Part shown: positions 1-64,000 of the stretch, one piece after another
How the letters are laid out: every line of letters starts with the position of its first letter
How positions within the stretch are numbered: position 1 is the first letter of the stretch
DNA from: Amycolatopsis deserti
Lineage (GTDB): Bacteria; Actinomycetota; Actinomycetes; Mycobacteriales; Pseudonocardiaceae
Reading direction: 5' to 3'
Assembly (NCBI RefSeq): GCF_014653945.1
Contig: NZ_BNAU01000001.1
Coordinates: forward strand, 1,612,001 to 1,676,000
Length of the DNA: 64,000 nt
Translations under genes and position numbers: made by a program
Notes under the pieces: model-generated
What the model saw: the letters and a program-made list of their open reading frames with translations, nothing else
Database searches by the model: none
Told to the model about the DNA's origin: nothing

Positions 1-339
1 CGCCCGCCGCGCACGCTCCGCTTTGGACAGTCCACTCCGGCGCAGCGAGAACGCCACGTCCTCACCGGCGGTGGGCATCACGATCTGGCTGTCCGGGTTG
101 GTGAACAGGAACCCGACCCGCTTGCGCACCGCCCGGCCCTCGCGCACCGGGTCCAGCCCGTCGACCAGCACCCGGCCCGCCGTCGGCGCCACCAGCCCGT
201 TGATCATCCGCGCCAGCGTGGACTTGCCGGACCCGTTGGCGCCGACGAACGCCACCCGCCGCTCCGGGATGCGCAGGTCCACTTCGGACAGCACCACCCG
301 CGAGCCGTACTGGTGCCCGACGCCCTCGAACTCGATCAT
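1..339 (-). CDS. bioM: ECF transporter ATP-binding subunit (BioM/EcfA type), partial at window edge
   Basis: This is the N-terminal 113 residues of an ABC ATPase; the gene runs off the left edge. The Walker A motif GANGSGKST lies near residues 33-41. The Q-loop region NPDSQIVMPT is typical of energy-coupling-factor (ECF) ATPases, which power small S-components such as BioY. The ATG at 339 overlaps the thiolase stop in an ATGA arrangement, so the two are translationally linked. Because bioY is the first gene of the same string, biotin (or a biotin precursor) uptake is the likely role. A membrane partner BioN/EcfT would be expected just beyond the edge, but that cannot be seen. Confidence 0.88.
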   Translation of the reverse strand, partial: MIEFEGVGHQYGSRVVLSEVDLRIPERRVAFVGANGSGKSTLARMINGLVAPTAGRVLVDGLDPVREGRAVRKRVGFLFTNPDSQIVMPTAGEDVAFSLRRSGLSKAERARRA

Positions 340-1442
340 CCGGCCTCCCACCTCGTCGCCACGCCCACCCCGCCCCCGGCGGACAGCGCGGCCAGGCCAC
401 ACCCGCCGCCGCGCTGCCGCACCAGTGTGCCGAACAACCGCACCACCAGCACGGCGCCCGACGCCCCCCACGGGTGGCCGAGCGCGATCGCCCCACCGTC
501 CGGGCTCACGATCTCCTCATCGATGCCCACCGCGTCCAGGCACGCCAGCGCCTGCCCGGCGAACGCCTCGTTGAACTCGACCACGTCCGGCGTCCCGTCC
601 AGCACGGTCCGCATCGCCGGCACCGCGCCCAGCCCGAGCCGGTTCGGGTCCACCGCCGACGTCGCCGACGCGGCCAGCCGCAGCCCCGGCACCCCGAGCC
701 GCCGCCGCACCCGCTCGCTGACGATCAGCACCGCCGCCGCGCCATCGTTGATCCCGCACGAGTTCGCCGCCGTCGCGGTGCCGTCCGGGGTGAACGCCGG
801 GCGGAACCGCGCCAGCCGGGCCTCGGTGAAGCCGTCCCGCGGACGCTCGTCCCGCACGACGCCGCGCACTGGCACGATTTCCGCGTCGAACCGGCCCGCC
901 CGCTGCGCCGCGACCGCCCGCGCGTGGCTGCGGGCGGCGAACGCGTCCTGGCGCTCCCGCGAGATCCCGGCCTCCGCCGCGACCAGGTCCGCGGCCGGGC
1001 CCATGTCCGGGTCGCCGATCTCGGCGGGCGCGAACGGCGCGCGCGTGTAGAACTCGCCCGGCTCGCTGCTGCCGTCCACGCGCCACGCCCGGAACGGCGC
1101 GGTCGAGGCGCTTTCCACCCCGCCCGCGAGGAACACCTCCCCCTCCCCCGCGCGGATCATCGCCGCGGCCAGGGTGATCGCGGCCAGCCCGCTGGCGCAC
1201 TGCCGGTCGACCGTCACCCCGGGCACCGCGAGCCCGGCGCGCAACGCCGCGACCCGCGCCGGATTCCCGCCGGGCCCGAACACGTTGCCCAGCACCACGT
1301 CATCCACTGTGGACAGACCGGCGTCGTCCAGGGCGGCGCGCAGCACCGGCGCGGCCAGCTCGTCCACCGGCACCCCGCGCAGGGCGCCGTAGGCGTTGCC
1401 GATCGCGGTGCGCCGCGCGGCGATCACGACGGGCGTGGTCAC
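336..1442 (-). CDS. Thiolase family protein of biotin-transport operon (YhfS-like), second catalytic Cys replaced by Ser
   Basis: A 368-residue thiolase-fold protein, slightly shorter than the usual 390. The nucleophilic cysteine is visible in DRQCASG (C82), with NEAF at 291-294 and GHP at 322-324. The C-terminal motif that normally reads LCIGGG reads LSAGGG here, so the general-acid/base cysteine is Ser354; the codon is TCC. Start chosen at GTG 1442, giving a GTGA overlap with the ligase stop. The order bioY, acyl-CoA ligase, thiolase resembles the BirA-regulated yhfU-yhfT-yhfS operon of Bacillus subtilis, suggesting handling of a pimeloyl-like acyl chain, though this is inference. The Ser substitution may weaken or change catalysis. 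Confidence 0.85.
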   Translation of the reverse strand: MTTPVVIAARRTAIGNAYGALRGVPVDELAAPVLRAALDDAGLSTVDDVVLGNVFGPGGNPARVAALRAGLAVPGVTVDRQCASGLAAITLAAAMIRAGEGEVFLAGGVESASTAPFRAWRVDGSSEPGEFYTRAPFAPAEIGDPDMGPAADLVAAEAGISRERQDAFAARSHARAVAAQRAGRFDAEIVPVRGVVRDERPRDGFTEARLARFRPAFTPDGTATAANSCGINDGAAAVLIVSERVRRRLGVPGLRLAASATSAVDPNRLGLGAVPAMRTVLDGTPDVVEFNEAFAGQALACLDAVGIDEEIVSPDGGAIALGHPWGASGAVLVVRLFGTLVRQRGGGCGLAALSAGGGVGVATRWEAG

Positions 1443-2671
1443 GTCAGCGGCTCCGCGGGCAGTGTCCCGTCGGCCAGCTGCGCGGCGACCAGCGCCCGGG
1501 CCGGCTTGCCGGACGCGGTGCGCGGCAGCTCCTTGACGGCCAGCCAGCGCCGCGGCCGGTTCGCGGGCGCGAGCCGGGCCCGGGCGAGCGCCCGCAGGTC
1601 CCGCAGCCGCGCCTCGCCCTCGACGACCGCCGTGACCAGCTCGCCCAGCCGGGGGTGCGGGGTGCCGCCGACCAGCACGTCCACCACTCCGGGCGCACTG
1701 CGCAGCACGGCCTCGACCTCCTCGGCGGGCACCAGCCGCCCGCCGCTGGACACCGTCGCCCCGGCGCGGCCCCGCACGATCAGCGCACCGGAGTCGTCGA
1801 ACTCGACGAGGTCGCCCACGGTCGACCAGTCGCCGGCCGCTCGCAGGTCGCCGTCGCGGAGCTGCCCGGCGTAGGCCAGCGGGGACCGCACCCACAACAC
1901 GCCGTCGCGCACGTCCAGCTCCACGCCGGGCACGGGCCGCAGTCCCCCGGCGCCGCGCCGGATGGCGATCAGCGAGTGCTCCGCCGAGCCGTAGTACTCG
2001 ATCAGCTCCGCGTCCGGCAGCACCCGCGCGAACCGGGCGCGGACCTCGTCGCCGAGATGAGCCCCGCCGCACACCACGGTCCGCAGCGGGGACTGCCCGC
2101 CGCGCCGCTCCAGCACCGCCAGCAGGGCGGACAGCATCGCCGGCACCAGGTGCACGGTCGCGGCGTCGGCGCGGGCCGCGGCTTCGGCGTCCCAACGCGG
2201 CAAGGTGATCAGCGACCGGCCGCACCACAGCCCGTGCAGCGCGCCGAACAGGAACAGCGACGAGCTGAGCGGCCCGGGGATCAGCACCGGCCCGGGCAGC
2301 GGGCCGAGCGCGGCGAAACTGCGCAGCCACGAGTCGCGGGTGCGGACGAGGACCTTCGGGCTGCCACTGCTGCCCGACGTCGTGGGCAAGTAGAAGAACG
2401 TCCGCCCGTCACCGGCCGCCGGGAACGGTTCGGCCGGCGGCGGTGGCGGGGCGGTGACGACGAGGTCGGGGTCGGCGTCGGCGAGCACGGCGGCCCGCTC
2501 GGCCGGGGTCCAGGCCGGCTCGATCACCAGGGTCGCGGCGCCCAGCAGGTCCGCGCCGAGGAACCACGGCAGCACCTCAGGCACGTCGAGCGCGACGCGG
2601 GAGCCTTCACCGATGCCGCGGCCGGCGAGCCACCGGGCCGCGCCGTACGCGCGCCCGTCCGGGATCATCAC
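1439..2671 (-). CDS. AMP-forming acyl-CoA ligase of biotin-transport operon (YhfT-like)
   Basis: A 410-residue ANL-superfamily adenylating enzyme, shorter than typical 500-residue acyl-CoA synthetases because the N-terminal subdomain is reduced. The adenylate-binding loop TTSGSSGSPK is at about residues 97-106. The C-terminal lysine motif PRTASGKPAR is intact, so both half-reactions look possible. It overlaps bioY; either GTG 2671 or ATG 2668 (TGATG) could be the start. Position between bioY and a thiolase matches the yhfUTS arrangement of Bacillus, so an acid taken up or used with biotin precursors (for example pimelate) is a plausible substrate. Sequence alone cannot fix the substrate. Confidence 0.85.
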   Translation of the reverse strand: MMIPDGRAYGAARWLAGRGIGEGSRVALDVPEVLPWFLGADLLGAATLVIEPAWTPAERAAVLADADPDLVVTAPPPPPAEPFPAAGDGRTFFYLPTTSGSSGSPKVLVRTRDSWLRSFAALGPLPGPVLIPGPLSSSLFLFGALHGLWCGRSLITLPRWDAEAAARADAATVHLVPAMLSALLAVLERRGGQSPLRTVVCGGAHLGDEVRARFARVLPDAELIEYYGSAEHSLIAIRRGAGGLRPVPGVELDVRDGVLWVRSPLAYAGQLRDGDLRAAGDWSTVGDLVEFDDSGALIVRGRAGATVSSGGRLVPAEEVEAVLRSAPGVVDVLVGGTPHPRLGELVTAVVEGEARLRDLRALARARLAPANRPRRWLAVKELPRTASGKPARALVAAQLADGTLPAEPLT

Positions 2672-3237
2672 TCGCTCCGCGACGCCGATCCCACCAGCTT
2701 GCCGGGCAGCGCGCGGTGCACGACCGCGCCGATCAGGGCGACCGCGACGACCTTGGCCGCGTCGCCGGGCAGGAACACCAGCGACTGCACGGCGGCGGTG
2801 CCCAGGTTGCCGGTGTAGACGCCGAGGTAGGTGACGCCGAACAGGTAGTCGACGACCAGGCCGGCCGCGGCGGCGAGCAGCAGCACCGGCAGGTTGGCCC
2901 GCTTCAGGCGCGCCACGATCAGGCCCACCACGAGCGCCGAGGGGATCCAGCCGATCAGGAACCCGCCGCTGGGGCCGAGGAACGGCGCGATCCCGCCGCG
3001 GCCGCCGGAGAGCAGGGGCAGGCCGATCGCGGTCAACGCGAGGAACAACACGACCGACGCGGTGCCGCGGCGGGCGCCCAGCACGCAGCCGGCCAGCAGC
3101 GGGCCGGCGTTCTGCAGCACGATGGGCACGCCGGAGCCGCCGACGTAGAGGCCCGGGAACAGCCCGAGCACGGCGATGAACGCGGCGAAGACGACGGTGC
3201 GGGCGAGATCACCGGCGGGAAGGGTGGGGCGGGACAC
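2668..3237 (-). CDS. bioY: Biotin transporter S-component BioY
   Basis: A 189-residue integral membrane protein with about six hydrophobic segments. The BioY hallmark is present at residues 79-93 as GRGGIAPFLGPSGG, the loop that closes over biotin in known structures. It is the substrate-binding subunit of an ECF-type transporter. The ATPase subunit lies three genes downstream in the same overlapping string (bioY, ligase, thiolase, bioM). The short 51-bp gap to the AI-2E gene upstream must hold the operon promoter if there is one. I found no BirA- or BioQ-like site there that I could defend. Confidence 0.93.
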   Translation of the reverse strand: MSRPTLPAGDLARTVVFAAFIAVLGLFPGLYVGGSGVPIVLQNAGPLLAGCVLGARRGTASVVLFLALTAIGLPLLSGGRGGIAPFLGPSGGFLIGWIPSALVVGLIVARLKRANLPVLLLAAAAGLVVDYLFGVTYLGVYTGNLGTAAVQSLVFLPGDAAKVVAVALIGAVVHRALPGKLVGSASRSE

Positions 3238-3288
3238 GCCGGAACGGTAACCCGTGCCCGGCCGCGGCGAAAAAGACGCAGGTCACAT

Positions 3289-4527
3289 TCAGCTGTGGTC
3301 CATGCGGTGGAACACGATTTCCCGCACGAAGAGCAGCACCGCGGCGGCCACCGGGATGGCCACGAGCGCGCCGACGATGCCCAGCAGCACCCCGCCGAGC
3401 ACCACTGCGACGACGGTGACCAGCGCGGGCACGTCGACGAACCGGCCGATGATCTTCGGCGTCAGCAGGTAGTCCTCGACGAACCGGTAGACGATGAAGA
3501 ACCCGACCGTGGCCAGGCACACCGGCCAGGACACCGTCAGCGCGGCCAGGCTCACGATGATGCCGGCGATGATCGCGCCGATCACCGGGATCAGGTCGAG
3601 CACCGCGAGCAGCAGCGCCAGCAGCACCGGGTACGGGATGCCGAAGATCGTGAACCAGATGAACCCGAGCACCCCGGCGATGACCGAGATGACGACGTTG
3701 CCCAGCACGTAGGAGCCGACCTTGGCGAAGATCTCGTCGCCGATGAGGATCGCGCGGGGGCGGCGGGTGTGCGGCACGAACCGGTAGATCGTGGCGCGCA
3801 GCCGCGGGAAGTCGGCGAGGAAGTAGATCGTCAGGACGAGCACGATCAGCGTGTCGGTGAGCGTGCCCAGCACCGCCCGGCCGCTGCCGAGCAACCCGTT
3901 GATCATCGCCGGGTTGGGATCCCGGAACGTGCTCTCGAGTCGTTGCTGCAGGTCGAACCGCGCGCTCACCTGGCCGAGCCACGAACTGCGGTCGCCCAGC
4001 CGCGCCAGGTACTCCGGCCCCTGGTCGATGAACCGGACGGCCTGGTCGACCAGCGGCGGGATCAGCGCGGCGAAGAACCCGGCGGCCAGGCCGAGCCCGC
4101 CGACCACGATGACCGTGACCGCCAGCGCCCGCGGCAAGCCGTGCCGGACGAGCCAGGACGCGACGGGTTCCAGGCCGATCGCCGCGAACAGCGCGACGCC
4201 GATGAGCACGAGCGTGCCGCTGGCGATGAACAGGAACCACACCGCGCCCGCGGTGACGGCCGCCCCGGCGGCCGCGGCCATGCCGATGAAGAACGGCGAG
4301 CGCAGGTTCATCGGTTTGCCGTGCGGGCCGAGCGGGCGCTCCTCGCTGCTGATGCGCTCGGCGACGGCTTCCGCGTCGGCGACCGGGCCGGTGATGGCGT
4401 CACGGGGCTGGCCGACCAGTTCGTCTGGCCCCTCCGCATCCGCAGGTGACGCCGCCACGGTCGGCGAGTAACCCGCGGAGGGGTGGGTGAAACCGGGCTG
4501 GCGTCCCCGGTCATTGACATCTAACAT
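3289..4527 (-). CDS. AI-2E family transporter (TqsA/PerM-like membrane protein)
   Basis: Multi-pass membrane protein of the AI-2E transporter family (PF01594). About 80 cytoplasmic residues precede a paired hydrophobic stretch starting near MNLRSPFF. A soluble loop follows (about residues 150-220), then five or more membrane helices, with the family signature region PVIGAIIAGI near the C-terminal third. The family includes exporters of AI-2, ions or unknown solutes, so a substrate should not be assumed. The furthest non-overlapping start is ATG 4527, which coincides with the divergent GntR start. A GTG near 4457 or an ATG near 4313 is also possible, so the N-terminus is uncertain. Confidence 0.82.
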   Translation of the reverse strand: MLDVNDRGRQPGFTHPSAGYSPTVAASPADAEGPDELVGQPRDAITGPVADAEAVAERISSEERPLGPHGKPMNLRSPFFIGMAAAAGAAVTAGAVWFLFIASGTLVLIGVALFAAIGLEPVASWLVRHGLPRALAVTVIVVGGLGLAAGFFAALIPPLVDQAVRFIDQGPEYLARLGDRSSWLGQVSARFDLQQRLESTFRDPNPAMINGLLGSGRAVLGTLTDTLIVLVLTIYFLADFPRLRATIYRFVPHTRRPRAILIGDEIFAKVGSYVLGNVVISVIAGVLGFIWFTIFGIPYPVLLALLLAVLDLIPVIGAIIAGIIVSLAALTVSWPVCLATVGFFIVYRFVEDYLLTPKIIGRFVDVPALVTVVAVVLGGVLLGIVGALVAIPVAAAVLLFVREIVFHRMDHS

Positions 4528-4531
4528 GTCA
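4515..4531. promoter_or_regulatory. Perfect palindrome over the divergent GntR/AI-2E start codons
   Basis: TGACAT, five bases, then ATGTCA form a perfect inverted repeat. It covers the ATG of the GntR regulator (4526) and the most upstream ATG of the AI-2E gene (4527). GntR-family proteins bind short palindromes, so this is a candidate autoregulatory operator shared by both genes. It also implies the GntR mRNA may be leaderless. Confidence 0.5.
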
Positions 4532-5167
4532 GTTGTGGAACGAGTGCGGCGGACGTTGCTGCGGGAGACCGCGCACCAGGTCATCCGGGACGCGATCGTG
4601 CGCGGCGATCTCGCCCCGGGCAGCGTGGTGCGCGACGCCGACCTGGCCGAGGAGCTGGGCCTGTCGCGGGCGCCGGTGCGCGACGCCCTGGCCCGGCTCG
4701 CCGACGAGGGGCTGATCGAGACCAAGCCGCAGAGCCACACGCGAGTCACTCCCCTGCTGTCGCGGGACGTCCGCGACGCGGCGGCCGTGGTGCGGGCGAT
4801 GCACGAGCTGGCCGCGCGCACGGGGGTGCCGCGGCTGACCGACGCCGACTGCGACGCGATGGCGGCGGCGAACGACCGCTTCGCCGCCGCGGCGCGCGCC
4901 GGGGACGTCGACGGGGCCCTGCGCGCGGACGACGAACTGCACGACGTGCTGGTCCGGGCGTGCGGCAACCGCGCCGTGGCGGCGACGATCGACCGCTACA
5001 CGCCGCTGATCCGCCGCCTGGAGCGGATCCGCTTCGGCGCGGGTGGCGGGCACCAGTCGGCGGAGCTGCACGAGCGGCTCATCGCGGCCTGCCGCGCCCG
5101 CGACACCGCCGCGGCGACCACGGTGACCACCGAGATCTGGCGGGAGCTGGAAGACCTCGCCGACTGA
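4526..5167 (+). CDS. GntR family transcriptional regulator, FadR/FCD subfamily
   Basis: A 213-residue regulator. The N-terminal winged helix-turn-helix is clear (DLAEELGLSRAPVRDALARL, about residues 43-62). The all-helical remainder resembles an FCD ligand domain, with HELAARTGVP and DDELHDVLVRACGN segments and potential metal-binding histidines. Start chosen at ATG 4526, since the N-terminal extension to 4487 lacks family similarity and the start then lies inside a perfect palindrome. It is divergent from the AI-2E protein and 339 bp upstream of acdS on the same strand, so it could regulate either. FCD regulators usually sense small carboxylates or amino acids. Confidence 0.88.
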   Translation: MSVVERVRRTLLRETAHQVIRDAIVRGDLAPGSVVRDADLAEELGLSRAPVRDALARLADEGLIETKPQSHTRVTPLLSRDVRDAAAVVRAMHELAARTGVPRLTDADCDAMAAANDRFAAAARAGDVDGALRADDELHDVLVRACGNRAVAATIDRYTPLIRRLERIRFGAGGGHQSAELHERLIAACRARDTAAATTVTTEIWRELEDLAD

Positions 5168-5506
5168 CCAGGGGTTGGGCTGCGGCACGTGCCCGGCCTC
5201 GGCGGCCGACCACCCGCCCGGCACGACCGGCGACCTGCCACCAGCCCGGCGACACCGACCGACCTCACCACCCGCCGGCCCGAGCCCGGCAAGCCCGCCG
5301 CCGAACCGGCGGAACCAGCCCGACCACCCACCCCGACGGCACCCCCGCCGGCCGACCACCGCCCGACCGCCGAAACCGCCCGGCATGACCGCGCCGGCTG
5401 ACCACCCACCCACCACCGAGCGCGGCCGCGCGCCGGCCGCACCACCCGGTCCCGACGAACCCCTCCACCCTGCCCCCACCACTGAACCCCCTGATTGGAG
5501 ACCCCC
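5168..5506. other. Non-coding gap before acdS
   Basis: This stretch is C-rich low-complexity sequence (many CCACCC/CCGGC runs). The open frames across it have no recognisable protein features. The acdS ribosome-binding site (TTGGAG near 5495-5500) lies at its right end. I see no convincing hairpin or promoter. Confidence 0.6.
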
Positions 5507-6511
5507 ATGTCCCTCGCCGACTTCGAGCGTTATCCCCTGCTCTTCGGGCCCTCGCCGGTGCACCGGCTGGACCGGCTCACCGCCCACCTCGGCGGCGCCG
5601 CGGTCTGGGCCAAGCGCGAGGACTGCAACTCCGGCATCGCGTTCGGCGGGAACAAGACCCGCAAGCTGGAATACCTCGTCGCGGACGCGATCGCCCAGGG
5701 GTGCGACACCCTGGTCTCCATCGGCGGCGTCCAGTCCAACCACACCCGCCAGGTCGCGGCCGTCGCCGCGCGTGCCGGGCTCAAGTGCGTCCTGGTGCAG
5801 GAGAGCTGGGTCGACTGGCCGGACGCCGTCTACGACAAGGTCGGCAACATCCTCCTCAGCCGCCTCGCCGGAGCCGAGGTGCGGCTGGTCAAGGCCGGCT
5901 TCGGCATCGGCTTCAAGGAGAGCTGGGAGCAGGCCCTGGAGGAGATCCGCGAGCGCGGCGGCAAGCCCTACGCGATCCCGGCCGGCGCGTCCGACCACCG
6001 CCTGGGCGGGCTCGGCTTCGCCCGGTGGGCCGCCGAGGTCGCCGAGCAGGAACGCGAGCTGGGCGTGCACTTCGACACGATCATCGTCTGCTCGGTCACC
6101 GGCTCCACCCAGGCCGGGATGATCGCCGGGTTCGCCGCCCTGGACGAGGACCGGCCGCGCCGCATCCTCGGCATCGACGGCTCCGCCAAGCCCGAGGAGA
6201 CCCGCGACCAGATCGCCCGGATCGCGCGCAACACCGCCGACCTGCTCGGCGTCGAGCGCGAGCTGGAGGTGGAACTGGACGAGCGCTACCACGCCGGCGT
6301 CTACGGCATCCCGGACGAGCAGACCCTGGACGCGATGAAGCTCGCCGCCCGCACCGAGGGCATGATCACCGACCCGGTGTACGAGGGCAAGTCGATGGCC
6401 GGGCTCATCGACCTGGTGTCCCGCAAGGAGATCCCCGCGGACTCCACCGTGCTGTACGCGCACCTCGGCGGCCAGCCGGCCCTCAACGGCTACAGCGCAC
6501 TCTTCAGCTGA
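5507..6511 (+). CDS. acdS: 1-aminocyclopropane-1-carboxylate (ACC) deaminase
   Basis: PLP enzyme of the tryptophan-synthase-beta fold that opens ACC, the plant ethylene precursor, to 2-oxobutyrate and ammonia. At 334 residues it matches the family length. The PLP lysine is in FGGNKTRK (K50) and the serine in QSNHTR (S77). The residues used to separate true ACC deaminases from D-cysteine desulfhydrase are both present: the Glu after the catalytic Tyr in VYEGK (Y292, E293) and the Leu in HLGG (L320). Start at ATG 5507 has a GGAG box six bases upstream; an in-frame TTG at 5495 is less likely. A strong terminator follows. This suggests a plant-associated or soil lifestyle. Confidence 0.94.
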
Positions 6512-6517
6512 GGACGA

Positions 6518-6544
6518 GGGCGCCCGGCACGCGACCGGGCGCCC
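6518..6544. terminator. Bidirectional terminator between acdS and the ebo operon
   Basis: GGGCGCCCGG and CCGGGCGCCC form a 10-bp GC stem around a 7-base loop. It sits between the converging stop codons at 6511 and 6551. There is no U-tract, as is common in high-GC actinobacteria. Confidence 0.75.
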
Positions 6545-6550
6545 CGCCCC

Positions 6551-7555
6551 TCACTTCTCGGTGCTGAAGGCGGAGTCGAAGGCCGCCGACGGCTTGTCCC
6601 ACAGCAGGTTGCGGATGAAGCCGACCGCTTCCTCCGCCCCGCGCAGGCGGTCCATGCCGGCGTCCTCCCACTCGACCGAGATCGGGCCCGCGTAGCCGAT
6701 CGAGTTGAGCGCGCGGAAGCACTCCTCCCACGGCACGTCGCCGTGGCCGGTGGACACGAAGTCCCACCCGCGCCGCGCGTCCGCCCACGGCAGGTGCGAT
6801 CCGAGCCGTCCGTTGCGCCCGTCGAACCGCTTCTTGGTGTCCTTGCAGTCGACGTGGTAGATCCGGTCGGCGAAGTCCAGGATGAACCCGACCGGGTCCA
6901 GGTCCTGCCACACGAAGTGCGACGGGTCCCAGTTCAGCCCGAACGCCGGCCGGTTGCCCACCGCGTCCAGGGCCCGGCGCGTCGTCCAGTAGTCGTAGGC
7001 GATCTCCGACGGGTGCACCTCGTGCGCGAACCGCACCCCCACCTCGTCGAACACGTCCAGGATCGGGTTCCAGCGCGCGGCGAAGTCGGCGTAGCCGTCG
7101 TCGATCACCTCCTGCAACACCGGCGGGAACATCGCCACGTACTTCCAGATCTTCGACCCGGTGAAGCCGATGACGGTGTCCACCCCGAGCTTCGCCGCGG
7201 CCCGGGCGGTGTCGGCCATCTCGGCGGCGGCCCGCTGCCGCACGCCCTCCGGCTCACCGTCGCCCCAGACGCGCGCGGGCAGGATGTTGCGGTGCCGCTC
7301 GTCGATCGGGTCGTCGCACACCGCCTGCCCGACCAGGTGGTTCGAGATCGCCCACACCTTGAGCCCGTAAGACTCCAGGATCTTGTGGCGTCCCGCCACG
7401 TAGTCGTCCTCGGTGAGCGCGCGGTCGACCTCGAAGTGGTCGCCGCTGCAGGCGATCTCCAGCCCGTCGTAGCCCCACTGCGAGGCGAGCCGGCACACCT
7501 CCTCGAACGGCAGATCGGCCCACTGGCCCGTGAACAACGTGACCGGACGGCTCAT
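6551..7555 (-). CDS. Sugar phosphate isomerase/epimerase family TIM-barrel protein
   Basis: A 334-residue protein of the AP-endonuclease-2-like xylose-isomerase-fold superfamily. Metal-binding residues typical of the fold are visible: ...FAHEVHPSE (Glu/His), GLNWDPSH (Asp/His), YHVDCKD (His/Asp) and a C-terminal ISVEWED (Glu). It ends the long minus-strand ebo unit, and its ATG overlaps the phosphodiesterase stop (ATGA). Relatives act on inositol derivatives and keto-sugars; the exact substrate is unknown. The upstream inositol-phosphate-synthase-like gene and sugar importer suggest a cyclitol or sugar. Confidence 0.87.
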
Positions 7556-8946
7556 CGCCGGCTCCCTTCGCTCGCCTTCAGTCCTTGCACGCTCAACAGC
7601 AGGTCCCGGACCTCGGTCGCGGCCAGCCGCGCCCGCTCCGGCACGTCGGCGTCGCCGCACAGCAGCACCGGCCCGTCGTCCGGCGAGTCCGGCAGCCGCC
7701 CGTGCGAGCCGCGCACCGGCGCCGGGTCCAGCGGCGTGGTCTTCATCGCGTACCGCAGGCCGGCCTTCTTGCGCACCAGGTTCAGCCCCGCCTTGGCCTT
7801 GACCAGCGGATCGGCCGGGTCGAAGAACAGCTCGGCCGGGTCGTACCCGGGCTTGCGGTGGATCTCCACGCCACGCGCGAAGTCCGGCGCGCGGTCGTCG
7901 TCGAGCCAGTAGTAGTAGGTGAACCACGCGTCCGGCTCCGCGGTCACCACGAACTCGCCGGCGCGCGGGTGGTCGATGCCGTAGCGGGACTGGGCCTGCC
8001 GGTCCAGCACTTCGTCCACACCGGACAGTTCGCCGAGCAGGCCGCGCACCCGGGGCAGGTCCGCCTCGTCGGCCACGTAGACGTGGGCGACCTGGTGGTC
8101 GGCGACGGCGAAGGCCCGCGACGTCCACGGGTCCAGGTACTCCATGCCGTCCTGCGTGTAGACCTCGAGCAAGCCCTCCCGGCGCAGCAGCCGGTTGATG
8201 TCCACCGGCCGGTGCGCGTTGGTGATGCCGTACTCCGACAGCGCCACCACCCCCACGCCGTCGGCACGGGCCTGGTCCAGCAGCGGCGCCACGGACGCGT
8301 CGACCGCGCGGGCGGCCGCGATGGCCTGCGGCGAGTCCGGGCCGAACCGCTGCAGGTCGTAGTCCAGGTGCGGCAGGTAGGCCAGGGTCAGGTCCGGCCG
8401 GTCGGCCCGCAGGATCGTCGAGGTCGCGCCGACGATCCAGTCGGTGGAGGCGATCGACGCGGTCGGGCCCCAGTACTGGAACAGCGGGAACTCGCCCAGC
8501 CGCGAGGTGAGCCGGTCGTGCAGCTCCGGCGGGCGCGTGTAGCAGTCCGGCGCCTTCTTCCCGTCGGCGTAGTAGATCGGCCGCGGCGTCACGGTGAAGT
8601 CCGTGGTGGCGCCCATCGCGTACCACCAGCACACGTTGGCCGCGCGGTAGCCGGGTCGCGCCGCCCGCGCGGTCTCCCACAGCTTCTCGCCCTCGACCAG
8701 CTTGTTGTGCTGGCGCCACAGGAAGACCTCGCCCATCTCGCGGAAGTACCAGCCGTTGCCGACGATGCCGTGCTCGCTGGGCATCCGCCCGGTCAGGAAC
8801 GTGGACTGGACGCTGCAGGTCACCGCGGGCAGGACCGTGTCCAGCTGCGCCTGCCAGCCCTGTTGCCCCAGCCTCGCCACGTTCGGCATGTGCTTGAGCA
8901 GCCGCGGGGTCATCCCCACGATGTCGAGCACCAGGAGCGGTTTCAC
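7552..8946 (-). CDS. Alkaline phosphatase superfamily protein (type I phosphodiesterase/nucleotide pyrophosphatase), Ebo-associated
   Basis: A 464-residue metallo-hydrolase. The N-terminal [14 protein letters not shown] is the first metal-binding strand, and [17 protein letters not shown] holds the nucleophile region (the Thr/Ser of T-C-S). [13 protein letters not shown] and [13 protein letters not shown] carry the remaining Asp/His metal ligands. Proteins of this family are regular members of ebo gene clusters and probably hydrolyse a phosphoester product of the pathway; this is inference from neighbourhood. Start chosen at GTG 8946, overlapping the EboE stop as GTGA. No signal peptide is seen, so it is cytoplasmic. 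Confidence 0.86.
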
Positions 8947-10028
8947 TTCTTCGCCACCAATCCCGCGGCGAAGGACAGCTCCGCCGCGATCCCGCCGATG
9001 AGGTCCTGGCGGTGCGCCTCCGGCAGCACCGTCCAGGTGTAGGTTTCCACTTCCAGGTGCGCCGGCTTCGGCGGCAGCGCGGCGAGGGCCTGTGCCAGCA
9101 CCTCGGTGGTCGAGGACAGCGGCGCCGCCGGGGTCGCGTGCAGCGGCACGTGGAAGTGCACGCGCCACGGCCCCTCCCCCGGCAGGTCCGCGAACGCCTC
9201 GCCCAGGTCGTCGGCCTTGCGGACCTCGCCGCCGGCCGATTCCCGGGTCTGGTGCAGGTAGCGCGGCTCGTCGAACGCCGCCAGCGCCTCCCGCGCGGAC
9301 GGGTCCCGCGGATCCGGCACGTGCAGCGCCGCCGACATCTGGACCTTGACCACGTCCAGCCCGGCGGCGGTGATCTCGGCGACCGCCCCGGCCGGGTCGG
9401 CGAAGGACACCGCGAGGTGGCAGGTGTCCAGGCACAGGCCGACGTGAGCCGGATCGACGCGCCCGGCCAGCCAGGACACGGCGTCGTGCACGGTGTCCAG
9501 GATGCAGCCGGGTTCCGGTTCGACGGCGAGCCGGATCGTCCGCTCCAGGGCGCCCAGCCCGGTGGTCACCTCGTCGAGCAGCCGCGCCGCGGCCGCGTCA
9601 TCGGCGGGTGTCCACGGTTCGCGCCAGCCCAGCGGCAGGGTCGAGATGCTGCCGAACTCCGCGTCGTCGGGCAGCAGCCCGGACAGCACGGCCGCGCAGT
9701 TCAGCGTGTACTCCGCCCGGGCCGCGTCCGTCCATCGTGGGTGGTAGACCTTCTGCTTGACGACCGGGTCGTGGAAGCCGCCGTAGGGGAAGGCGTTGAG
9801 CGTCACCACTTCCAGGCCGCGGGTGTCCAGCTCGGCGCGCAGCCGCTTGCGCTCGGCCGGATCCGCGGCCAGCGCCGACGCCACGTCGGCGGCCAGCCAC
9901 AGTCCCAGCCCGAGCCGGTCGGCTCCCAGCCGTTCCCGCACCGGCAGGGCGTAGGAGTCGAGCTGGCCGAGGACCCCGTTGAGGTCCTCGGCCGGATGGA
10001 CGTTGGTGCAGTAGGACAGCGGCGTCAC
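8943..10028 (-). CDS. eboE: Metabolite traffic protein EboE (TIM barrel)
   Basis: A 361-residue xylose-isomerase-like TIM-barrel protein. It opens with [13 protein letters not shown] and has [16 protein letters not shown] early, VEPEPGCIL and [10 protein letters not shown] in the middle, and a C-terminal HLEVETYTW. These are the characteristic stretches of EboE proteins. In cyanobacteria the ebo genes are needed to move the scytonemin monomer across the cytoplasmic membrane, and in algae and plastids they are of unknown function. Start GTG 10028 gives a GTGA overlap with eboB. The ATG-led extension further upstream runs through the eboB coding region and was rejected. Confidence 0.9.
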
Positions 10029-10900
10029 GCGACCGCCTCGTCCCGCCCGCCACGCAGCACCGAGTTGCCCGCGAAGGTCTCCTTCGCCGCCGAGAACCCG
10101 GGCAGCTCGTCGAGCACCAGCCGCCCGCTCTGACCGTAGAACGCGACCGGGTTGGCCCACAGCACGGTGTCCACATCGGAGGAGGTGAACCCGCCCTCGA
10201 GCATCGCCAGGCCGGTCTTGTGCACCTTGAGCGGGTCCGAGCGGCCCCAGTCGGCGGCGGAGTTGACCAGCATCTTCTCCGTGCCGTACTCGCGCAGGAT
10301 CGCGACCATCCGCTGCTCGTCCATCTTGGTGTCCGGGTAGATGGAAAAGCCCATCCAGGCGCCGGATTCCTTCACCAGGCCGACGGTGACCTCGTTGAGG
10401 TGGTCGACCACGACCCGCTCCGGCGCGATACCGGACTCCGCCACCACGGCGAGCGTGCGCTTGGTGCCTTCCAGCTTGTCCCGGTGCGGGGTGTGCACCA
10501 GCACCGGCAGGTCGTGCTCCTTCGCCAGTTCCAGCTGGCGGGCGAAGGCGGCGTCCTCGGCCGGCGTCATCGAGTCGTAGCCGACCTCGCCGACCGCGAC
10601 CACGCCGTCCTTGGCGAGGTAGCGCGGCAGCACGTCGAGCACCGGCGTGCAGCGCGGGTCGTTGGCCTCCTTGGGGTTGAGCGCGATCGTGCAGTGGTGG
10701 CGGATGCCGAACTGGGCGGCGCGGAAGCGTTCCCAGCCGATCAGGCCGTCGAAGTAGTCGGTGAACGACGACACGCCGGTGCGCGGCTGGCCGAGCCAGA
10801 ACGCGGGCTCGACCAGGGCCCGGACGCCGGCGGCGTACATGGCCTCGTAGTCGTCGGTGGTGCGGGAGGTCATGTGGATGTGCGGATCGAACAGGCGCAT
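10025..10900 (-). CDS. eboB: TatD-like metal-dependent hydrolase EboB
   Basis: A 291-residue amidohydrolase-fold protein. The metal-binding DPHIHM is at residues 5-10, VGEVGYDS carries the bridging Glu, LVHTPHRDK and VVDHLNEVT carry further histidines, and VNSAADWGRSDPL carries the late Asp. This follows the TatD pattern. It lies between eboA and eboE with one- and four-base overlaps, matching known ebo clusters where a TatD-like protein is constant. Start ATG 10900 is one base into the eboA stop (TGATG). Confidence 0.9.
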   Translation of the reverse strand: MRLFDPHIHMTSRTTDDYEAMYAAGVRALVEPAFWLGQPRTGVSSFTDYFDGLIGWERFRAAQFGIRHHCTIALNPKEANDPRCTPVLDVLPRYLAKDGVVAVGEVGYDSMTPAEDAAFARQLELAKEHDLPVLVHTPHRDKLEGTKRTLAVVAESGIAPERVVVDHLNEVTVGLVKESGAWMGFSIYPDTKMDEQRMVAILREYGTEKMLVNSAADWGRSDPLKVHKTGLAMLEGGFTSSDVDTVLWANPVAFYGQSGRLVLDELPGFSAAKETFAGNSVLRGGRDEAVA

Positions 10901-12312
10901 CAGGGTGTCTCTTCCAGGAAGCGGAGGGCGTCGGCGGGAACGGCGCGGCCGGCGGCCCGGCGCTCCCCGGCGTAGTCGGTGATCATGCGGCGCAGCTCGT
11001 CGTCGGCCCGCCGGTCCAGCTCGGCGACCGCGGCGAGCGGGATGCCGGTGAACAGGCATTTGAGCACGCCGTGGCGCCAGCCGTGCTGGTCCAGGTGACG
11101 GGCGGCGAACGGGCCGAGCGCAGCGGCGACCAGGCCGGTGTCGTTGGTGCGCAGGGCGTCGCGGACCAGCTCGAGACCGGTGGCGACGGCCTTGTCGCCG
11201 ACCGCCGACAGCGCCCGCAGCACGCCCCGCCGCTCGGCGCCGTCGCCGTAGCGGTAGAGGTCGGCCAGCTCCGCCGCGAACTCCGCGGCGGGCAGGGCGG
11301 CGGCCAGTGTCTGCAGCAGCCTCGTCCGGGCGAGGTCGTCGGCGGTGCCGTGGACCAGGCCGTCCGGATCGGTGTCCGGGTGCAGCGGCCCGCGCCCGAC
11401 GTGCCGTCCGGCGGCCGGGAACAGGGTGGCGACCGCGGCCGGATCGGTCGCGACGCGCCGTTGCGCCTCGCCGAGCCACGACTGGTCCAGCCGCGCCGCC
11501 CGCAACGCGGTCAGCGCGGCACGGGCGACCTGCGGCGCGGCGTGGCTGTGCCGGGGCAGCTCGACCGCGGCGACACCGGTGTAGCCGATCTCGTCCAGCG
11601 CGGCGAGCGTGGCAGGCAGGTCGAGTTCGCCATCGCCGAACTCGAGGTGCTCGTGCACGCGCGGCCGCATGTCGTCCAGCTGCACGTTGACCAGCAGCCC
11701 CTTGGCCTGCCGGATGCAGTCGGCCGCGTCGGTGGGCTCGACGGCGACGCAGTGCCCGACGTCGAGGGTGATCCCGAGCGGTTCGGGATCACCCAGCTCG
11801 GTGCGCAGCCGCAGCGCGTTCGACAGGGTCTCCACGAGCATCCCGGGTTCCGGTTCCAGGCCGAGGCGGACACCGCTCCGGTCCGCCTCGGCCAGCACCA
11901 CGGGCATCCGCGACCGCAGCCGCTCCCACGCCGTCGGCTCATCCACAGTGGACACCCCGGACCAGAACGACACGCAGTCGGCGCCCAGGCCTTCGGCGAC
12001 CCGGATCGCCCGGGCCAGGAAGTCCAGCCGCTGGTCCGCGTTCTCGCTGACCAGGGTCGGTTCGTGCTTGTGCCACGGGTCGAGCAGGAACCGCGCGCCG
12101 GTCTCCACCACACACCGCAGGCCCAGCTCGCCCAGCCGGTGCGCGACCCGGTCCACCCGCGCGGCCAGGTCGTCCGCGAACGGATCGAGGTGCTGGTGGT
12201 CCAGGGTCAGCGCGACCGAGGTGTAGCCGAGATCGGCGATGATCGCGAGGGCGTCGTCCAGCCGGTGATTGGCGAACCCGTTGGTGCCGTAGCCGAGGTG
12301 GTAGCCGCTCAT
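10900..12312 (-). CDS. eboA: Fusion of a TIM-barrel sugar isomerase domain with an EboA domain
   Basis: A 470-residue two-domain protein. Residues about 1-285 form a xylose-isomerase-like barrel: YHLGYGTNGFANHRLDDAL at the start, LGLEPEPGMLVE, LGITLDVGHCVAVEP and AAVELPRHSH carry the Glu/Asp/His metal set. Residues about 295-470 are an alpha-helical EboA domain (WLGEAQRRV, LADLYRYGDGAERRGVLRAL, HGVLKCLFTGIPL). In cyanobacterial clusters EboA is a separate small protein, so the fusion ties the uncharacterised EboA domain to a sugar-phosphate-type enzyme. Overlaps eboC by four bases (ATGA). Confidence 0.88.
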   Translation of the reverse strand: MSGYHLGYGTNGFANHRLDDALAIIADLGYTSVALTLDHQHLDPFADDLAARVDRVAHRLGELGLRCVVETGARFLLDPWHKHEPTLVSENADQRLDFLARAIRVAEGLGADCVSFWSGVSTVDEPTAWERLRSRMPVVLAEADRSGVRLGLEPEPGMLVETLSNALRLRTELGDPEPLGITLDVGHCVAVEPTDAADCIRQAKGLLVNVQLDDMRPRVHEHLEFGDGELDLPATLAALDEIGYTGVAAVELPRHSHAAPQVARAALTALRAARLDQSWLGEAQRRVATDPAAVATLFPAAGRHVGRGPLHPDTDPDGLVHGTADDLARTRLLQTLAAALPAAEFAAELADLYRYGDGAERRGVLRALSAVGDKAVATGLELVRDALRTNDTGLVAAALGPFAARHLDQHGWRHGVLKCLFTGIPLAAVAELDRRADDELRRMITDYAGERRAAGRAVPADALRFLEETP

Positions 12313-13187
12313 GTCGGGCTCACCTTCCGGCCGAGCCGCTTGGCCAGCGGCAGCGCCAGCGCGACCAGGCCCGCGCCCAGCACGCCGCCGCGCCGGGCCG
12401 CGAGCGCGGCCTGCAGCGGGACCATGCCGTGGATCCCGGCGGCCGTGGCCGTGCGGACCACCGCCGCGGAGGGCTTGCGCACCGCCGCGTACTGCTTGGA
12501 CCCGACACTCACGCCGTACCCGGCGGCCGCGGCCAGCGCCGCCACCCGGTGACCGGGCGCACCGCCGCGTCCGGACACCGCCGCGGCGGCGGACGCCGAG
12601 GTCAGCGCGAGAGCACCGGCCGCCCGCGCCGGCGACCCGCCGTGCACCTCACCGGCCGACAACGCCGTCACGCCGAGCGTGTGCCCGCCCAGCACCGCGG
12701 CCGGGACCACCGCCTTCGCCGCACCCGAGCCGCCCGCGCCGAGCAGTACGTCCAGCGACCGGCACACCGCCATCGACACCGCCGCGAGCGGGGTCTTCTT
12801 CAGCACCGTGTCGTAGGCCCACACCGCCGCCGCCAACGGCGCGGCGACCTTGAGGGCATCACGGCCGCCCGCGAGCGCGGACAACCCGAGACCCGCGCCG
12901 GTCAGCCCGGCCGCGACCCCGAGCGCCCGCCGCGGGGTGATCCGGCCGGACGGGATCGGCCGCTCCGGGCGCTCGACCGCGTCCAGGTCCCGGTCGGCCC
13001 AGTCGTTGAGCGCCATGCCCGACCAGTAGAAGGCCACCGAGGCCAGCGGCAGCGCGAGCCGCCGTCCCCGCAACGGACGACCGGCCGCGGCGGCGCCCGC
13101 GACGGTGTCGCCGAGGACGCTCAGCGCGGCCGGAGCCCGGACCAGCTGCACGTAGGGATTCACGCGGGGGTTCACGCGGGGGCTCAC
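12309..13187 (-). CDS. eboC: UbiA-like prenyltransferase family membrane protein EboC
   Basis: A 292-residue polytopic membrane protein with about eight helices. The prenyl-diphosphate-binding motif NDWADRDLD is at residues 61-69 and the second motif region reads YDTVLKKTPL. Both are kept, so catalysis is possible. EboC is the integral membrane member of ebo clusters and may add a lipid or act in transfer across the membrane. Start GTG 13187 overlaps the eboD stop (GTGA). A longer frame upstream only reads the antisense of eboD. Confidence 0.88.
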   Translation of the reverse strand: MSPRVNPRVNPYVQLVRAPAALSVLGDTVAGAAAAGRPLRGRRLALPLASVAFYWSGMALNDWADRDLDAVERPERPIPSGRITPRRALGVAAGLTGAGLGLSALAGGRDALKVAAPLAAAVWAYDTVLKKTPLAAVSMAVCRSLDVLLGAGGSGAAKAVVPAAVLGGHTLGVTALSAGEVHGGSPARAAGALALTSASAAAAVSGRGGAPGHRVAALAAAAGYGVSVGSKQYAAVRKPSAAVVRTATAAGIHGMVPLQAALAARRGGVLGAGLVALALPLAKRLGRKVSPT

Positions 13188-14335
13188 TGCTGCCGTCCCA
13201 GCGACGCCGCCCACTCGGCGAGCACCCGGGCCTGCTCGGCGAACCGGTGCTCGTCGGTGCCCACCGGGTCCTTGAAGAAGAAGGCCAGCTGGCCCAGCGG
13301 CCCGGTCTCGCCCGCCCGGTAGGCGGCCGCGGTCAGCCGCGCCAGGTCCAGCACCAGCGGCGCGGCCAGCGCCGAGTCGTAGCCGGTCCAGGTGAACTGC
13401 AGCGTCATCCGGGCGCCCAGGAAGCCCTCGAACGACACGTGGTCCCACGCCGTCTTCTGCTCGCCCAGATCCGGCACGTGGTCGATGTGCAGCGGCGCGG
13501 TCACGTCGTCGCCGAGCAGCGCCGCCAGGCCGCGGGCCTTCGACTCCAGCTTCCCGGCCGCCTTCACCGGGTCGGCCAGCGTCGCGCCGTCCCCGCCGCC
13601 GAGCAGGTTGGTGCCCGACCACGAGCGCACCTTCAGCGCCCGCGCCGCGAACATCGGCGCCAGCACCGAGCGCAGCAGCGTCTCGCCGGTCTTGCCGTCC
13701 GATCCGGCGTAGGGCAGACCCTGCCGCCGGGCGAATTCGGTGAGCGCGGGCAACCGGATGCCCGTCGACGGCGTGAAGTCCACGAAGGGGCACCCCGCCG
13801 ACACCGCCGCGTACGCCGCCAGGGAGCTGCCGGGCAGGACCTCCCGGCCCGGCTCGTCCAGCGCCGCCACCAGCGCGTCGAGGTCGTGGTGCTCCGGCGC
13901 GTCCACGGTTGGGGGTTCCGTGGACGAGACGTTGATCACCACGACGGCCGACAGGCCGTGCCGGGTGCGGAACTCACGCAGGTCGTCGGCCAGCCGCGCG
14001 GCGGTCTCGGCCTGTGTGCGCCCGGCGGGCACCGGGCGCAGGTCGGCTTCGACGGCGCGCAGGCCGTCGCGGATCGCCGGCAGCAGGCCGGCCGGGAGCA
14101 GCCCGCCCGCGGTGAGCTGCTCCGCCTTCTTCTCCAGCGGCGTGTCCACCAGGTCGTGCCCGCCGACGACGAGCTCGCCCCAGCCCGGAAGCACCCCGGG
14201 CGCCACCTCGAGCCGCTCGGTCACGCAGCCGTCCGGCCCGGTCAGGCCGGACCGCATCGCGAGCAGGCCGCTGATCGCCGTCGTGGCCACCGAGCCACGC
14301 GCGCCGACCAGCCATAGTCCAGTTCTCTCAGGCAT
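13184..14335 (-). CDS. eboD: Inositol-3-phosphate synthase family protein EboD
   Basis: A 383-residue NAD-dependent protein related to myo-inositol-1-phosphate synthase. The N-terminal Rossmann loop reads VGARGSVATT. Further family landmarks are PFVDFTPSTG, GSDGKTGETLL, SWSGTNLLGGGDG and DHVSFEGFLG. The lysine-bearing GSDGKTG and the aspartate of GGGDG correspond to catalytic-site regions of the synthase. Its presence in ebo clusters suggests that a cyclitol-like phosphate is the pathway intermediate. It begins eight bases inside the upstream oxidoreductase gene, indicating co-transcription with the sugar transporter genes. Confidence 0.88.
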   Translation of the reverse strand: MPERTGLWLVGARGSVATTAISGLLAMRSGLTGPDGCVTERLEVAPGVLPGWGELVVGGHDLVDTPLEKKAEQLTAGGLLPAGLLPAIRDGLRAVEADLRPVPAGRTQAETAARLADDLREFRTRHGLSAVVVINVSSTEPPTVDAPEHHDLDALVAALDEPGREVLPGSSLAAYAAVSAGCPFVDFTPSTGIRLPALTEFARRQGLPYAGSDGKTGETLLRSVLAPMFAARALKVRSWSGTNLLGGGDGATLADPVKAAGKLESKARGLAALLGDDVTAPLHIDHVPDLGEQKTAWDHVSFEGFLGARMTLQFTWTGYDSALAAPLVLDLARLTAAAYRAGETGPLGQLAFFFKDPVGTDEHRFAEQARVLAEWAASLGRQQ

Positions 14336-15509
14336 CGATCACCCTTTCGGTCGACATTGATACGCCGACCCAGGACGTTCCGTTGCCCGCGCTCTCCTCC
14401 ACCGCGTGCAGCACCCGCTGGACCTGCAGGCCGTCGGCGAACCCCGGCTCGGGGTCGCGCTGCTCGCCGATGGCGGTGAGGAAGTCGGCGATCTCGTGGG
14501 TGAAGGTGTGCTCGTAGCCCAGCAGGTGCCCGGGCGGCCACCACGCCCCGACGTAGGGGTGACCCGGCTCGGTCACCAGGATCCGCCGGAACCCCGCCTC
14601 GGCCGGGTCGTCGTCGCCGTCGTAGAAGGACAGCTCGTTCATCGACTCGAAGTCGAAGGCCAGGCTGCCCCGCGACCCGTTGATCTCCAGCCGCAGCGCG
14701 TTCTTGCGGCCCAGCGCGAACCGGGTGGCCTCGAACGTGGCGACCGCGCCGCCGGTGAACCGGGCCAGGAACACCGCGCAGTCGTCGACGTCGACCTCGC
14801 CCAGCGCGCTGCCCGGCTCCCCGGACAGCGGCCGCTCCCGCACGAACGTCTCGGTCATCGCCGACACCCCGGTGATCCGGTCGCCGAGGACGAACTGCGC
14901 GGTGTCCACGGCGTGCGCGGCGATGTCGCCCAGCGCGCCCGATCCGGCCTTGTCCTTGCGCAGCCGCCAGGTCATCGGCGTGGCCGGGTCGGCCAGCCAG
15001 TCCTGCAGGTAGGCGGCCCGCACCTGGCGGATCGTGCCCAGCCTGCCCTCGGCGACCATCTTGCGGGCCAGCGCGATCGCCGGCACCCGCCGGTAGTTGA
15101 ACCCGACCATCGCGCGCTGCCCGTTGGCCGCCGCGCGCTCGGCGGCCGCGGCCATCTCCTCGGCCTCGGCGACCGAGTTGGCCAGGGGTTTTTCGCACAG
15201 CACGTGCTTGCCTGCGGCCAGCGCGGCCAGCGCGATCTCGGCGTGCGAATCCCCGGGAGTGCAGATGTCGACGATGCCGACGTCGTCGCGGGCGACCAGG
15301 GTGGCCCAGTCTGTCTCGGTGTCCGGCCAGCCCTGCTTGGCGGCGGCGGCCTTCGTGCGCTCCGGGTCGCGGCCGCCGAGCACGGCCAGCCGCGGCACCA
15401 GGGGCACGTCGAAGAACCGGTGGACCGAGCGCCAGGCGTGGGCGTGGACGGCACCCATGAAGGCGTGCCCGACCATGCCCACGCCGATGGAGGCGCCCGC
15501 GGGGGTCAC
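14328..15509 (-). CDS. Gfo/Idh/MocA family oxidoreductase
   Basis: NAD(P)-dependent sugar or cyclitol dehydrogenase, 393 residues from GTG 15509. The N-terminal GVGMVGHAFMG Rossmann stretch, the CEKPLANS lysine motif and the ALGDIAAHAVDTAQ aspartate/histidine pair are all canonical. Upstream ATGs at 15539 and 15533 would overlap the binding-protein gene by about 20-30 bases and remain possible. Its place between the transporter and eboD fits oxidation of the imported compound before entry into the Ebo steps. Relatives include inositol 2-dehydrogenase and glucose-fructose oxidoreductase; the substrate is not determined. Confidence 0.88.
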   Translation of the reverse strand: MTPAGASIGVGMVGHAFMGAVHAHAWRSVHRFFDVPLVPRLAVLGGRDPERTKAAAAKQGWPDTETDWATLVARDDVGIVDICTPGDSHAEIALAALAAGKHVLCEKPLANSVAEAEEMAAAAERAAANGQRAMVGFNYRRVPAIALARKMVAEGRLGTIRQVRAAYLQDWLADPATPMTWRLRKDKAGSGALGDIAAHAVDTAQFVLGDRITGVSAMTETFVRERPLSGEPGSALGEVDVDDCAVFLARFTGGAVATFEATRFALGRKNALRLEINGSRGSLAFDFESMNELSFYDGDDDPAEAGFRRILVTEPGHPYVGAWWPPGHLLGYEHTFTHEIADFLTAIGEQRDPEPGFADGLQVQRVLHAVEESAGNGTSWVGVSMSTERVIDA

Positions 15510-15513
15510 GGGG

Positions 15514-16569
15514 TCAGGAGTCGAAGGCGACATCGGCATAGGAATCGACGTTCTCCTTGGTCACCACGGCCGAGTAGGTCGTGACGTTCGCGGGGATCTC
15601 GTGCTCGGCCAGGTCGCCGATGCCCTTGGCCTGGCCGAGCAGCCGGGCCAGGGCGATCGCCGAGGACGCCATCGACGGGCTGTAGAGGACCGTCGCCTTC
15701 ATCACGCCGCTGTCGGCCTTGATCAGGTCCATCATGTTGCGCGACCCGGCGCCGCCGACCATGAAGAACTCGCTGCGCCGCGCGTTGTCGATGGCCGCGA
15801 GCACGCCGATGCCCTGGTCGTCGTCGTGGTTCCACAGCGCGTCGAGCTTGCTCGCCGACTGCAGCAGGTTCGATGTCATCTGCTCGCCGCTTTCCGGCGT
15901 GAACTGCGCGGACACCCGCGGGCCGACGGCGAACCCGTGCTTGGCGAGCGCGTCCTTGAAGCCCTGGCTGCGCTCCTGGGTCAGCGGCAGCGAGTCGATG
16001 CCGGCGACCTCGCCGATCACCGGGTTGCTCACGCCCTTCTTCTTCAGCTCCCCGGCGATGTAGTTGCCGGCGTTGACGCCCATCCGGTAGTTGTCGCCGC
16101 CGATCCAGGTGCGGTAGGCCAGCGGCGTGTCGAACACCCGGTCCACGTTGACCACCGGGATGCCGGCGTCCATGGCCTGCTGACCGGCCTGGGTGAGGGC
16201 CTTGCCGTCGAAGGGCAGGATCACCAGGACGTCGACCTTCTGGTTGATCAGCGTCTCGACCTGGGCGATCTGCTGGTTGACGTCGTTGGTGCCCTCGGTG
16301 GCGGTGAAGGTGACGTCGGAGAACTGGCCGGCCTGCGCGCGGGCGTTCTTGGTCATCGCCGCCATCCAGCCGTGGTCGGCGGCCGGGGCGGAGAAGCCGA
16401 TCGTGACGTGCTTGCCGGGCTGGGCGTTCTGGCCCGCGCTGCCGGCGACGGCCTGCGGGGCCGACTGCGGCGACTCGTTGGAGGTGCAGGCGGCCAGCAG
16501 GGCGCCGGCGCCGACGGCCGCGCCACCGGTGAGGAAGCGGCGGCGGGCGAGAGAGGATGGTCCGGACAT
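15514..16569 (-). CDS. Sugar ABC transporter substrate-binding lipoprotein (ribose/xylose type)
   Basis: A 351-residue periplasmic-binding-protein family 1 (RbsB-like) lipoprotein. The N-terminus ARRRFLTGGAAVGAGALLAAC combines a Tat-like RR-R-F motif with a lipobox (Cys28). Hallmarks are IGFSAPAADHGW, NQQIAQVETLINQKVDVLVI and VVNVDRVFD. It captures a sugar or polyol for the permease and ATPase encoded just upstream. It is separated from the permease by 42 bp, the only real gap within the transporter part of the operon. Confidence 0.92.
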   Translation of the reverse strand: MSGPSSLARRRFLTGGAAVGAGALLAACTSNESPQSAPQAVAGSAGQNAQPGKHVTIGFSAPAADHGWMAAMTKNARAQAGQFSDVTFTATEGTNDVNQQIAQVETLINQKVDVLVILPFDGKALTQAGQQAMDAGIPVVNVDRVFDTPLAYRTWIGGDNYRMGVNAGNYIAGELKKKGVSNPVIGEVAGIDSLPLTQERSQGFKDALAKHGFAVGPRVSAQFTPESGEQMTSNLLQSASKLDALWNHDDDQGIGVLAAIDNARRSEFFMVGGAGSRNMMDLIKADSGVMKATVLYSPSMASSAIALARLLGQAKGIGDLAEHEIPANVTTYSAVVTKENVDSYADVAFDS

Positions 16570-16611
16570 GGCGAGCTCCAGTGATCGTCGGGGTGTTCGG
16601 GGTCGGGGTTC

Positions 16612-17643
16612 CTAAGTGGACTTGCGACTGCGGTTGGTGCGGAACTGCAGCAGAACGGCGAGCACGATGATCGCGCCCTTGGCGATGTTCTGGATGTCGG
16701 TGTCGAGGTTGTTGAGCGTGAAGATGTTGCCCAGCACGGTGAAGATCAGGACACCGATGAGCGTGCCGATCAGGGTGCCGCGGCCGCCGGAGAGCAGCGT
16801 GCCGCCGATGACCACCGCGGCGATCGCGTCCAGCTCGTAGTACAGGCCGTTGGTCGAGGCGCCCGAGGTGGTGCGCGCGACGACCATGATCGCCGCGATG
16901 CCGCAGCACAGCCCGGCCACGGCGTAAACGAGCGCGGTGTGCCGCTTGACGTTGATGCCGGCCAGCCGCGCGGCCTCGGTGTTGCCGCCGACGGCGAACG
17001 TGCGGCGGCCGAACGTGGTGCGGTTGAGCAGGATCCAGCCGACCACGAACACCAGGGCGAACATCCAGATCAGCACCGGGATGCCGAGGAAGTCACCGCG
17101 GAACACGGACAGGAACCCGCTTTCCCGCACCACCTGGGTCTGCCGTCCGCTGATCCGCTCGGCCAGGCCGCGTGCCGAGGCGTACATCGCGAGCGTGGCG
17201 ATGAACGGCACCACCCTGCCGTAGGAGACGAGCACGCCGTTGATCAGGCCGCAGCCGACGCCGACCGCCAGCGCGCAGACCACCATCACCACCGGGCCGA
17301 ACGACTGCGTCGCCAGCGTCGTCGCCCACACGCTGGACAGCGCGACGATCGAGCCGACCGACAGGTCGATGCCGCCGCTGATGATCACGAACGTCATGCC
17401 GACGCTCACCACGCCGATCGCGGCCGCCAGCCGCAGCACGGTCGACAGGTTGCCCTCGGTGAAGAACGCGTCCGGCCGCGTCAGCCATCCCACCAGGCAC
17501 AGCAGGACGAACACGCCGAACAGCCCGGCCAGCCGGACGTCCACCGGGAACCGCCCGCGCGCGGCCTTCGGGGCCGGCGGCGCGGCCCGGGGTGGCGGGG
17601 CCTGGGTGGCCTCCGGCAACACCGACGAGGAGTCCTTCGTCAT
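16612..17643 (-). CDS. Sugar ABC transporter permease (RbsC/XylH family)
   Basis: A 343-residue membrane permease with a proline/alanine-rich cytoplasmic N-terminus of about 35 residues and eight to ten hydrophobic segments. The family signature ISGGIDLSVGS is intact, as are AVGGNTEAARLAGI (the EAA-like loop contacting the ATPase) and AIAAVVIGGTLLSGGRG. A single permease gene implies a homodimer. The start overlaps the ATPase stop by four bases. Confidence 0.93.
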   Translation of the reverse strand: MTKDSSSVLPEATQAPPPRAAPPAPKAARGRFPVDVRLAGLFGVFVLLCLVGWLTRPDAFFTEGNLSTVLRLAAAIGVVSVGMTFVIISGGIDLSVGSIVALSSVWATTLATQSFGPVVMVVCALAVGVGCGLINGVLVSYGRVVPFIATLAMYASARGLAERISGRQTQVVRESGFLSVFRGDFLGIPVLIWMFALVFVVGWILLNRTTFGRRTFAVGGNTEAARLAGINVKRHTALVYAVAGLCCGIAAIMVVARTTSGASTNGLYYELDAIAAVVIGGTLLSGGRGTLIGTLIGVLIFTVLGNIFTLNNLDTDIQNIAKGAIIVLAVLLQFRTNRSRKST

Positions 17644-19151
17644 GCCGCACTTCCCTCCATCACCAGATTCAGCACGTCTGCTTCGGTCAGCTCGCTCGCG
17701 GGGGCTTCGCGGACCACCTGGCCCTCCCGCAGCACGAGCACGCGGTCGGCGAGCCCGAGCACCTCGGGCATCTCGCTGGAGACCAGCACCAGCCCGACCC
17801 CGGCCGCGGCCAGCTCGCGGATCAGCCGGTACAGCTCGGCGCGCGCGCCGACGTCCACGCCGCGGGTCGGCTCGTCCAGCAGCAGGATCGAGCAGCCGCG
17901 CACCAGCCAGCGCGCGACGACCGCCTTCTGCTGGTTGCCGCCGGACAGCGTGCCCACCGGGCGGCGCGGATCCGCCGGGCGCAGGTCCAGCTGCCGCAGG
18001 CGCTCGGCCGAATCGCCGATCTCGCGGGCGCGGTCGGTGAAGCCGAGGCGGCTGTACTCGGGCAGGCTCGCCAGCGTCACGTTGTGCGCGACCGACATCT
18101 CCAGCAGCAGCGCCTGGCTCTTGCGTTCCTCCGGCGCCAGGCCGATCCCGGCCTTCACCGCGCTCGGGACGTCGCCGGGCTTGAGCCGCTTGCCCTCGAC
18201 GAAGACCTGGCCGCCGTCCGGTTTGCGGGCGCCGAAGATGGTTTCCAGCAGCTCGCTGCGGCCCGCGCCGACCAGGCCGGCCAGGCCGAGGATCTCGCCG
18301 CGCCGCAGGGTGAAGCTGACGTTGGAGAACTCCCCCCGGCGGGTCAGGTTCTCCACGCGCAGCAGCTCGGTGGAGCTGTCCACAGTGGATTCCAGGCGCT
18401 CCGGGTACACGGTCTCCACGCGGCGGCCGGACATCAGCGACACGAGGTGGTCGGTGGTGACGTCGGCGACTTCGAGCCCGGCGGCGACGGTGGCGCCGTC
18501 CTTGAGCACGGTGACGCGGTTGCCGATCCGGCGGATCTCCTCCAGGCGGTGCGAGATGTAGACGACGGCCACGCCGTCCGCGGTCAGCTCGGCGACGATG
18601 CGGAACAGGTTGTCCACCTCGTCGGAGGCCAGCGCGGCGGTCGGCTCGTCCATCACGATCAGGCGTGCGTCGTGGACCAGGGCCCGTGCCATGGAGACCA
18701 GCTGCTGGCCGGCGGCGGAGAGGTCGCCGACCTCGCGGTCGGGGTGGATCTCCGGGTGGCCGAGCCGCGCGAGCAGCTCGGTGGCCTTCGCACGGGCCTG
18801 CCGGTCGCGGGTGAACCCGGCCTGGGCGGGCTCGTGGCCGAGGAAGATGTTGTCGGCCACCGACAGCGCCGGGATGAGGTCGAGCTCCTGGTACATGGTG
18901 GCGATGCCGCGGCGCAGGGCGGCCACCGGGGAGGACAGCGTGACCGGTTCGCCCTGCCAGCGGATCTCGCCCGCGTCCGGCTGGTGCGCCCCGGCGAGGA
19001 CCTTGATCAGGGTCGATTTGCCGGCGCCGTTCTGGCCGAGCAGGCAGTGCACCTCCCCCGCCCGCACCGACAGCTCGACACCGTCCAGCGCCCGGACACC
19101 CGGGAACGTCTTGACGATGCCGCGCATGGACAGCAGGTCTTCGGTCATCAC
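17640..19151 (-). CDS. Sugar ABC transporter ATP-binding protein, duplicated domains (RbsA/MglA family)
   Basis: A 503-residue protein with two fused ATPase halves. The first has Walker A GQNGAGKST (about residues 40-48) and Walker B LIVMDEPTAAL. The second has the degenerate loop GLVGAGRSEL, the signature LSGGNQQK and Walker B ILLLDEPTRGVD. The divergent first-half signature (LSAAGQQ) is normal for this family. It powers the permease encoded next. The gene may start at GTG 19151 or ATG 19148, both overlapping the ROK regulator stop. Confidence 0.93.
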   Translation of the reverse strand: MMTEDLLSMRGIVKTFPGVRALDGVELSVRAGEVHCLLGQNGAGKSTLIKVLAGAHQPDAGEIRWQGEPVTLSSPVAALRRGIATMYQELDLIPALSVADNIFLGHEPAQAGFTRDRQARAKATELLARLGHPEIHPDREVGDLSAAGQQLVSMARALVHDARLIVMDEPTAALASDEVDNLFRIVAELTADGVAVVYISHRLEEIRRIGNRVTVLKDGATVAAGLEVADVTTDHLVSLMSGRRVETVYPERLESTVDSSTELLRVENLTRRGEFSNVSFTLRRGEILGLAGLVGAGRSELLETIFGARKPDGGQVFVEGKRLKPGDVPSAVKAGIGLAPEERKSQALLLEMSVAHNVTLASLPEYSRLGFTDRAREIGDSAERLRQLDLRPADPRRPVGTLSGGNQQKAVVARWLVRGCSILLLDEPTRGVDVGARAELYRLIRELAAAGVGLVLVSSEMPEVLGLADRVLVLREGQVVREAPASELTEADVLNLVMEGSAA

Positions 19152-20371
19152 GCCTCCACGCTCACCGGGGCGCCGGCCGGGGCCAGCGTCGGATCGTCCA
19201 GCAGGGGCCGGATCGCGGCCTGCGCCGCGCCGGTGCCGACCGCGGTGAACCCGAGCCGGGACGCCACGATGCGGGGGCCGCCGGTCTCGGCGGTCACCGA
19301 GCGGGCGGCCAGTTCGGCGCGGATCGGCTCGGCGAGCCAGTCGCGCAGCGGCGCGAAGTAGCCGCCGAGGACGACGATCCGGGGGTCGAGCAGGTCGGCC
19401 AGGACCGCGATGCCGTGGCCGAGTCCGGCGCCGAGCTGGGTGAGCGCGTCCAGGACGCGGCGATCACCCTGCTGGGCGCGCTGGCGCACGATCGCGGTGC
19501 GCTGGGCCAGGTCGAGGGACGGGTCGTGGACCAGGTCGCGCGGGGTGGCCAGCGAGTGCAGGAACGCGTCGATCCCGACCGCGGTCTGCCAGCAGCCGCG
19601 GCGGCCGCAGACGCAGGGACGGCCGGTGGGTTCCAGCGACAGGTGCCCGACCTCGCCGGCGGCGCCGCCGATCAGCCTGCCGCCGGTGATCAGCCCCGCG
19701 CCGACGCCCAGGCCGCCGAGGAGGAACACGACGTCGGAGCAGCCGCGGGCGGCGCCGCTGTCGGCCTCGGCCAGCGCGGCGAGGTTGGCGTTGTTGCCGA
19801 CGACGATGCGCTCCAGCGGGAAGCCGGTGCGGGCGGCGAGCCCGTCGGCGAGGGCGAGGTCGCGCCAGCGCAGGCCGGGCGCGAGGCGAACGGTGCCGGC
19901 GGGGTCGACCAGCCCGGGCACAGCCACCGCGATGCCCGCGACCTGGTCCACTTCGGACATCGCGCCGAGCACGAGCGCGGCCAGTTCGTCGAGGGTGCGC
20001 TCCGGCCCGAGGGCGCGGACGTCGCAGGTGGCGCGGCGGCGGGCGGTCGCGGTGCCGGCGAGGTCTCCGAGCGTGCTGCCGAGGTGGTCCTCGGCGACCT
20101 CCAGCCCGATGCCCCAGTTGCCGCGCGGCCGCAGCTCGACGAGCTGACCCGGCCGGCCCTGGCCGCCCTCGTGACGGCCGCCGGCCTGGACCAGCTCGCG
20201 GACCTCCAGCTCGGCGACCAGGCCGGAGACGGTGGCCTTGCTCAGGCCGCTCAGGGTCGCCAGTTGCGCGCGGGAGAGCCCCCCGTGGCGGCGGAGGAGC
20301 CGGACGAGCAGGGCGAGGTTGGCCCTGCGGACACCGGCGCGGTCCGTCGGCCGGTCGAAAGGTTGGGGCAC
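19148..20371 (-). CDS. ROK family transcriptional regulator of the transporter-ebo operon
   Basis: A 407-residue repressor-type ROK protein. An N-terminal winged helix is followed by the sugar-kinase-like domain: LSRAQLATLSGLSKATVSGL at about residues 32-51, GIAVAVPGLVD, GNNANLAALAE. The zinc cluster is present as CVCGRRGCW. It is the first gene of the minus-strand unit that runs down to 6551, overlapping the ATPase gene, so it probably senses the imported sugar and controls the operon. Start GTG 20371 has a GGAG box about 8 bases upstream. A palindrome at 20499-20519 is a likely operator. Confidence 0.9.
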   Translation of the reverse strand: MPQPFDRPTDRAGVRRANLALLVRLLRRHGGLSRAQLATLSGLSKATVSGLVAELEVRELVQAGGRHEGGQGRPGQLVELRPRGNWGIGLEVAEDHLGSTLGDLAGTATARRRATCDVRALGPERTLDELAALVLGAMSEVDQVAGIAVAVPGLVDPAGTVRLAPGLRWRDLALADGLAARTGFPLERIVVGNNANLAALAEADSGAARGCSDVVFLLGGLGVGAGLITGGRLIGGAAGEVGHLSLEPTGRPCVCGRRGCWQTAVGIDAFLHSLATPRDLVHDPSLDLAQRTAIVRQRAQQGDRRVLDALTQLGAGLGHGIAVLADLLDPRIVVLGGYFAPLRDWLAEPIRAELAARSVTAETGGPRIVASRLGFTAVGTGAAQAAIRPLLDDPTLAPAGAPVSVEA

Positions 20372-20408
20372 CGGGGACGCTCCACTTCGTCGGGAAACTG
20401 GCCGGTCT

Positions 20409-20441
20409 CAGTGCTGGGTGTCAGTGCTGGGTCGCAGTGCT
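20409..20441. repeat. Three short direct repeats, 13-bp period, upstream of the ROK operon
   Basis: CAGTGCTGGGT begins at 20409 and 20422, and a third truncated copy (CAGTGCT) at 20435. The repeats lie in the leader just upstream of the ROK gene start. They could be regulator half-sites or a replication-slippage product. Confidence 0.5.
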
Positions 20442-20498
20442 CTGCCGTACGCCGCCTACTCTGACTGGCGGATACTTCTGCCACAATCCGGCAAAAGG

Positions 20499-20519
20499 AG
20501 TAACAATCAGATCGTTACT
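20499..20519. promoter_or_regulatory. Candidate ROK operator palindrome
   Basis: AGTAAC, nine bases, then GTTACT form a perfect 21-bp inverted repeat inside an unusually AT-rich patch for this genome (about 20480-20540). It is 128 bp upstream of the ROK gene and in the only sizeable gap before the transporter-ebo unit, so it is a good candidate operator. Confidence 0.55.
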
Positions 20520-20645
20520 TTTGAACCGGACTGTCGAAAGTGTGCTCAGCTCCGGACATGCCGGCGGTTCGCGAGCGGGCCCGGAGCAACCAGCGGTGGT
20601 GGTACGGCCGCTCCGGATACGCCCGCAGGGAGTTCTTCCGGACGG

Positions 20646-21842
20646 TCAGGCCGGGACGCTGAAGGCGTGGTCGGTGGCCAGCCAGGCGGCTCCGATCACC
20701 CCGGCCTGGTCGCCCAGCTCGGACAGCACGATCGGCAGGTTCCCGGTCGCCAGCGGCAGCGACCGCCGGTACACCGACGACCGCACCTCGGCCAGCAGGG
20801 TGTGCCCGAGCCGGGACACGCCGCCGCCGATCACGACCATGCCGGGGTTCAGGAAGCTCACCAGCGACGCGATCACCTGGCCCAGCCGCCGCCCGCCCTC
20901 GCGCACCAGCGTCACCGCCGCGAAGTCCCCGGCCTGCGCGGCCTCGGCCACGTCCCGCGCGGTCAGCGCCGGCCGGTCCTCCAGCAACGCCGCCAGGTAA
21001 GGGGACCGCCCGCTGCGCGCCAGCGTCAGCGCGTCCCGCGCCAGCGCCGCCCCGCCGAAGTACGCCTCGAGGCAGCCCACCTCACCGCAGGCGCACGCCG
21101 GCCCGTAGTCGTCCAGCTTGATGTGCCCGATGTCCCCCGCGGTGCCGGCCACCCCGCGGTAGACGCGGCCCGCGACGACGATCCCGCCGCCGATCCCGGT
21201 GCCGACCTTGACGAAGATCAGGTCGTCCAGCGACCGGGCCACCCCGGCGTGCCGCTCCCCCAGCGCCATCACGTTCACGTCGTTGTCGACCGTCACCGCG
21301 CAGCCCCAGTGCCCGGCCAGCCGGTCGCGCACCGGGAACCGGTCCCAGCCCGGCATGATCGGCGGCGCCACCGGCATCCCGTCCCGGAAGCTCACCGGCC
21401 CGGGCAGTCCGATCCCGGCGCCCGCGAGCCGTCCGGGGGCGTCCTGCAGCACCTTCGCGGCCAGCTGCTCCACCCGGTCCAGCACCGGCACCGGCCCGCG
21501 GCGCACGTCGCAGTCCTCCACCGCGTGCGCGAGCACCTCGCACCGTCCGTCGGTCACCGCCACGGCCACCGACGTCGCGCCGACGTCCACGCCGAGGAAG
21601 CGCACGTCGTCGGCCAGGCGCACCAGCGTCGACCGCCGCCCGCCGCGGCTCGCCGCCGGGCCACCGGATTCGACGAGCCCGCCTTCGGCCAGCCGGGTGA
21701 TCTCCGCGGCCAGCCGGGCCCGCGGCACCCCGAGCCGTTCACCCAGTTCGACCCGCGCCATCGGGCCCTCGTCCCGCAGCAGGGCGAGCAGCCCGGCCTG
21801 CTCACGGGTCTCGGCCGACGGGGGAAAACCGCTGGTGGTCAT
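20646..21842 (-). CDS. ROK family transcriptional regulator/sugar-kinase-like protein (second)
   Basis: A 398-residue ROK protein with an N-terminal winged helix (ARVELGERLGVPRARLAAEI, about residues 29-48). A complete ROK domain follows: LGVDVGATSVAVAV phosphate loop, AGIGLPGPVSF, DNDVNVMALGE. The zinc motif CACGEVGCLEAYFGG retains the glutamate that in ROK kinases helps bind sugar hydroxyls. It is transcribed away from the Tat-exported TIM-barrel gene across a 187-bp gap and probably regulates that divergent pair. It is not closely similar to the ROK protein downstream of it. Confidence 0.9.
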   Translation of the reverse strand: MTTSGFPPSAETREQAGLLALLRDEGPMARVELGERLGVPRARLAAEITRLAEGGLVESGGPAASRGGRRSTLVRLADDVRFLGVDVGATSVAVAVTDGRCEVLAHAVEDCDVRRGPVPVLDRVEQLAAKVLQDAPGRLAGAGIGLPGPVSFRDGMPVAPPIMPGWDRFPVRDRLAGHWGCAVTVDNDVNVMALGERHAGVARSLDDLIFVKVGTGIGGGIVVAGRVYRGVAGTAGDIGHIKLDDYGPACACGEVGCLEAYFGGAALARDALTLARSGRSPYLAALLEDRPALTARDVAEAAQAGDFAAVTLVREGGRRLGQVIASLVSFLNPGMVVIGGGVSRLGHTLLAEVRSSVYRRSLPLATGNLPIVLSELGDQAGVIGAAWLATDHAFSVPA

Positions 21843-21947
21843 GGGGGCACCAGCCTCCTCGCTGCTCGCGCGTGCTCCGACTGTAGCGCCGTCGCCGCCC
21901 CTTTTGAGCAGACGCGGCCGAACTTTGTTCCGGAAAATCCGAAACTC

Positions 21948-21977
21948 TGGACACTTTCAGCGGAAGTTGCCTACGTT
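21948..21977 (+). promoter_or_regulatory. Possible promoter for the TIM-barrel/sugar-dehydrogenase pair
   Basis: TGGACA and TACGTT are separated by 18 bases, a reasonable primary-sigma promoter, 53 bp upstream of the GTG start at 22030. Next to it, GGAAAATCCGAAAC gives short repeated CCGAA/GGAA elements that might bind the divergent ROK regulator. Confidence 0.35.
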
Positions 21978-22029
21978 ACCGGCGCACGTGACAAGGGGGT
22001 CGGTTCACACTCGGCTGAAGGAGAAATCC

Positions 22030-22989
22030 GTGTCCCACTCGTCGTACAACCGCCGTGGTTTCCTGCGCACCGCGGCGGGAGCGACCGTCGCGGTCAGCGC
22101 CGCGGCGCTCGCCGGTTCGCTGCCCGCCGCCGCCAGCCAGGGCGGCGGCCGTCTCGTCCCGCAGAACCAGATCGGCATCCAGCTCTACAGCGTCCGCGAC
22201 AAGGTCTCGCAGCTCGGCTTCCGCGCCGTGTTCGAGGAGCTGTCCCGCATCGGCTACCGCGAGATCGAGTTCGCCGGCTACACCCAGAGCACCTCGATCC
22301 TCGGGCGGCAGATCACCGTGCCCGAGATCGCCCAGCTGCTCAAGGACTTCGGGCTCAAGGCCGTCGGCAGCCACGTCGGGCTGAACAACTTCCGCACCAA
22401 CCTGCAGGCCGAACTGGACAACGCCGAAATCCTCGGCCTCAAGCACATCGGCACCGCCAACGCCCCGACCAACGTCAACACCGTGGCCGGCTACCAGGCC
22501 GCCGCCGAGGAGTTCAACCGCATCGGCGCCGCGGCCGCCGAGCGCGGCCTGAAGTTCTACCAGCACAACCACGCCGGCGAGTTCGCCTTCGCCACCGACC
22601 GGCCGGACGTGCGGCTCTACGACGTCTTCTTCGACAACACCGATCCCGACCTGGTCTACCTCGAGATGGACGTGTACTGGGCCTACGTCGGCCAGTACCG
22701 CTTCCCCGGGTTCGAACCCGCCGACTACATCACCCGCGCCCCGCACCGCTACCCGTTGCTGCACCTCAAGGACGGCGACGAAAACCCGGCCAACCCCAAC
22801 GGCTACGACATCGTCGAGTTCGGCGCCGGCGACCTGCCCTACGACCGGTTCCTCAAGCGGGTCAACGGCCGCGGCCGCTACCACGGCATCTGGGAGCAGG
22901 ACACCGCGCCCGCCACGCTGCCCAACCCGCCCGGCTCGTTCGCCGCGGCGCTGCGCAGCTACCAGGCGCTGTCCGAACTGCGCGGCTGA
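22030..22989 (+). CDS. Tat-exported sugar phosphate isomerase/epimerase family TIM-barrel protein
   Basis: A 319-residue xylose-isomerase-fold protein with a twin-arginine signal (NRRGFLRTAAGATV, residues 7-20, with AAA cleavage region near 35). The barrel carries IGIQLYSVRD, YQHNHAGEF (His/Glu), YLEMDVYW (Glu/Asp) and LLHLKDGD (His), typical metal ligands of the family. Export is notable because most relatives are cytoplasmic. Start GTG 22030 has an AAGGAG box seven bases upstream; the frame upstream of it is antisense to the ROK gene. The next gene, a secreted sugar dehydrogenase, is 42 bp downstream, so both likely act on sugars outside the cell. Confidence 0.9.
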   Translation: MSHSSYNRRGFLRTAAGATVAVSAAALAGSLPAAASQGGGRLVPQNQIGIQLYSVRDKVSQLGFRAVFEELSRIGYREIEFAGYTQSTSILGRQITVPEIAQLLKDFGLKAVGSHVGLNNFRTNLQAELDNAEILGLKHIGTANAPTNVNTVAGYQAAAEEFNRIGAAAAERGLKFYQHNHAGEFAFATDRPDVRLYDVFFDNTDPDLVYLEMDVYWAYVGQYRFPGFEPADYITRAPHRYPLLHLKDGDENPANPNGYDIVEFGAGDLPYDRFLKRVNGRGRYHGIWEQDTAPATLPNPPGSFAAALRSYQALSELRG

Positions 22990-23031
22990 CCCCTCCCCTC
23001 CCCGTCGAAATCCCACCGGAGTGATCTCGCG

Positions 23032-26000
23032 ATGCACCCTGCCCTGAGACGGCTGATCACCGCCGCCGCGGTGACGGCCCTGCCGGTGCTCGGCCTCGCC
23101 GTGCCCGCCGCGGCACAGGCCGCGGACCCGGCCCTGGACTGGAACAACTACGAGAAGATCACGCTCACCAAGAACGTGGGCGAACCCATCGACCTGGCCG
23201 TGCTGCCGGACAACCGCGTCCTGCACACCGCGCGCAGCGGTGAGGTGCGGCTGACCGATCCGAAGACCGGCGTCACCAAGGTCGTCAGCACGATCCCCGT
23301 CTACCAGAACTCGGAGATGGGCCTGCAGACGGTGACGCTCGACCCGGGCTTCGCCGAGAACCACTGGGTCTACCTCTACTACTCGCCGAAGCTGAACACC
23401 CCAGCCGGTTCGGCCCCGAACACGCTGCCCGCGGGCGCGGACGACTCGTACTGGAAGCAGTGGGAGGGCTACGACGTCCTGTCCCGGTTCAAGTGGACCG
23501 GCGAGTCGCTCGACCTGAGCACCGAGCAGGAGATCATCCGCATCCCCACCAACCGCGGCCAGTGCTGCCACGTGGCCGGGGACGTCGACTTCGACGCGCA
23601 GGGCAACCTGTACCTGTCCACCGGTGGCAACACCCCCGCCTCCGGCCCGAACGTCAACGGCTACACCCCGATCAACGACGCGCCCGGCTACAACCCCGGC
23701 CTCGACGAGCGCCGCGGCTCCGGGAACACCAACGACCTGCGCGGCAAGATCCTGCGCATCCACGTCAACGACGACGGCTCCTACACGATCCCCGACGGCA
23801 ACCTGTTCGCCCCCGGCACGCCGCTGACGCGGCCGGAGATCTTCGTGATGGGCCTGCGCAACCCGTTCCGGATGACCGTCGACAAGGCGACCGGCGCGGT
23901 GATGTGGGGCGACTACGGCCCCGACGCCGGCACGGCCGACCCGAACCGCGGCCCGATGGGCTACGTCGAGTGGCAGATCACGACCAAGCCGATGAACTCG
24001 GGCTGGCCGTTCTGCACGGCCGACAACTCCCAGCCCTACCGGGACTTCGACTTCGCCACCCTCACCCCGGGACCGGCGTTCGACTGCGCCGCCCCGGTGA
24101 ACGACTCGCGCTGGAACACCGGCCTGCGCACGCTGCCCCCGGCCACCCCGGCCACCCTGTGGTACGGCGACAAGGACAGCGACCAGCCGTGGCCCGAGCT
24201 GACCGCGTTCCGCTCCAGCACCGGCCAGGCCCCGATGGGCGGCCCGGTGTACCACTACGACGCGAACAACCCGTCGCCGACGAAGTTCCCGGCCTACTGG
24301 GACGGCAAGGCGTTCTTCGGCGAGTTCTCCCAGGACTACGTCGCCGCGTTCACCCTGGCCGGCCCGGACGGCCCGGTGACCAAGCTGGAGAACTTCCTGC
24401 CCAACCGGGACCTGTCCGCGCTGGGCCAGCCGATCTGGGACAACCCGATGGACCTGGAGTTCGGCCCGGACGGCTCGCTCTACGTCCTGGACTACGGTGA
24501 CGGCTTCTTCCGGCAGAACCCGGACGCCGGGCTGTACCGGATCGACTTCGCGCAGGGCAACAAGACCCCGACCGCGCGGATGACGGCGACCCCGTCGTCC
24601 GGGCAGGCGCCGCTCACGGTTTCGTTCGACGGCAGCACCTCCAGCGACCCGGAGGGCGGTGCGCTGACCTACGAGTGGGACTTCGACGGCGACGGCACCT
24701 TCGACGCCACCGGGCCGCAGGCGACCCACACCTACACCGAGAACGGCCAGGTCGAGGCCCGGCTGCGGGTCACCGACCCGGCGGGACGGCACGGCCTGAC
24801 CTCCGAGCAGGTCACCATCGGCAACACCGCGCCCACGGTGGGGCTGACCGCCCCGGCGCACGGCGGGTTCTTCGACTGGGGCGACGCGATCCCCTACGCG
24901 GTGACCGTCAACGACCCGGAGGACGGCACCAACCCGGTGTGCAGCCGGGTGGCGTGGGCGTTCGGCCTGGGCCACAACCAGCACGGGCACCCGGTCAACA
25001 GCGGCACCGGCTGCGCCGGCGCGGTGGCCACGCCGACCGACGCCGGCCACGGCGCGACGGAGAACGTGTTCGGTGTGCTCAACGTGACCTACACCGACAA
25101 CGGCGCGGGCGGCGTGCCGCCGGCGACCGGTGAGGCGCAGGTCGTGCTGAACCCGAAGCTCATGCAGGGCGAGCACGCGGACGAGTCCAGCGGTGTCACC
25201 ATCACCGACGACTCCACCGCGTCCGGGCTGCGCGCGGTCACCGGTTTCGACGCCGGTGACTGGCTGGCCTACGACCCGGTGAACTTCAGCGGCATCACCG
25301 GCGTGCAGACCAAGGCGCGTGGCGCCGGCCAGCTGCAGCTGCGGTGGAACGCCGCCGACGCGGCGCCGTTCGCGACGATCGACGTGCCCGCGGGTACCGG
25401 CTGGCAGACGGTGACCACGCCGCTGTCCGGGCTGCCCTCGGGTGCGGGCAAGCTGTTCGTCACCTCCAGTGGCGGGGTCGACGTCGACGCCTTCACGTTC
25501 CAGGGCGCCGGGGTCGCGGACAAGACGCCGCCCACGGTGTCGGCCGCGCTGACGCCGTCGGCGCCGACCGGGGCGAACGGCTGGTACACGGGCAACGTCA
25601 CGCTGACCGTGTCCGCCACCGACAACGGCACGGTGTCCAGCCGGCAGTACTCGGTGGACAACGGCAAGACCTGGGTGAACGCGAACAACCCGGTGACGCT
25701 GTCGGCCGAGGGCACCACGACGGTGCTCTACCGGGCGACGGACAACGGCGGCAACGTGTCCGCGCCGGGCACGCTCACGGTCAAGATCGACAAGACCGCG
25801 CCCGCGGTGACGATCGGCGGGGTGACCGAGGGGCAGGCCTTCGGTGACGCCGCGGCCCTGACGCCGGTGGTCACCGCGACTGACGCCGCGTCCGGGGTGG
25901 GCACGGTGAAGGCCACTGTGGACGGTCAGCCGGTCACGCCGGGCAAGCCGCTGGAGCTGTGGCGGCTGCCGCTCGGGGCGCACCAGCTGTCGGTGACCGT

Positions 26001-26310
26001 GACCGACCAGGCCGGGCTCACCACGACCAGGGCCGTGAACTTCACGACCGGGACGTCGTTCGGTGACGTGCGGGCCCTGATCGAGAAGTTCCGCGACGCC
26101 GGCTGGGTCACCAGAACCGGGGCGATGCAGTTGCACAACGCCCTCGACACGGCCCAGAAGCACGCCGAGGCCGGGCGGATCAACGCCGCCCGGGACGCGC
26201 TGCAGAACTTCGCGGCGATCACCCGGGACCGTACGAAGGTCCCGGACCAGCTCGCCGCGGAGACTCTCCGTCGCGACGCCACCGCCCTGTCGGGAGCTCT
26301 GAAGCCCTGA
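23032..26310 (+). CDS. Secreted multi-domain glucose/sorbosone dehydrogenase-like protein (GSDH + PKD + carbohydrate-binding-like + C-terminal helical domain)
   Basis: A 1092-residue exported protein. Residues 1-30 form a Sec signal. Residues about 35-505 form a six-bladed beta-propeller of the PQQ-dependent GSDH type (ETYDGMG-like blades; GQCCHVAGDVDF, MGLRNPFRM, LYVLDYGDG). Residues about 510-595 are a PKD domain (YEWDFDGDGTFDATG). About 600-700 is an Ig-like insert with paired cysteines, and about 705-825 a CBM6-like domain (ESSGVTITDDSTASGLRAVT). About 830-1035 contains repeats of an OmpL47-like type (YSVDNGKTWVN). The last about 60 residues (ALIEKFRDAGWV) look like a FIMAH-type helical bundle. 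Likely oxidises or binds extracellular polysaccharide or sugar. A strong terminator follows. Confidence 0.87.
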   Translation: MHPALRRLITAAAVTALPVLGLAVPAAAQAADPALDWNNYEKITLTKNVGEPIDLAVLPDNRVLHTARSGEVRLTDPKTGVTKVVSTIPVYQNSEMGLQTVTLDPGFAENHWVYLYYSPKLNTPAGSAPNTLPAGADDSYWKQWEGYDVLSRFKWTGESLDLSTEQEIIRIPTNRGQCCHVAGDVDFDAQGNLYLSTGGNTPASGPNVNGYTPINDAPGYNPGLDERRGSGNTNDLRGKILRIHVNDDGSYTIPDGNLFAPGTPLTRPEIFVMGLRNPFRMTVDKATGAVMWGDYGPDAGTADPNRGPMGYVEWQITTKPMNSGWPFCTADNSQPYRDFDFATLTPGPAFDCAAPVNDSRWNTGLRTLPPATPATLWYGDKDSDQPWPELTAFRSSTGQAPMGGPVYHYDANNPSPTKFPAYWDGKAFFGEFSQDYVAAFTLAGPDGPVTKLENFLPNRDLSALGQPIWDNPMDLEFGPDGSLYVLDYGDGFFRQNPDAGLYRIDFAQGNKTPTARMTATPSSGQAPLTVSFDGSTSSDPEGGALTYEWDFDGDGTFDATGPQATHTYTENGQVEARLRVTDPAGRHGLTSEQVTIGNTAPTVGLTAPAHGGFFDWGDAIPYAVTVNDPEDGTNPVCSRVAWAFGLGHNQHGHPVNSGTGCAGAVATPTDAGHGATENVFGVLNVTYTDNGAGGVPPATGEAQVVLNPKLMQGEHADESSGVTITDDSTASGLRAVTGFDAGDWLAYDPVNFSGITGVQTKARGAGQLQLRWNAADAAPFATIDVPAGTGWQTVTTPLSGLPSGAGKLFVTSSGGVDVDAFTFQGAGVADKTPPTVSAALTPSAPTGANGWYTGNVTLTVSATDNGTVSSRQYSVDNGKTWVNANNPVTLSAEGTTTVLYRATDNGGNVSAPGTLTVKIDKTAPAVTIGGVTEGQAFGDAAALTPVVTATDAASGVGTVKATVDGQPVTPGKPLELWRLPLGAHQLSVTVTDQAGLTTTRAVNFTTGTSFGDVRALIEKFRDAGWVTRTGAMQLHNALDTAQKHAEAGRINAARDALQNFAAITRDRTKVPDQLAAETLRRDATALSGALKP

Positions 26311-26321
26311 CCGGGTGAAGC

Positions 26322-26363
26322 GAGGGCCACTCTCGGTGCGGAGACGCACTGAGGGTGGCCCTC
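26322..26363. terminator. Strong terminator after the secreted sugar dehydrogenase
   Basis: A 19-bp stem (outer GAGGGCCAC/GTGGCCCTC, inner CTCGGTGCG/CGCACTGAG with wobble pairs) closes a GAGA tetraloop, 12 bases after the stop codon. Its right arm ends 17 bases before the next start, so the CapA gene probably has its own promoter overlapping the terminator. Confidence 0.85.
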
Positions 26364-26380
26364 TGGCAGGATCGGGAGTC

Positions 26381-27493
26381 ATGCGCATCCGTCTGGTTCT
26401 CGCGGGCTTCGCGGCGGGCGCACTGCTCGCCGCCTGCTTCGCACCGGACGACGACGCGCCCGTGCAACCGGACGTGCCGAGTGCGGTGGCCCCGCCGGCG
26501 GAGGCGGGGTTCACCGTCGCGGCGACCGGGGACGTGCTGATCCACCCCGCGCTGACCGACCAGGCCGTCGCCGACGGCGGCGGGCGGCGCGACTACCGTC
26601 CGCTGCTGGCCGGGATCCGCGAGGACATCAGTTCGGCGGATCTGGCGGTGTGCCACCTGGAGACACCGCTCGCGCCCGCGGAGGGCCCGTTCCAGGGCTA
26701 CCCGGAGTTCAGCGCCCCGCCGGAGATCGCCGACGCGCTGGCCGACACCGGGTACGACGACTGCTCGACGGCGTCGAACCACACGATCGACAACGGGACC
26801 GAGGGCGTGAACCGGACGCTGGACGAGCTGGACGAGGCCGGGATCCGGCACACCGGCTCCGCGCGGACCGAGCGGGAGGCGCGCACGCCGCTGGTGCTGG
26901 ACGTGCGCGGGGTCAAGGTCGGGCACGTGTCCTACACGTTCGGGTTCAACGGCAAGAAGCTGCCCGGCGGCAAGCAGTGGGTGTCGAACACGCTCGACGC
27001 GGACGCGGTGCTGGCCGAGGCCCGGGCCACGCGGGCGGCCGGGGCGCAGGTGGTGATCGCGAGCCTGCACTGGGGCACGGAGTACCAGCACGAGCCGACG
27101 GCGTCGCAGCGGCAGATCGCGCAGCGGGTGCTGTCGGACCCGGCGGTGGACCTGATCATCGGCCACCACGCGCACGTGGTGCAGCCGATGGAGAAGATCG
27201 GCGGCAAGTGGGTCGCCTACGGGCTGGGCAACTCGATCGCCCGGCATTCCGAACCGCGTGGCATGACCGAAGAGGGCCTGATCGGGCGGTTCCACTTCAC
27301 CCGTTCCGGCGACAGGTGGACGGTGGACCGGGCCGAGTACGTCCCGACGGTGATCGACCTGGGCCCCCCGATCCGGTTACGCACCGCCGACGACCCCGCG
27401 CTGGACCACACACGCGCGGCCGAGGCACTCGCCCGCACCGACGAGGTGGTGCTCAGCCGCGGCGCCGCCGCACAGGGCCTGACCCGCGGCTGA
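26381..27493 (+). CDS. CapA family lipoprotein (poly-gamma-glutamate synthesis-like metallophosphoesterase fold)
   Basis: A 370-residue protein with a lipobox LLAAC (Cys19). The CapA/PGA_cap domain follows: AATGDVLIHPA, VCHLETPL, STASNHTIDNG, ASLHWGTEY and IGHHAHVVQPM, which together hold the metal and phosphate ligands of the calcineurin-like fold. CapA proteins are tied to polyglutamate export or cell-wall modification; no pgs/cap synthesis genes are nearby, so the role here is open. Start ATG 26381 has a GGGAG box at 26374-26378; the in-frame start at 26315 lies within the terminator and was rejected. Confidence 0.87.
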   Translation: MRIRLVLAGFAAGALLAACFAPDDDAPVQPDVPSAVAPPAEAGFTVAATGDVLIHPALTDQAVADGGGRRDYRPLLAGIREDISSADLAVCHLETPLAPAEGPFQGYPEFSAPPEIADALADTGYDDCSTASNHTIDNGTEGVNRTLDELDEAGIRHTGSARTEREARTPLVLDVRGVKVGHVSYTFGFNGKKLPGGKQWVSNTLDADAVLAEARATRAAGAQVVIASLHWGTEYQHEPTASQRQIAQRVLSDPAVDLIIGHHAHVVQPMEKIGGKWVAYGLGNSIARHSEPRGMTEEGLIGRFHFTRSGDRWTVDRAEYVPTVIDLGPPIRLRTADDPALDHTRAAEALARTDEVVLSRGAAAQGLTRG

Positions 27494-27533
27494 CTGCTCA
27501 CACCCCGGAACGCAGGACTCACGCCCCCTGCGC

Positions 27534-28598
27534 TCAGGCGGGTTCCGGCTCCGGGCTCGCCAGCGGGAAGCGCTCTCCCTCGTCACTGCCGACCGGCAGC
27601 ACCGCGCCGCCCTCCGTCAGATACTCGTCGAGGTTCGGGGCGTACCCGGCGACCATGGCCTGCCGCTCGACCGCGCTGGACGCCGCGTACTCGCGCGCGG
27701 ACGTGCCCAGCTGCCGCACGTGCGGGCGCATCAGCTTGTAGAACCCGGTGCGCGATTCGTGCGCCGGCCCCAACGGGTCCGGCTCCGCGGCGTCGAACGC
27801 GCCCGGCTCGAAAGCCAGCCCGTGCGCCCGCGCCCGCTCCACCATCCACAACAGACTGATGTCGGCCAGCCCGCGGTCCGGGTAGCCGCCGCCGACGTCG
27901 GAGTGCACCCCGGCGAACCAGACCTGCTCGACCCGCGTCCGGCCGCTCGACCGCCACAGCGCGGGCCGGAACGGCGGGCGGCGCTCGTCGATCGCCAGCG
28001 CCTGGTACGCCGCGTCGACGCTCGAACTCAGCTCGGTGTCGTGGAACTGCCACCGCCGGTTCACCAGGTTGACCAGCCGCAGCCCGGACAGCGGGATGCC
28101 GAGCGCCCCGACGGTGTCCCACACGCCGAGGAACCGGATCCGCGTCTCGCGCGAGAACGACCGGCGGAACAGCTCGGCGGCCGCCGACCGCGGATGCGTC
28201 GCCGACCCGCGGGCCCGGTAGAGCGCGTACGCCTCGCCGATCCGGTCGTCGTGCTCGGGGCGCAGGATGCCGCAGTTGCGCACCAGCCCGGCGAGGCTGC
28301 GCGCGGTGTAGGCGCCGCGGCTGAAGCCGAACAGGAACAGCTCGTCGCCCGGCTCGAAGGTGCGGACCAGGAACCGGTAGGCCTCGCGCACGGTGCGGGA
28401 CAACCCGAACCCGAACGCGCCACCCCACAAGCGCTCGCCGGGCCGCGTGCCGACGCCGGGGTGGTAGAACATCCGCTGCTCGCGCCCGTCCCCGTCGGCC
28501 GGCGCGACCGCCAGCGCGACCCGCGACACGTTGGTCGGCGCCGGCTGGTCCGGCGTGTTCCAGGTGCCGTCGCAGCAGATCACCAGCCGCTTGGTCAT
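27534..28598 (-). CDS. DUF2235 alpha/beta-hydrolase (Tle1-like phospholipase catalytic domain family)
   Basis: A 354-residue protein beginning KRLVICCDGTWNTPD, the DUF2235 hallmark. The nucleophile elbow is GFSRGAYTARS (Ser93), and AGVHSDVGGGYPD carries the acid/metal region. The family includes the catalytic part of type VI lipase effectors of the Tle1 group, but free-standing actinobacterial members have no secretion signal and no partner immunity gene here. A general esterase or hydrolase role is all that can be said. It converges with the CapA gene and is divergent from a PucR-type regulator. Confidence 0.85.
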   Translation of the reverse strand: MTKRLVICCDGTWNTPDQPAPTNVSRVALAVAPADGDGREQRMFYHPGVGTRPGERLWGGAFGFGLSRTVREAYRFLVRTFEPGDELFLFGFSRGAYTARSLAGLVRNCGILRPEHDDRIGEAYALYRARGSATHPRSAAAELFRRSFSRETRIRFLGVWDTVGALGIPLSGLRLVNLVNRRWQFHDTELSSSVDAAYQALAIDERRPPFRPALWRSSGRTRVEQVWFAGVHSDVGGGYPDRGLADISLLWMVERARAHGLAFEPGAFDAAEPDPLGPAHESRTGFYKLMRPHVRQLGTSAREYAASSAVERQAMVAGYAPNLDEYLTEGGAVLPVGSDEGERFPLASPEPEPA

Positions 28599-28660
28599 GT
28601 CCCGCTCCCCTCGACGCCCGGATTGTCGTCGATCGAGTGCCGAGGGTTACTGCCCGGTCT

Positions 28661-28678
28661 TGCTACCAGGCGGTAGCA
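28661..28678. promoter_or_regulatory. Inverted repeat between the DUF2235 and PucR-type genes
   Basis: TGCTACC, four bases, then GGTAGCA form a perfect 18-bp palindrome in the 157-bp divergent gap. It is 62 bp before the DUF2235 start and 78 bp before the regulator start. It is a plausible regulator site for either gene. Confidence 0.45.
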
Positions 28679-28755
28679 TCGTTCGTCCGACCGGCTGACC
28701 TGCATGAACGCGAGGCAGCTTCAGGTTTGGTCCCGGCGCGTCAAGGGGGTGGGAA

Positions 28756-29910
28756 GTGCCGGACTACCGCAGCGCGCAGGCCCTGGCGGCCGCGCCCCGA
28801 CAGCTCGCGGCCGCCCTGGAGCCGCACACCCGGCCGCTCGCGGAGACGATCGTGCGGGAGGTGCGACGGGAGGTGCCGGAGTACGCCGGCGCGCCCGGCG
28901 GCCGGTTCGGCCGCGCGCTGGCCGAGGGCATCGAGGTCGCCGTGCGGCATTGCGTCCGCTGCATCGGCAACCCGCGCCCGGACCACAGCGAGTGGGTGCG
29001 GCAGTTCCGGCAGCGCGGGCGGCGCGAGTTCGCCGAGGGCCGCACGCTCGACGCCCTGCAGGCCGCGGTGCGCATCGGCGGCCGGGTCGCCTGGCAGTAC
29101 CTGACCCCGGTGCTGCGCGACCTCGGCGCCGGCCCGCAGACCCTCACCACCGCCGCGGAGGCGATCTTCGCCTTCGTCGACGAGCTGTCCGCGACGGCGC
29201 TCGAAGGTTTCCAGGAAGCCCAGCACCCGCCCGGTTCCGCGCGCGAGGAGCTGCGCCGCCGGCTGACGGCCCTGGTCCTGGCCGAGCCGCAGCCGGATCT
29301 CACCGGCCCCGCCGCGGACGCGGGATGGCCGCTGCCCGGCGAGGTTTCCGTCATCGCGCTCGCGCACGCTGAGGGCCTGCCCGCGGGCCGCCTGGGCGAC
29401 GACGTCCTCGCCGACGCGGATGGCGACCGCCCGTGCCTGATCACCCCGAGTCCGGGGCGGACACTCGAGATCCTGTCCGGCAACTGGGAAAAACCCGCGC
29501 GCGCCGCGGTGTCGCCACCGGTTCCGCTCGCGCTGGCCGCCGCCGCGCACCGGCTGGCCCGCCGCGGTCTGGCCCTGCCCGGGGACGTGGTGTGGTGCGC
29601 CGACCACCTCGGCACGCTCTGGTTGCGCTCGGAGGACTTCCTCGCCGCCCGGCTGAGGACGAAGTACCTGGCTCCGCTGGAGGCGGTCAGCGAGCGGCAA
29701 CGCGCCCGGCTGGCCGAAACCCTGCTCGCCTGGCTGGAAATTCGTGGTGGCGCACCGGAGATCGCGCGCCGCCTGCACGTGCATCCGCAGACCGTGCGGG
29801 CCCGGCTGCACCAGTTGCGCGAGCTGTTCGGCGACCGGCTGGACGACGCCGACACCCGGTTCGGCCTGCACGTGGTGCTGCGGAGGCAGCTCGAGGAGGG
29901 GACTTTGTGA
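28756..29910 (+). CDS. PucR/CdaR-type helix-turn-helix regulator (copy 1)
   Basis: A 384-residue regulator. Residues about 1-165 resemble an RsbR-type N-terminal helical domain (VREVRREVPEYAG, RQRGRREFAEGRTLDALQAAVRIGGR). The middle is weakly conserved. The C-terminal 60 residues form the PucR-type HTH (PEIARRLHVHPQTVRARL...LRELFGDRLDD). The GTG start at 28756 follows a GGGAAG stretch. It is a paralogue of the next gene, aligning along its whole length, so the pair arose by tandem duplication. No target gene can be assigned; it may regulate the divergent DUF2235 gene. Confidence 0.85.
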   Translation: MPDYRSAQALAAAPRQLAAALEPHTRPLAETIVREVRREVPEYAGAPGGRFGRALAEGIEVAVRHCVRCIGNPRPDHSEWVRQFRQRGRREFAEGRTLDALQAAVRIGGRVAWQYLTPVLRDLGAGPQTLTTAAEAIFAFVDELSATALEGFQEAQHPPGSAREELRRRLTALVLAEPQPDLTGPAADAGWPLPGEVSVIALAHAEGLPAGRLGDDVLADADGDRPCLITPSPGRTLEILSGNWEKPARAAVSPPVPLALAAAAHRLARRGLALPGDVVWCADHLGTLWLRSEDFLAARLRTKYLAPLEAVSERQRARLAETLLAWLEIRGGAPEIARRLHVHPQTVRARLHQLRELFGDRLDDADTRFGLHVVLRRQLEEGTL

Positions 29911-30116
29911 GGCGCGCGCGAACCTCGCCCCGTCCGGGTGTCACCCGCTTCGACACTCGTCACCCGAACGGGTGGCGGGGGAATTCGGAGTGTGTCAACG
30001 GTTCTTGCCAACGCGGGCCGGGTGATGCCATGTTGACTCGGCGGGTCCCGATCACCGGGCCGCTGGCGAAAATCTCCGTCCGCCGCAGCGCTGCGGGTTC
30101 CCGAGCAGGGGTTGAC

Positions 30117-31376
30117 ATGACGATCGATGCCGACGTCCGGCCCGGACGCACCGTGCCGCCGCACCCGCGCCGCCCGCCCGGGGAGGCTCCGGTGCTCGGC
30201 CGGGCAAGTGCGCTGTGGGCGTCGCTGCCGCGCGAGCTGGCCAGGGTGTTCCGCCCGCACGCCGACGCGCTCACCCGGGTCATCCTGGCCGAGATCCAGC
30301 GGGCGGTGCCGGAGTACGCCCGGCCGCTGGAGGGCCCGTTCGGCGAGGTCATCGTGCGCGGTGTGCGGGAGGCGGTCGGGCAGTGCCTGGACAACCTCGG
30401 CAACCCGGCGGTGAACCAGGAGAACTGGATCGGCGTGTTCCGGCACCTGGGCCGCATCGAGTACAGCGAGGGCCGCCCATTGGACCAGATCCAGACGGCC
30501 TACCGGGTCGGCGGGCTGGCGGCGTGGCGCTACATCGCCAAGGTCGGCAAGGCGCGCGGCCTGCCCTCGGACCTGCTGTACGTCGGCGCCGAGGCTGTTC
30601 TGGCCTATGTGGACGAGATTTCCGCGTTGTCGGTGCAGGGCTACCGCGCCGCGCAGGCCCGCGCGGCCGGCACCCGCGCGCGGCAGCGCAGGCAGCTGCT
30701 CGGCCTGGTCCTGTCCGAACCGGCGCCCGCGCCGCAGGCCGTCGAGGGACTGGCCGGTGCGGCGGGGTGGCCGGTGCCGGACAGAGTCGTCGCCATGGCC
30801 CTGGAGCCGCGCCGCGACCAGCACCGGCTGCCGACGCCCGCGCTGCCCGCCGAGGTCCTCGCGGACCTGGAGGGCCCGCAGCCGTGCCTGCTCGCGGCCG
30901 CGCCGCCCGAGGACCTGCAGGCGGCGCTGCGCGGCTGGCGGGTCGCGGTCGGGCCGCGGGTGCCGCTGGCGGAGGCCGCCGTGTCGCTGCGCTGGGCGCG
31001 CCGGGCGATGGAGCTGAGCGTGCGCGAGATCCTCCCGCGCACCCCGGTGCTGCACGCCGACGACCACCTGGCCACGCTGTGGCTGCTGGCCGACGAATTC
31101 CTCATCGGACAGTTGCGGGAGAAGTGCCTGGCCCCGCTGGACGGGCTGACCGACAAGCAGCGCACCCGGCTGAGGCAGACGCTGCTGGCGTGGCTGCAGT
31201 CCAGCGGGAGCGCGCCGGAGATGGCGGAGCGGCTGGGCGTGCACCCGCAGACCGTGCGCTACCGGATGCGCCGCATCGAGGAGCTGTTCGGGGATCGCCT
31301 GAACGACCCGGAGCACCGGCTGCGGCTGGAGATCGCGTTGCGGGCCGCGGAACTGCTGACGCCGGCCGTGAGCTAG
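30117..31376 (+). CDS. PucR/CdaR-type helix-turn-helix regulator (copy 2)
   Basis: A 419-residue paralogue of the preceding regulator. Shared landmarks are IQRAVPEYARPLEGPFGEV, FRHLGRIEYSEGRPLDQIQTAYRVGG, ADDHLATLWLLADEFL and the C-terminal HTH APEMAERLGVHPQTVRYRM. It has a 30-residue proline/arginine-rich N-terminal extension that copy 1 lacks. Start ATG 30117, with AGGGG just upstream; the open frame further 5' runs antisense-like through copy 1 and was rejected. Its TAG stop overlaps the converging TAG of the acyl-AMP-ligase-like gene in a shared CTAG. Confidence 0.85.
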   Translation: MTIDADVRPGRTVPPHPRRPPGEAPVLGRASALWASLPRELARVFRPHADALTRVILAEIQRAVPEYARPLEGPFGEVIVRGVREAVGQCLDNLGNPAVNQENWIGVFRHLGRIEYSEGRPLDQIQTAYRVGGLAAWRYIAKVGKARGLPSDLLYVGAEAVLAYVDEISALSVQGYRAAQARAAGTRARQRRQLLGLVLSEPAPAPQAVEGLAGAAGWPVPDRVVAMALEPRRDQHRLPTPALPAEVLADLEGPQPCLLAAAPPEDLQAALRGWRVAVGPRVPLAEAAVSLRWARRAMELSVREILPRTPVLHADDHLATLWLLADEFLIGQLREKCLAPLDGLTDKQRTRLRQTLLAWLQSSGSAPEMAERLGVHPQTVRYRMRRIEELFGDRLNDPEHRLRLEIALRAAELLTPAVS

Positions 31377-32872
31377 GGCACCGCCGGGACGCTCGCCAGG
31401 TAGGCGTCCCGGCAGGCGCCGCGGGCGGGCTTGCCCGCCACCGTGCGCGGCAGCGAACCCGGCGGGCCCACGTGCACGTCCCGCACCCGCAGGCCGAAGC
31501 CGTCCGCGACGGCCTGCTCGACCGCCGGCGCGCCCGCGAACGGGCCGGCCGATTCGGCGAGCACCACGACCTCCCCCTCGGCGACCGGGAAGACGATCAC
31601 CGAGCCCGGCAGCAGCTCGGGCACGAGCCGTTCGATGGTCGCCTCCACGGCCTCCGCCTGGATCTCCGCGTCCCCGGCCCGGAACCGGTTCGCCAGGCGC
31701 CCGAGGACGGTCAGCTCGCCGCCGGAGAGGAACCCGGCGTCGCCGGTGCGCAGCCACCAGCCCGGCTCGCCCGCCTCGGCGTCGTCGCGCAGCAGGGCGC
31801 AGAACGTCTCCGCCGACGCGGCGGGCCGCCGCCAGTACCCGCGCGCGACCGTCGGCCCGGTCACCCAGATCTCCCCCACCACGCCCGCGGGCAGCGAGCG
31901 CCGCGTCCGCGGATCGACGATCGCCACCGTGCGGCCGGGCCGCCCGCTGGACAGCGGGCCGTCCCCGACGGACACCAGACCGGTGGCCTCCAGCAGCCCG
32001 TACGCGGCGCGGTGCGCGTCCGGGCGCAGGCCGGATCCGGGCAGCACCGCGCCGTAGCGCGCCGGCTCGCCCACGTCGAGCAGCGCGCGGACGCCACTGA
32101 GGTCCAGCCCCGCGGGCACCGGGCAGCGGGCGAGGAACGAGTTCGGCGCGGCCGTCACCGCGCCGGGATGGGCCTCGAGCGCGCGCAGCCAGATCTCCGG
32201 ACGCTCCCGCACCTCGTCGGCCGGCAGGTGCACCACCGGGCACCCGGCGAACACCGGCGCGGCCACCGCGAGCGGCAGTCCCATCTGGCACAACGGCAGC
32301 CAGTTGACGACCACGCCGGCGCGGTCGGCGAGCCGGAGCGCCTCGGCGGTGCGCGCGGCGCTGTCGACGAGACCGGCGTGGGTGAGCACCACCCCGACCG
32401 AGTCGGAGGTGTAGCACACGCAGGCCTCGTCGGCGGGCTCCGGCTCGGTCAGCTCGAACACATCGCCGGGCACGGAGTCGATCGCGACGATCCGCCACAC
32501 CTCGACCCCGGCTGAGTCCAGGAGCGCGCGGACGTCGAGCAGTTTCGCGCCGGTGGTGAGCACGATTTCCGGGGCGGCGTCGGTGATCGTCGCGGCGAGC
32601 CAGGCGTCGTCACGTCCGGGCGCGAAGGCGGGCACCGCGACCAGGCCGGCGCGCAGGGTGGCGAGGAAGCCCACGACCCAGTCGACGCCCTCGTCGGCCA
32701 GGATCGCGGCGCGGACGCCGTCGAAGCTGAAGCGCCGCAGCCACGCGGCCACCGCCGTCACGCGTCGGTCCAGTTCGTCCCAGGTGAGCGAGCGGCCGGC
32801 GTCGGACACCGCGACGGCGTCCGGTACCCGGCGCGCCCAGGTCGCCAGAAACCGCGGCAGGGATGGGGTCAC
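31373..32872 (-). CDS. Acyl-AMP ligase-like protein with degraded nucleotide-binding loop
   Basis: A 499-residue ANL-superfamily protein resembling fatty-acyl-AMP ligases (LDLSGVRALLDVGEPAR, YGLLEATG, WLRTGDAGFLSGGELTVLGR, GSLPRTVAGKPARG). The phosphate-binding loop that should read like YTSGSTGxPKGV reads YTSDSVGVVLTH: the SGSTG and PKG residues are gone. The hinge motif that normally has KDLII is LANRFRAGD. Catalysis is therefore doubtful; it may be a pseudo-enzyme or an enzyme in decline. The start is GTG 32872 with a weak AGGG box. No acyl carrier protein or polyketide synthase gene is adjacent. Confidence 0.78.
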   Translation of the reverse strand: MTPSLPRFLATWARRVPDAVAVSDAGRSLTWDELDRRVTAVAAWLRRFSFDGVRAAILADEGVDWVVGFLATLRAGLVAVPAFAPGRDDAWLAATITDAAPEIVLTTGAKLLDVRALLDSAGVEVWRIVAIDSVPGDVFELTEPEPADEACVCYTSDSVGVVLTHAGLVDSAARTAEALRLADRAGVVVNWLPLCQMGLPLAVAAPVFAGCPVVHLPADEVRERPEIWLRALEAHPGAVTAAPNSFLARCPVPAGLDLSGVRALLDVGEPARYGAVLPGSGLRPDAHRAAYGLLEATGLVSVGDGPLSSGRPGRTVAIVDPRTRRSLPAGVVGEIWVTGPTVARGYWRRPAASAETFCALLRDDAEAGEPGWWLRTGDAGFLSGGELTVLGRLANRFRAGDAEIQAEAVEATIERLVPELLPGSVIVFPVAEGEVVVLAESAGPFAGAPAVEQAVADGFGLRVRDVHVGPPGSLPRTVAGKPARGACRDAYLASVPAVP

Positions 32873-32909
32873 GCCGGGACCCTAGTGATCTTGCGAATGG
32901 GGTGTCAAA

Positions 32910-32954
32910 ACTTGTCAGCGCGGTGCCAGCGAAACGAATCGATACTTGTCAGCG
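32910..32954. repeat. Two direct copies of an 11-base motif upstream of the ligase-like gene
   Basis: ACTTGTCAGCG occurs at 32910-32920 and again at 32944-32954, 34 bp apart. Both are in the 215-bp gap between the divergent ligase-like gene and the small hypothetical gene. The spacing, close to three helical turns, would suit a regulator, but this is only a suggestion. Confidence 0.4.
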
Positions 32955-33087
32955 ACGTGAGCACCGGGCGGAAATCCGCAGGTCCACCGCGGATGCCACC
33001 TTCCCCGTGGCACCTTGTCCCGCCATTTTCCGAACATCGGATTACTAGTTGGGGATCATTTTCGGCGAATTGTCGATGGAGATTGTC

Positions 33088-33465
33088 ATGGCCGGCCCGG
33101 GCGCTCCGGACCGGCGGGGTGTGAAAGCACCGGTGATCGGGTACGCCGCCGGTGTGACACCGCACAACGACGAGCCACTGGACGAGCCTTTGGACCTGGG
33201 CGCCACGGAGATGTCGCCCGCCGAGGAGAGCCGTGTCCGCGCCGAGCACGACCTCGACCGGCCGCGGGTGTTCGACGAGCGCAACGCGGTGGACGACCGC
33301 GCGGAGACGCGCTCGACGCTGCTGCCCGAGGAGGAGCACGCCGGCAGCGCCGACCCGGAGGCCCAGGCCCGCGAGGTGCTGCGGGACTCCGACCTGCGCA
33401 CGGAGGTCCCCGAGTCGGCGCCGGACACGATGATCGAGCGTCGCCGGCCGGAGGACACCGCCTGA
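33088..33465 (+). CDS. Small acidic hypothetical protein
   Basis: A 125-residue, highly charged, hydrophilic protein with no membrane segment or recognised domain. It has a low-complexity acidic middle (NDEPLDEPLDLG, EESRVRAEHDLDRPRV) and ends with ESAPDTMIERRRPEDTA. A GGAG box six bases before ATG 33088 and normal third-position GC support a real gene. Related uncharacterised proteins are common in actinomycetes as probable disordered stress-type proteins, but I cannot name a family. Confidence 0.65.
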   Translation: MAGPGAPDRRGVKAPVIGYAAGVTPHNDEPLDEPLDLGATEMSPAEESRVRAEHDLDRPRVFDERNAVDDRAETRSTLLPEEEHAGSADPEAQAREVLRDSDLRTEVPESAPDTMIERRRPEDTA

Positions 33466-33483
33466 GCCTGGTTCCACGCCGGC

Positions 33484-33741
33484 ATCGATCTCCGTCTGGA
33501 CGGCAAGCGGGCCATCGTCACCGGCGCAGCCGGGGGCGTCGGCTTCGCGGTCGCCGAGGCGTTGACCGCGGAAGGCGCCGTCGCGCGGCACATGATCGAG
33601 CGGCGCTGGGGGCGGATCGTGAACATATGCTCGAGGGCGTCGCCCAGCGCGCGGGGCTCACCGCGGCCGAGGTCGCCACCTTCCTCGCGTCCCGACGCAG
33701 CGCCGCCATCACCGGCGACGCGATCCCCGCCGGCGGCGGCT
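33484..33741 (+). pseudogene. Collapsed short-chain dehydrogenase/reductase (SDR) remnant
   Basis: Three pieces of a classical SDR are visible within 260 bp where a full gene needs about 750. First comes the N-terminal cofactor region (LDGKRAIVTGAAGGVGFAVA, frame of 33484). It joins directly to a central piece (HMIERRWGRIVNICS) in the same frame. After a frame change at about 33627 comes a C-terminal piece (RAGLTAAEVATFLASRRSAA then ITGDAIPAGGG). The catalytic Ser-Tyr-Lys segment is missing. Internal deletions and a frameshift make this non-functional. Its tail abuts the converging amylase stop. Confidence 0.8.
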
Positions 33742-34998
33742 CTACCGGCCCAGCACCGCCCATCCGTGCGGCGGCACCGTCGGCCACGGGGCCTTCCCGT
33801 CCGGCGACGAGGAGTCCAGGACCCGCAATCCATCGATGCCGACCGGGAATCGATACGGGTCGTCGCCCGTGTTGAGCAGCGTCAGGATCTCCTCCTCGCC
33901 GTCGCGGGAGCGGAACGCCATCGCCCGGTTCGTCAGGTGCTCGACCTCCGTGCGCGCCCGCACCAGCCACGGGTTCCGCCGCCGCAGGCCGATCAGCCTC
34001 TGGTGCAGCCGGTACACCGGCCAGCCGTACGGCGCGAGCTGCCCCGCCCCGGCCGGGAACTCCGGGCGGATCTCGTCGTCGCCGCCCTCCCGCTCCTCCT
34101 TGATCCCCCGGAAGGCCTGCTCGTCGCCGTAGTACACGCTCGGCACACCGCCCACCGTGAACAACACGGCCAGCGCGTGCGCCACGTGCCGCTCGTCGGG
34201 CAGCTGGCTCGCCAGCCGCGTCACGTCGTGGTTGCCGGCGAAGGTCTGCGGCACGAACGACTCCATCAGCTCGTCGTGCCGTTTGAGCGCCCACGACAGC
34301 TCGAAGAAGTTCCCGTCGCGCAACGAGCTCCAGATCGCCTTCCACAACTCGTACTGCGTCACCGAATCCAGGCCGCTGCGCGCGACGTAACCCGCGTAGT
34401 CGCCGTGCAGCACCTCGCCCACGAACCACGCGTCCGGGAACCGCCGCCGCACGCCTGGCAGCACCGCGGCCCAGAACTCCGGCCGCACCGCGTACGCCGC
34501 GTCCAGCCGCCACCCGGACACGCCGCGGCCGAGCCAGTGGCTCATCACGCGGCCCACGTAGTCCGCGACCGCCGGCCGCGTGTGGTCCAGGGCGACCAGG
34601 TGCTGGTGCCCCTCGAACACCGCGTAGCCGGAGCCCTCGCGCCGGAACCACTCCGGATGCCCGAACTCGCGCGAAACGTGGTTGAAGACACCATCCAGCA
34701 CGATCCGCAGCCCGCGGCCGTGCGCGGCGGCGACGAACCGGTCGAAATCGGCGTCGTCACCCAGCCGCGGATCGATCCGGAGGTGGTCGACCGTGTCGTA
34801 GCCGTGGGTCCGCGACGCGAACACCGGACCGAGCAGCAGACCGGAACAGCCCAGCTCGACGGCGTAGTCGAGCCACGCCTCCAGCCGGCCGAGCCGGTGC
34901 TCGGGCCCGCTGCCCGCGGGCAGGGCCGACGGTGGGGCGCCGGTGAAGCCGAGCGGGTACACGTGCCACCAGATCGCGTGATCGGCCCAGCGCGCCAT
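33742..34998 (-). CDS. GH13 alpha-amylase family glycosidase
   Basis: A 418-residue cytoplasmic GH13 enzyme with no signal peptide. The four conserved regions are intact: DGVFNH (103-107), GWRLDAA with nucleophile D166, FVGEVLHGD with acid E195, and FAGNHDVTR with D258. A short (beta/alpha)8 barrel with a small C-terminal domain suggests action on maltodextrins rather than starch. It is divergent from malQ, and the two genes start within 60 bp of each other, so they probably share a control region. This places it in the alpha-glucan island. Confidence 0.92.
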   Translation of the reverse strand: MARWADHAIWWHVYPLGFTGAPPSALPAGSGPEHRLGRLEAWLDYAVELGCSGLLLGPVFASRTHGYDTVDHLRIDPRLGDDADFDRFVAAAHGRGLRIVLDGVFNHVSREFGHPEWFRREGSGYAVFEGHQHLVALDHTRPAVADYVGRVMSHWLGRGVSGWRLDAAYAVRPEFWAAVLPGVRRRFPDAWFVGEVLHGDYAGYVARSGLDSVTQYELWKAIWSSLRDGNFFELSWALKRHDELMESFVPQTFAGNHDVTRLASQLPDERHVAHALAVLFTVGGVPSVYYGDEQAFRGIKEEREGGDDEIRPEFPAGAGQLAPYGWPVYRLHQRLIGLRRRNPWLVRARTEVEHLTNRAMAFRSRDGEEEILTLLNTGDDPYRFPVGIDGLRVLDSSSPDGKAPWPTVPPHGWAVLGR

Positions 34999-35056
34999 GC
35001 GTTCTCCTCGTCTCGTTCGTGTGGCGGCACCCGCCCCGGACCGGGATCCTGAACGG

Positions 35057-36997
35057 GTGGAACCCGACCTGACTGCCCTCGCGCACGCCTACGGAGTGGC
35101 CACCCGGTACGAGAACGCCGAGCAACGCGAGGTCGAGGTCGAGCCGGACGTCGTCGTCGCCGTTCTCGCCCAGTTCGGGGTGGACGCGTCCGGGCCGGAC
35201 GCGATCCGCCGCGAGCTGGCCGCGGTCGGTGAACGCCGGGCGGCCACCGTGCTGCCCCCGACGCTCGTGCTGCGAGAAGGTACCGAACACGACGCGGGCG
35301 GGCCCGCTGTCCTGCATTTGGAGGACGGCACCCGCCGGGAGATCGGCCGGATGATCCCCGCCGATCTGCCGCTGGGCTGGCACCGCGTGGAGACCGCGGG
35401 GCAGGAGATCACCCTCGCCGTCGTGCCGCACCGCCTGCCCGAGGTGCCCCCGGCCTGGGGCTGGATGCTGCAGCTGTACTCGCTGCGCTCGGACGACTCG
35501 TGGGGCGCCGGCGACTTCGGCGACCTGGCCGGTTTCGCCCGCCGCTCGGCCGCCGAGCTGGGCACCGGGGTGCTGCTGGTCAACCCGGTGCAGGCGATCA
35601 GCCCGGTCCACCCGGTCGAGCGCTCGCCGTACTCGCCGGCCAGCCGCCGCTACGCCAACCCGCTCTACCTGCGCATCACCGACACGCCCGAGTTCGCCCG
35701 CGCCGATGCGGACCTCCGTGCGCGGGTGCTGGCCCTGCGTCCGGACAACGCGGACCTGATCGACTACGACGCCATCTGGAGCGCCAAACTGGCCGCGCTG
35801 GAACTGCTGTGGCCGCTGCACGAGCCCGCTCCGCTGGACGAGGCCGTGCGCGACTTCGCGACCTACTGCGCGCTGGCCGAGCGGCACGGCCCGGACTGGC
35901 GGGAGTGGCCGGAACCGCTGCGCGATCCGCACGGCGGTGAGGTCGCCGCGGCCCGTACCGAGCTCGCCGACCGGATCGACTTCCACGGCTGGCTGCAGCA
36001 GCTGTGCGAGGACCAGCTCGGCCGGGCCCGTGAGGCGGCCGGGGCGATGCCGGTGGGGATCGTGCACGACCTGCCGGTCGGCGTGCACCCCGGCGGCGCG
36101 GACACCTGGGCGCTGGGCGACGCCTTCGCGGCGAAGGTGACCGTCGGCGCGCCGCCGGACGCCTTCAGCCAGCAGGGCCAGGACTGGAACCTGCCACCGT
36201 TCCGCCCGGACCGGCTCGCCGAGCTGGGTTACGCGCCCTTCCGCGACGTGATCCGCGGTGTCCTGCGGCACGCCGACGGCATCCGGATCGACCACGTCGC
36301 CGGGCTGTGGCGGCTGTGGTGGATCCCGCCGGGCGAACCGCCCTCCCGCGGCACCTACGTGCACTACGACGCCGAGGCGATGCTCGGCATCCTCGCGCTC
36401 GAGGCGCACCGCGCGGGCGCGGTGGTCGTCGGCGAGGACCTGGGCACGGTCGAGGCCGCGGTCACCAAGACCCTGCACGAGCGCGGGGTGCTCAGCTCCG
36501 CGGTGCTGTGGTTCCAGCGGGACTACGACTCCCCCGGCCACCCGTTCGTGCCGCCGGCGGAATGGGACCGCGACGCGATGGCGAGCATCACCACGCACGA
36601 CCTGCCGACCGTGGCCGGCTGGCTCGCGGGCGAGCACGTGCGCGTGCGGGCCGAGCTGGGACTCCTCGACGGCCCGCCGGAGAAGGAGGCGGCGAGCGCC
36701 GCCGCCGAACGGGCCGACCTGCTCGCGTTCATCGCCGAGCAGGGCATCCCGGGCGACGATCCGGTGACCGCGTTGCACGCCCTGCTCGCCTCGGCCGCGT
36801 CGCGGCTGCTGCTGACCGCGCCCGCGGACGTGGTCGGCGAGCGGCGCCAGCCCAACCTGCCGGGCACCACCGACGAGTACCCGAACTGGCGGATTCCCTT
36901 GCCCGTCACGGTGGATGCGTTTTTCGCGGACGCACGAGTGCGCCATGTCGTGGAGTATTTGCGCGCCGCGCGCCCGTTGGCCGGGCGAAGTGCGTGA
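35057..36997 (+). CDS. malQ: 4-alpha-glucanotransferase (amylomaltase), GH77
   Basis: About 646 residues, the long actinobacterial/enterobacterial type with an N-terminal domain of about 130 residues. GH77 landmarks: LYSLRSDDSWGAGDFGDL, NPVQAISP, RIDHVAGLWRLWWIP with the nucleophile Asp, VVGEDLGTV with the acid Glu, and SITTHDLPTVAGW. It disproportionates maltodextrins released by debranching or phosphorylase. Start chosen at GTG 35057 (VEPDLTALAHAYG). Starting at ATG 34997 would overlap the divergent amylase start codon and add non-conserved residues; GTG 35021 is also possible. It begins the plus-strand glucan operon. Confidence 0.93.
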   Translation: MEPDLTALAHAYGVATRYENAEQREVEVEPDVVVAVLAQFGVDASGPDAIRRELAAVGERRAATVLPPTLVLREGTEHDAGGPAVLHLEDGTRREIGRMIPADLPLGWHRVETAGQEITLAVVPHRLPEVPPAWGWMLQLYSLRSDDSWGAGDFGDLAGFARRSAAELGTGVLLVNPVQAISPVHPVERSPYSPASRRYANPLYLRITDTPEFARADADLRARVLALRPDNADLIDYDAIWSAKLAALELLWPLHEPAPLDEAVRDFATYCALAERHGPDWREWPEPLRDPHGGEVAAARTELADRIDFHGWLQQLCEDQLGRAREAAGAMPVGIVHDLPVGVHPGGADTWALGDAFAAKVTVGAPPDAFSQQGQDWNLPPFRPDRLAELGYAPFRDVIRGVLRHADGIRIDHVAGLWRLWWIPPGEPPSRGTYVHYDAEAMLGILALEAHRAGAVVVGEDLGTVEAAVTKTLHERGVLSSAVLWFQRDYDSPGHPFVPPAEWDRDAMASITTHDLPTVAGWLAGEHVRVRAELGLLDGPPEKEAASAAAERADLLAFIAEQGIPGDDPVTALHALLASAASRLLLTAPADVVGERRQPNLPGTTDEYPNWRIPLPVTVDAFFADARVRHVVEYLRAARPLAGRSA

Positions 36998-37056
36998 AGA
37001 CCGCTAGATTGGGCACACATCGACCGCACGGAACGCGAACGCAAGAAGGAGAACCT

Positions 37057-39174
37057 GTGCCGCCCTGGCCCGGAATGCCCTACCCGCTCGGCGCCACCTA
37101 CGACGGTGTGGGTACCAACTTCGCCCTCTTCTCGGAGGTCGCGGAGTCCGTCGAGCTGTGCCTGATCGACGAGGACGGCACCGAGGAGCGGCACAAGCTC
37201 ACCGAGGTCGACGGGTTCGTCCACCACGGGTACCTGCTCGGTGTCGGTCCCGGCCAGCGCTACGGCTACCGCGTGCACGGTCCCTACGACCCGTCGCGCG
37301 GCCTGCGCTGCAACCCGAACAAACTGCTGATCGACCCCTACGCCAAGGCGATCGCCGGCCACATCGACTGGGACGAGGCGCTGTTCGCCTACCCATTCGG
37401 CAAGCCGGACGAGCGCAACGACGCCGACTCGGCGGGGCACGTGCCGCACGCGGTGGTGGTCAACCCGTTCTTCGACTGGGGTGACGACCGGCCGCCGCGC
37501 ACGCCCTACAACGAGACGGTGATCTACGAGGCGCACGTGCGCGGCCTCACGATGAACCACCCGGAGGTGCCGCCGCGGCTGCGGGGCACCTACGCCGGCC
37601 TGGCGCACCCGGCGGTCGTCGAGCACCTGACGAAGCTGGGTGTCACGGCGATCGAGCTGATGCCGGTGCACCAGTTCATCACCGACCACGGCCTGGCCGA
37701 GAAGGGCCTGCGCAACTACTGGGGCTACAACACCATCGGGTTCTTCGCGCCGCACGAGGGTTACGCGGCGCTGCCCGAGCAGGCCGGTCAGGTGCAGGAG
37801 TTCAAGGGCATGGTCAAGGCCCTGCACCAGGCCGGCATCGAGGTCATCCTCGACGTGGTCTACAACCACACCGCGGAGGGCAACCACCTCGGCCCGACGC
37901 TGTCCATGCGCGGCATCGACAACCAGGCCTACTACCGGCTGGTCGAGGACGAACCGCAGTACTACATGGACTACACCGGCACCGGCAACTCGCTGAACGT
38001 GCGCAACCCGCACACCCTGCAGCTCATCATGGATTCGCTGCGGTACTGGGTGACCGAGATGCACGTGGACGGGTTCCGGTTCGACCTCGCCGCCACCCTG
38101 GCGCGGGAGTTCTACGACGTCGACCGGCTGTCCACGTTCTTCGACCTGGTGCAGCAGGACCCGACGGTGAGCCGGGTCAAGCTGATCGCCGAGCCCTGGG
38201 ACGTCGGGCCCGGCGGTTACCAGGTCGGCAACTTCCCTCCACTGTGGACGGAGTGGAACGGCCAGTTCCGGGACACCGTCCGCGACTTCTGGCGCGGTGA
38301 GCCGGCCACGCTCGGCGAGTTCGCCTCGCGCCTGACCGGATCGTCCGACCTGTACCAGGACGACGGCCGCCGCCCGTACGCCTCGATCAACTTCGTCACC
38401 GCGCACGACGGCTTCACGTTGCAGGACCTGGTGTCCTACAACAGCAAGCACAACGAGGCCAACGGCGAGGACGGCCGCGACGGCGCCGACGACAACCGCT
38501 CGTGGAACTGCGGCGTCGAGGGCGAGACCGACGACGAGGAGGTGCTCGCGCTGCGGGCCAAGCAGCGCCGCAACATGCTCGCCACCCTGCTGCTGTCGCA
38601 GGGCGTGCCGATGCTGCTGCACGGCGACGAGATGGGCCGCACCCAACAGGGCAACAACAACGTCTACTGCCAGGACAACGAGATCTCCTGGATGGACTGG
38701 TCACTGGCCAAGGCCAACGCCGGCCAGGTCGAGTTCACCGCCGCGCTGGCCGCGTTCCGCAAGAAGCACCCGGTGTTCCGCCGCCGCCGCTTCTTCGCGG
38801 GCAAACCCATCGGCAAGGGCGAGGAGCTGCGTGACATCGCCTGGTTCACCCCGTCCGGCGAGGAGATGAAGGAGCAGAACTGGGACGACGGCTTCGGCAA
38901 GGCCATCGTCGCGTTCCTCAACGGCGAGGGCATCAACGACCTCGACCCGCGCGGCATGAAGGTCACCGACGACTCGTTCCTGATGGCGTTCAACGCGCAC
39001 TACGAGGACATCGAGCTCACGCTGCCGGGCCCCGACTACGGCGCGGGCTGGGCGGTGGTGGTGGACACCGAGGCCGGCACGGTCGCCGAGGAGCCGGGTG
39101 AGCCCGTGCCCGCCGGCGGCACGCTGAACCTGCCCGCCCGCTCGCTCGTCGTGCTGCAGCGGGTGGACGCATGA
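37057..39174 (+). CDS. glgX: Glycogen debranching enzyme GlgX/TreX (first copy)
   Basis: A 705-residue isoamylase-type debranching enzyme. The N-terminal CBM48 domain (YPLGATYDGVGTNFALFSE, HGPYDPSRGLRCNPNKLLID) is followed by the catalytic barrel: VDGFRFDLAATL (nucleophile Asp), LIAEPWDVG (acid Glu), FVTAHDGFTL (third Asp). GTG 37057 has an AAGAAGGAG box 5-12 bases upstream. It hydrolyses alpha-1,6 branches to feed TreY. Its stop overlaps treY by four bases (ATGA). A second paralogue lies at 43727. Confidence 0.94.
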   Translation: MPPWPGMPYPLGATYDGVGTNFALFSEVAESVELCLIDEDGTEERHKLTEVDGFVHHGYLLGVGPGQRYGYRVHGPYDPSRGLRCNPNKLLIDPYAKAIAGHIDWDEALFAYPFGKPDERNDADSAGHVPHAVVVNPFFDWGDDRPPRTPYNETVIYEAHVRGLTMNHPEVPPRLRGTYAGLAHPAVVEHLTKLGVTAIELMPVHQFITDHGLAEKGLRNYWGYNTIGFFAPHEGYAALPEQAGQVQEFKGMVKALHQAGIEVILDVVYNHTAEGNHLGPTLSMRGIDNQAYYRLVEDEPQYYMDYTGTGNSLNVRNPHTLQLIMDSLRYWVTEMHVDGFRFDLAATLAREFYDVDRLSTFFDLVQQDPTVSRVKLIAEPWDVGPGGYQVGNFPPLWTEWNGQFRDTVRDFWRGEPATLGEFASRLTGSSDLYQDDGRRPYASINFVTAHDGFTLQDLVSYNSKHNEANGEDGRDGADDNRSWNCGVEGETDDEEVLALRAKQRRNMLATLLLSQGVPMLLHGDEMGRTQQGNNNVYCQDNEISWMDWSLAKANAGQVEFTAALAAFRKKHPVFRRRRFFAGKPIGKGEELRDIAWFTPSGEEMKEQNWDDGFGKAIVAFLNGEGINDLDPRGMKVTDDSFLMAFNAHYEDIELTLPGPDYGAGWAVVVDTEAGTVAEEPGEPVPAGGTLNLPARSLVVLQRVDA

Positions 39175-41441
39175 GACCGTCCGCCACCTACCGGGTCCAG
39201 CTACGCCCGGAGTTCACCTTCGCCGACGCCGCCGACCGCATCCCCTACCTGCGCGCACTCGGCGTGGGCGCGCTCTACGCCTCGCCGGTGCTGGACGCCA
39301 CGCCCGGTTCCACCCACGGTTACGACGTGGTCGACCCGACGCGGGCGCGCCCGGAGCTGGGCGGCGAGGACGCGCGGCGGACGCTGGCGAAACGGCTGCG
39401 CGAGGCCGGGCTCGGGTTCGTCGTGGACATCGTGCCCAACCACATGGCGGTCGAGGTCGCCAAGGCGAACCCGTGGTGGTGGGACGTGCTGCGGCACGGC
39501 CCCGGCTCGGCACACGCCGACTACTTCGACATCGACTGGCGGCGCGGCAAGGTGCTGCTGCCCGTCCTCGGCGACGACGCCGACGTGGCCGAGCTGCGCA
39601 TCGAGGGCGACGAACTCGCCTACTACGAGCACCGGTTCCCGATCGCACCCGGCACCGGCGAGGGCAGCCCGCGGGAGGTGCACGCGCGGCAGCACTACGA
39701 GCTGGTGGGCTGGCGGCGCGGCAACGCGGAGCTGAACTACCGCCGCTTCTTCGACATCACCACGCTCGCCGCGGTGCGGGTCGAGCTGCCCGACGTCTTC
39801 CACGCCACGCACGGCGAGGTGCTGCGCTGGGTCGCCGAGGGCGAGGTCACCGGGTTGCGCGTGGACCACCCGGACGGCCTGGCCGATCCCGGCGGCTACA
39901 TGCGGATGCTGCGCGAGGGCGCGGGCGAGGCATGGCTGGTCGTGGAGAAGATCCTGCACCCGGGCGAGGACCTGCCGCAGAGCTGGCCGGTGGACGGCAC
40001 CACCGGCTACGACGCGCTGCGGGAGATCACCGGGCTGCTGGTCGACCCCGCCGGTGAGGGGCCGCTGACCGAGCTGGCGCGGCGGCTGGGCCAGCCGGTG
40101 GACTACGCCGAGGTCGAGGACCGGGCGCGGCGCCTGGTGACCGACCGGATCCTGGTGGCCGAGGTGCGCCGGATCGCCGCGCTGGTGCGCGGCGTCGAGC
40201 CGGAGGCGGCGCAGGGCGCGGTGGCCGAGACGATGATCGCGTTCCCGGTGTACCGGTCCTATCTGCCCGAGGGCGCGGCGCACTGGGCGGCCGCGATCGC
40301 CGCCGCCCGCGCCGCGCGCCCCGATCTGGCCGAGGCGATCGACGCGCTGGACTTCCAGGTGCGGGAGGACCCGCGCGGCGAGCTGGCCACCCGCATCCAG
40401 CAGACCTCCGGCATGGTGGTCGCCAAGGGCACCGAGGACACCACCTTCTACCGCTACACGCGCTTCGCCGCGCTCAACGAGGTGGGCGGTTCCCCCCACG
40501 ACTTCGGCTCCTCCGTGGACGCCTTCCACGCGATGGCCGCCGCGCGCGAGGCCGGCTGGCCCGCGGCGATGACGACGCTGACCACGCACGACACCAAGCG
40601 GTCCGAGGACGTGCGGGCGCGGCTGGCGGTGCTGTCGGAGGTGCCGGAGGAGTTCGCCGACGCGGTGACCCGGTGGACGCGGCGGCGCGGGATCGACGAG
40701 CCGTCGCTGAACCTGCTGGCGTGGCAGACGCTCGTGGGCGCGTGGCCGATCACGGCGGACCGGCTGCGCGATTACCTGGACAAGGCGGCGAAGGAGAGCA
40801 AGCTCCGCACCACCTGGACCGACCACGACGAGGAGTTCGAGCGGGCGGTCGCGGCCTGGCCGGACGAGGTCCTCGGCGACGCTGACCTGGCGGCCGAGGT
40901 CGAGGCGTTCGTCGAACGGGTGCGCGGGCCGGGGTGGTCGAACTCCCTGGCGCAGAAGCTGATCCAGCTCACCGCGCCCGGCGTGCCGGACGTCTACCAG
41001 GGCACCGAGCTGTGGGACTTCTCGCTGGTCGACCCGGACAACCGGCGGCCGGTGGACTACGCGGTGCGCGCCACGATGCTGGAGGAGATCGCGAGCGGGT
41101 GGCTGCCGCCGGTCGACTCCTCCGGCGCGGCGAAGCTGCTCGTCGTGCACCGGGCGCTCACGCTGCGGCGGGACCGGCCGGAGCTGTTCACCGGCTACCG
41201 CCGCCTGCACGCCGAGGGCCCGGCCGCCGCGCACGCGGTCGCCTTCGAGCGCAGCGGCCTGATCACGGTGGCCACGCGCCTGCCTGTGGGGCTGGCCGAG
41301 GGCGGCGGCTGGCGGGACACGGTGCTGCCGTTGCCCGCCGGTGAGTGGACCGACGCGATCACCGGGGCGGTGGTCACCGGTGAGCTGTCCGGGATGCTGG
41401 CGCGTTATCCGGTCGCCCTTCTGTTGCGAGGAGAGTCATGA
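39171..41441 (+). CDS. treY: Maltooligosyltrehalose synthase
   Basis: A 756-residue GH13 family enzyme that turns the reducing end of maltodextrins into a trehalosyl unit. The opening TYRVQLRPEFTFADAA, PGSTHGYDVVDP, VDIVPNHMAV, GLRVDHPDGLADPGGY (nucleophile Asp) and LVVEKIL (acid Glu) are diagnostic, as is the C-terminal APGVPDVYQGTELWD. Translationally coupled to glgX (ATGA) and to treZ (ATGA), so the three make one TreXYZ route to trehalose. Confidence 0.96.
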   Translation: MRPSATYRVQLRPEFTFADAADRIPYLRALGVGALYASPVLDATPGSTHGYDVVDPTRARPELGGEDARRTLAKRLREAGLGFVVDIVPNHMAVEVAKANPWWWDVLRHGPGSAHADYFDIDWRRGKVLLPVLGDDADVAELRIEGDELAYYEHRFPIAPGTGEGSPREVHARQHYELVGWRRGNAELNYRRFFDITTLAAVRVELPDVFHATHGEVLRWVAEGEVTGLRVDHPDGLADPGGYMRMLREGAGEAWLVVEKILHPGEDLPQSWPVDGTTGYDALREITGLLVDPAGEGPLTELARRLGQPVDYAEVEDRARRLVTDRILVAEVRRIAALVRGVEPEAAQGAVAETMIAFPVYRSYLPEGAAHWAAAIAAARAARPDLAEAIDALDFQVREDPRGELATRIQQTSGMVVAKGTEDTTFYRYTRFAALNEVGGSPHDFGSSVDAFHAMAAAREAGWPAAMTTLTTHDTKRSEDVRARLAVLSEVPEEFADAVTRWTRRRGIDEPSLNLLAWQTLVGAWPITADRLRDYLDKAAKESKLRTTWTDHDEEFERAVAAWPDEVLGDADLAAEVEAFVERVRGPGWSNSLAQKLIQLTAPGVPDVYQGTELWDFSLVDPDNRRPVDYAVRATMLEEIASGWLPPVDSSGAAKLLVVHRALTLRRDRPELFTGYRRLHAEGPAAAHAVAFERSGLITVATRLPVGLAEGGGWRDTVLPLPAGEWTDAITGAVVTGELSGMLARYPVALLLRGES

Positions 41442-43147
41442 CCTTCCGCGTGTGGGCGCCGGCGGCCGATCGGGTCCGCGTGCGCACCGGCGGCGCCGAC
41501 CACGAAATGACCGCCGGGGGCGGCGGCTGGTGGTTCTCCGACGTGCCCGCGGCGCCCGGCACCGACTACGCGTTCGTGTTGGGGGACGACGAGAAAGCGC
41601 TTCCCGATCCGCGTTCGGCGTGGCAGCCCGACGGGGTGCACGGGCCGTCCCGGATCTACGACCACTCCGCGTTCGCCTGGACCGACACCGCGTGGACCGG
41701 GCGCGCCCTGCCCGGCGGCGTGATCTACGAGCTGCACATCGGCACGTTCACGCCCGAGGGCACGTTCGACGCGGCGATCGGGCGGCTGGACCACCTGGTC
41801 GACCTCGGGGTCACGTTCGTCGAGGTGCTGCCGGTCAACTCGTTCGACGGCACCGACGGCTGGGGGTACGACGGCGTGCTGTGGGGCGCGGCGCACGAGC
41901 CCTACGGCGGGCCGGACGGGTTCAAGCGGTTCGTCGACGCCTGCCACGCGCGCGGCCTGGCCGTGGTGCTCGACGTGGTCTACAACCACCTCGGGCCGTC
42001 CGGGGCGTACCTGGACCGGTTCGGGCCGTACTTCGCCGGGCGCAACGACTGGGGGCCCGGGCTGAACCTCGACGGCGAAGGCTCGGACGAGGTGCGCCGG
42101 TACGTGCTGGACAACGCGCTGGGCTGGCTGCGCGACTTCCACGTCGACGCGCTGCGGCTGGACGCGGTGCACGCGCTGAACGACCGGCGGGCCACGTACC
42201 TGCTGGAGGAGCTGGCCGTGGAGGTGGAGGCGCTGTCCGCGGCGGTGCGGCGGCCGCTGACGCTGATCGCCGAGTCGGACCTCAACGACCCGCGGCTGGT
42301 CACCGCGCGCGAGGGCGGCGGGTACGGGCTGCACGCCCAGTGGTGCGACGACCTGCACCACGCGCTGCACGTGACGCTGTCCGGGGAGACCAGCGGGTAC
42401 TACGCCGACTTCGGCGCGCCCGGGGCGCTGGAACGGACACTGCGGCAGGCGTTCTTCCACGCCGGCACGTGGTCGTCGTTCCGGGAGCGGACGCACGGGC
42501 GGCCGGTGGACACGCGGACGGTGCCCGGCCACCGGTTCCTGATCTACTTGCAGAACCACGACCAGATCGGCAACCGGGCGACCGGTGACCGGCTGTCCGC
42601 GACGGTGTCCCCCGGCCGGCTGGCCTGCGGCGCGGCGATCGTGTTCTGCTCGCCGTACACGCCGATGGTGTTCATGGGCGAGGAGTGGGCGGCGAGCACG
42701 CCGTGGCAGTTCTTCGCCTCGTTCCCCGACCCGGAGCTGGCGGAGGCCGTCCGGACGGGCCGCCGGCGCGAGTTCGCGCGCCACGGCTGGGGCGAGGCGG
42801 AGGTGCCGGACCCGATGGACCAGGCGACGGTGGATCGGTCGCGGCTGGACTGGTCGGAGCCGGGCAAGGAGGGGCACCGCGAGATGCTCGAGCTGTACCG
42901 GTCGCTGATCGCGTTGCGCCGGTCCCGGCCCGAGCTGGCGGACCCGTGGCTGGACCGGTTCGAGGTGCGGGCGGAGGGTGCGTGCCTGGTGCTGGACCGC
43001 GGCCCGCTGCGCTTGGTGTGCAACTTCGGCCCCGAGCCCGCCGACCTGGGCGACCCGGGAGGCGAGGTACTGCTGTCCTGGGCCGAGGCGACGACCACCC
43101 ACCTGCCCCCGGACACGTTCGTGCTGATCGACACGTCCCGGCGGTGA
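41438..43147 (+). CDS. treZ: Maltooligosyltrehalose trehalohydrolase
   Basis: A 569-residue GH13 enzyme releasing trehalose from the TreY product. An N-terminal CBM48-like domain (FRVWAPAADRVRV) is followed by ELHIGTFTPEGTFDAAI, DVVYNHLGPSG, ALRLDAVHAL (nucleophile Asp), LIAESDLNDPR (acid Glu) and YLQNHDQIGNRA. It overlaps treY by four bases. Its own stop codon marks the beginning of a degenerate tandem-repeat array. Confidence 0.96.
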   Translation: MTFRVWAPAADRVRVRTGGADHEMTAGGGGWWFSDVPAAPGTDYAFVLGDDEKALPDPRSAWQPDGVHGPSRIYDHSAFAWTDTAWTGRALPGGVIYELHIGTFTPEGTFDAAIGRLDHLVDLGVTFVEVLPVNSFDGTDGWGYDGVLWGAAHEPYGGPDGFKRFVDACHARGLAVVLDVVYNHLGPSGAYLDRFGPYFAGRNDWGPGLNLDGEGSDEVRRYVLDNALGWLRDFHVDALRLDAVHALNDRRATYLLEELAVEVEALSAAVRRPLTLIAESDLNDPRLVTAREGGGYGLHAQWCDDLHHALHVTLSGETSGYYADFGAPGALERTLRQAFFHAGTWSSFRERTHGRPVDTRTVPGHRFLIYLQNHDQIGNRATGDRLSATVSPGRLACGAAIVFCSPYTPMVFMGEEWAASTPWQFFASFPDPELAEAVRTGRRREFARHGWGEAEVPDPMDQATVDRSRLDWSEPGKEGHREMLELYRSLIALRRSRPELADPWLDRFEVRAEGACLVLDRGPLRLVCNFGPEPADLGDPGGEVLLSWAEATTTHLPPDTFVLIDTSRR

Positions 43148-43688
43148 CCAATCCTCCCCCTCCACACCGGCCCCCACCGCGCGGCCGCCCATCCCCTCCG
43201 CAGGGCCCGCCGACCAGGACACCCGCCCGCTCCGCCGGAACGCCCGCTTGATCAACACCACCCACCGGTAACCCACACGGCCAGCCCCACCACCCGGCCG
43301 CCCATCCCTCCGCAAGGGCCGCCGACCGGGACACCCAAGGCCGCCGCCCCCGCCCACTCACCGCCCGCCTGACCCGCACCGCCCACCGGTAACCAAACCC
43401 TCACCACCCCACACGACCGACCCCACCACCCGGCCGCCCATCCCTCCGCAGAGGCCGCCCACCGGGACACTCAAGGCCGCCGCCCACGCCCACTCACCGC
43501 CCGCCGAAACACCCCGCCTGACCCACACCGCCCACCCGTGACCAAACCCTCACCACCCCACACGACCGACCCCACCACCCCGCCACCCATCCCCTCCGCA
43601 GGGCCCACCGACCTGGGCGAACAGGCCCACCGGCCACGCCCGGTCACCGCCGGGCGGAGCATCCCCGCCTGATCAACACCGTTCGGCG
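43144..43688. repeat. Degenerate tandem array between treZ and the second glgX
   Basis: Four imperfect units begin at 43144, 43268, 43389 and 43538, of 124, 121, 149 and 151 bp. Each starts with GTGACC or GTAACC and contains CCACCACCCGGCCGCCCATC-like and TCCGCAG.GCC segments. Each ends near CCGCC followed by TGA(T/C)C. The first unit starts on the treZ stop codon. Units 3 and 4 share the insert AAACCCTCACCACCCCACAC. No gene is supported here. Confidence 0.75.
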
Positions 43689-43726
43689 GTGACGGAATTG
43701 TCGGTGGGTCCTGGGACAATCAGGAC

Positions 43727-45862
<2,136 letters not shown>

Positions 45863-45870
45863 CCGCGGAT

Positions 45871-46038
45871 GCGGCAGCGCAGGCGGCCCGGCAGCGCAGG
45901 CGGCGCGGCAGCGCAGGCGGCGCGGCAGCACAGGCGGCGCGGCAGCACAGGCGGCGCGGCAGCACAGGCGGCGCGGCAGCACAGGCGGCGCGGCAGCGCA
46001 GGCGGCGCGGCAGCGCAGGCGGCCCGACAGACAAGGCG
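45871..46038. repeat. 17-bp tandem minisatellite
   Basis: GCGCGGCAGCACAGGCG and close variants (GCGC in place of GCAC) repeat nine times from 45886, after a 15-base partial unit at 45871. The array starts eight bases after the stop of the second glgX. Seventeen is not a multiple of three, so all three frames on each strand read the same 17-residue periodic peptide; the long open frames here are artefacts. Confidence 0.9.
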
Positions 46039-46194
46039 GGTGGGCGCGATAGGAGCGGCCCGACAGAGGGAGGCGGCGGGCGCGACACGCAGCGCGCGAC
46101 GACAGCCAAGCGGGCGAGCGCGACACGCGGCGTGCGACGCAGCCAGCGGGCGCGACAGCGCCAGCAGCACGCCCGGGGCGCGCCAGCGGCGCAG

Positions 46195-46751
46195 CCGCGC
46201 GATACCGCGCGGCGCTACCCGAACCCCACCGAGGCACAGCCGAGGCACAGCCGACGCACAGCGCGCAGCCGTGCCCGGACCCCAGCCAAGGCACAGCCGC
46301 GCGATACCGCGCGGCGCTACCCCGACCCCACCGAGGCACAGCCAAGGCACAGCGCGCAGCCATGCCCGGACCCCAACCAAGGCTCAACCGCGCGACAGCG
46401 CGCGGCGCTACCCGAACCCCACCGAGGCACAGCCGACGCACAGCGCGCAGCCATGCCCCGACCCCAACCAACGCTCAACCGCGCGACAGCGCGCGACGCT
46501 ACCCGAACCCCACCGAGGCACAGCCGACGCACAGCGCGCAGCTGCGCCCGGATCCCAACCAAGGCTCAGCCGCGCGATACCGCACGGCGCCACCCGGACC
46601 CCACCGAGGCACAGCCGAGGCACAGCGCACAGCCGTGCCCGGACCCCAGCCAAGGCACAGCCCCGCGAGACCACGCGGCGCTACCCGGGCCACGCCCCGC
46701 GGCACAGCCGCGCCATAGCGCGTGGCGCTGCGCGTCGCGGCGGCGGTGCAG
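46195..46751. repeat. 91-bp tandem array upstream of glgE
   Basis: Units begin with CCGCGCGATACCGCGCGGCG at 46195, 46297, 46388, 46479, 46570 and 46661, with a truncated start at 46708. The period is 91 bp except for the first unit (102 bp, an 11-bp internal duplication of GAGGCACAGCC). Each unit has a small CGCGCG-ATAC-CGCGCG palindrome, then CCCCACCGAGGCACAGCC and CCGGACCCCA-type segments. The frame shifts by one base per unit, so it is not coding. Confidence 0.88.
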
Positions 46752-47366
46752 CAGCGTGGCATTGGCACGCGCCCGCGGGCGCGTGCCGCGGGGCAGCGTC
46801 GCCCGGGGGTGCGGGCGCCCAGGCGCGGCGCAGCGGCCCGCCCGAGTGGTCCGGGGCCCGAGCGACAAAGCGCCGAGCACGCCGGCGACCCGGCGCCGCG
46901 ACCGAGCGGCCGAATCGACGCGGCGCCGCCACCACCCGTGAGCGCGCGAAAAGACCCACCACCCTCCCCGTCGCGGAGCGTGATCGGCGCCGGCGCGCCC
47001 CAGCCCTGAGCAACCACCCCGACCACCGGAACAGACCAGCGCCCCGCACGGTTACCGGCGAGTACCACGGGGCACCCCGATCCCAGACGCAGCAAGCCCT
47101 TTCGAGCTGACGCCCGTTGGGGTTATCCGACTTGCCTGAACACCGTTGAAGGGTCGACAGTGCGCGAGGAACGCCCCCCGGCGAACCAGGCCGTGACGCC
47201 TGGGTTACCAGTCGATGACCACACTGGACACACGTGGCCCGCCGACGGAGAGTGACACCCAAGGCGGTAGTTTGCGCACGTTCGCAGCGGGGTACTTCCT
47301 TCCGAAGACCTGTACGTCCCCCCGGACGCTGCACATTCGACAACACTGGTGAGAGGGGCGCTGCCG
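46752..47366. other. Non-coding leader region of glgE
   Basis: Between the 91-bp array and glgE I see no supported gene. The last 270 bp are less GC-rich and probably hold the glgE promoter. They include a small hairpin (CCAGGC, six bases, GCCTGG; 47186-47203) and a CCAGT/ACTGG inverted pair (about 47208-47227). Neither is a firm regulatory assignment. Confidence 0.4.
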
Positions 47367-49352
<1,986 letters not shown>

Positions 49353-49454
49353 GACGCGCCGGCCCGACAACAGAGTTTTCCCGCAGCACCCCGCGCACCG
49401 ACCGGCGCGGGGGTAGTGGAACGCACCCGGATGAGGTGGGGAGAGGTGGAGTTC

Positions 49455-51258
<1,804 letters not shown>

Positions 51259-51266
<8 letters not shown>

Positions 51267-52659
51267 CTTGACCGATCCCCGTGAGCTGGTCGGCGCGCTG
51301 GTGACCGAACTGCCGGAGTGGCTGCCCACGCAGCGGTGGTTCGCCGGGAAGGACCGCCCGATCACCGCGGTGCGCCCGCTGAGCACGACGGTCCTGATGC
51401 CGGGCGACCCGCTCCTGCTCCACCTCGTCGTCGAGGTGGAGCAGGACGACCGGCGCGAGCCGTACCAGCTCCTCATCGGGAGCCAGGCCCACCTGCCGGA
51501 GTACCTCGGGTCGAGCTGGATCGGCACCGAGAAGGGGCTGCCCTGCTACGAGGCCACCGGCGACGCCGACCTGACGAGCAAGCTGCTCGACCTGGTGGCT
51601 GAACAGGCGCGGATCGGCTCGCTGCGGTTCGCACGCGAACCCGGCACGCAGCTGCGCGGCGGCCTGCGGGCCCGGCCGGTGGGCGCGGAGCAGAGCAACA
51701 CCTCGCTCGTGTTCGGTCACCACTACATCCTCAAGCTGTTCCGCAAGCTCACCCCCGGCGAGAACCCGGACCTGCGGCTGCACCGGGCGCTGCACGGGGT
51801 GGGCTGCAAGCACATCGCCGAGCTGCTCGGCTCGATCACCGGCGACCTCGGTGGCGAGCCGGTCACGATCGGCATGCTGCAGAAGTTCGTGCCCGACGCG
51901 GTGGACGGCTGGGCCATGGCCACCACCAGCGTCCGCGACCTCATGGCCGATCCCGAGCTGCCCCCCGACGAGGTGGGCGGCGATTTCGCCGCGGAGGCGC
52001 AGCGGCTCGGCCAGGCTGTCGCCTCCGTGCACAGCGACCTGCGGCGGGCCCTCGGCGACGAGATCGCCGACGAGGGCGAGTTCGACCGCACGGTCAAGGC
52101 GATGCGGGATCGATTGGACACCGTCAGCCGTGCGGTGCCCCAGCTGGCCGAGTACACCCCCGCGCTGCGCGCCGCGTTCGAGAAGGTGCGTGAGGCCCGC
52201 GGGCCGGTGTCCATGCAGTTCATCCACGGCGATCTGCACCTGGGACAGGTGCTGCGGACCGTCAGCGGGTGGCTGCTGATCGACTTCGAGGGCGAGCCGG
52301 CCGCGCCGGCGGCCGAGCGGGTGGCGCTGCGCTCGCCGTTGCGGGACGTCGCCGGGATGCTGCGCTCGTTCGACTACGCCGCGCACCAGATGCTGATCGG
52401 CCACGACGAGGACGATCCGCGGCTCACCGAGCGGGCGCTGGAGTGGGCGCGGCGCAACCGGTCGGCGTTCTGCGACGGCTACGCCAAGGCCGCGCCGGAG
52501 TCGGTCGGCGACCCGCGGGCGCACGGCGACCTGCTGCGCGCCTTCGAGCTCGACAAGGCCGTCTACGAGGTGGCCTACGAACACGCCAACCGGCCGGAAT
52601 GGCTGACCGTGCCGCTGGCATCCATCGCGAGGATCACCGCAGGAGGCGAACAACCGTGA
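51259..52659 (+). CDS. mak: Maltokinase Mak (Pep2), ATP-dependent
   Basis: A 466-residue kinase making maltose-1-phosphate for GlgE. The N-terminal cystatin-like cap ([14 protein letters not shown]) is typical, as is the ALRG-like hinge [19 protein letters not shown] carrying the ATP-site lysine. The catalytic loop is [12 protein letters not shown] and the metal site LLIDFEGEP. It overlaps treS by eight bases and glgB by four (GTGA), giving strong translational coupling. Confidence 0.94.
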
Positions 52660-54842
52660 ACGCGGTCCCAGCCGAGCTGCCCGAAGCGGCCCCGCCGCCC
52701 GGCGACATCGACCGGCTGCTGGCCGGCTCGCACCACGATCCGCACTCGGTCCTCGGTGTGCACACCGCGGGCGAGTCGGTGGTGGTGCGGGCGCTGCGGC
52801 CGGGCGCGCGCCGGGTGAGCGTGGTCGCCGCCGACCACAAGTCCGACCTCGAACGCGTGGTGGACGGGTTGTGGGCCGGCACGGTGCCCGAGCACCCCGG
52901 CGACTACCGGCTGGAGGTCGACTACGACGGGCACGTGTGCCTGATCGACGACCCGTACCGGTGGCTGCCCACGGTCGGCGAGCTGGACCAGCACCTGATC
53001 GGCGAGGGCAGGCACGAACGGCTGTGGGACGTGCTGGGCGCGCACCCGCGCTCCTACGACACACCCGGCGGGGTCGTCACCGGCACGTCGTTCGCGGTGT
53101 GGGCGCCCACCGCGCGCGGGGTGCGGGTGATCGGCGACTTCAACGGGTGGGACGGCCGGTCGCACCCGATGCGGTCGCTGGGCTCGTCCGGGGTGTGGGA
53201 GCTGTTCATCCCGGGCGTGGAGATCGGGACGCACTACAAGTTCCGCATCCTCGGCGCCGACGGGCAGTGGCACGAGAAGGCCGACCCGATGGCGTTCGCG
53301 ACCGAGAAGCCGCCCGCGACGGCGTCGGTGGTCACCGCGTCGGCCTACGAGTGGTCCGACGACGAATGGCTGGCCCGGCGCGACGCGACGAACTGGGCCA
53401 ACGCGCCGATGAGCGTGTACGAGGTGCACCTCGGCTCGTGGCGGCCCGGCCTGGGCTACCGCGAGCTGGCCGAGGAACTGGCCGACTACGTGCAGGACCT
53501 GGGGTTCACGCACGTCGAGCTGCTGCCGATCGCCGAGCACCCGTTCGGCGGGTCGTGGGGCTACCAGGTCACCTCCTACTTCGCGCCGACCGCGCGGTTC
53601 GGGCACCCGGACGACTTCCGGTTCTTCGTGGACCGGCTGCACCAGCGCGGCATCGGCGTGATCGTGGACTGGGTGCCGGCCCACTTCCCCAAGGACAACT
53701 GGGCGCTGGCGCGGTTCGACGGCACCCCGCTGTACGAGCACGCCGACCCGCGCCGCGGCGAGCAGCCGGACTGGGGCACCTACGTGTTCGACTTCGGCCG
53801 CAACGAGGTGCGCAACTTCCTCGTCGCCAACGCGCTGTTCTGGCTGGAGGAGTACCACCTGGACGGTCTGCGCGTGGACGCGGTCGCCTCGATGCTGTAC
53901 CTGGACTACTCGCGGCCGGAGGGCCAGTGGGTGCCCAACCAGTACGGCGGACGGGAGAACCTGGACGCGGTGCGGTTCCTGCAGGAGCTGAACGCGACCG
54001 TCTACAAGCGACACCCCGGCGTGGTGATGGTCGCCGAGGAGTCGACGGCGTGGCCGGGCGTCACGCGGCCGACGCACCTGGGCGGGCTCGGGTTCGGGTT
54101 CAAGTGGAACATGGGCTGGATGCACGACACGCTGCACTACCTGGCGCACGATCCGGTGCACCGGTCCTACCACCACAACGAGATGACGTTCTCGCTGGTG
54201 TACGCGTGGAGCGAGAACTTCGTGCTGCCGCTGTCGCACGACGAGGTCGTGCACGGCAAGGGTTCGCTGTGGGGCCGGATGCCCGGCGACGACTGGAACA
54301 AGGCGGCCGGGGTGCGGTCGCTGCTGGCGTTCATGTGGGCGCACCCGGGCAAGCAGCTGCTGTTCATGGGCGGCGAGTTCGGGCAGGAGCAGGAGTGGTC
54401 GGAGGAGCGGTCGCTGGACTGGCACCTGCTGGAACAGCCGCTGCACGGCGGGATCCAGAAGCTGATGCGGGACCTGAACTCGGTGTACGCCTCGACGCCG
54501 GCGTTGTTCAGCGCGGACACCACACCGGAGGGCTTCGCGTGGATCGACGCCAACGACTCGGCCGGCAACGTGGTGAGCTTCCTGCGCTTCGGTGAGGACG
54601 GCTCGCGGCTGGCGTGCGTGGCGAACTTCGCGGGCATGCCGCACCACGACTACCGGGTCGGGCTGCCGGTGGCGGGCCGGTGGCGCGAGGTGGTCAACAC
54701 CGACGCGGAGGTCTACGGCGGGTCCGGGGTCGGCAACTACGGCGCCGTGGAGGCCGAACTGGAGCCGTGGCACGGACAGCCGGCGTCGGCGGTGCTGCAG
54801 CTCCCGCCGAACGGGGTGCTCTGGCTGACACCCGAGGAGTGA
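52656..54842 (+). CDS. glgB: 1,4-alpha-glucan branching enzyme GlgB
   Basis: A 728-residue GH13_9 enzyme. The double N-terminal module (N1 domain about 10-105, CBM48 about 110-220) is typical of actinobacterial GlgB. Catalytic regions are [10 protein letters not shown] (nucleophile Asp), [11 protein letters not shown] (acid Glu) and [15 protein letters not shown] (third Asp). GTG 52656 sits in a GTGA overlap with mak and has a strong AGGAGG box nine bases upstream. It completes the GlgE pathway by adding alpha-1,6 branches. A terminator follows directly. Confidence 0.96.
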
Positions 54843-54858
54843 GCACGTTCAGGTGGTA

Positions 54859-54902
54859 ATGGCACGGGGTGCCACTCTCGCGGGAGTGGCACCCCGTGCC
54901 AT
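54859..54902. terminator. Bidirectional terminator between glgB and the TetR gene
   Basis: A perfect 19-bp inverted repeat (ATGGCACGGGGTGCCACTC and its complement) surrounds a six-base loop. It begins 16 bases after the glgB stop, and its right arm ends one base before the converging TetR stop. Confidence 0.88.
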
Positions 54903-54903
54903 C

Positions 54904-55644
54904 TCAGTCGCCGTGGAGCGCCTGGCTGATCTGGCGGACCACTTCGGACAGCGGAGCCGAGGTCTTGAGGACCGCGATCACCGACTCGTCGTCGCCGGCG
55001 TCCGGGCGCGGGGCCGGGGTGTCGGCGAAGGCGTCGATCACCAGGGCGAAGGCCTCCTTGGCGTGGGCGTGGGCGTCCTCGGCCCCGCCGCTGCGCAGCC
55101 ACCGGCGCAGGACGTGGTTGTGCGCGGCCGCGACCGCCGCCGCGGCGACCGAGCCGCGCAGGTCCCACAGCGGGTCGCCGGCGGCCTGGAACCGCGCGCG
55201 CAGGTAGGTCGCGAGCACGCGCTGGTAGCGGTCGACGCTGGCGACCTCCTTGTCCCGCAACGAAGGCACGGTGCGGGTGAGCGCGAACCGCTTGACCGAG
55301 ACGTCCGGGTCGGCGAGGTAGGAGTCCAGCACCAGCCCGACGCCGGCGCACGCCACCTCGAGGGGGTTCTGCCGGTCGTCCGCGGTGGCGAACAGCTGCT
55401 CGATCCGGCCGAGGACCTCCTCGTGGTTCGGGAAGATCGCGTCCTCCTTCGACCGGAAGTACCGGAAGAAGGTGCGCCGCCCCACGCCCGCGGCCGAGGC
55501 GATCTCGTCGACCGTGGTGGCGTCGTACCCCTGCTCGGAGAACTTCTCGATCGCCGCCACGGTGAGGGCGTGGCGCAGCCGCCTGCGCCCCGCGGTGGTC
55601 CTGCCCACCCGCGGTCGCGGCGCGGACCGGGACTCGTCGGACAT
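54904..55644 (-). CDS. TetR family transcriptional regulator
   Basis: A 246-residue regulator with an N-terminal HTH at about residues 28-65 (IEKFSEQGYDATTVDEIASA, GVGRRTFFRYFRSKEDAIF). The C-terminal ligand domain is helical and not assignable to a ligand. It faces a small hypothetical gene across a 123-bp gap that contains a 27-bp palindrome, so autoregulation and control of the divergent gene are likely. No transporter or oxidoreductase sits directly beside it. Confidence 0.9.
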   Translation of the reverse strand: MSDESRSAPRPRVGRTTAGRRRLRHALTVAAIEKFSEQGYDATTVDEIASAAGVGRRTFFRYFRSKEDAIFPNHEEVLGRIEQLFATADDRQNPLEVACAGVGLVLDSYLADPDVSVKRFALTRTVPSLRDKEVASVDRYQRVLATYLRARFQAAGDPLWDLRGSVAAAAVAAAHNHVLRRWLRSGGAEDAHAHAKEAFALVIDAFADTPAPRPDAGDDESVIAVLKTSAPLSEVVRQISQALHGD

Positions 55645-55669
55645 GTGGCCGAACCTAACAGGCCGGACT

Positions 55670-55696
55670 TGCTAAGGGCACGCAGTGCCATTAGCA
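55670..55696. promoter_or_regulatory. Candidate TetR operator
   Basis: TGCTAA-G-GGCAC, three bases, GTGCC-A-TTAGCA form a 27-bp palindrome with a single non-pairing position per arm. It is 26 bp upstream of the TetR ATG and 72 bp before the divergent gene. The size and placement are as expected for a TetR dimer-pair site. Confidence 0.7.
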
Positions 55697-55767
55697 TCAC
55701 ATGTCATCCACCGCCGACTCGGGCACTGCCGCTCTGGTGCCCCGCCTCACCGGGAAGGGGGCTCGTC

Positions 55768-56220
55768 ATGAGCGTCGATCACGACCTGGGCACCAAGCGT
55801 CCGGCCAGCACGCCCGTGGACTACCGCCGCACGTTCGGCTGGCCGGTCCACTGGCAGAACGGCAGCCTGAACTTCGTGATCGGGGCCGGTATCGGCGCGG
55901 TCGCCGTGCCGCGCGCCCGGGCCGAGCAGGTGCTGGAGAACCTGGCGCGCCAGGGGTGCCGCGGGCCCGCGCTGAGCGTGCCCACCAAGCACGGTTCGGT
56001 GGTCATCTTCCTGGTCGAGGCCGACATCCTGGGCAGCGACGCCGAGTTCCTCCCCCGCGACGTACGGGTGCTCACGGCGGGCACGTCGATCCCGATGCCG
56101 GGCACCCACGGCCCCGCCGACCTGGCGCGGTGGATCGTGCCGCCGGACCCGCACCAGCGCTGGCTGCCGAGCCTGACGGCCGTGCTGGCGGCGATCCGCT
56201 CGGCGGGCCGCTACCGCTGA
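55768..56220 (+). CDS. Small conserved hypothetical protein divergent from the TetR regulator
   Basis: A 150-residue soluble protein. Visible features are YRRTFGWPVHWQNG, IGAVAVPRARAEQVLENLARQG, VVIFLVEADILG and WIVPPDPHQRWLPSL. The GWPV and V-P-P-P pattern faintly recalls the N-terminal half of bifunctional primase/polymerase domains, but catalytic residues are not identifiable, so I do not name it so. ATG 55768 has an AAGGGGG box. Its likely regulator is the divergent TetR protein through the palindrome at 55670. Confidence 0.7.
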   Translation: MSVDHDLGTKRPASTPVDYRRTFGWPVHWQNGSLNFVIGAGIGAVAVPRARAEQVLENLARQGCRGPALSVPTKHGSVVIFLVEADILGSDAEFLPRDVRVLTAGTSIPMPGTHGPADLARWIVPPDPHQRWLPSLTAVLAAIRSAGRYR

Positions 56221-56389
56221 CGACGGCGGTAGCGGGCCGCACTCATCGAGGCGGCCCGCACCGCGCTGGGGCAGCCGACTGTCCGATTCCGGCGGCTACC
56301 CCGGGACGCGCCAGGGGCCGCGGCGCGCGGGGCAGACCCTCGCGTCCGCCCCGCTCCGCCCGCACCCCGGGGCAAGGTTCCGGCCACGG

Positions 56390-56754
56390 CCAGTCCCCGG
56401 GACGCAGCGCACCCGCAGCCGCCGTGCCCCAGGGCGGCCTTCCGACGCGGCGGATCCCTGACGCCCCAGTCGAAGCAGCCAGTCCCCTGGACACAGCGCA
56501 CCCGCAGCGGCTCTTGGCCCACCGACGGCCGGAGAACCCTCACCCCGCCTCGGCAGCCACCCCGCGCCAGGGCGATCTTCCGGCGCGGCGGATCCCTGAC
56601 GCCCCACTCGAAGTAGCCAGTCCCCGGGACGCAGCGCACCCGCAGCGGCTCTTGGCCCACCGACGGCCGGAGAACCCTCACCCCGCCTCGGCAGCCACCC
56701 CGCGCCAGGGCGATCTTCCGGCGCGGCGGATCCCTGACACCCCACTCGAAGCAG
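56390..56754. repeat. 138-bp tandem repeat downstream of the FAD-linked oxidase
   Basis: Two near-identical 138-bp units (56479-56616 and 56617-56754; four differences seen) follow an 89-bp partial unit (56390-56478) that lacks 49 internal bases. Each begins CCAGTCCC and ends CTCGAAG(T/C)AG. The internal CCCTCACCCC.CCTCGGC block resembles the last 46 bases of the oxidase gene itself. The rest of the gap 56221-56389 shows no gene. Confidence 0.88.
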
Positions 56755-56757
56755 CCC

Positions 56758-58023
56758 TCACCCCACCTCGGCGGCGGTCCGCGCCGGGGTGATGTTCCGG
56801 TTGCAGCGGAACACATTGCGCGGGTCGTGGCGGGCCTTGAGGGTAGCCAGGCGCTCGTACAAGTCCGGCTCGTACCCCGCGCGGGTCTGCGCCTCGCCCG
56901 CGGTGTCGGCTCCGCCGTACACGAACGCCAGGTTGTGGCCCATCGACCACGGTGCCAACGCCCGCGCCACGCTCGAGTGCACCTCCCGGTCGTCCGGACC
57001 CGAGATCACCCGCACCGCGTAGCGCGCCGCCCGGTGGCCGACCATCGCCTGGCCCGGGCGGCTCATCGCGCCACCCAGGTGGCGGATGTCGACCACCGCG
57101 CCGAGCCCGGCCACCGCGTCCAGCGCCTCCGGCGTCAGCTCACCCAGCAGGTGGTTCGTCGCCCGGTAGGCGTGCGGCTCGTCCGGATCGCTGTGGATCG
57201 ACGGCGTCTCCAGGTACGGCATCGTCCGCACCGTGTCGCGAAGCCGCTCCCCCACCGCGCGCAGCGGAGCCACCAGACGCTCGTCGTGCACCAGCGACGC
57301 CACCCGCACCGACGCGATCCGCCCGGCGGGCGCCGGCACCAGCGTCACCGACGAGGTCACCTCCTCCGGCAGCGACTCCGTCCACTCGCGCCACGCCTCC
57401 AGCACCGGCCCGATCAGCGGTTCGGCGAACACCAGCTGCCCGCCGAACACCGCGGGCACCTCGACCAGATCCACCTCGAGCGCGGTCACCACCCCGAAGT
57501 TCCCGCCGCTGCCGAGCACCGCCCCGAACAGCTCGTCATCCGGCGCCAGCGTGCACAGCACCCCGTCCGCGGTGACGATCTCGACGCACCGCACGTGGTC
57601 GGAGGCGAACCCGAAGCGCCGCCCCAGCAACCCCACTCCCCCGCCGAGCGTGTACCCGACCACCCCGACCGACGGCGACGAGCCGTTCAGCGGCGCCAGC
57701 CCGTGCGCGGCCGCCGCGGCGACGAGCGCACCCGCCCGCACGCCGGCGCCGACCCGGGCGGTCCGGTTCACCGGGTCCACGCGCACGTCCGTCAGGCGCC
57801 GCGTGCTGACGAGCACCCCGCCCTCGGCGGGCACCGACAGCCCGTGTCCCGTGGCCTGCACCGCGACCGGCAGGTCCCGTTCGACGGCGTGGACGACGCC
57901 GAGCCGGACGTCCTCGGCGTCGCGCGCGGGTACGACCACCGCGGGCCGGTGCCGGTAGGCCGTCTGAAAACCGCGGACCTCGTCCTCGTAACCGTCGTCG
58001 TTCCGCGTGAGCATCTCCGTCAT
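56758..58023 (-). CDS. FAD-linked oxidoreductase, berberine-bridge-enzyme type
   Basis: A 421-residue PCMH-type flavoprotein. QATGHGLSV carries the histidine (H60) expected for 8-alpha covalent FAD. The loop that holds the second, cysteinyl FAD link in BBE enzymes (GxCxxVG) reads GSSPSVGVVGYTLGGG, so a single covalent link is predicted. The C-terminal BBE segment is present (YERLATLKARHDPRNVFRCN). Substrates of relatives are sugars, alkaloids or antibiotic intermediates. Start ATG 58023 with GAGG upstream; a longer frame to 58059 lacks support. An IS element lies 95 bp upstream and may have separated the gene from its promoter. Confidence 0.88.
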   Translation of the reverse strand: MTEMLTRNDDGYEDEVRGFQTAYRHRPAVVVPARDAEDVRLGVVHAVERDLPVAVQATGHGLSVPAEGGVLVSTRRLTDVRVDPVNRTARVGAGVRAGALVAAAAAHGLAPLNGSSPSVGVVGYTLGGGVGLLGRRFGFASDHVRCVEIVTADGVLCTLAPDDELFGAVLGSGGNFGVVTALEVDLVEVPAVFGGQLVFAEPLIGPVLEAWREWTESLPEEVTSSVTLVPAPAGRIASVRVASLVHDERLVAPLRAVGERLRDTVRTMPYLETPSIHSDPDEPHAYRATNHLLGELTPEALDAVAGLGAVVDIRHLGGAMSRPGQAMVGHRAARYAVRVISGPDDREVHSSVARALAPWSMGHNLAFVYGGADTAGEAQTRAGYEPDLYERLATLKARHDPRNVFRCNRNITPARTAAEVG

Positions 58024-58117
58024 GACTCCAGCCTCGGCCCAGAGTCTCCAGAAGTCCAAGAGCTGGTGAGTCTGCCGACCAGAAGCGACAGTTATGGTCG
58101 ATGTTCGCGGCGTCGCC

Positions 58118-59080
58118 CTAGATGTGTTGTTCGGTGAGGTTGGTGCTGCGGCTGGCTGGGGTGTTGCCGCCGATGCCGGTGTGGGGTCGGTGGTAGTTGT
58201 ACCAGTGGAGCCAGTCGGGGAAGGCGGCTTGGCGTTGGGTTTCTGAGGTGTAGGGCTGGTGGTAGGCCCATTCGTCGAGCAGAGTGCGGTGGAAGCGTTC
58301 GACCTTTCCGTTCGTTTGGGGCCGCCAGGGGCGGGTGAAGCGGGGTGTGATGTGTAGGTCGGTGCAGGTGGTGTGCCAGGTTGTTTTGCGGTAGGCCCAG
58401 GCGTTGTCGGTCAGCACCCGCTCGATGGTGATGCCGTGGCTGGAGAACCAGGCGTGCGCGCGGCGTAGGAAGGCTGCGCAGGTGGCGGCTTTCTCGTCGG
58501 GCAGGATTTCGGTGTAGGCCAGGCGGGAGTGATCATCCAGGGCGGTGTGGAGACAGAGGTAGCCGCCGCCGGCGGTGCGGACCTGCTTGGCCCGGCCTTG
58601 GGCACGGCCCAGGACCTTGTGCCCACCACCGTCGGGGATGCGGCCGAGTTTCTTGACATCGACGTGGACCAGCTCGCCCGGAGTGGGGCGTTCGTAGCGG
58701 CGAATCGGCTCGCCGGTGGCGCGGTCACACGCGGCCAGCACCGGCACCCCGTGGCGGCGCAGGATCGCATGAGCGGCCGAGGGCGCCACCCCAGCCCGCA
58801 CCGACAGGCGAACCGGGCCGATCTTGTGCTCCTGCCGCAACATCACGACCAGAGCCTCCGCCTCAGGCGACGTGCGGGTCGGGCTGCGATGCGGCCGGCT
58901 GGACCGGTCGTTCATCCCCGCCGGGCCGTGCTGGCGATAACGGCCCACCCAGCGCGCCACAGTGGTGTGACTGACCTGGAACCGCTCCGCTGCCCGACGC
59001 AGCGACCACCCCTGCTCCACGACACACCGGGCAAGCCGCAGCCGGCCCGTCGGGGTCAACGGAGCGTTACGGTGGACCAT
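58118..59080 (-). CDS. IS481 family transposase
   Basis: A 320-residue DDE transposase. An N-terminal HTH of the resolvase/Hin type (GWSLRRAAERFQVSHTTVAR) and a helical linker precede the catalytic core. Catalytic acids sit in LVHVDVKKLG, VLTDNAWAY and TNGKVERFHRTLLDEW; the TALDDHSRLAY block is typical. AGGAGG lies just before ATG 59080. The frame leaves the element at 58123, and the last codon and the TAG stop are supplied by the flanking CTAG target duplication. Confidence 0.95.
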   Translation of the reverse strand: MVHRNAPLTPTGRLRLARCVVEQGWSLRRAAERFQVSHTTVARWVGRYRQHGPAGMNDRSSRPHRSPTRTSPEAEALVVMLRQEHKIGPVRLSVRAGVAPSAAHAILRRHGVPVLAACDRATGEPIRRYERPTPGELVHVDVKKLGRIPDGGGHKVLGRAQGRAKQVRTAGGGYLCLHTALDDHSRLAYTEILPDEKAATCAAFLRRAHAWFSSHGITIERVLTDNAWAYRKTTWHTTCTDLHITPRFTRPWRPQTNGKVERFHRTLLDEWAYHQPYTSETQRQAAFPDWLHWYNYHRPHTGIGGNTPASRSTNLTEQHI

Positions 59081-59198
59081 CGAGGACCTCCTGGTGTTCG
59101 GGTGCAGATGTCGCAATCCACACCGAACCCGGAGGTCCTCACCCATATCAAGATCATCCTCAGCGTGTCAGCCATCACCAACGTCCCCGAACAGCACA
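58123..59198. mobile_element. Complete IS481-family insertion sequence with 6-bp target duplication
   Basis: A 1076-bp element with TG...CA ends and imperfect 23-bp terminal inverted repeats (20 of 23 matching; left end TGTGTTGTTCGG, right end complement TGTGCTGTTCGG). It is flanked by perfect direct repeats CCTAGA at 58117-58122 and 59199-59204. IS481 of Bordetella is known to insert at NCTAGN with a 6-bp duplication, and this fits exactly. It carries one intact transposase gene, so it may still be active. Confidence 0.93.
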
Positions 59199-59199
59199 C

Positions 59200-60759
59200 C
59201 TAGACACCGGGCGGGAGCCGCAACTGCAGCGAAGCGAACAGCCGCACCAGCGGGTCGCCCAGGTCCAGCCCCGCCACCTCCCCCGCCCGCCGCACGCGGT
59301 ACCGCAGCGTGTTCGGGTGCACGTGCAGCTTCGCGGCCGCCGAGCGGACGTCCCCCAGCGCGTCCAGGTACGCCAGCAGCGATGACGCCAGGTCCGGGTG
59401 CCGTGAGCGCAACTCCGTCAGCCGCGGGTCGCGCAGGCGCGGCTGCTCGGCCAGCACCGCGAGCGTCTCGCTGACCAGGACCTGCGACCGGACGTCCGCC
59501 AGGGTCGCCACCTCCAGGTCCAGCCCGCGGGCCATCGCGTCCAGCACCCGGTCCGCCTCCTGCCGCGACACCCCCACGTCCTCCACCCCCGGCACCACGC
59601 GGCCGATCGCCGCCCGCACCGGCGTGCCCGCCGAGGCCACCATCTCGCGCGTGAGCTCCAGCAACGACACCCCGGCCGGCAGGTCGGGCAGGAACACGTA
59701 GGTCCGGTCGCCGAGCTGGGTCACCAGCGCGCTGCGCCGGTAGGCGGCCGCGTGCACCGAGATCACCGCCGCCAGCGCGGACCGCCGCAGCTCCAGCTCC
59801 GTGCGGTCCACCGGCTCGGCCCCGCGCGGCGCGAAGGCCACCACGGCGGCCGGTTTCGCCGGATCGGCCCCGATCTGCCGGGCCACCGACACCGGGTCGC
59901 TGCGCCCCTCGAGCATCCCGGCCAGCAGGTTCTCCCGGAACCGGGCGCCCGCCGCGCTGCGCCGCCGCACCAAGTGCAGCGCCGCCACCCGCGCCGCGCC
60001 GACCAGGGCCTGCTCCGCGCGCGAAGCCAGCGGCGCCGCCCCCTCCTGCACCCAGATCGACCCGAGCGGCCGCCCACCGGCGTGCACCCCGATCGCTAGG
60101 CGCGTGCGGATGCCCAGGTCCGGCCGCTCCTCGATGCGCACGACCTCCTCGGTGGCCCGCAACCGCTGGTAGACGCCCCACTCGTGCAGCATCTTCAGGT
60201 ACGGCGCCGGTCCCTGGCGGCCCAGGATCGACAACCGCCGCAGCTCGTCCACCTCGTCGTCGGACCGCGAGTACGCCAGCACCCGGCTCGCGGTGTCCTC
60301 GATGCTCACGATCCCGCCGGTCAGCGCGGCGATCGTCTGGGCCAGCGAGAACAGGTCGCCGAGCGTCTCACCCGCGTCCTCGTCCGCCTCCCCCCGGGCG
60401 GTCTCCAGCACCCCGCGCACCAGCGCGGCCAGCTGCTCCCACCGCACGTCGGCGGCGACGGCCAGCAACGCGATCCCCGCGTCGGTCGCCGCGTTCCGCA
60501 GCAGCGGCAACGCCGAATCCGACTCCACCTTGACCGCCACCGCGGCCGCGCCCTGCCGCCCGGCGGCGCGGATCAGCGGCACCGCGGCCCGCCCGCGCGC
60601 GCCGATCACCAGCGCCAGGTCACCCGGCCGCAGCTCCGGGGTGTCGTCGGGTTCGAGCACCACGACGTCGGAGATCTCGCCCGTTAGCCCGTCCGGGACG
60701 ACCTCCACCTCGACCAGCGGATCACCGAGCGCGATCAGGACCTGCCGCAGTTGTGCCAC
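59200..60759 (-). CDS. PucR family regulator, probable activator of proline catabolism (PruC/PutR-like)
   Basis: A 519-residue regulator divergent from pruA. Residues about 1-125 match a PucR N-terminal sensory domain (LRQVLIALGDPLVEVEVV, GDLALVIG). The middle holds a GGDEF-like fold, and the last about 60 residues the PucR HTH (RSAAAKLHVHPNTLRYRVRR). In mycobacteria a PucR-type protein controls the pruAB operon. GTG 60759 is chosen because the frame upstream is antisense to pruA. The stop codon TAG lies in the CCTAGA duplication, so the IS inserted precisely at the gene's end without changing the protein. Confidence 0.87.
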   Translation of the reverse strand: MAQLRQVLIALGDPLVEVEVVPDGLTGEISDVVVLEPDDTPELRPGDLALVIGARGRAAVPLIRAAGRQGAAAVAVKVESDSALPLLRNAATDAGIALLAVAADVRWEQLAALVRGVLETARGEADEDAGETLGDLFSLAQTIAALTGGIVSIEDTASRVLAYSRSDDEVDELRRLSILGRQGPAPYLKMLHEWGVYQRLRATEEVVRIEERPDLGIRTRLAIGVHAGGRPLGSIWVQEGAAPLASRAEQALVGAARVAALHLVRRRSAAGARFRENLLAGMLEGRSDPVSVARQIGADPAKPAAVVAFAPRGAEPVDRTELELRRSALAAVISVHAAAYRRSALVTQLGDRTYVFLPDLPAGVSLLELTREMVASAGTPVRAAIGRVVPGVEDVGVSRQEADRVLDAMARGLDLEVATLADVRSQVLVSETLAVLAEQPRLRDPRLTELRSRHPDLASSLLAYLDALGDVRSAAAKLHVHPNTLRYRVRRAGEVAGLDLGDPLVRLFASLQLRLPPGV

Positions 60760-60763
60760 ACAA
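60751..60763. promoter_or_regulatory. Palindrome over the PucR regulator start codon
   Basis: TTGTG, CCA, CACAA is a perfect 13-bp inverted repeat overlapping the GTG start at 60757-60759. It faces the 96-bp divergent gap with pruA. It is a possible autoregulatory site and may mark a leaderless transcript. Confidence 0.4.
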
Positions 60764-60855
60764 CAAACAGTAGTCCCAGAATTAGCCGAACCGACAAAAA
60801 CCAGCGCCCGCGATCTTCCTAGCGTTGAGACATCCGACAACGAGGAGGAGCAGCC

Positions 60856-62481
60856 GTGGACGCCGTGACCACCGTGCCCACCCCGGCCAACGAGCCGGTC
60901 CTGCAGTACGCGCCGGGCAGCCCGGAACGCGCCGAGGTGCAGGCCGCCCTCGCCGAGCTGGCGAAGGAGCCGATCGAGCTGACCGCGACCATCGGCGGCG
61001 AGCAGCGGATGGGCGGCGGGCCGCGGATCGACGTCGTCCAGCCGCACAACCACCGCGCCGTGCTGGGCACCCTCGGCTCGGCGACCCAGCAGGACACCCG
61101 CGACGCGCTGGCCGCCGCCCGCGAGGCCGCCCCGGCCTGGCGGAAGCTGTCCTTCGACGACCGCGCCGCGATCCTGCTGCGCGCGGCCGACCTGCTCAGC
61201 GGCCCGTGGCGGGCCCGGCTCAACGCCGCCACCATGCTCGGCCAGTCCAAGACCGTGTACCAGGCCGAGATCGACTCGGCGTGCGAGCTGGCCGACTTCT
61301 GGCGCTTCAACGTCGCCTTCGCCCGCCGCCTGCTGGCCGAGCAGCCGGCCAGCTCGCCGGGCGTGTGGAACCGCACCGACCACCGTCCGCTGGAGGGGTT
61401 CGTCTACGCGATCACCCCGTTCAACTTCACCGCGATCGCCGGCAACCTCCCGACCGCGCCCGCGCTGATGGGCAACGTCGTGCTGTGGAAGCCCTCCCCC
61501 ACGCAGAGCTTCGCCGCGCACCTGACCATGCGGCTGCTGGAGGAGGCCGGGCTGCCGCCGGGCGTGATCAACCTGCTGCCCGGGGACGGCCTGGCGGTCT
61601 CCGAGGTCGCCCTGGCCGCCCCGGACCTCGCGGGCATCCACTTCACCGGCTCCACCCGCACGTTCGGCCACCTGTGGTCGCAGGTCGGCGCGAACATCGC
61701 GAACTACCGCACCTACCCGCGGATCGTCGGCGAGACCGGCGGCAAGGACTTCGTGCTCGCCCACCCGTCCGCCGACCTCGACGTGCTGCGCACCGCGCTG
61801 ATCCGGGGCGCGTTCGAGTACCAGGGCCAGAAGTGCTCGGCCGCCTCCCGCGCCTACCTGCCGCGCTCGGTGTGGTCCCGGATGAAGGACGACTTCCTCG
61901 CCGAGGTCGAGTCGCTGCCCATGGGCGACGTCACCGACCTGGGCAACTTCCTGGGCGCCGTCATCGACCGCCGCTCGTTCGACCGGCTGTCGGGTGTCCT
62001 GGACCGCGCCCGCGCCGACGACCGGCTGGAGATCCTGGCCGGCGGCACCGCCGACGACAGCGAGGGCTTCTTCGTCCGCCCGACCGTGATCGCCTCGGAC
62101 CACCCGGAGCACGAGGTGTTCACCACCGAGTACTTCGGGCCGGTGCTCGCGGTGCATGTCTACGACGACGCCGACTACGACACCGTGCTGCGCCAGGTGG
62201 AAAGCGTCGCGCCGTACGGGCTGACCGGCTCGATCATCGCGACCGACCGGTCTGCCATCGCCCACGCCACCGAGGAACTGCGGTTCGCGGCGGGCAACTT
62301 CTACGTCAACGACAAGCCGACCGGTGCGGTCGTCGGGCAGCAGCCCTTCGGCGGCGGCCGGGCGTCGGGCACCAACGACAAGGCCGGGTCGATCCACAAC
62401 CTGCTCCGCTGGGTCAGCCCGCGCTCGATCAAGGAGACGTTCGTGCCACCCACCACCGTCGGCTACCCGCACCAGGGCTGA
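60856..62481 (+). CDS. pruA: L-glutamate gamma-semialdehyde dehydrogenase (1-pyrroline-5-carboxylate dehydrogenase)
   Basis: A 541-residue aldehyde dehydrogenase of the monofunctional P5C-dehydrogenase type. The general base E293 is in GETGGKDF and the nucleophile C327 in EYQGQKCSAAS. ITPFNFTAIAGNLPTAPALMGN and QPFGGGRASGTNDKAG are P5CDH-specific. It oxidises the proline dehydrogenase product to glutamate with NAD. GTG 60856 has a GAGGAGGAG box at 60842-60850. The proline dehydrogenase gene follows after 11 bp. Confidence 0.95.
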   Translation: MDAVTTVPTPANEPVLQYAPGSPERAEVQAALAELAKEPIELTATIGGEQRMGGGPRIDVVQPHNHRAVLGTLGSATQQDTRDALAAAREAAPAWRKLSFDDRAAILLRAADLLSGPWRARLNAATMLGQSKTVYQAEIDSACELADFWRFNVAFARRLLAEQPASSPGVWNRTDHRPLEGFVYAITPFNFTAIAGNLPTAPALMGNVVLWKPSPTQSFAAHLTMRLLEEAGLPPGVINLLPGDGLAVSEVALAAPDLAGIHFTGSTRTFGHLWSQVGANIANYRTYPRIVGETGGKDFVLAHPSADLDVLRTALIRGAFEYQGQKCSAASRAYLPRSVWSRMKDDFLAEVESLPMGDVTDLGNFLGAVIDRRSFDRLSGVLDRARADDRLEILAGGTADDSEGFFVRPTVIASDHPEHEVFTTEYFGPVLAVHVYDDADYDTVLRQVESVAPYGLTGSIIATDRSAIAHATEELRFAAGNFYVNDKPTGAVVGQQPFGGGRASGTNDKAGSIHNLLRWVSPRSIKETFVPPTTVGYPHQG

Positions 62482-62492
62482 GGAGGACCACC

Positions 62493-63401
62493 GTGCTGCG
62501 CACCGCACTGCTCGCCGCGGCCGGGTCTCCGGCCTGCCGGTCGCTCGTCGAACGGTCCCCGCTGACCCGCCCCGTGGTCCGTCGCTTCGTCGCCGGTGCC
62601 GGAGTGGGCGACGCGCTGGCCGTGACCGCCGAGCTGATCGGCAGCGGCCGGACCGTCACGCTCGACCACCTGGGCGAGGACACCACCGACGCGGCCATGG
62701 CCGCCGCCACGGTGAAGGCCTATGTGGAACTGCTGACGCTGCTGGCCGACTCCGGATTCGCCGCGGGCGCCGAGGTGTCGGTCAAGCTGTCCGCCGTCGG
62801 GCAGCGCCTGCCCGACGGCGACCGCGTCGCCTTGGACAACGCCCGCCGCATCTGCGAGGCCGCGGCCGCGGCGGGCACCACGGTCACGCTGGACATGGAG
62901 GACCACACCACCACCGACGCCACCCTCGGTGTGCTGCGTGAGCTGCGCGCGGACTTCCCGTGGGTCGGCGCGGTCCTGCAGGCCTACCTCAGGCGCACCG
63001 AGCAGGACTGCCGCGACCTCGCCTACGCCGGTTCTCGGGTGCGGCTGTGCAAGGGCGCGTACCGCGAACCCGCCTCGGTGGCGTTCCCGGACAAGTCCGA
63101 AGTGGACCGCTCCTACGTGCGCTGCCTGCGGGTGCTCATGGACGGCGAGGGCCATCCGATGGTCGCCACCCACGACCCGCGGATGATCGCGATCGCCGCG
63201 GAGCTGGGCCGGGACCGGCCGGACTGGGAGTTCCAGATGCTCTACGGCATCCGGGACGCCGAGCAGCGGAGGCTGGCGCGCGAGCACACCATGCGCGTGT
63301 ACGTGCCCTACGGCGACGAGTGGTACGGCTACTTCATGCGCCGCCTGGCCGAGCGCCCGGCGAACCTGGCGTTCTTCCTGCGGGCGCTGGTCACGCGGTG
63401 A
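62493..63401 (+). CDS. pruB: Proline dehydrogenase, monofunctional
   Basis: A 302-residue FAD-dependent PRODH barrel that oxidises proline to pyrroline-5-carboxylate. Family motifs: TLDHLGEDTTD, VSVKLSAVGQRL, TLDMEDHTTTD, YLRRTEQDCRDL, RLCKGAYREP (substrate arginine/tyrosine region), MVATHDPRM, FQMLYGIR and YVPYGDEWYGYFMRRLAERP at the C-terminus. GTG 62493 with an AGGAGG box at 62481-62486. The stop overlaps the converging hydrolase gene by 11 bases. Confidence 0.94.
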   Translation: MLRTALLAAAGSPACRSLVERSPLTRPVVRRFVAGAGVGDALAVTAELIGSGRTVTLDHLGEDTTDAAMAAATVKAYVELLTLLADSGFAAGAEVSVKLSAVGQRLPDGDRVALDNARRICEAAAAAGTTVTLDMEDHTTTDATLGVLRELRADFPWVGAVLQAYLRRTEQDCRDLAYAGSRVRLCKGAYREPASVAFPDKSEVDRSYVRCLRVLMDGEGHPMVATHDPRMIAIAAELGRDRPDWEFQMLYGIRDAEQRRLAREHTMRVYVPYGDEWYGYFMRRLAERPANLAFFLRALVTR

Positions 63402-64000
63402 GTTCGGCGATCCGGCGGGCGATCGGCCAGGCTCCCTCGGAGGTGTTGGACAGCACGGTCCACGTCGTCCTGCCACTGTGGACGGTCCGGAACGACACCC
63501 CGGCGTCGTAGCCCTCCAGCTGGACCGCGTCCCCGGTGAGCCAGAACCCGAGGCCGTAGCGTAGGTTCTCCTCGGGAACGTCACTGTGGGCCGCGGTCAT
63601 CTCCCGCACCCGGGGCGGAGGGACGATCCGCCCGGCGAACAACGCGGTCCAGAAGGCGTGGACGTCGGCGGCGGTGGAGTAGATCCCGCCGTCGCCACTG
63701 CCGAGCACGGGCAGGTGGAACACGTTGGTCCGCCGCTCGCCGACGTAGCCGAGGGCCACCCCGGCGGCGGGCTCATCGGAGCGGAGGAACGCCGTGTCCG
63801 TCATGCCCGCGGGCACGCAGACCAGGTCGTGCACCAGGTCGGCGAACGGGCGGCCCGCGGCCCGTTCGGCGAGCAGGGCGAGCACCACGTAACCGCTGTT
63901 GCAGTAGGAGAACCGCTGCCCGGGCGGGAACTTCGACAGGTGGCCGTCCAGCACGCGCAGGTAGTCCTCGGTGGCGGCCAGCTCGTGCACCGGCACGGGC
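63391..64000 (-). CDS. Serine hydrolase of the beta-lactamase/penicillin-binding-protein-like family, partial
   Basis: Only the C-terminal about 203 residues are in the window; the start and the S-x-x-K nucleophile lie beyond 64000. The Tyr motif YCNSGYVVLA matches the YxN element of class C-like serine hydrolases, and GVGD/GGIYSTAADVHAFW is the usual mid-domain helix. Members act as esterases, D-amino peptidases or lactonases. The third motif region (GYDAGVSFRTVH) has an Asp-Ala-Gly in place of the common H-x-G, so substrate prediction is not safe. It overlaps pruB tail to tail. Confidence 0.82.
   Translation of the reverse strand, partial: PVPVHELAATEDYLRVLDGHLSKFPPGQRFSYCNSGYVVLALLAERAAGRPFADLVHDLVCVPAGMTDTAFLRSDEPAAGVALGYVGERRTNVFHLPVLGSGDGGIYSTAADVHAFWTALFAGRIVPPPRVREMTAAHSDVPEENLRYGLGFWLTGDAVQLEGYDAGVSFRTVHSGRTTWTVLSNTSEGAWPIARRIAELTA

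Follow-up and report, generated by a model that had tools for sequence, protein, structure and literature searches.

The ebo cluster occurs in a wide range of bacterial phyla and in the plastids of some algae. Yurchenko 2016 (PMC5133447) assigns its cyclase, EboD, to the sugar phosphate cyclase superfamily, and PMC9235831 terms it a putative 3-dehydroquinate synthase (DHQS); the word "inositol" appears nowhere in PMC5133447, which already mentions the fusion of EboA to a TIM barrel in Actinobacteria. The Ebo proteins of Nostoc punctiforme are needed for scytonemin, and the final oxidative step is placed outside the cytoplasm (PMC6282210). We dropped a parallel with beta-propeller Scy proteins because the available part of PMC4870267 gives NHL repeats for ScyF alone. 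The levoglucosan pathway LgdA/B1/B2/C, as described in PMC7676230, has a dehydrogenase (LGDH) and two annotated sugar phosphate isomerases, next to which lies a sugar ABC transporter. A search of the open-licence literature, outside which subscription journals mostly fall, gave, among the papers listed, none linking ebo with a myo-inositol-1-phosphate synthase (MIPS), ThuA or GSDH.

The window analysed here is a stretch of 64,000 nucleotides of Amycolatopsis deserti DNA, in which positions 6551-20371 are filled by twelve open minus-strand frames. With the starts as chosen here, neighboring genes overlap by 1-26 nt at 10 of the 11 junctions, the sole exception being a 42-nt gap between the permease and binding-protein genes. 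Judged from strand and overlaps, this twelve-gene stretch is a real operon. The first-pass annotation, which had described twelve minus-strand genes with overlaps or short gaps, is borne out in its layout and in most of its gene labels, which agree with the profiles, but not in the label "eboD". It had also missed three genes by which the locus continues beyond 20371, a second ROK regulator and a divergent plus-strand pair (22030-26310). The features are as follows.

6518..6544, no strand: perfect 10-bp inverted repeat, terminator-like, between convergent genes just beyond the end of the operon
6551..7555, minus strand: TIMz, a xylose-isomerase-like TIM barrel (PF01261 4.8e-42)
7552..8946, minus strand: EboF-like type I phosphodiesterase/pyrophosphatase (PF01663 3.1e-65)
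8943..10028, minus strand: EboE (NF035939 428 bits, cut-off 250)
10025..10900, minus strand: EboB, TatD-like hydrolase (PF01026 5.7e-13)
10900..12312, minus strand: TIM barrel fused to an EboA domain (PF01261 6.1e-36; NF035938 162.8 bits, cut-off 50)
12309..13187, minus strand: UbiA-type prenyltransferase of the SCO3242 family, in the EboC position (NF045897 359 bits, cut-off 260)
13184..14335, minus strand: MIPS-family cyclase, replacing canonical EboD (PF07994 2.5e-46, PF01658 7.5e-30)
14328..15539, minus strand: Gfo/Idh/MocA dehydrogenase (nearest NCBIfam NF052479, levoglucosan dehydrogenase, 357 bits, cut-off 650)
15514..16569, minus strand: sugar-binding protein of a CUT2-type importer (PF13407 9.9e-43), with a leader that is lipoprotein-like by appearance
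16612..17643, minus strand: importer permease (PF02653 2e-40)
17640..19148, minus strand: importer ATPase, AraG/XylG/RbsA-like, below the cut-offs of all those models
19148..20371, minus strand: ROK1 regulator (PF00480 1.5e-40)
20646..21842, minus strand: ROK2 regulator (PF00480 3.1e-62)
22030..22989, plus strand: TIM barrel with a Tat-like leader (PF01261 1.7e-13; start from the gene caller)
23032..26310, plus strand: GSDH-PKD-CBM6-FIMAH protein (PF07995 1.1e-27, PKD, CBM6, FIMAH), with a leader that is signal-like by appearance

A terminator scan reported no site at the inverted repeat. The scan for sigma-70-like promoters found none in 6400-22200 where only 0.3 would be expected, and is thus uninformative. 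The leader of the TIM barrel at 22030-22989 contains a twin-arginine-like motif. A gap of 274 nt separates ROK2 from ROK1, and homologues of ROK2 adjoin transporter genes in some relatives (e.g. loci L028, L034 and L040).

Like the ebo cluster of eustigmatophytes and bacteria (PMC5133447), the operon combines EboE, EboB, an EboF-like protein, a UbiA enzyme and an EboA domain; unlike that cluster, it has a MIPS-family cyclase instead of a DHQS-type EboD, and its UbiA protein passes the SCO3242-family model and not that of EboC (134 bits, cut-off 250). The earlier title of an "Ebo gene set" therefore holds only for a variant in which MIPS replaces EboD. EboE is well above its model cut-off, and the EboA domain is present as a fusion that misses the full-length EboA family model (60 of 320 bits). 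EboB is 52-60% identical to the EboB proteins of Ketogulonicigenium, Aureibacter, Roseivivax, Salipiger and Azospirillum. Both EboB and EboF belong to the families found in ebo clusters, and the NCBIfam matches of the locus include no curated model for either. In the UbiA protein N61, D62, D65 and D69 are invariant among ten aligned sequences, five of them from DHQS-type clusters. Further residues are also common to the UbiA proteins of DHQS-type clusters.

At the EboD position, the product of 13184-14335 matches both MIPS profiles, and its best solved relative is 1u1i, a myo-inositol-1-phosphate synthase (3e-63); a weaker match is 6k96, named five-membered-cyclitol-phosphate synthase. It keeps those lysines, presumably catalytic, whose place is taken by alanine in 3qvw and 3qvx. 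We rejected a housekeeping role, since the protein scores 27 bits versus 638 on the mycothiol INO1 model and the genome carries a separate mycothiol INO1 (696 bits). The replacement recurs across the class. Among 296 evenly sampled genomes, MIPS occurs in 69 of 78 EboE loci, and four EboD queries found a DHQS-type EboD in none of the 78; the same queries recovered EboD at 54-64% in five non-query loci. These counts come from a sample drawn with EboE, loci found with MIPS as query being biased and left out, and the regions fetched around EboE reach 19.9 kb (12 of 78 are shorter at contig ends). The suggestion of a phosphorylated, possibly prenylated intermediate gains support from these genes, in that such a cyclitol would fit the pairing of MIPS with UbiA.

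Co-occurrence of the ebo cluster with one GSDH subfamily is near-obligate. Among the matches listed, the subfamily is found in 66 of the 71 ebo-cluster genomes and in 2 of the 225 others (296 genomes), although with at most five candidates scored in most genomes, members in ebo-negative genomes could be missed. The 71 leave aside five genomes (G040, G068, G177, G256 and G295) with EboE over the cut-off as the sole Ebo gene of the fetched region; a plain count including these lone-EboE genomes gives 66/76 versus 2/220 among the matches listed. Four genomes with a partial EboE match below the cut-off (G055, G151, G215 and G259) were counted as lacking ebo, and none has MIPS at 1e-30 or GSDH at 1e-20 among the matches listed. 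By family, ebo versus other genomes, the matches listed give 14/14 v 0/13, 18/20 v 0/7, 4/4 v 0/20, 4/4 v 0/9, 3/3 v 0/2, 1/2 v 0/24 and 18/18 v 2/3, on a genome table naming all but ten genomes; the genomes are not independent, and all counts take related genomes as separate rows. Five real ebo clusters lack GSDH among the matches listed (G007, G082, G143, G172 and G293), and G183 and G226 have GSDH with no EboE over the cut-off and no MIPS.

The association extends beyond physical linkage. Of 26 ebo genomes without GSDH in the fetched region, 21 carry it elsewhere, as in G284, where it lies about 12 kb beyond EboE; the 20-kb region was uncut in 13 of these 21 and cut by contig ends in the other eight, in which linkage is therefore still possible. 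Two or more GSDH matches occur in 57 of 68 genomes and a single EboE over the cut-off in 73 of 76, and several GSDH proteins per EboE would fit a shared factor. As a control, every PF07995 candidate was scored in a chosen set of 50 genomes, of which 48 lack an ebo cluster. The GSDH superfamily was present in 46 of the 50. Against the subfamily profile, the 20 GSDH-like regions fetched gave 641 and 484 bits for two known members, at most 91 for 16 and no match for two, and apart from those of G183 and G226 no protein in these 50 genomes scored close to the subfamily. Because the superfamily is also widespread where no ebo cluster exists, the link is specific to the subfamily.

Outside the class, GSDH is present in 4 of 4 genomes with ebo versus 1 of 194 without (G327 has GSDH without EboE). 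Archaea, Gemmatimonadota, Bacteroidota, Cyanobacteria and Proteobacteria were covered through plasmids only. In each of the haloarchaea Halocatena, Haladaptatus and Natronococcus a plasmid record combines genes for EboB, UbiA, TIM and EboF with GSDH, and two of the three also have MIPS. Among plasmid records only, 45 of 51 with EboB, mostly from Streptomyces, lack GSDH, and two of the six that have both are chromosome-sized (Nonomuraea, 11.9 Mb; Embleya, 5.7 Mb). GSDH is missing from the record of every DHQS-type ebo plasmid, which may place this type outside the rule. Two Halomarina plasmids have MIPS at 44-45% and no EboB at 1e-15.

The genes for import and catabolism are more loosely connected with ebo. 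The solved relatives of TIMz are 2zds (a "putative DNA-binding protein", 589 bits), which we take to be from Streptomyces coelicolor, and 8ro4 (2-hydroxy-3-keto-glucal hydratase, 143 bits). Those of the Gfo protein are 4h3v (581 bits) and 6a3f (295 bits), and the sugar-binding protein matches ribose-binding-protein relatives. As in the levoglucosan pathway, to judge by the accessible text of PMC7676230, a dehydrogenase stands by a sugar transporter, with TIMz related to the 8ro4 hydratase; unlike in that pathway, the Gfo protein is below the levoglucosan dehydrogenase cut-off, and a secreted GSDH and ebo are no part of it. The linkage of transporter and ebo genes, for which a comparison with relatives had been proposed, recurs: binding protein and Gfo are both present in 34 of 69 MIPS-type clusters (regions up to 20 kb). 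Of the 63 genomes that have both TIMz and EboE, 43 have the two no more than 20 kb apart, partly through shared descent.

This shared operon, together with the fit of UbiA and MIPS to a cyclitol intermediate, had led to the proposal that the Ebo enzymes convert a cyclitol or sugar brought in by the importer. We now consider that reading very improbable. In 35 of the 69 clusters the region contains no relative of this binding protein, and MIPS is expected to build its ring from glucose-6-phosphate, a sugar phosphate, so that no imported cyclitol is needed. Taking TIMz as a marker of the import and catabolic route, ebo is found, among the matches listed, in 0 of 40 genomes with TIMz and no GSDH subfamily member, and in 3 of 3 with the GSDH subfamily and no TIMz. 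The ebo genes therefore follow the secreted dehydrogenase rather than the route of import. The transporter link and the cyclitol intermediate thus survive from the first-pass interpretation, and the conversion of an imported sugar does not.

Co-occurrence by itself is not the same as dependence. Two independent pathways, one making an Ebo metabolite and one degrading glycosides (GSDH, ThuA, importer, Gfo and TIMz), could travel together in soil saprotrophs with no biochemical dependence. Such a reading would account for the partial linkage, no binding protein, Gfo, TIMz or ThuA/GSDH/hydrolase domain being found in 19 of 69 MIPS-type regions (five cut by contig ends), for TIMz in 42 of the 220 genomes without EboE over the cut-off, and for the five clusters lacking GSDH. 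We nevertheless think it unlikely, though it deserves some weight, since the association persists within families, in copies outside the fetched region, outside the class and on archaeal plasmids, and since TIMz, which would belong to that package, is never accompanied by ebo in the 40 listed genomes that have it without GSDH.

The model of the GSDH domain (pLDDT 91) has glucose dehydrogenases as its top PDB matches (fold matches include 7cdy and 2ism), so that fold and profile assign it to the soluble PQQ sugar dehydrogenase (GSDH) family. It is like the soluble PQQ sugar dehydrogenases (1c9u, 3a9g, 2ism and 3das) in fold and in its aligned His and Arg-Asn residues: His134, Arg230 and Asn231 align with those of quinoprotein dehydrogenases and are kept in 25 of 25 GSDH proteins. 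Lys372 is found in 19 and Arg388 in 17 of the 25, and the protein of the window has Gln at the latter position. We assume that these five residues have roles in a putative PQQ binding site. Unlike the soluble enzymes, the domain (about 450 residues) is part of a much longer open frame, mostly one of 700-2,500 aa. Fusions of GSDH to ThuA and 3-keto-disaccharide hydrolase domains are frequent in relatives. PqqE is over the cut-off in only 6 of the 68 genomes with the subfamily among the matches listed. PQQ was set aside as the explanation because PqqE passes in only 7 of 296 genomes, that of the window among them, so that PQQ is rarely made. The lack of PQQ genes alone is not evidence of another cofactor, since ordinary GSDH genes are common without an ebo cluster, and the enzyme, whose modeled fold matches known PQQ enzymes, may simply use scavenged PQQ.

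In the Nostoc scytonemin system the partner of Ebo is ScyE and the molecule scytonemin (PMC6282210), whereas here the partners are sugar dehydrogenases and glycoside enzymes. In line with the export role proposed for Ebo in cyanobacteria, a prenylated cyclitol might serve as a lipid carrier moving a small molecule across the membrane, on which GSDH would act outside, just as ScyE is proposed to act on the scytonemin monomer. The leader of GSDH, which predicts an extracellular enzyme, would suit this; the carbohydrate-binding domains on GSDH proteins point to glycans rather than to a dedicated small molecule, and we regard the carrier as improbable.

The explanation that we prefer, and to which we give about an even chance, is that a MIPS-type Ebo pathway makes an exported prenyl-cyclitol factor for the secreted GSDH, the products of which are taken in by the importer. 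The MIPS-family cyclase would form a phosphorylated cyclitol, which the UbiA enzyme would prenylate in the membrane and EboA, EboB, EboE and EboF would complete. The secreted quinoprotein-fold GSDH would depend on the exported product for oxidizing extracellular glycosides, whether it serves as a cofactor, carries electrons or acts as a partner in the membrane. The CUT2-type importer, the Gfo/Idh/MocA dehydrogenase and the hydratase-like TIMz, under ROK control, would then handle the resulting 3-keto-type sugars. In a more specific version, which we regard as improbable, GSDH would use the prenylated cyclitol, instead of PQQ or alongside it, as a new redox cofactor or lipid electron carrier that the cell exports.

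That a MIPS-type cyclase takes the position of the DHQS type lends weight to the guess of a cyclitol as the Ebo product and says which cyclitol to seek. The nearly one-to-one match with one secreted GSDH subfamily provides a concrete ebo partner outside scytonemin and, spanning several families of Actinomycetota and the plasmids of three haloarchaea, gives a directly testable prediction. It suggests that ebo makes something that this enzyme system needs. If the cofactor reading is true, the "export" phenotype of cyanobacteria would be the loss of a periplasmic oxidation factor, and the cofactor would be common to Actinomycetota, Gemmatimonadota and haloarchaea.

The twelve minus-strand genes that the first-pass annotation placed at 6551-20371 proved to be real genes. 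With the starts chosen here, ten of the eleven junctions between them are overlaps of 1-26 nt and the remaining one is a gap of 42 nt. The host genome is 7.7 Mb in size. Gene order at the locus is identical in its closest named relatives, Amycolatopsis tucumanensis and A. thermalba (98% and 97% identity for the cyclase described below). In the following list, the leaders, the ACC-deaminase/D-cysteine-desulfhydrase likeness and the enzymes of the block at 33742-54842 are assigned by sequence appearance.

5495-6511, convergent to the operon: PLP-dependent enzyme (PF00291), ACC-deaminase/D-cysteine-desulfhydrase-like
6551-20371, minus: putative twelve-gene operon, including the TIM-barrel gene TIMz (6551-7555), the myo-inositol-phosphate-synthase-family gene MIPS (13184-14335) and the Gfo/Idh/MocA dehydrogenase gene Gfo (14328-15539)
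20646-21842, minus: second ROK gene, 274 nt upstream of the twelve-gene run
from 22030, plus, divergent from the second ROK gene: TIM-barrel protein with a Tat-like leader
23032-26310, plus, divergent from the second ROK gene: 1,092-aa protein with a signal-like leader, a PQQ-dehydrogenase-fold domain (GSDH), PKD, CBM6 and FIMAH
26381-27493, after the GSDH gene: PGA_cap protein (PF09587)
33742-54842, mainly plus: large block with glycogen/maltose/trehalose enzymes

The gene at 13184-14335 had been labelled eboD, but it encodes a MIPS-family protein. The protein aligns along its length with 1u1i and has both of the lysines that are replaced by alanine in 3qvw and 3qvx. It is not the mycothiol INO1 of this genome, which sits on a different contig. 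In an even draw of 296 genomes of the class, 80 had an EboE match, 76 of them over the cut-off of the NCBIfam model, and we fetched 78 over-cut-off loci from 75 genomes, leaving out the window's own. MIPS is present in 69 of these loci, and four queries for the usual, DHQS-type EboD matched in none of the 78. The same queries detected EboD at 54-64% identity in five non-query control loci (Roseivivax, Deinococcus QL22, Salipiger, Gloeothece and Mycetohabitans). Among the nine loci lacking MIPS, five have EboE over the cut-off and no further Ebo gene in the fetched window (L120, L149, L152, L160, L162), contig ends truncate two more (L137, L138), and L090 and L132 gave no MIPS match. In L120 and L149 EboE lies in a gene run with another CUT2-like importer and, going by their sequences only, alcohol dehydrogenase, glyoxalase-like, M24-peptidase-like and 2-oxo-acid dehydrogenase genes.

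DHQS-type clusters occur on plasmids, annotated or found, of Ketogulonicigenium, two Deinococcus, Azospirillum, Roseivivax, Aureibacter, Salipiger, Gloeothece (EboB and EboD only) and Mycetohabitans. The MIPS type is represented by Actinomycetota, by three haloarchaea (Halocatena, Natronococcus and Halobaculum) and by Gemmatirosa, whose cluster comes with TIMz (60%) and a Gfo gene (33%). Haloarchaeal identities to the window's proteins are 43-48% for MIPS, 36-39% for EboF, 43-47% for EboB and 28-38% for UbiA, the 38% spanning 147 residues. In planctomycete loci L047 (10010-13119), L049 (10013-13136) and L048, a MIPS gene (47-48%) is directly followed by one for a 614-644-aa protein of unknown kind; two of these genomes, with 47% MIPS, have EboE elsewhere.

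The sugar genes beside the MIPS-type clusters are a variable company. Across the 69 class clusters, the importer's binding protein and Gfo occur together in 34, TIMz in 37, the GSDH domain in 43 and the ThuA domain in 33, while 19 have no binding protein, Gfo, TIMz or ThuA, GSDH or hydrolase domain (five of these windows are cut). In some loci TIMz comes after EboF, in others ahead of MIPS, and the importer either is divergent or lies upstream; since orders and strands differ, sugar module and ebo are not one frozen block. In L014, from a relative, one protein directly upstream of MIPS combines ThuA, GSDH, PKD, CBM6, 3-keto-disaccharide hydrolase and FIMAH. G057 (L090/L100) and G208 (L101/L108) have two ebo clusters each, one adjoining importer, Gfo, TIMz and GSDH genes and the other without them. 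The closest solved relative of TIMz is 2zds, followed by 8ro4, a 2-hydroxy-3-keto-glucal hydratase; that of Gfo is 4h3v, followed by 6a3f, a levoglucosan dehydrogenase, with a scyllo-inositol dehydrogenase lower in the ranking. The module resembles the oxidation-elimination-hydration route for levoglucosan (PMC7676230), but Gfo falls below the levoglucosan-dehydrogenase cut-off, so that levoglucosan is only a possible substrate.

It is the secreted dehydrogenase, rather than the route of import, that the Ebo cluster tracks. A search with the GSDH domain of the window (E 1e-20) matches 68 of the 296 class genomes: 66 of 71 with an ebo cluster versus 2 of 225 others, not counting five lone-EboE genomes as clusters, or 66/76 versus 2/220 with these five kept. 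Within seven tabulated families the figures are 62/65 and 2/78. The exceptions are G183 and G226, with GSDH but neither EboE over the cut-off nor MIPS, and five ebo clusters that lack GSDH. A sample of 217 genomes from the phylum contains 11 with EboE and 11 with GSDH, ten genomes having both; outside the class (to which 19 of the 217 belong, judged from a kinship-ordered listing) GSDH accompanies EboE in 4/4 genomes versus 1/194 without it. No such tie to ebo holds for the whole GSDH superfamily, which is present in 46 of 50 genomes, 48 of these 50 lacking an ebo cluster; score separates the subfamily (641 and 484 bits versus at most 91 for others). ThuA (70/76 versus 42/220) and TIMz (63/76 versus 42/220) are weaker partners, and when crossed with GSDH, ebo occurs in 0/40 genomes with TIMz alone and 1/45 with ThuA alone. 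The association is not wholly one of linkage, since 21 of the 26 ebo genomes without GSDH in the fetched window carry it elsewhere. Windows are uncut in 13 of these, among them G284, where GSDH and EboE are still only about 12 kb apart; the remaining eight have cut windows, so linkage is possible there.

Among 72,556 plasmid records, GSDH occurs in 12, EboB in 51 and both in six (Nonomuraea, two Embleya, Halocatena, Haladaptatus and Natronococcus), two of which are chromosome-sized. Gemmatirosa has the two genes on separate plasmids. Halocatena carries on one strand EboB, TIM, UbiA, two TIM genes, binding protein, ATPase, two permeases and GSDH, with MIPS, EboF, ThuA and Gfo nearby. The Haladaptatus row, on both strands, has importer genes, a DUF1080 gene, Gfo (43% to the window's), TIM, EboF, EboB, TIM and UbiA, with ThuA-GSDH close by; MIPS was not found on this record at 1e-25. 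The other 45 EboB plasmids, mainly of Streptomyces, lack GSDH on the same record, plasmid records alone having been searched, and count against the rule.

The earlier observation is thereby confirmed in part. Its proposal that Ebo steps convert an imported cyclitol or sugar through a possibly prenylated intermediate is likewise supported in part: the presence of UbiA and MIPS still suggests a prenylated cyclitol, but the tie to import gives way to one with the secreted dehydrogenase. A redox role is possible, because GSDH retains a histidine and an Arg-Asn pair aligned with those of quinoprotein dehydrogenases and its modelled fold matches theirs. PqqE is rare in these genomes (over the cut-off in 7 of the 296 sampled), yet present in the window's own (over the cut-off, 515 bits, G000:C1:1324483-1325517). 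That the Ebo product would itself be the cofactor of GSDH we consider improbable. Scytonemin is missing from every ebo mutant of Nostoc and from the scyE mutant, and its monomer accumulates; in the ebo mutants this monomer remains cytoplasmic, which the authors read as pointing to export (PMC6282210). The present data do not decide between export and a cofactor. Two or more GSDH matches occur in 57 of 68 genomes and a single EboE over the cut-off in 73 of 76, so that one ebo cluster usually accompanies several GSDH genes. The simplest account is that the Ebo set would make a factor shared by the GSDH proteins.
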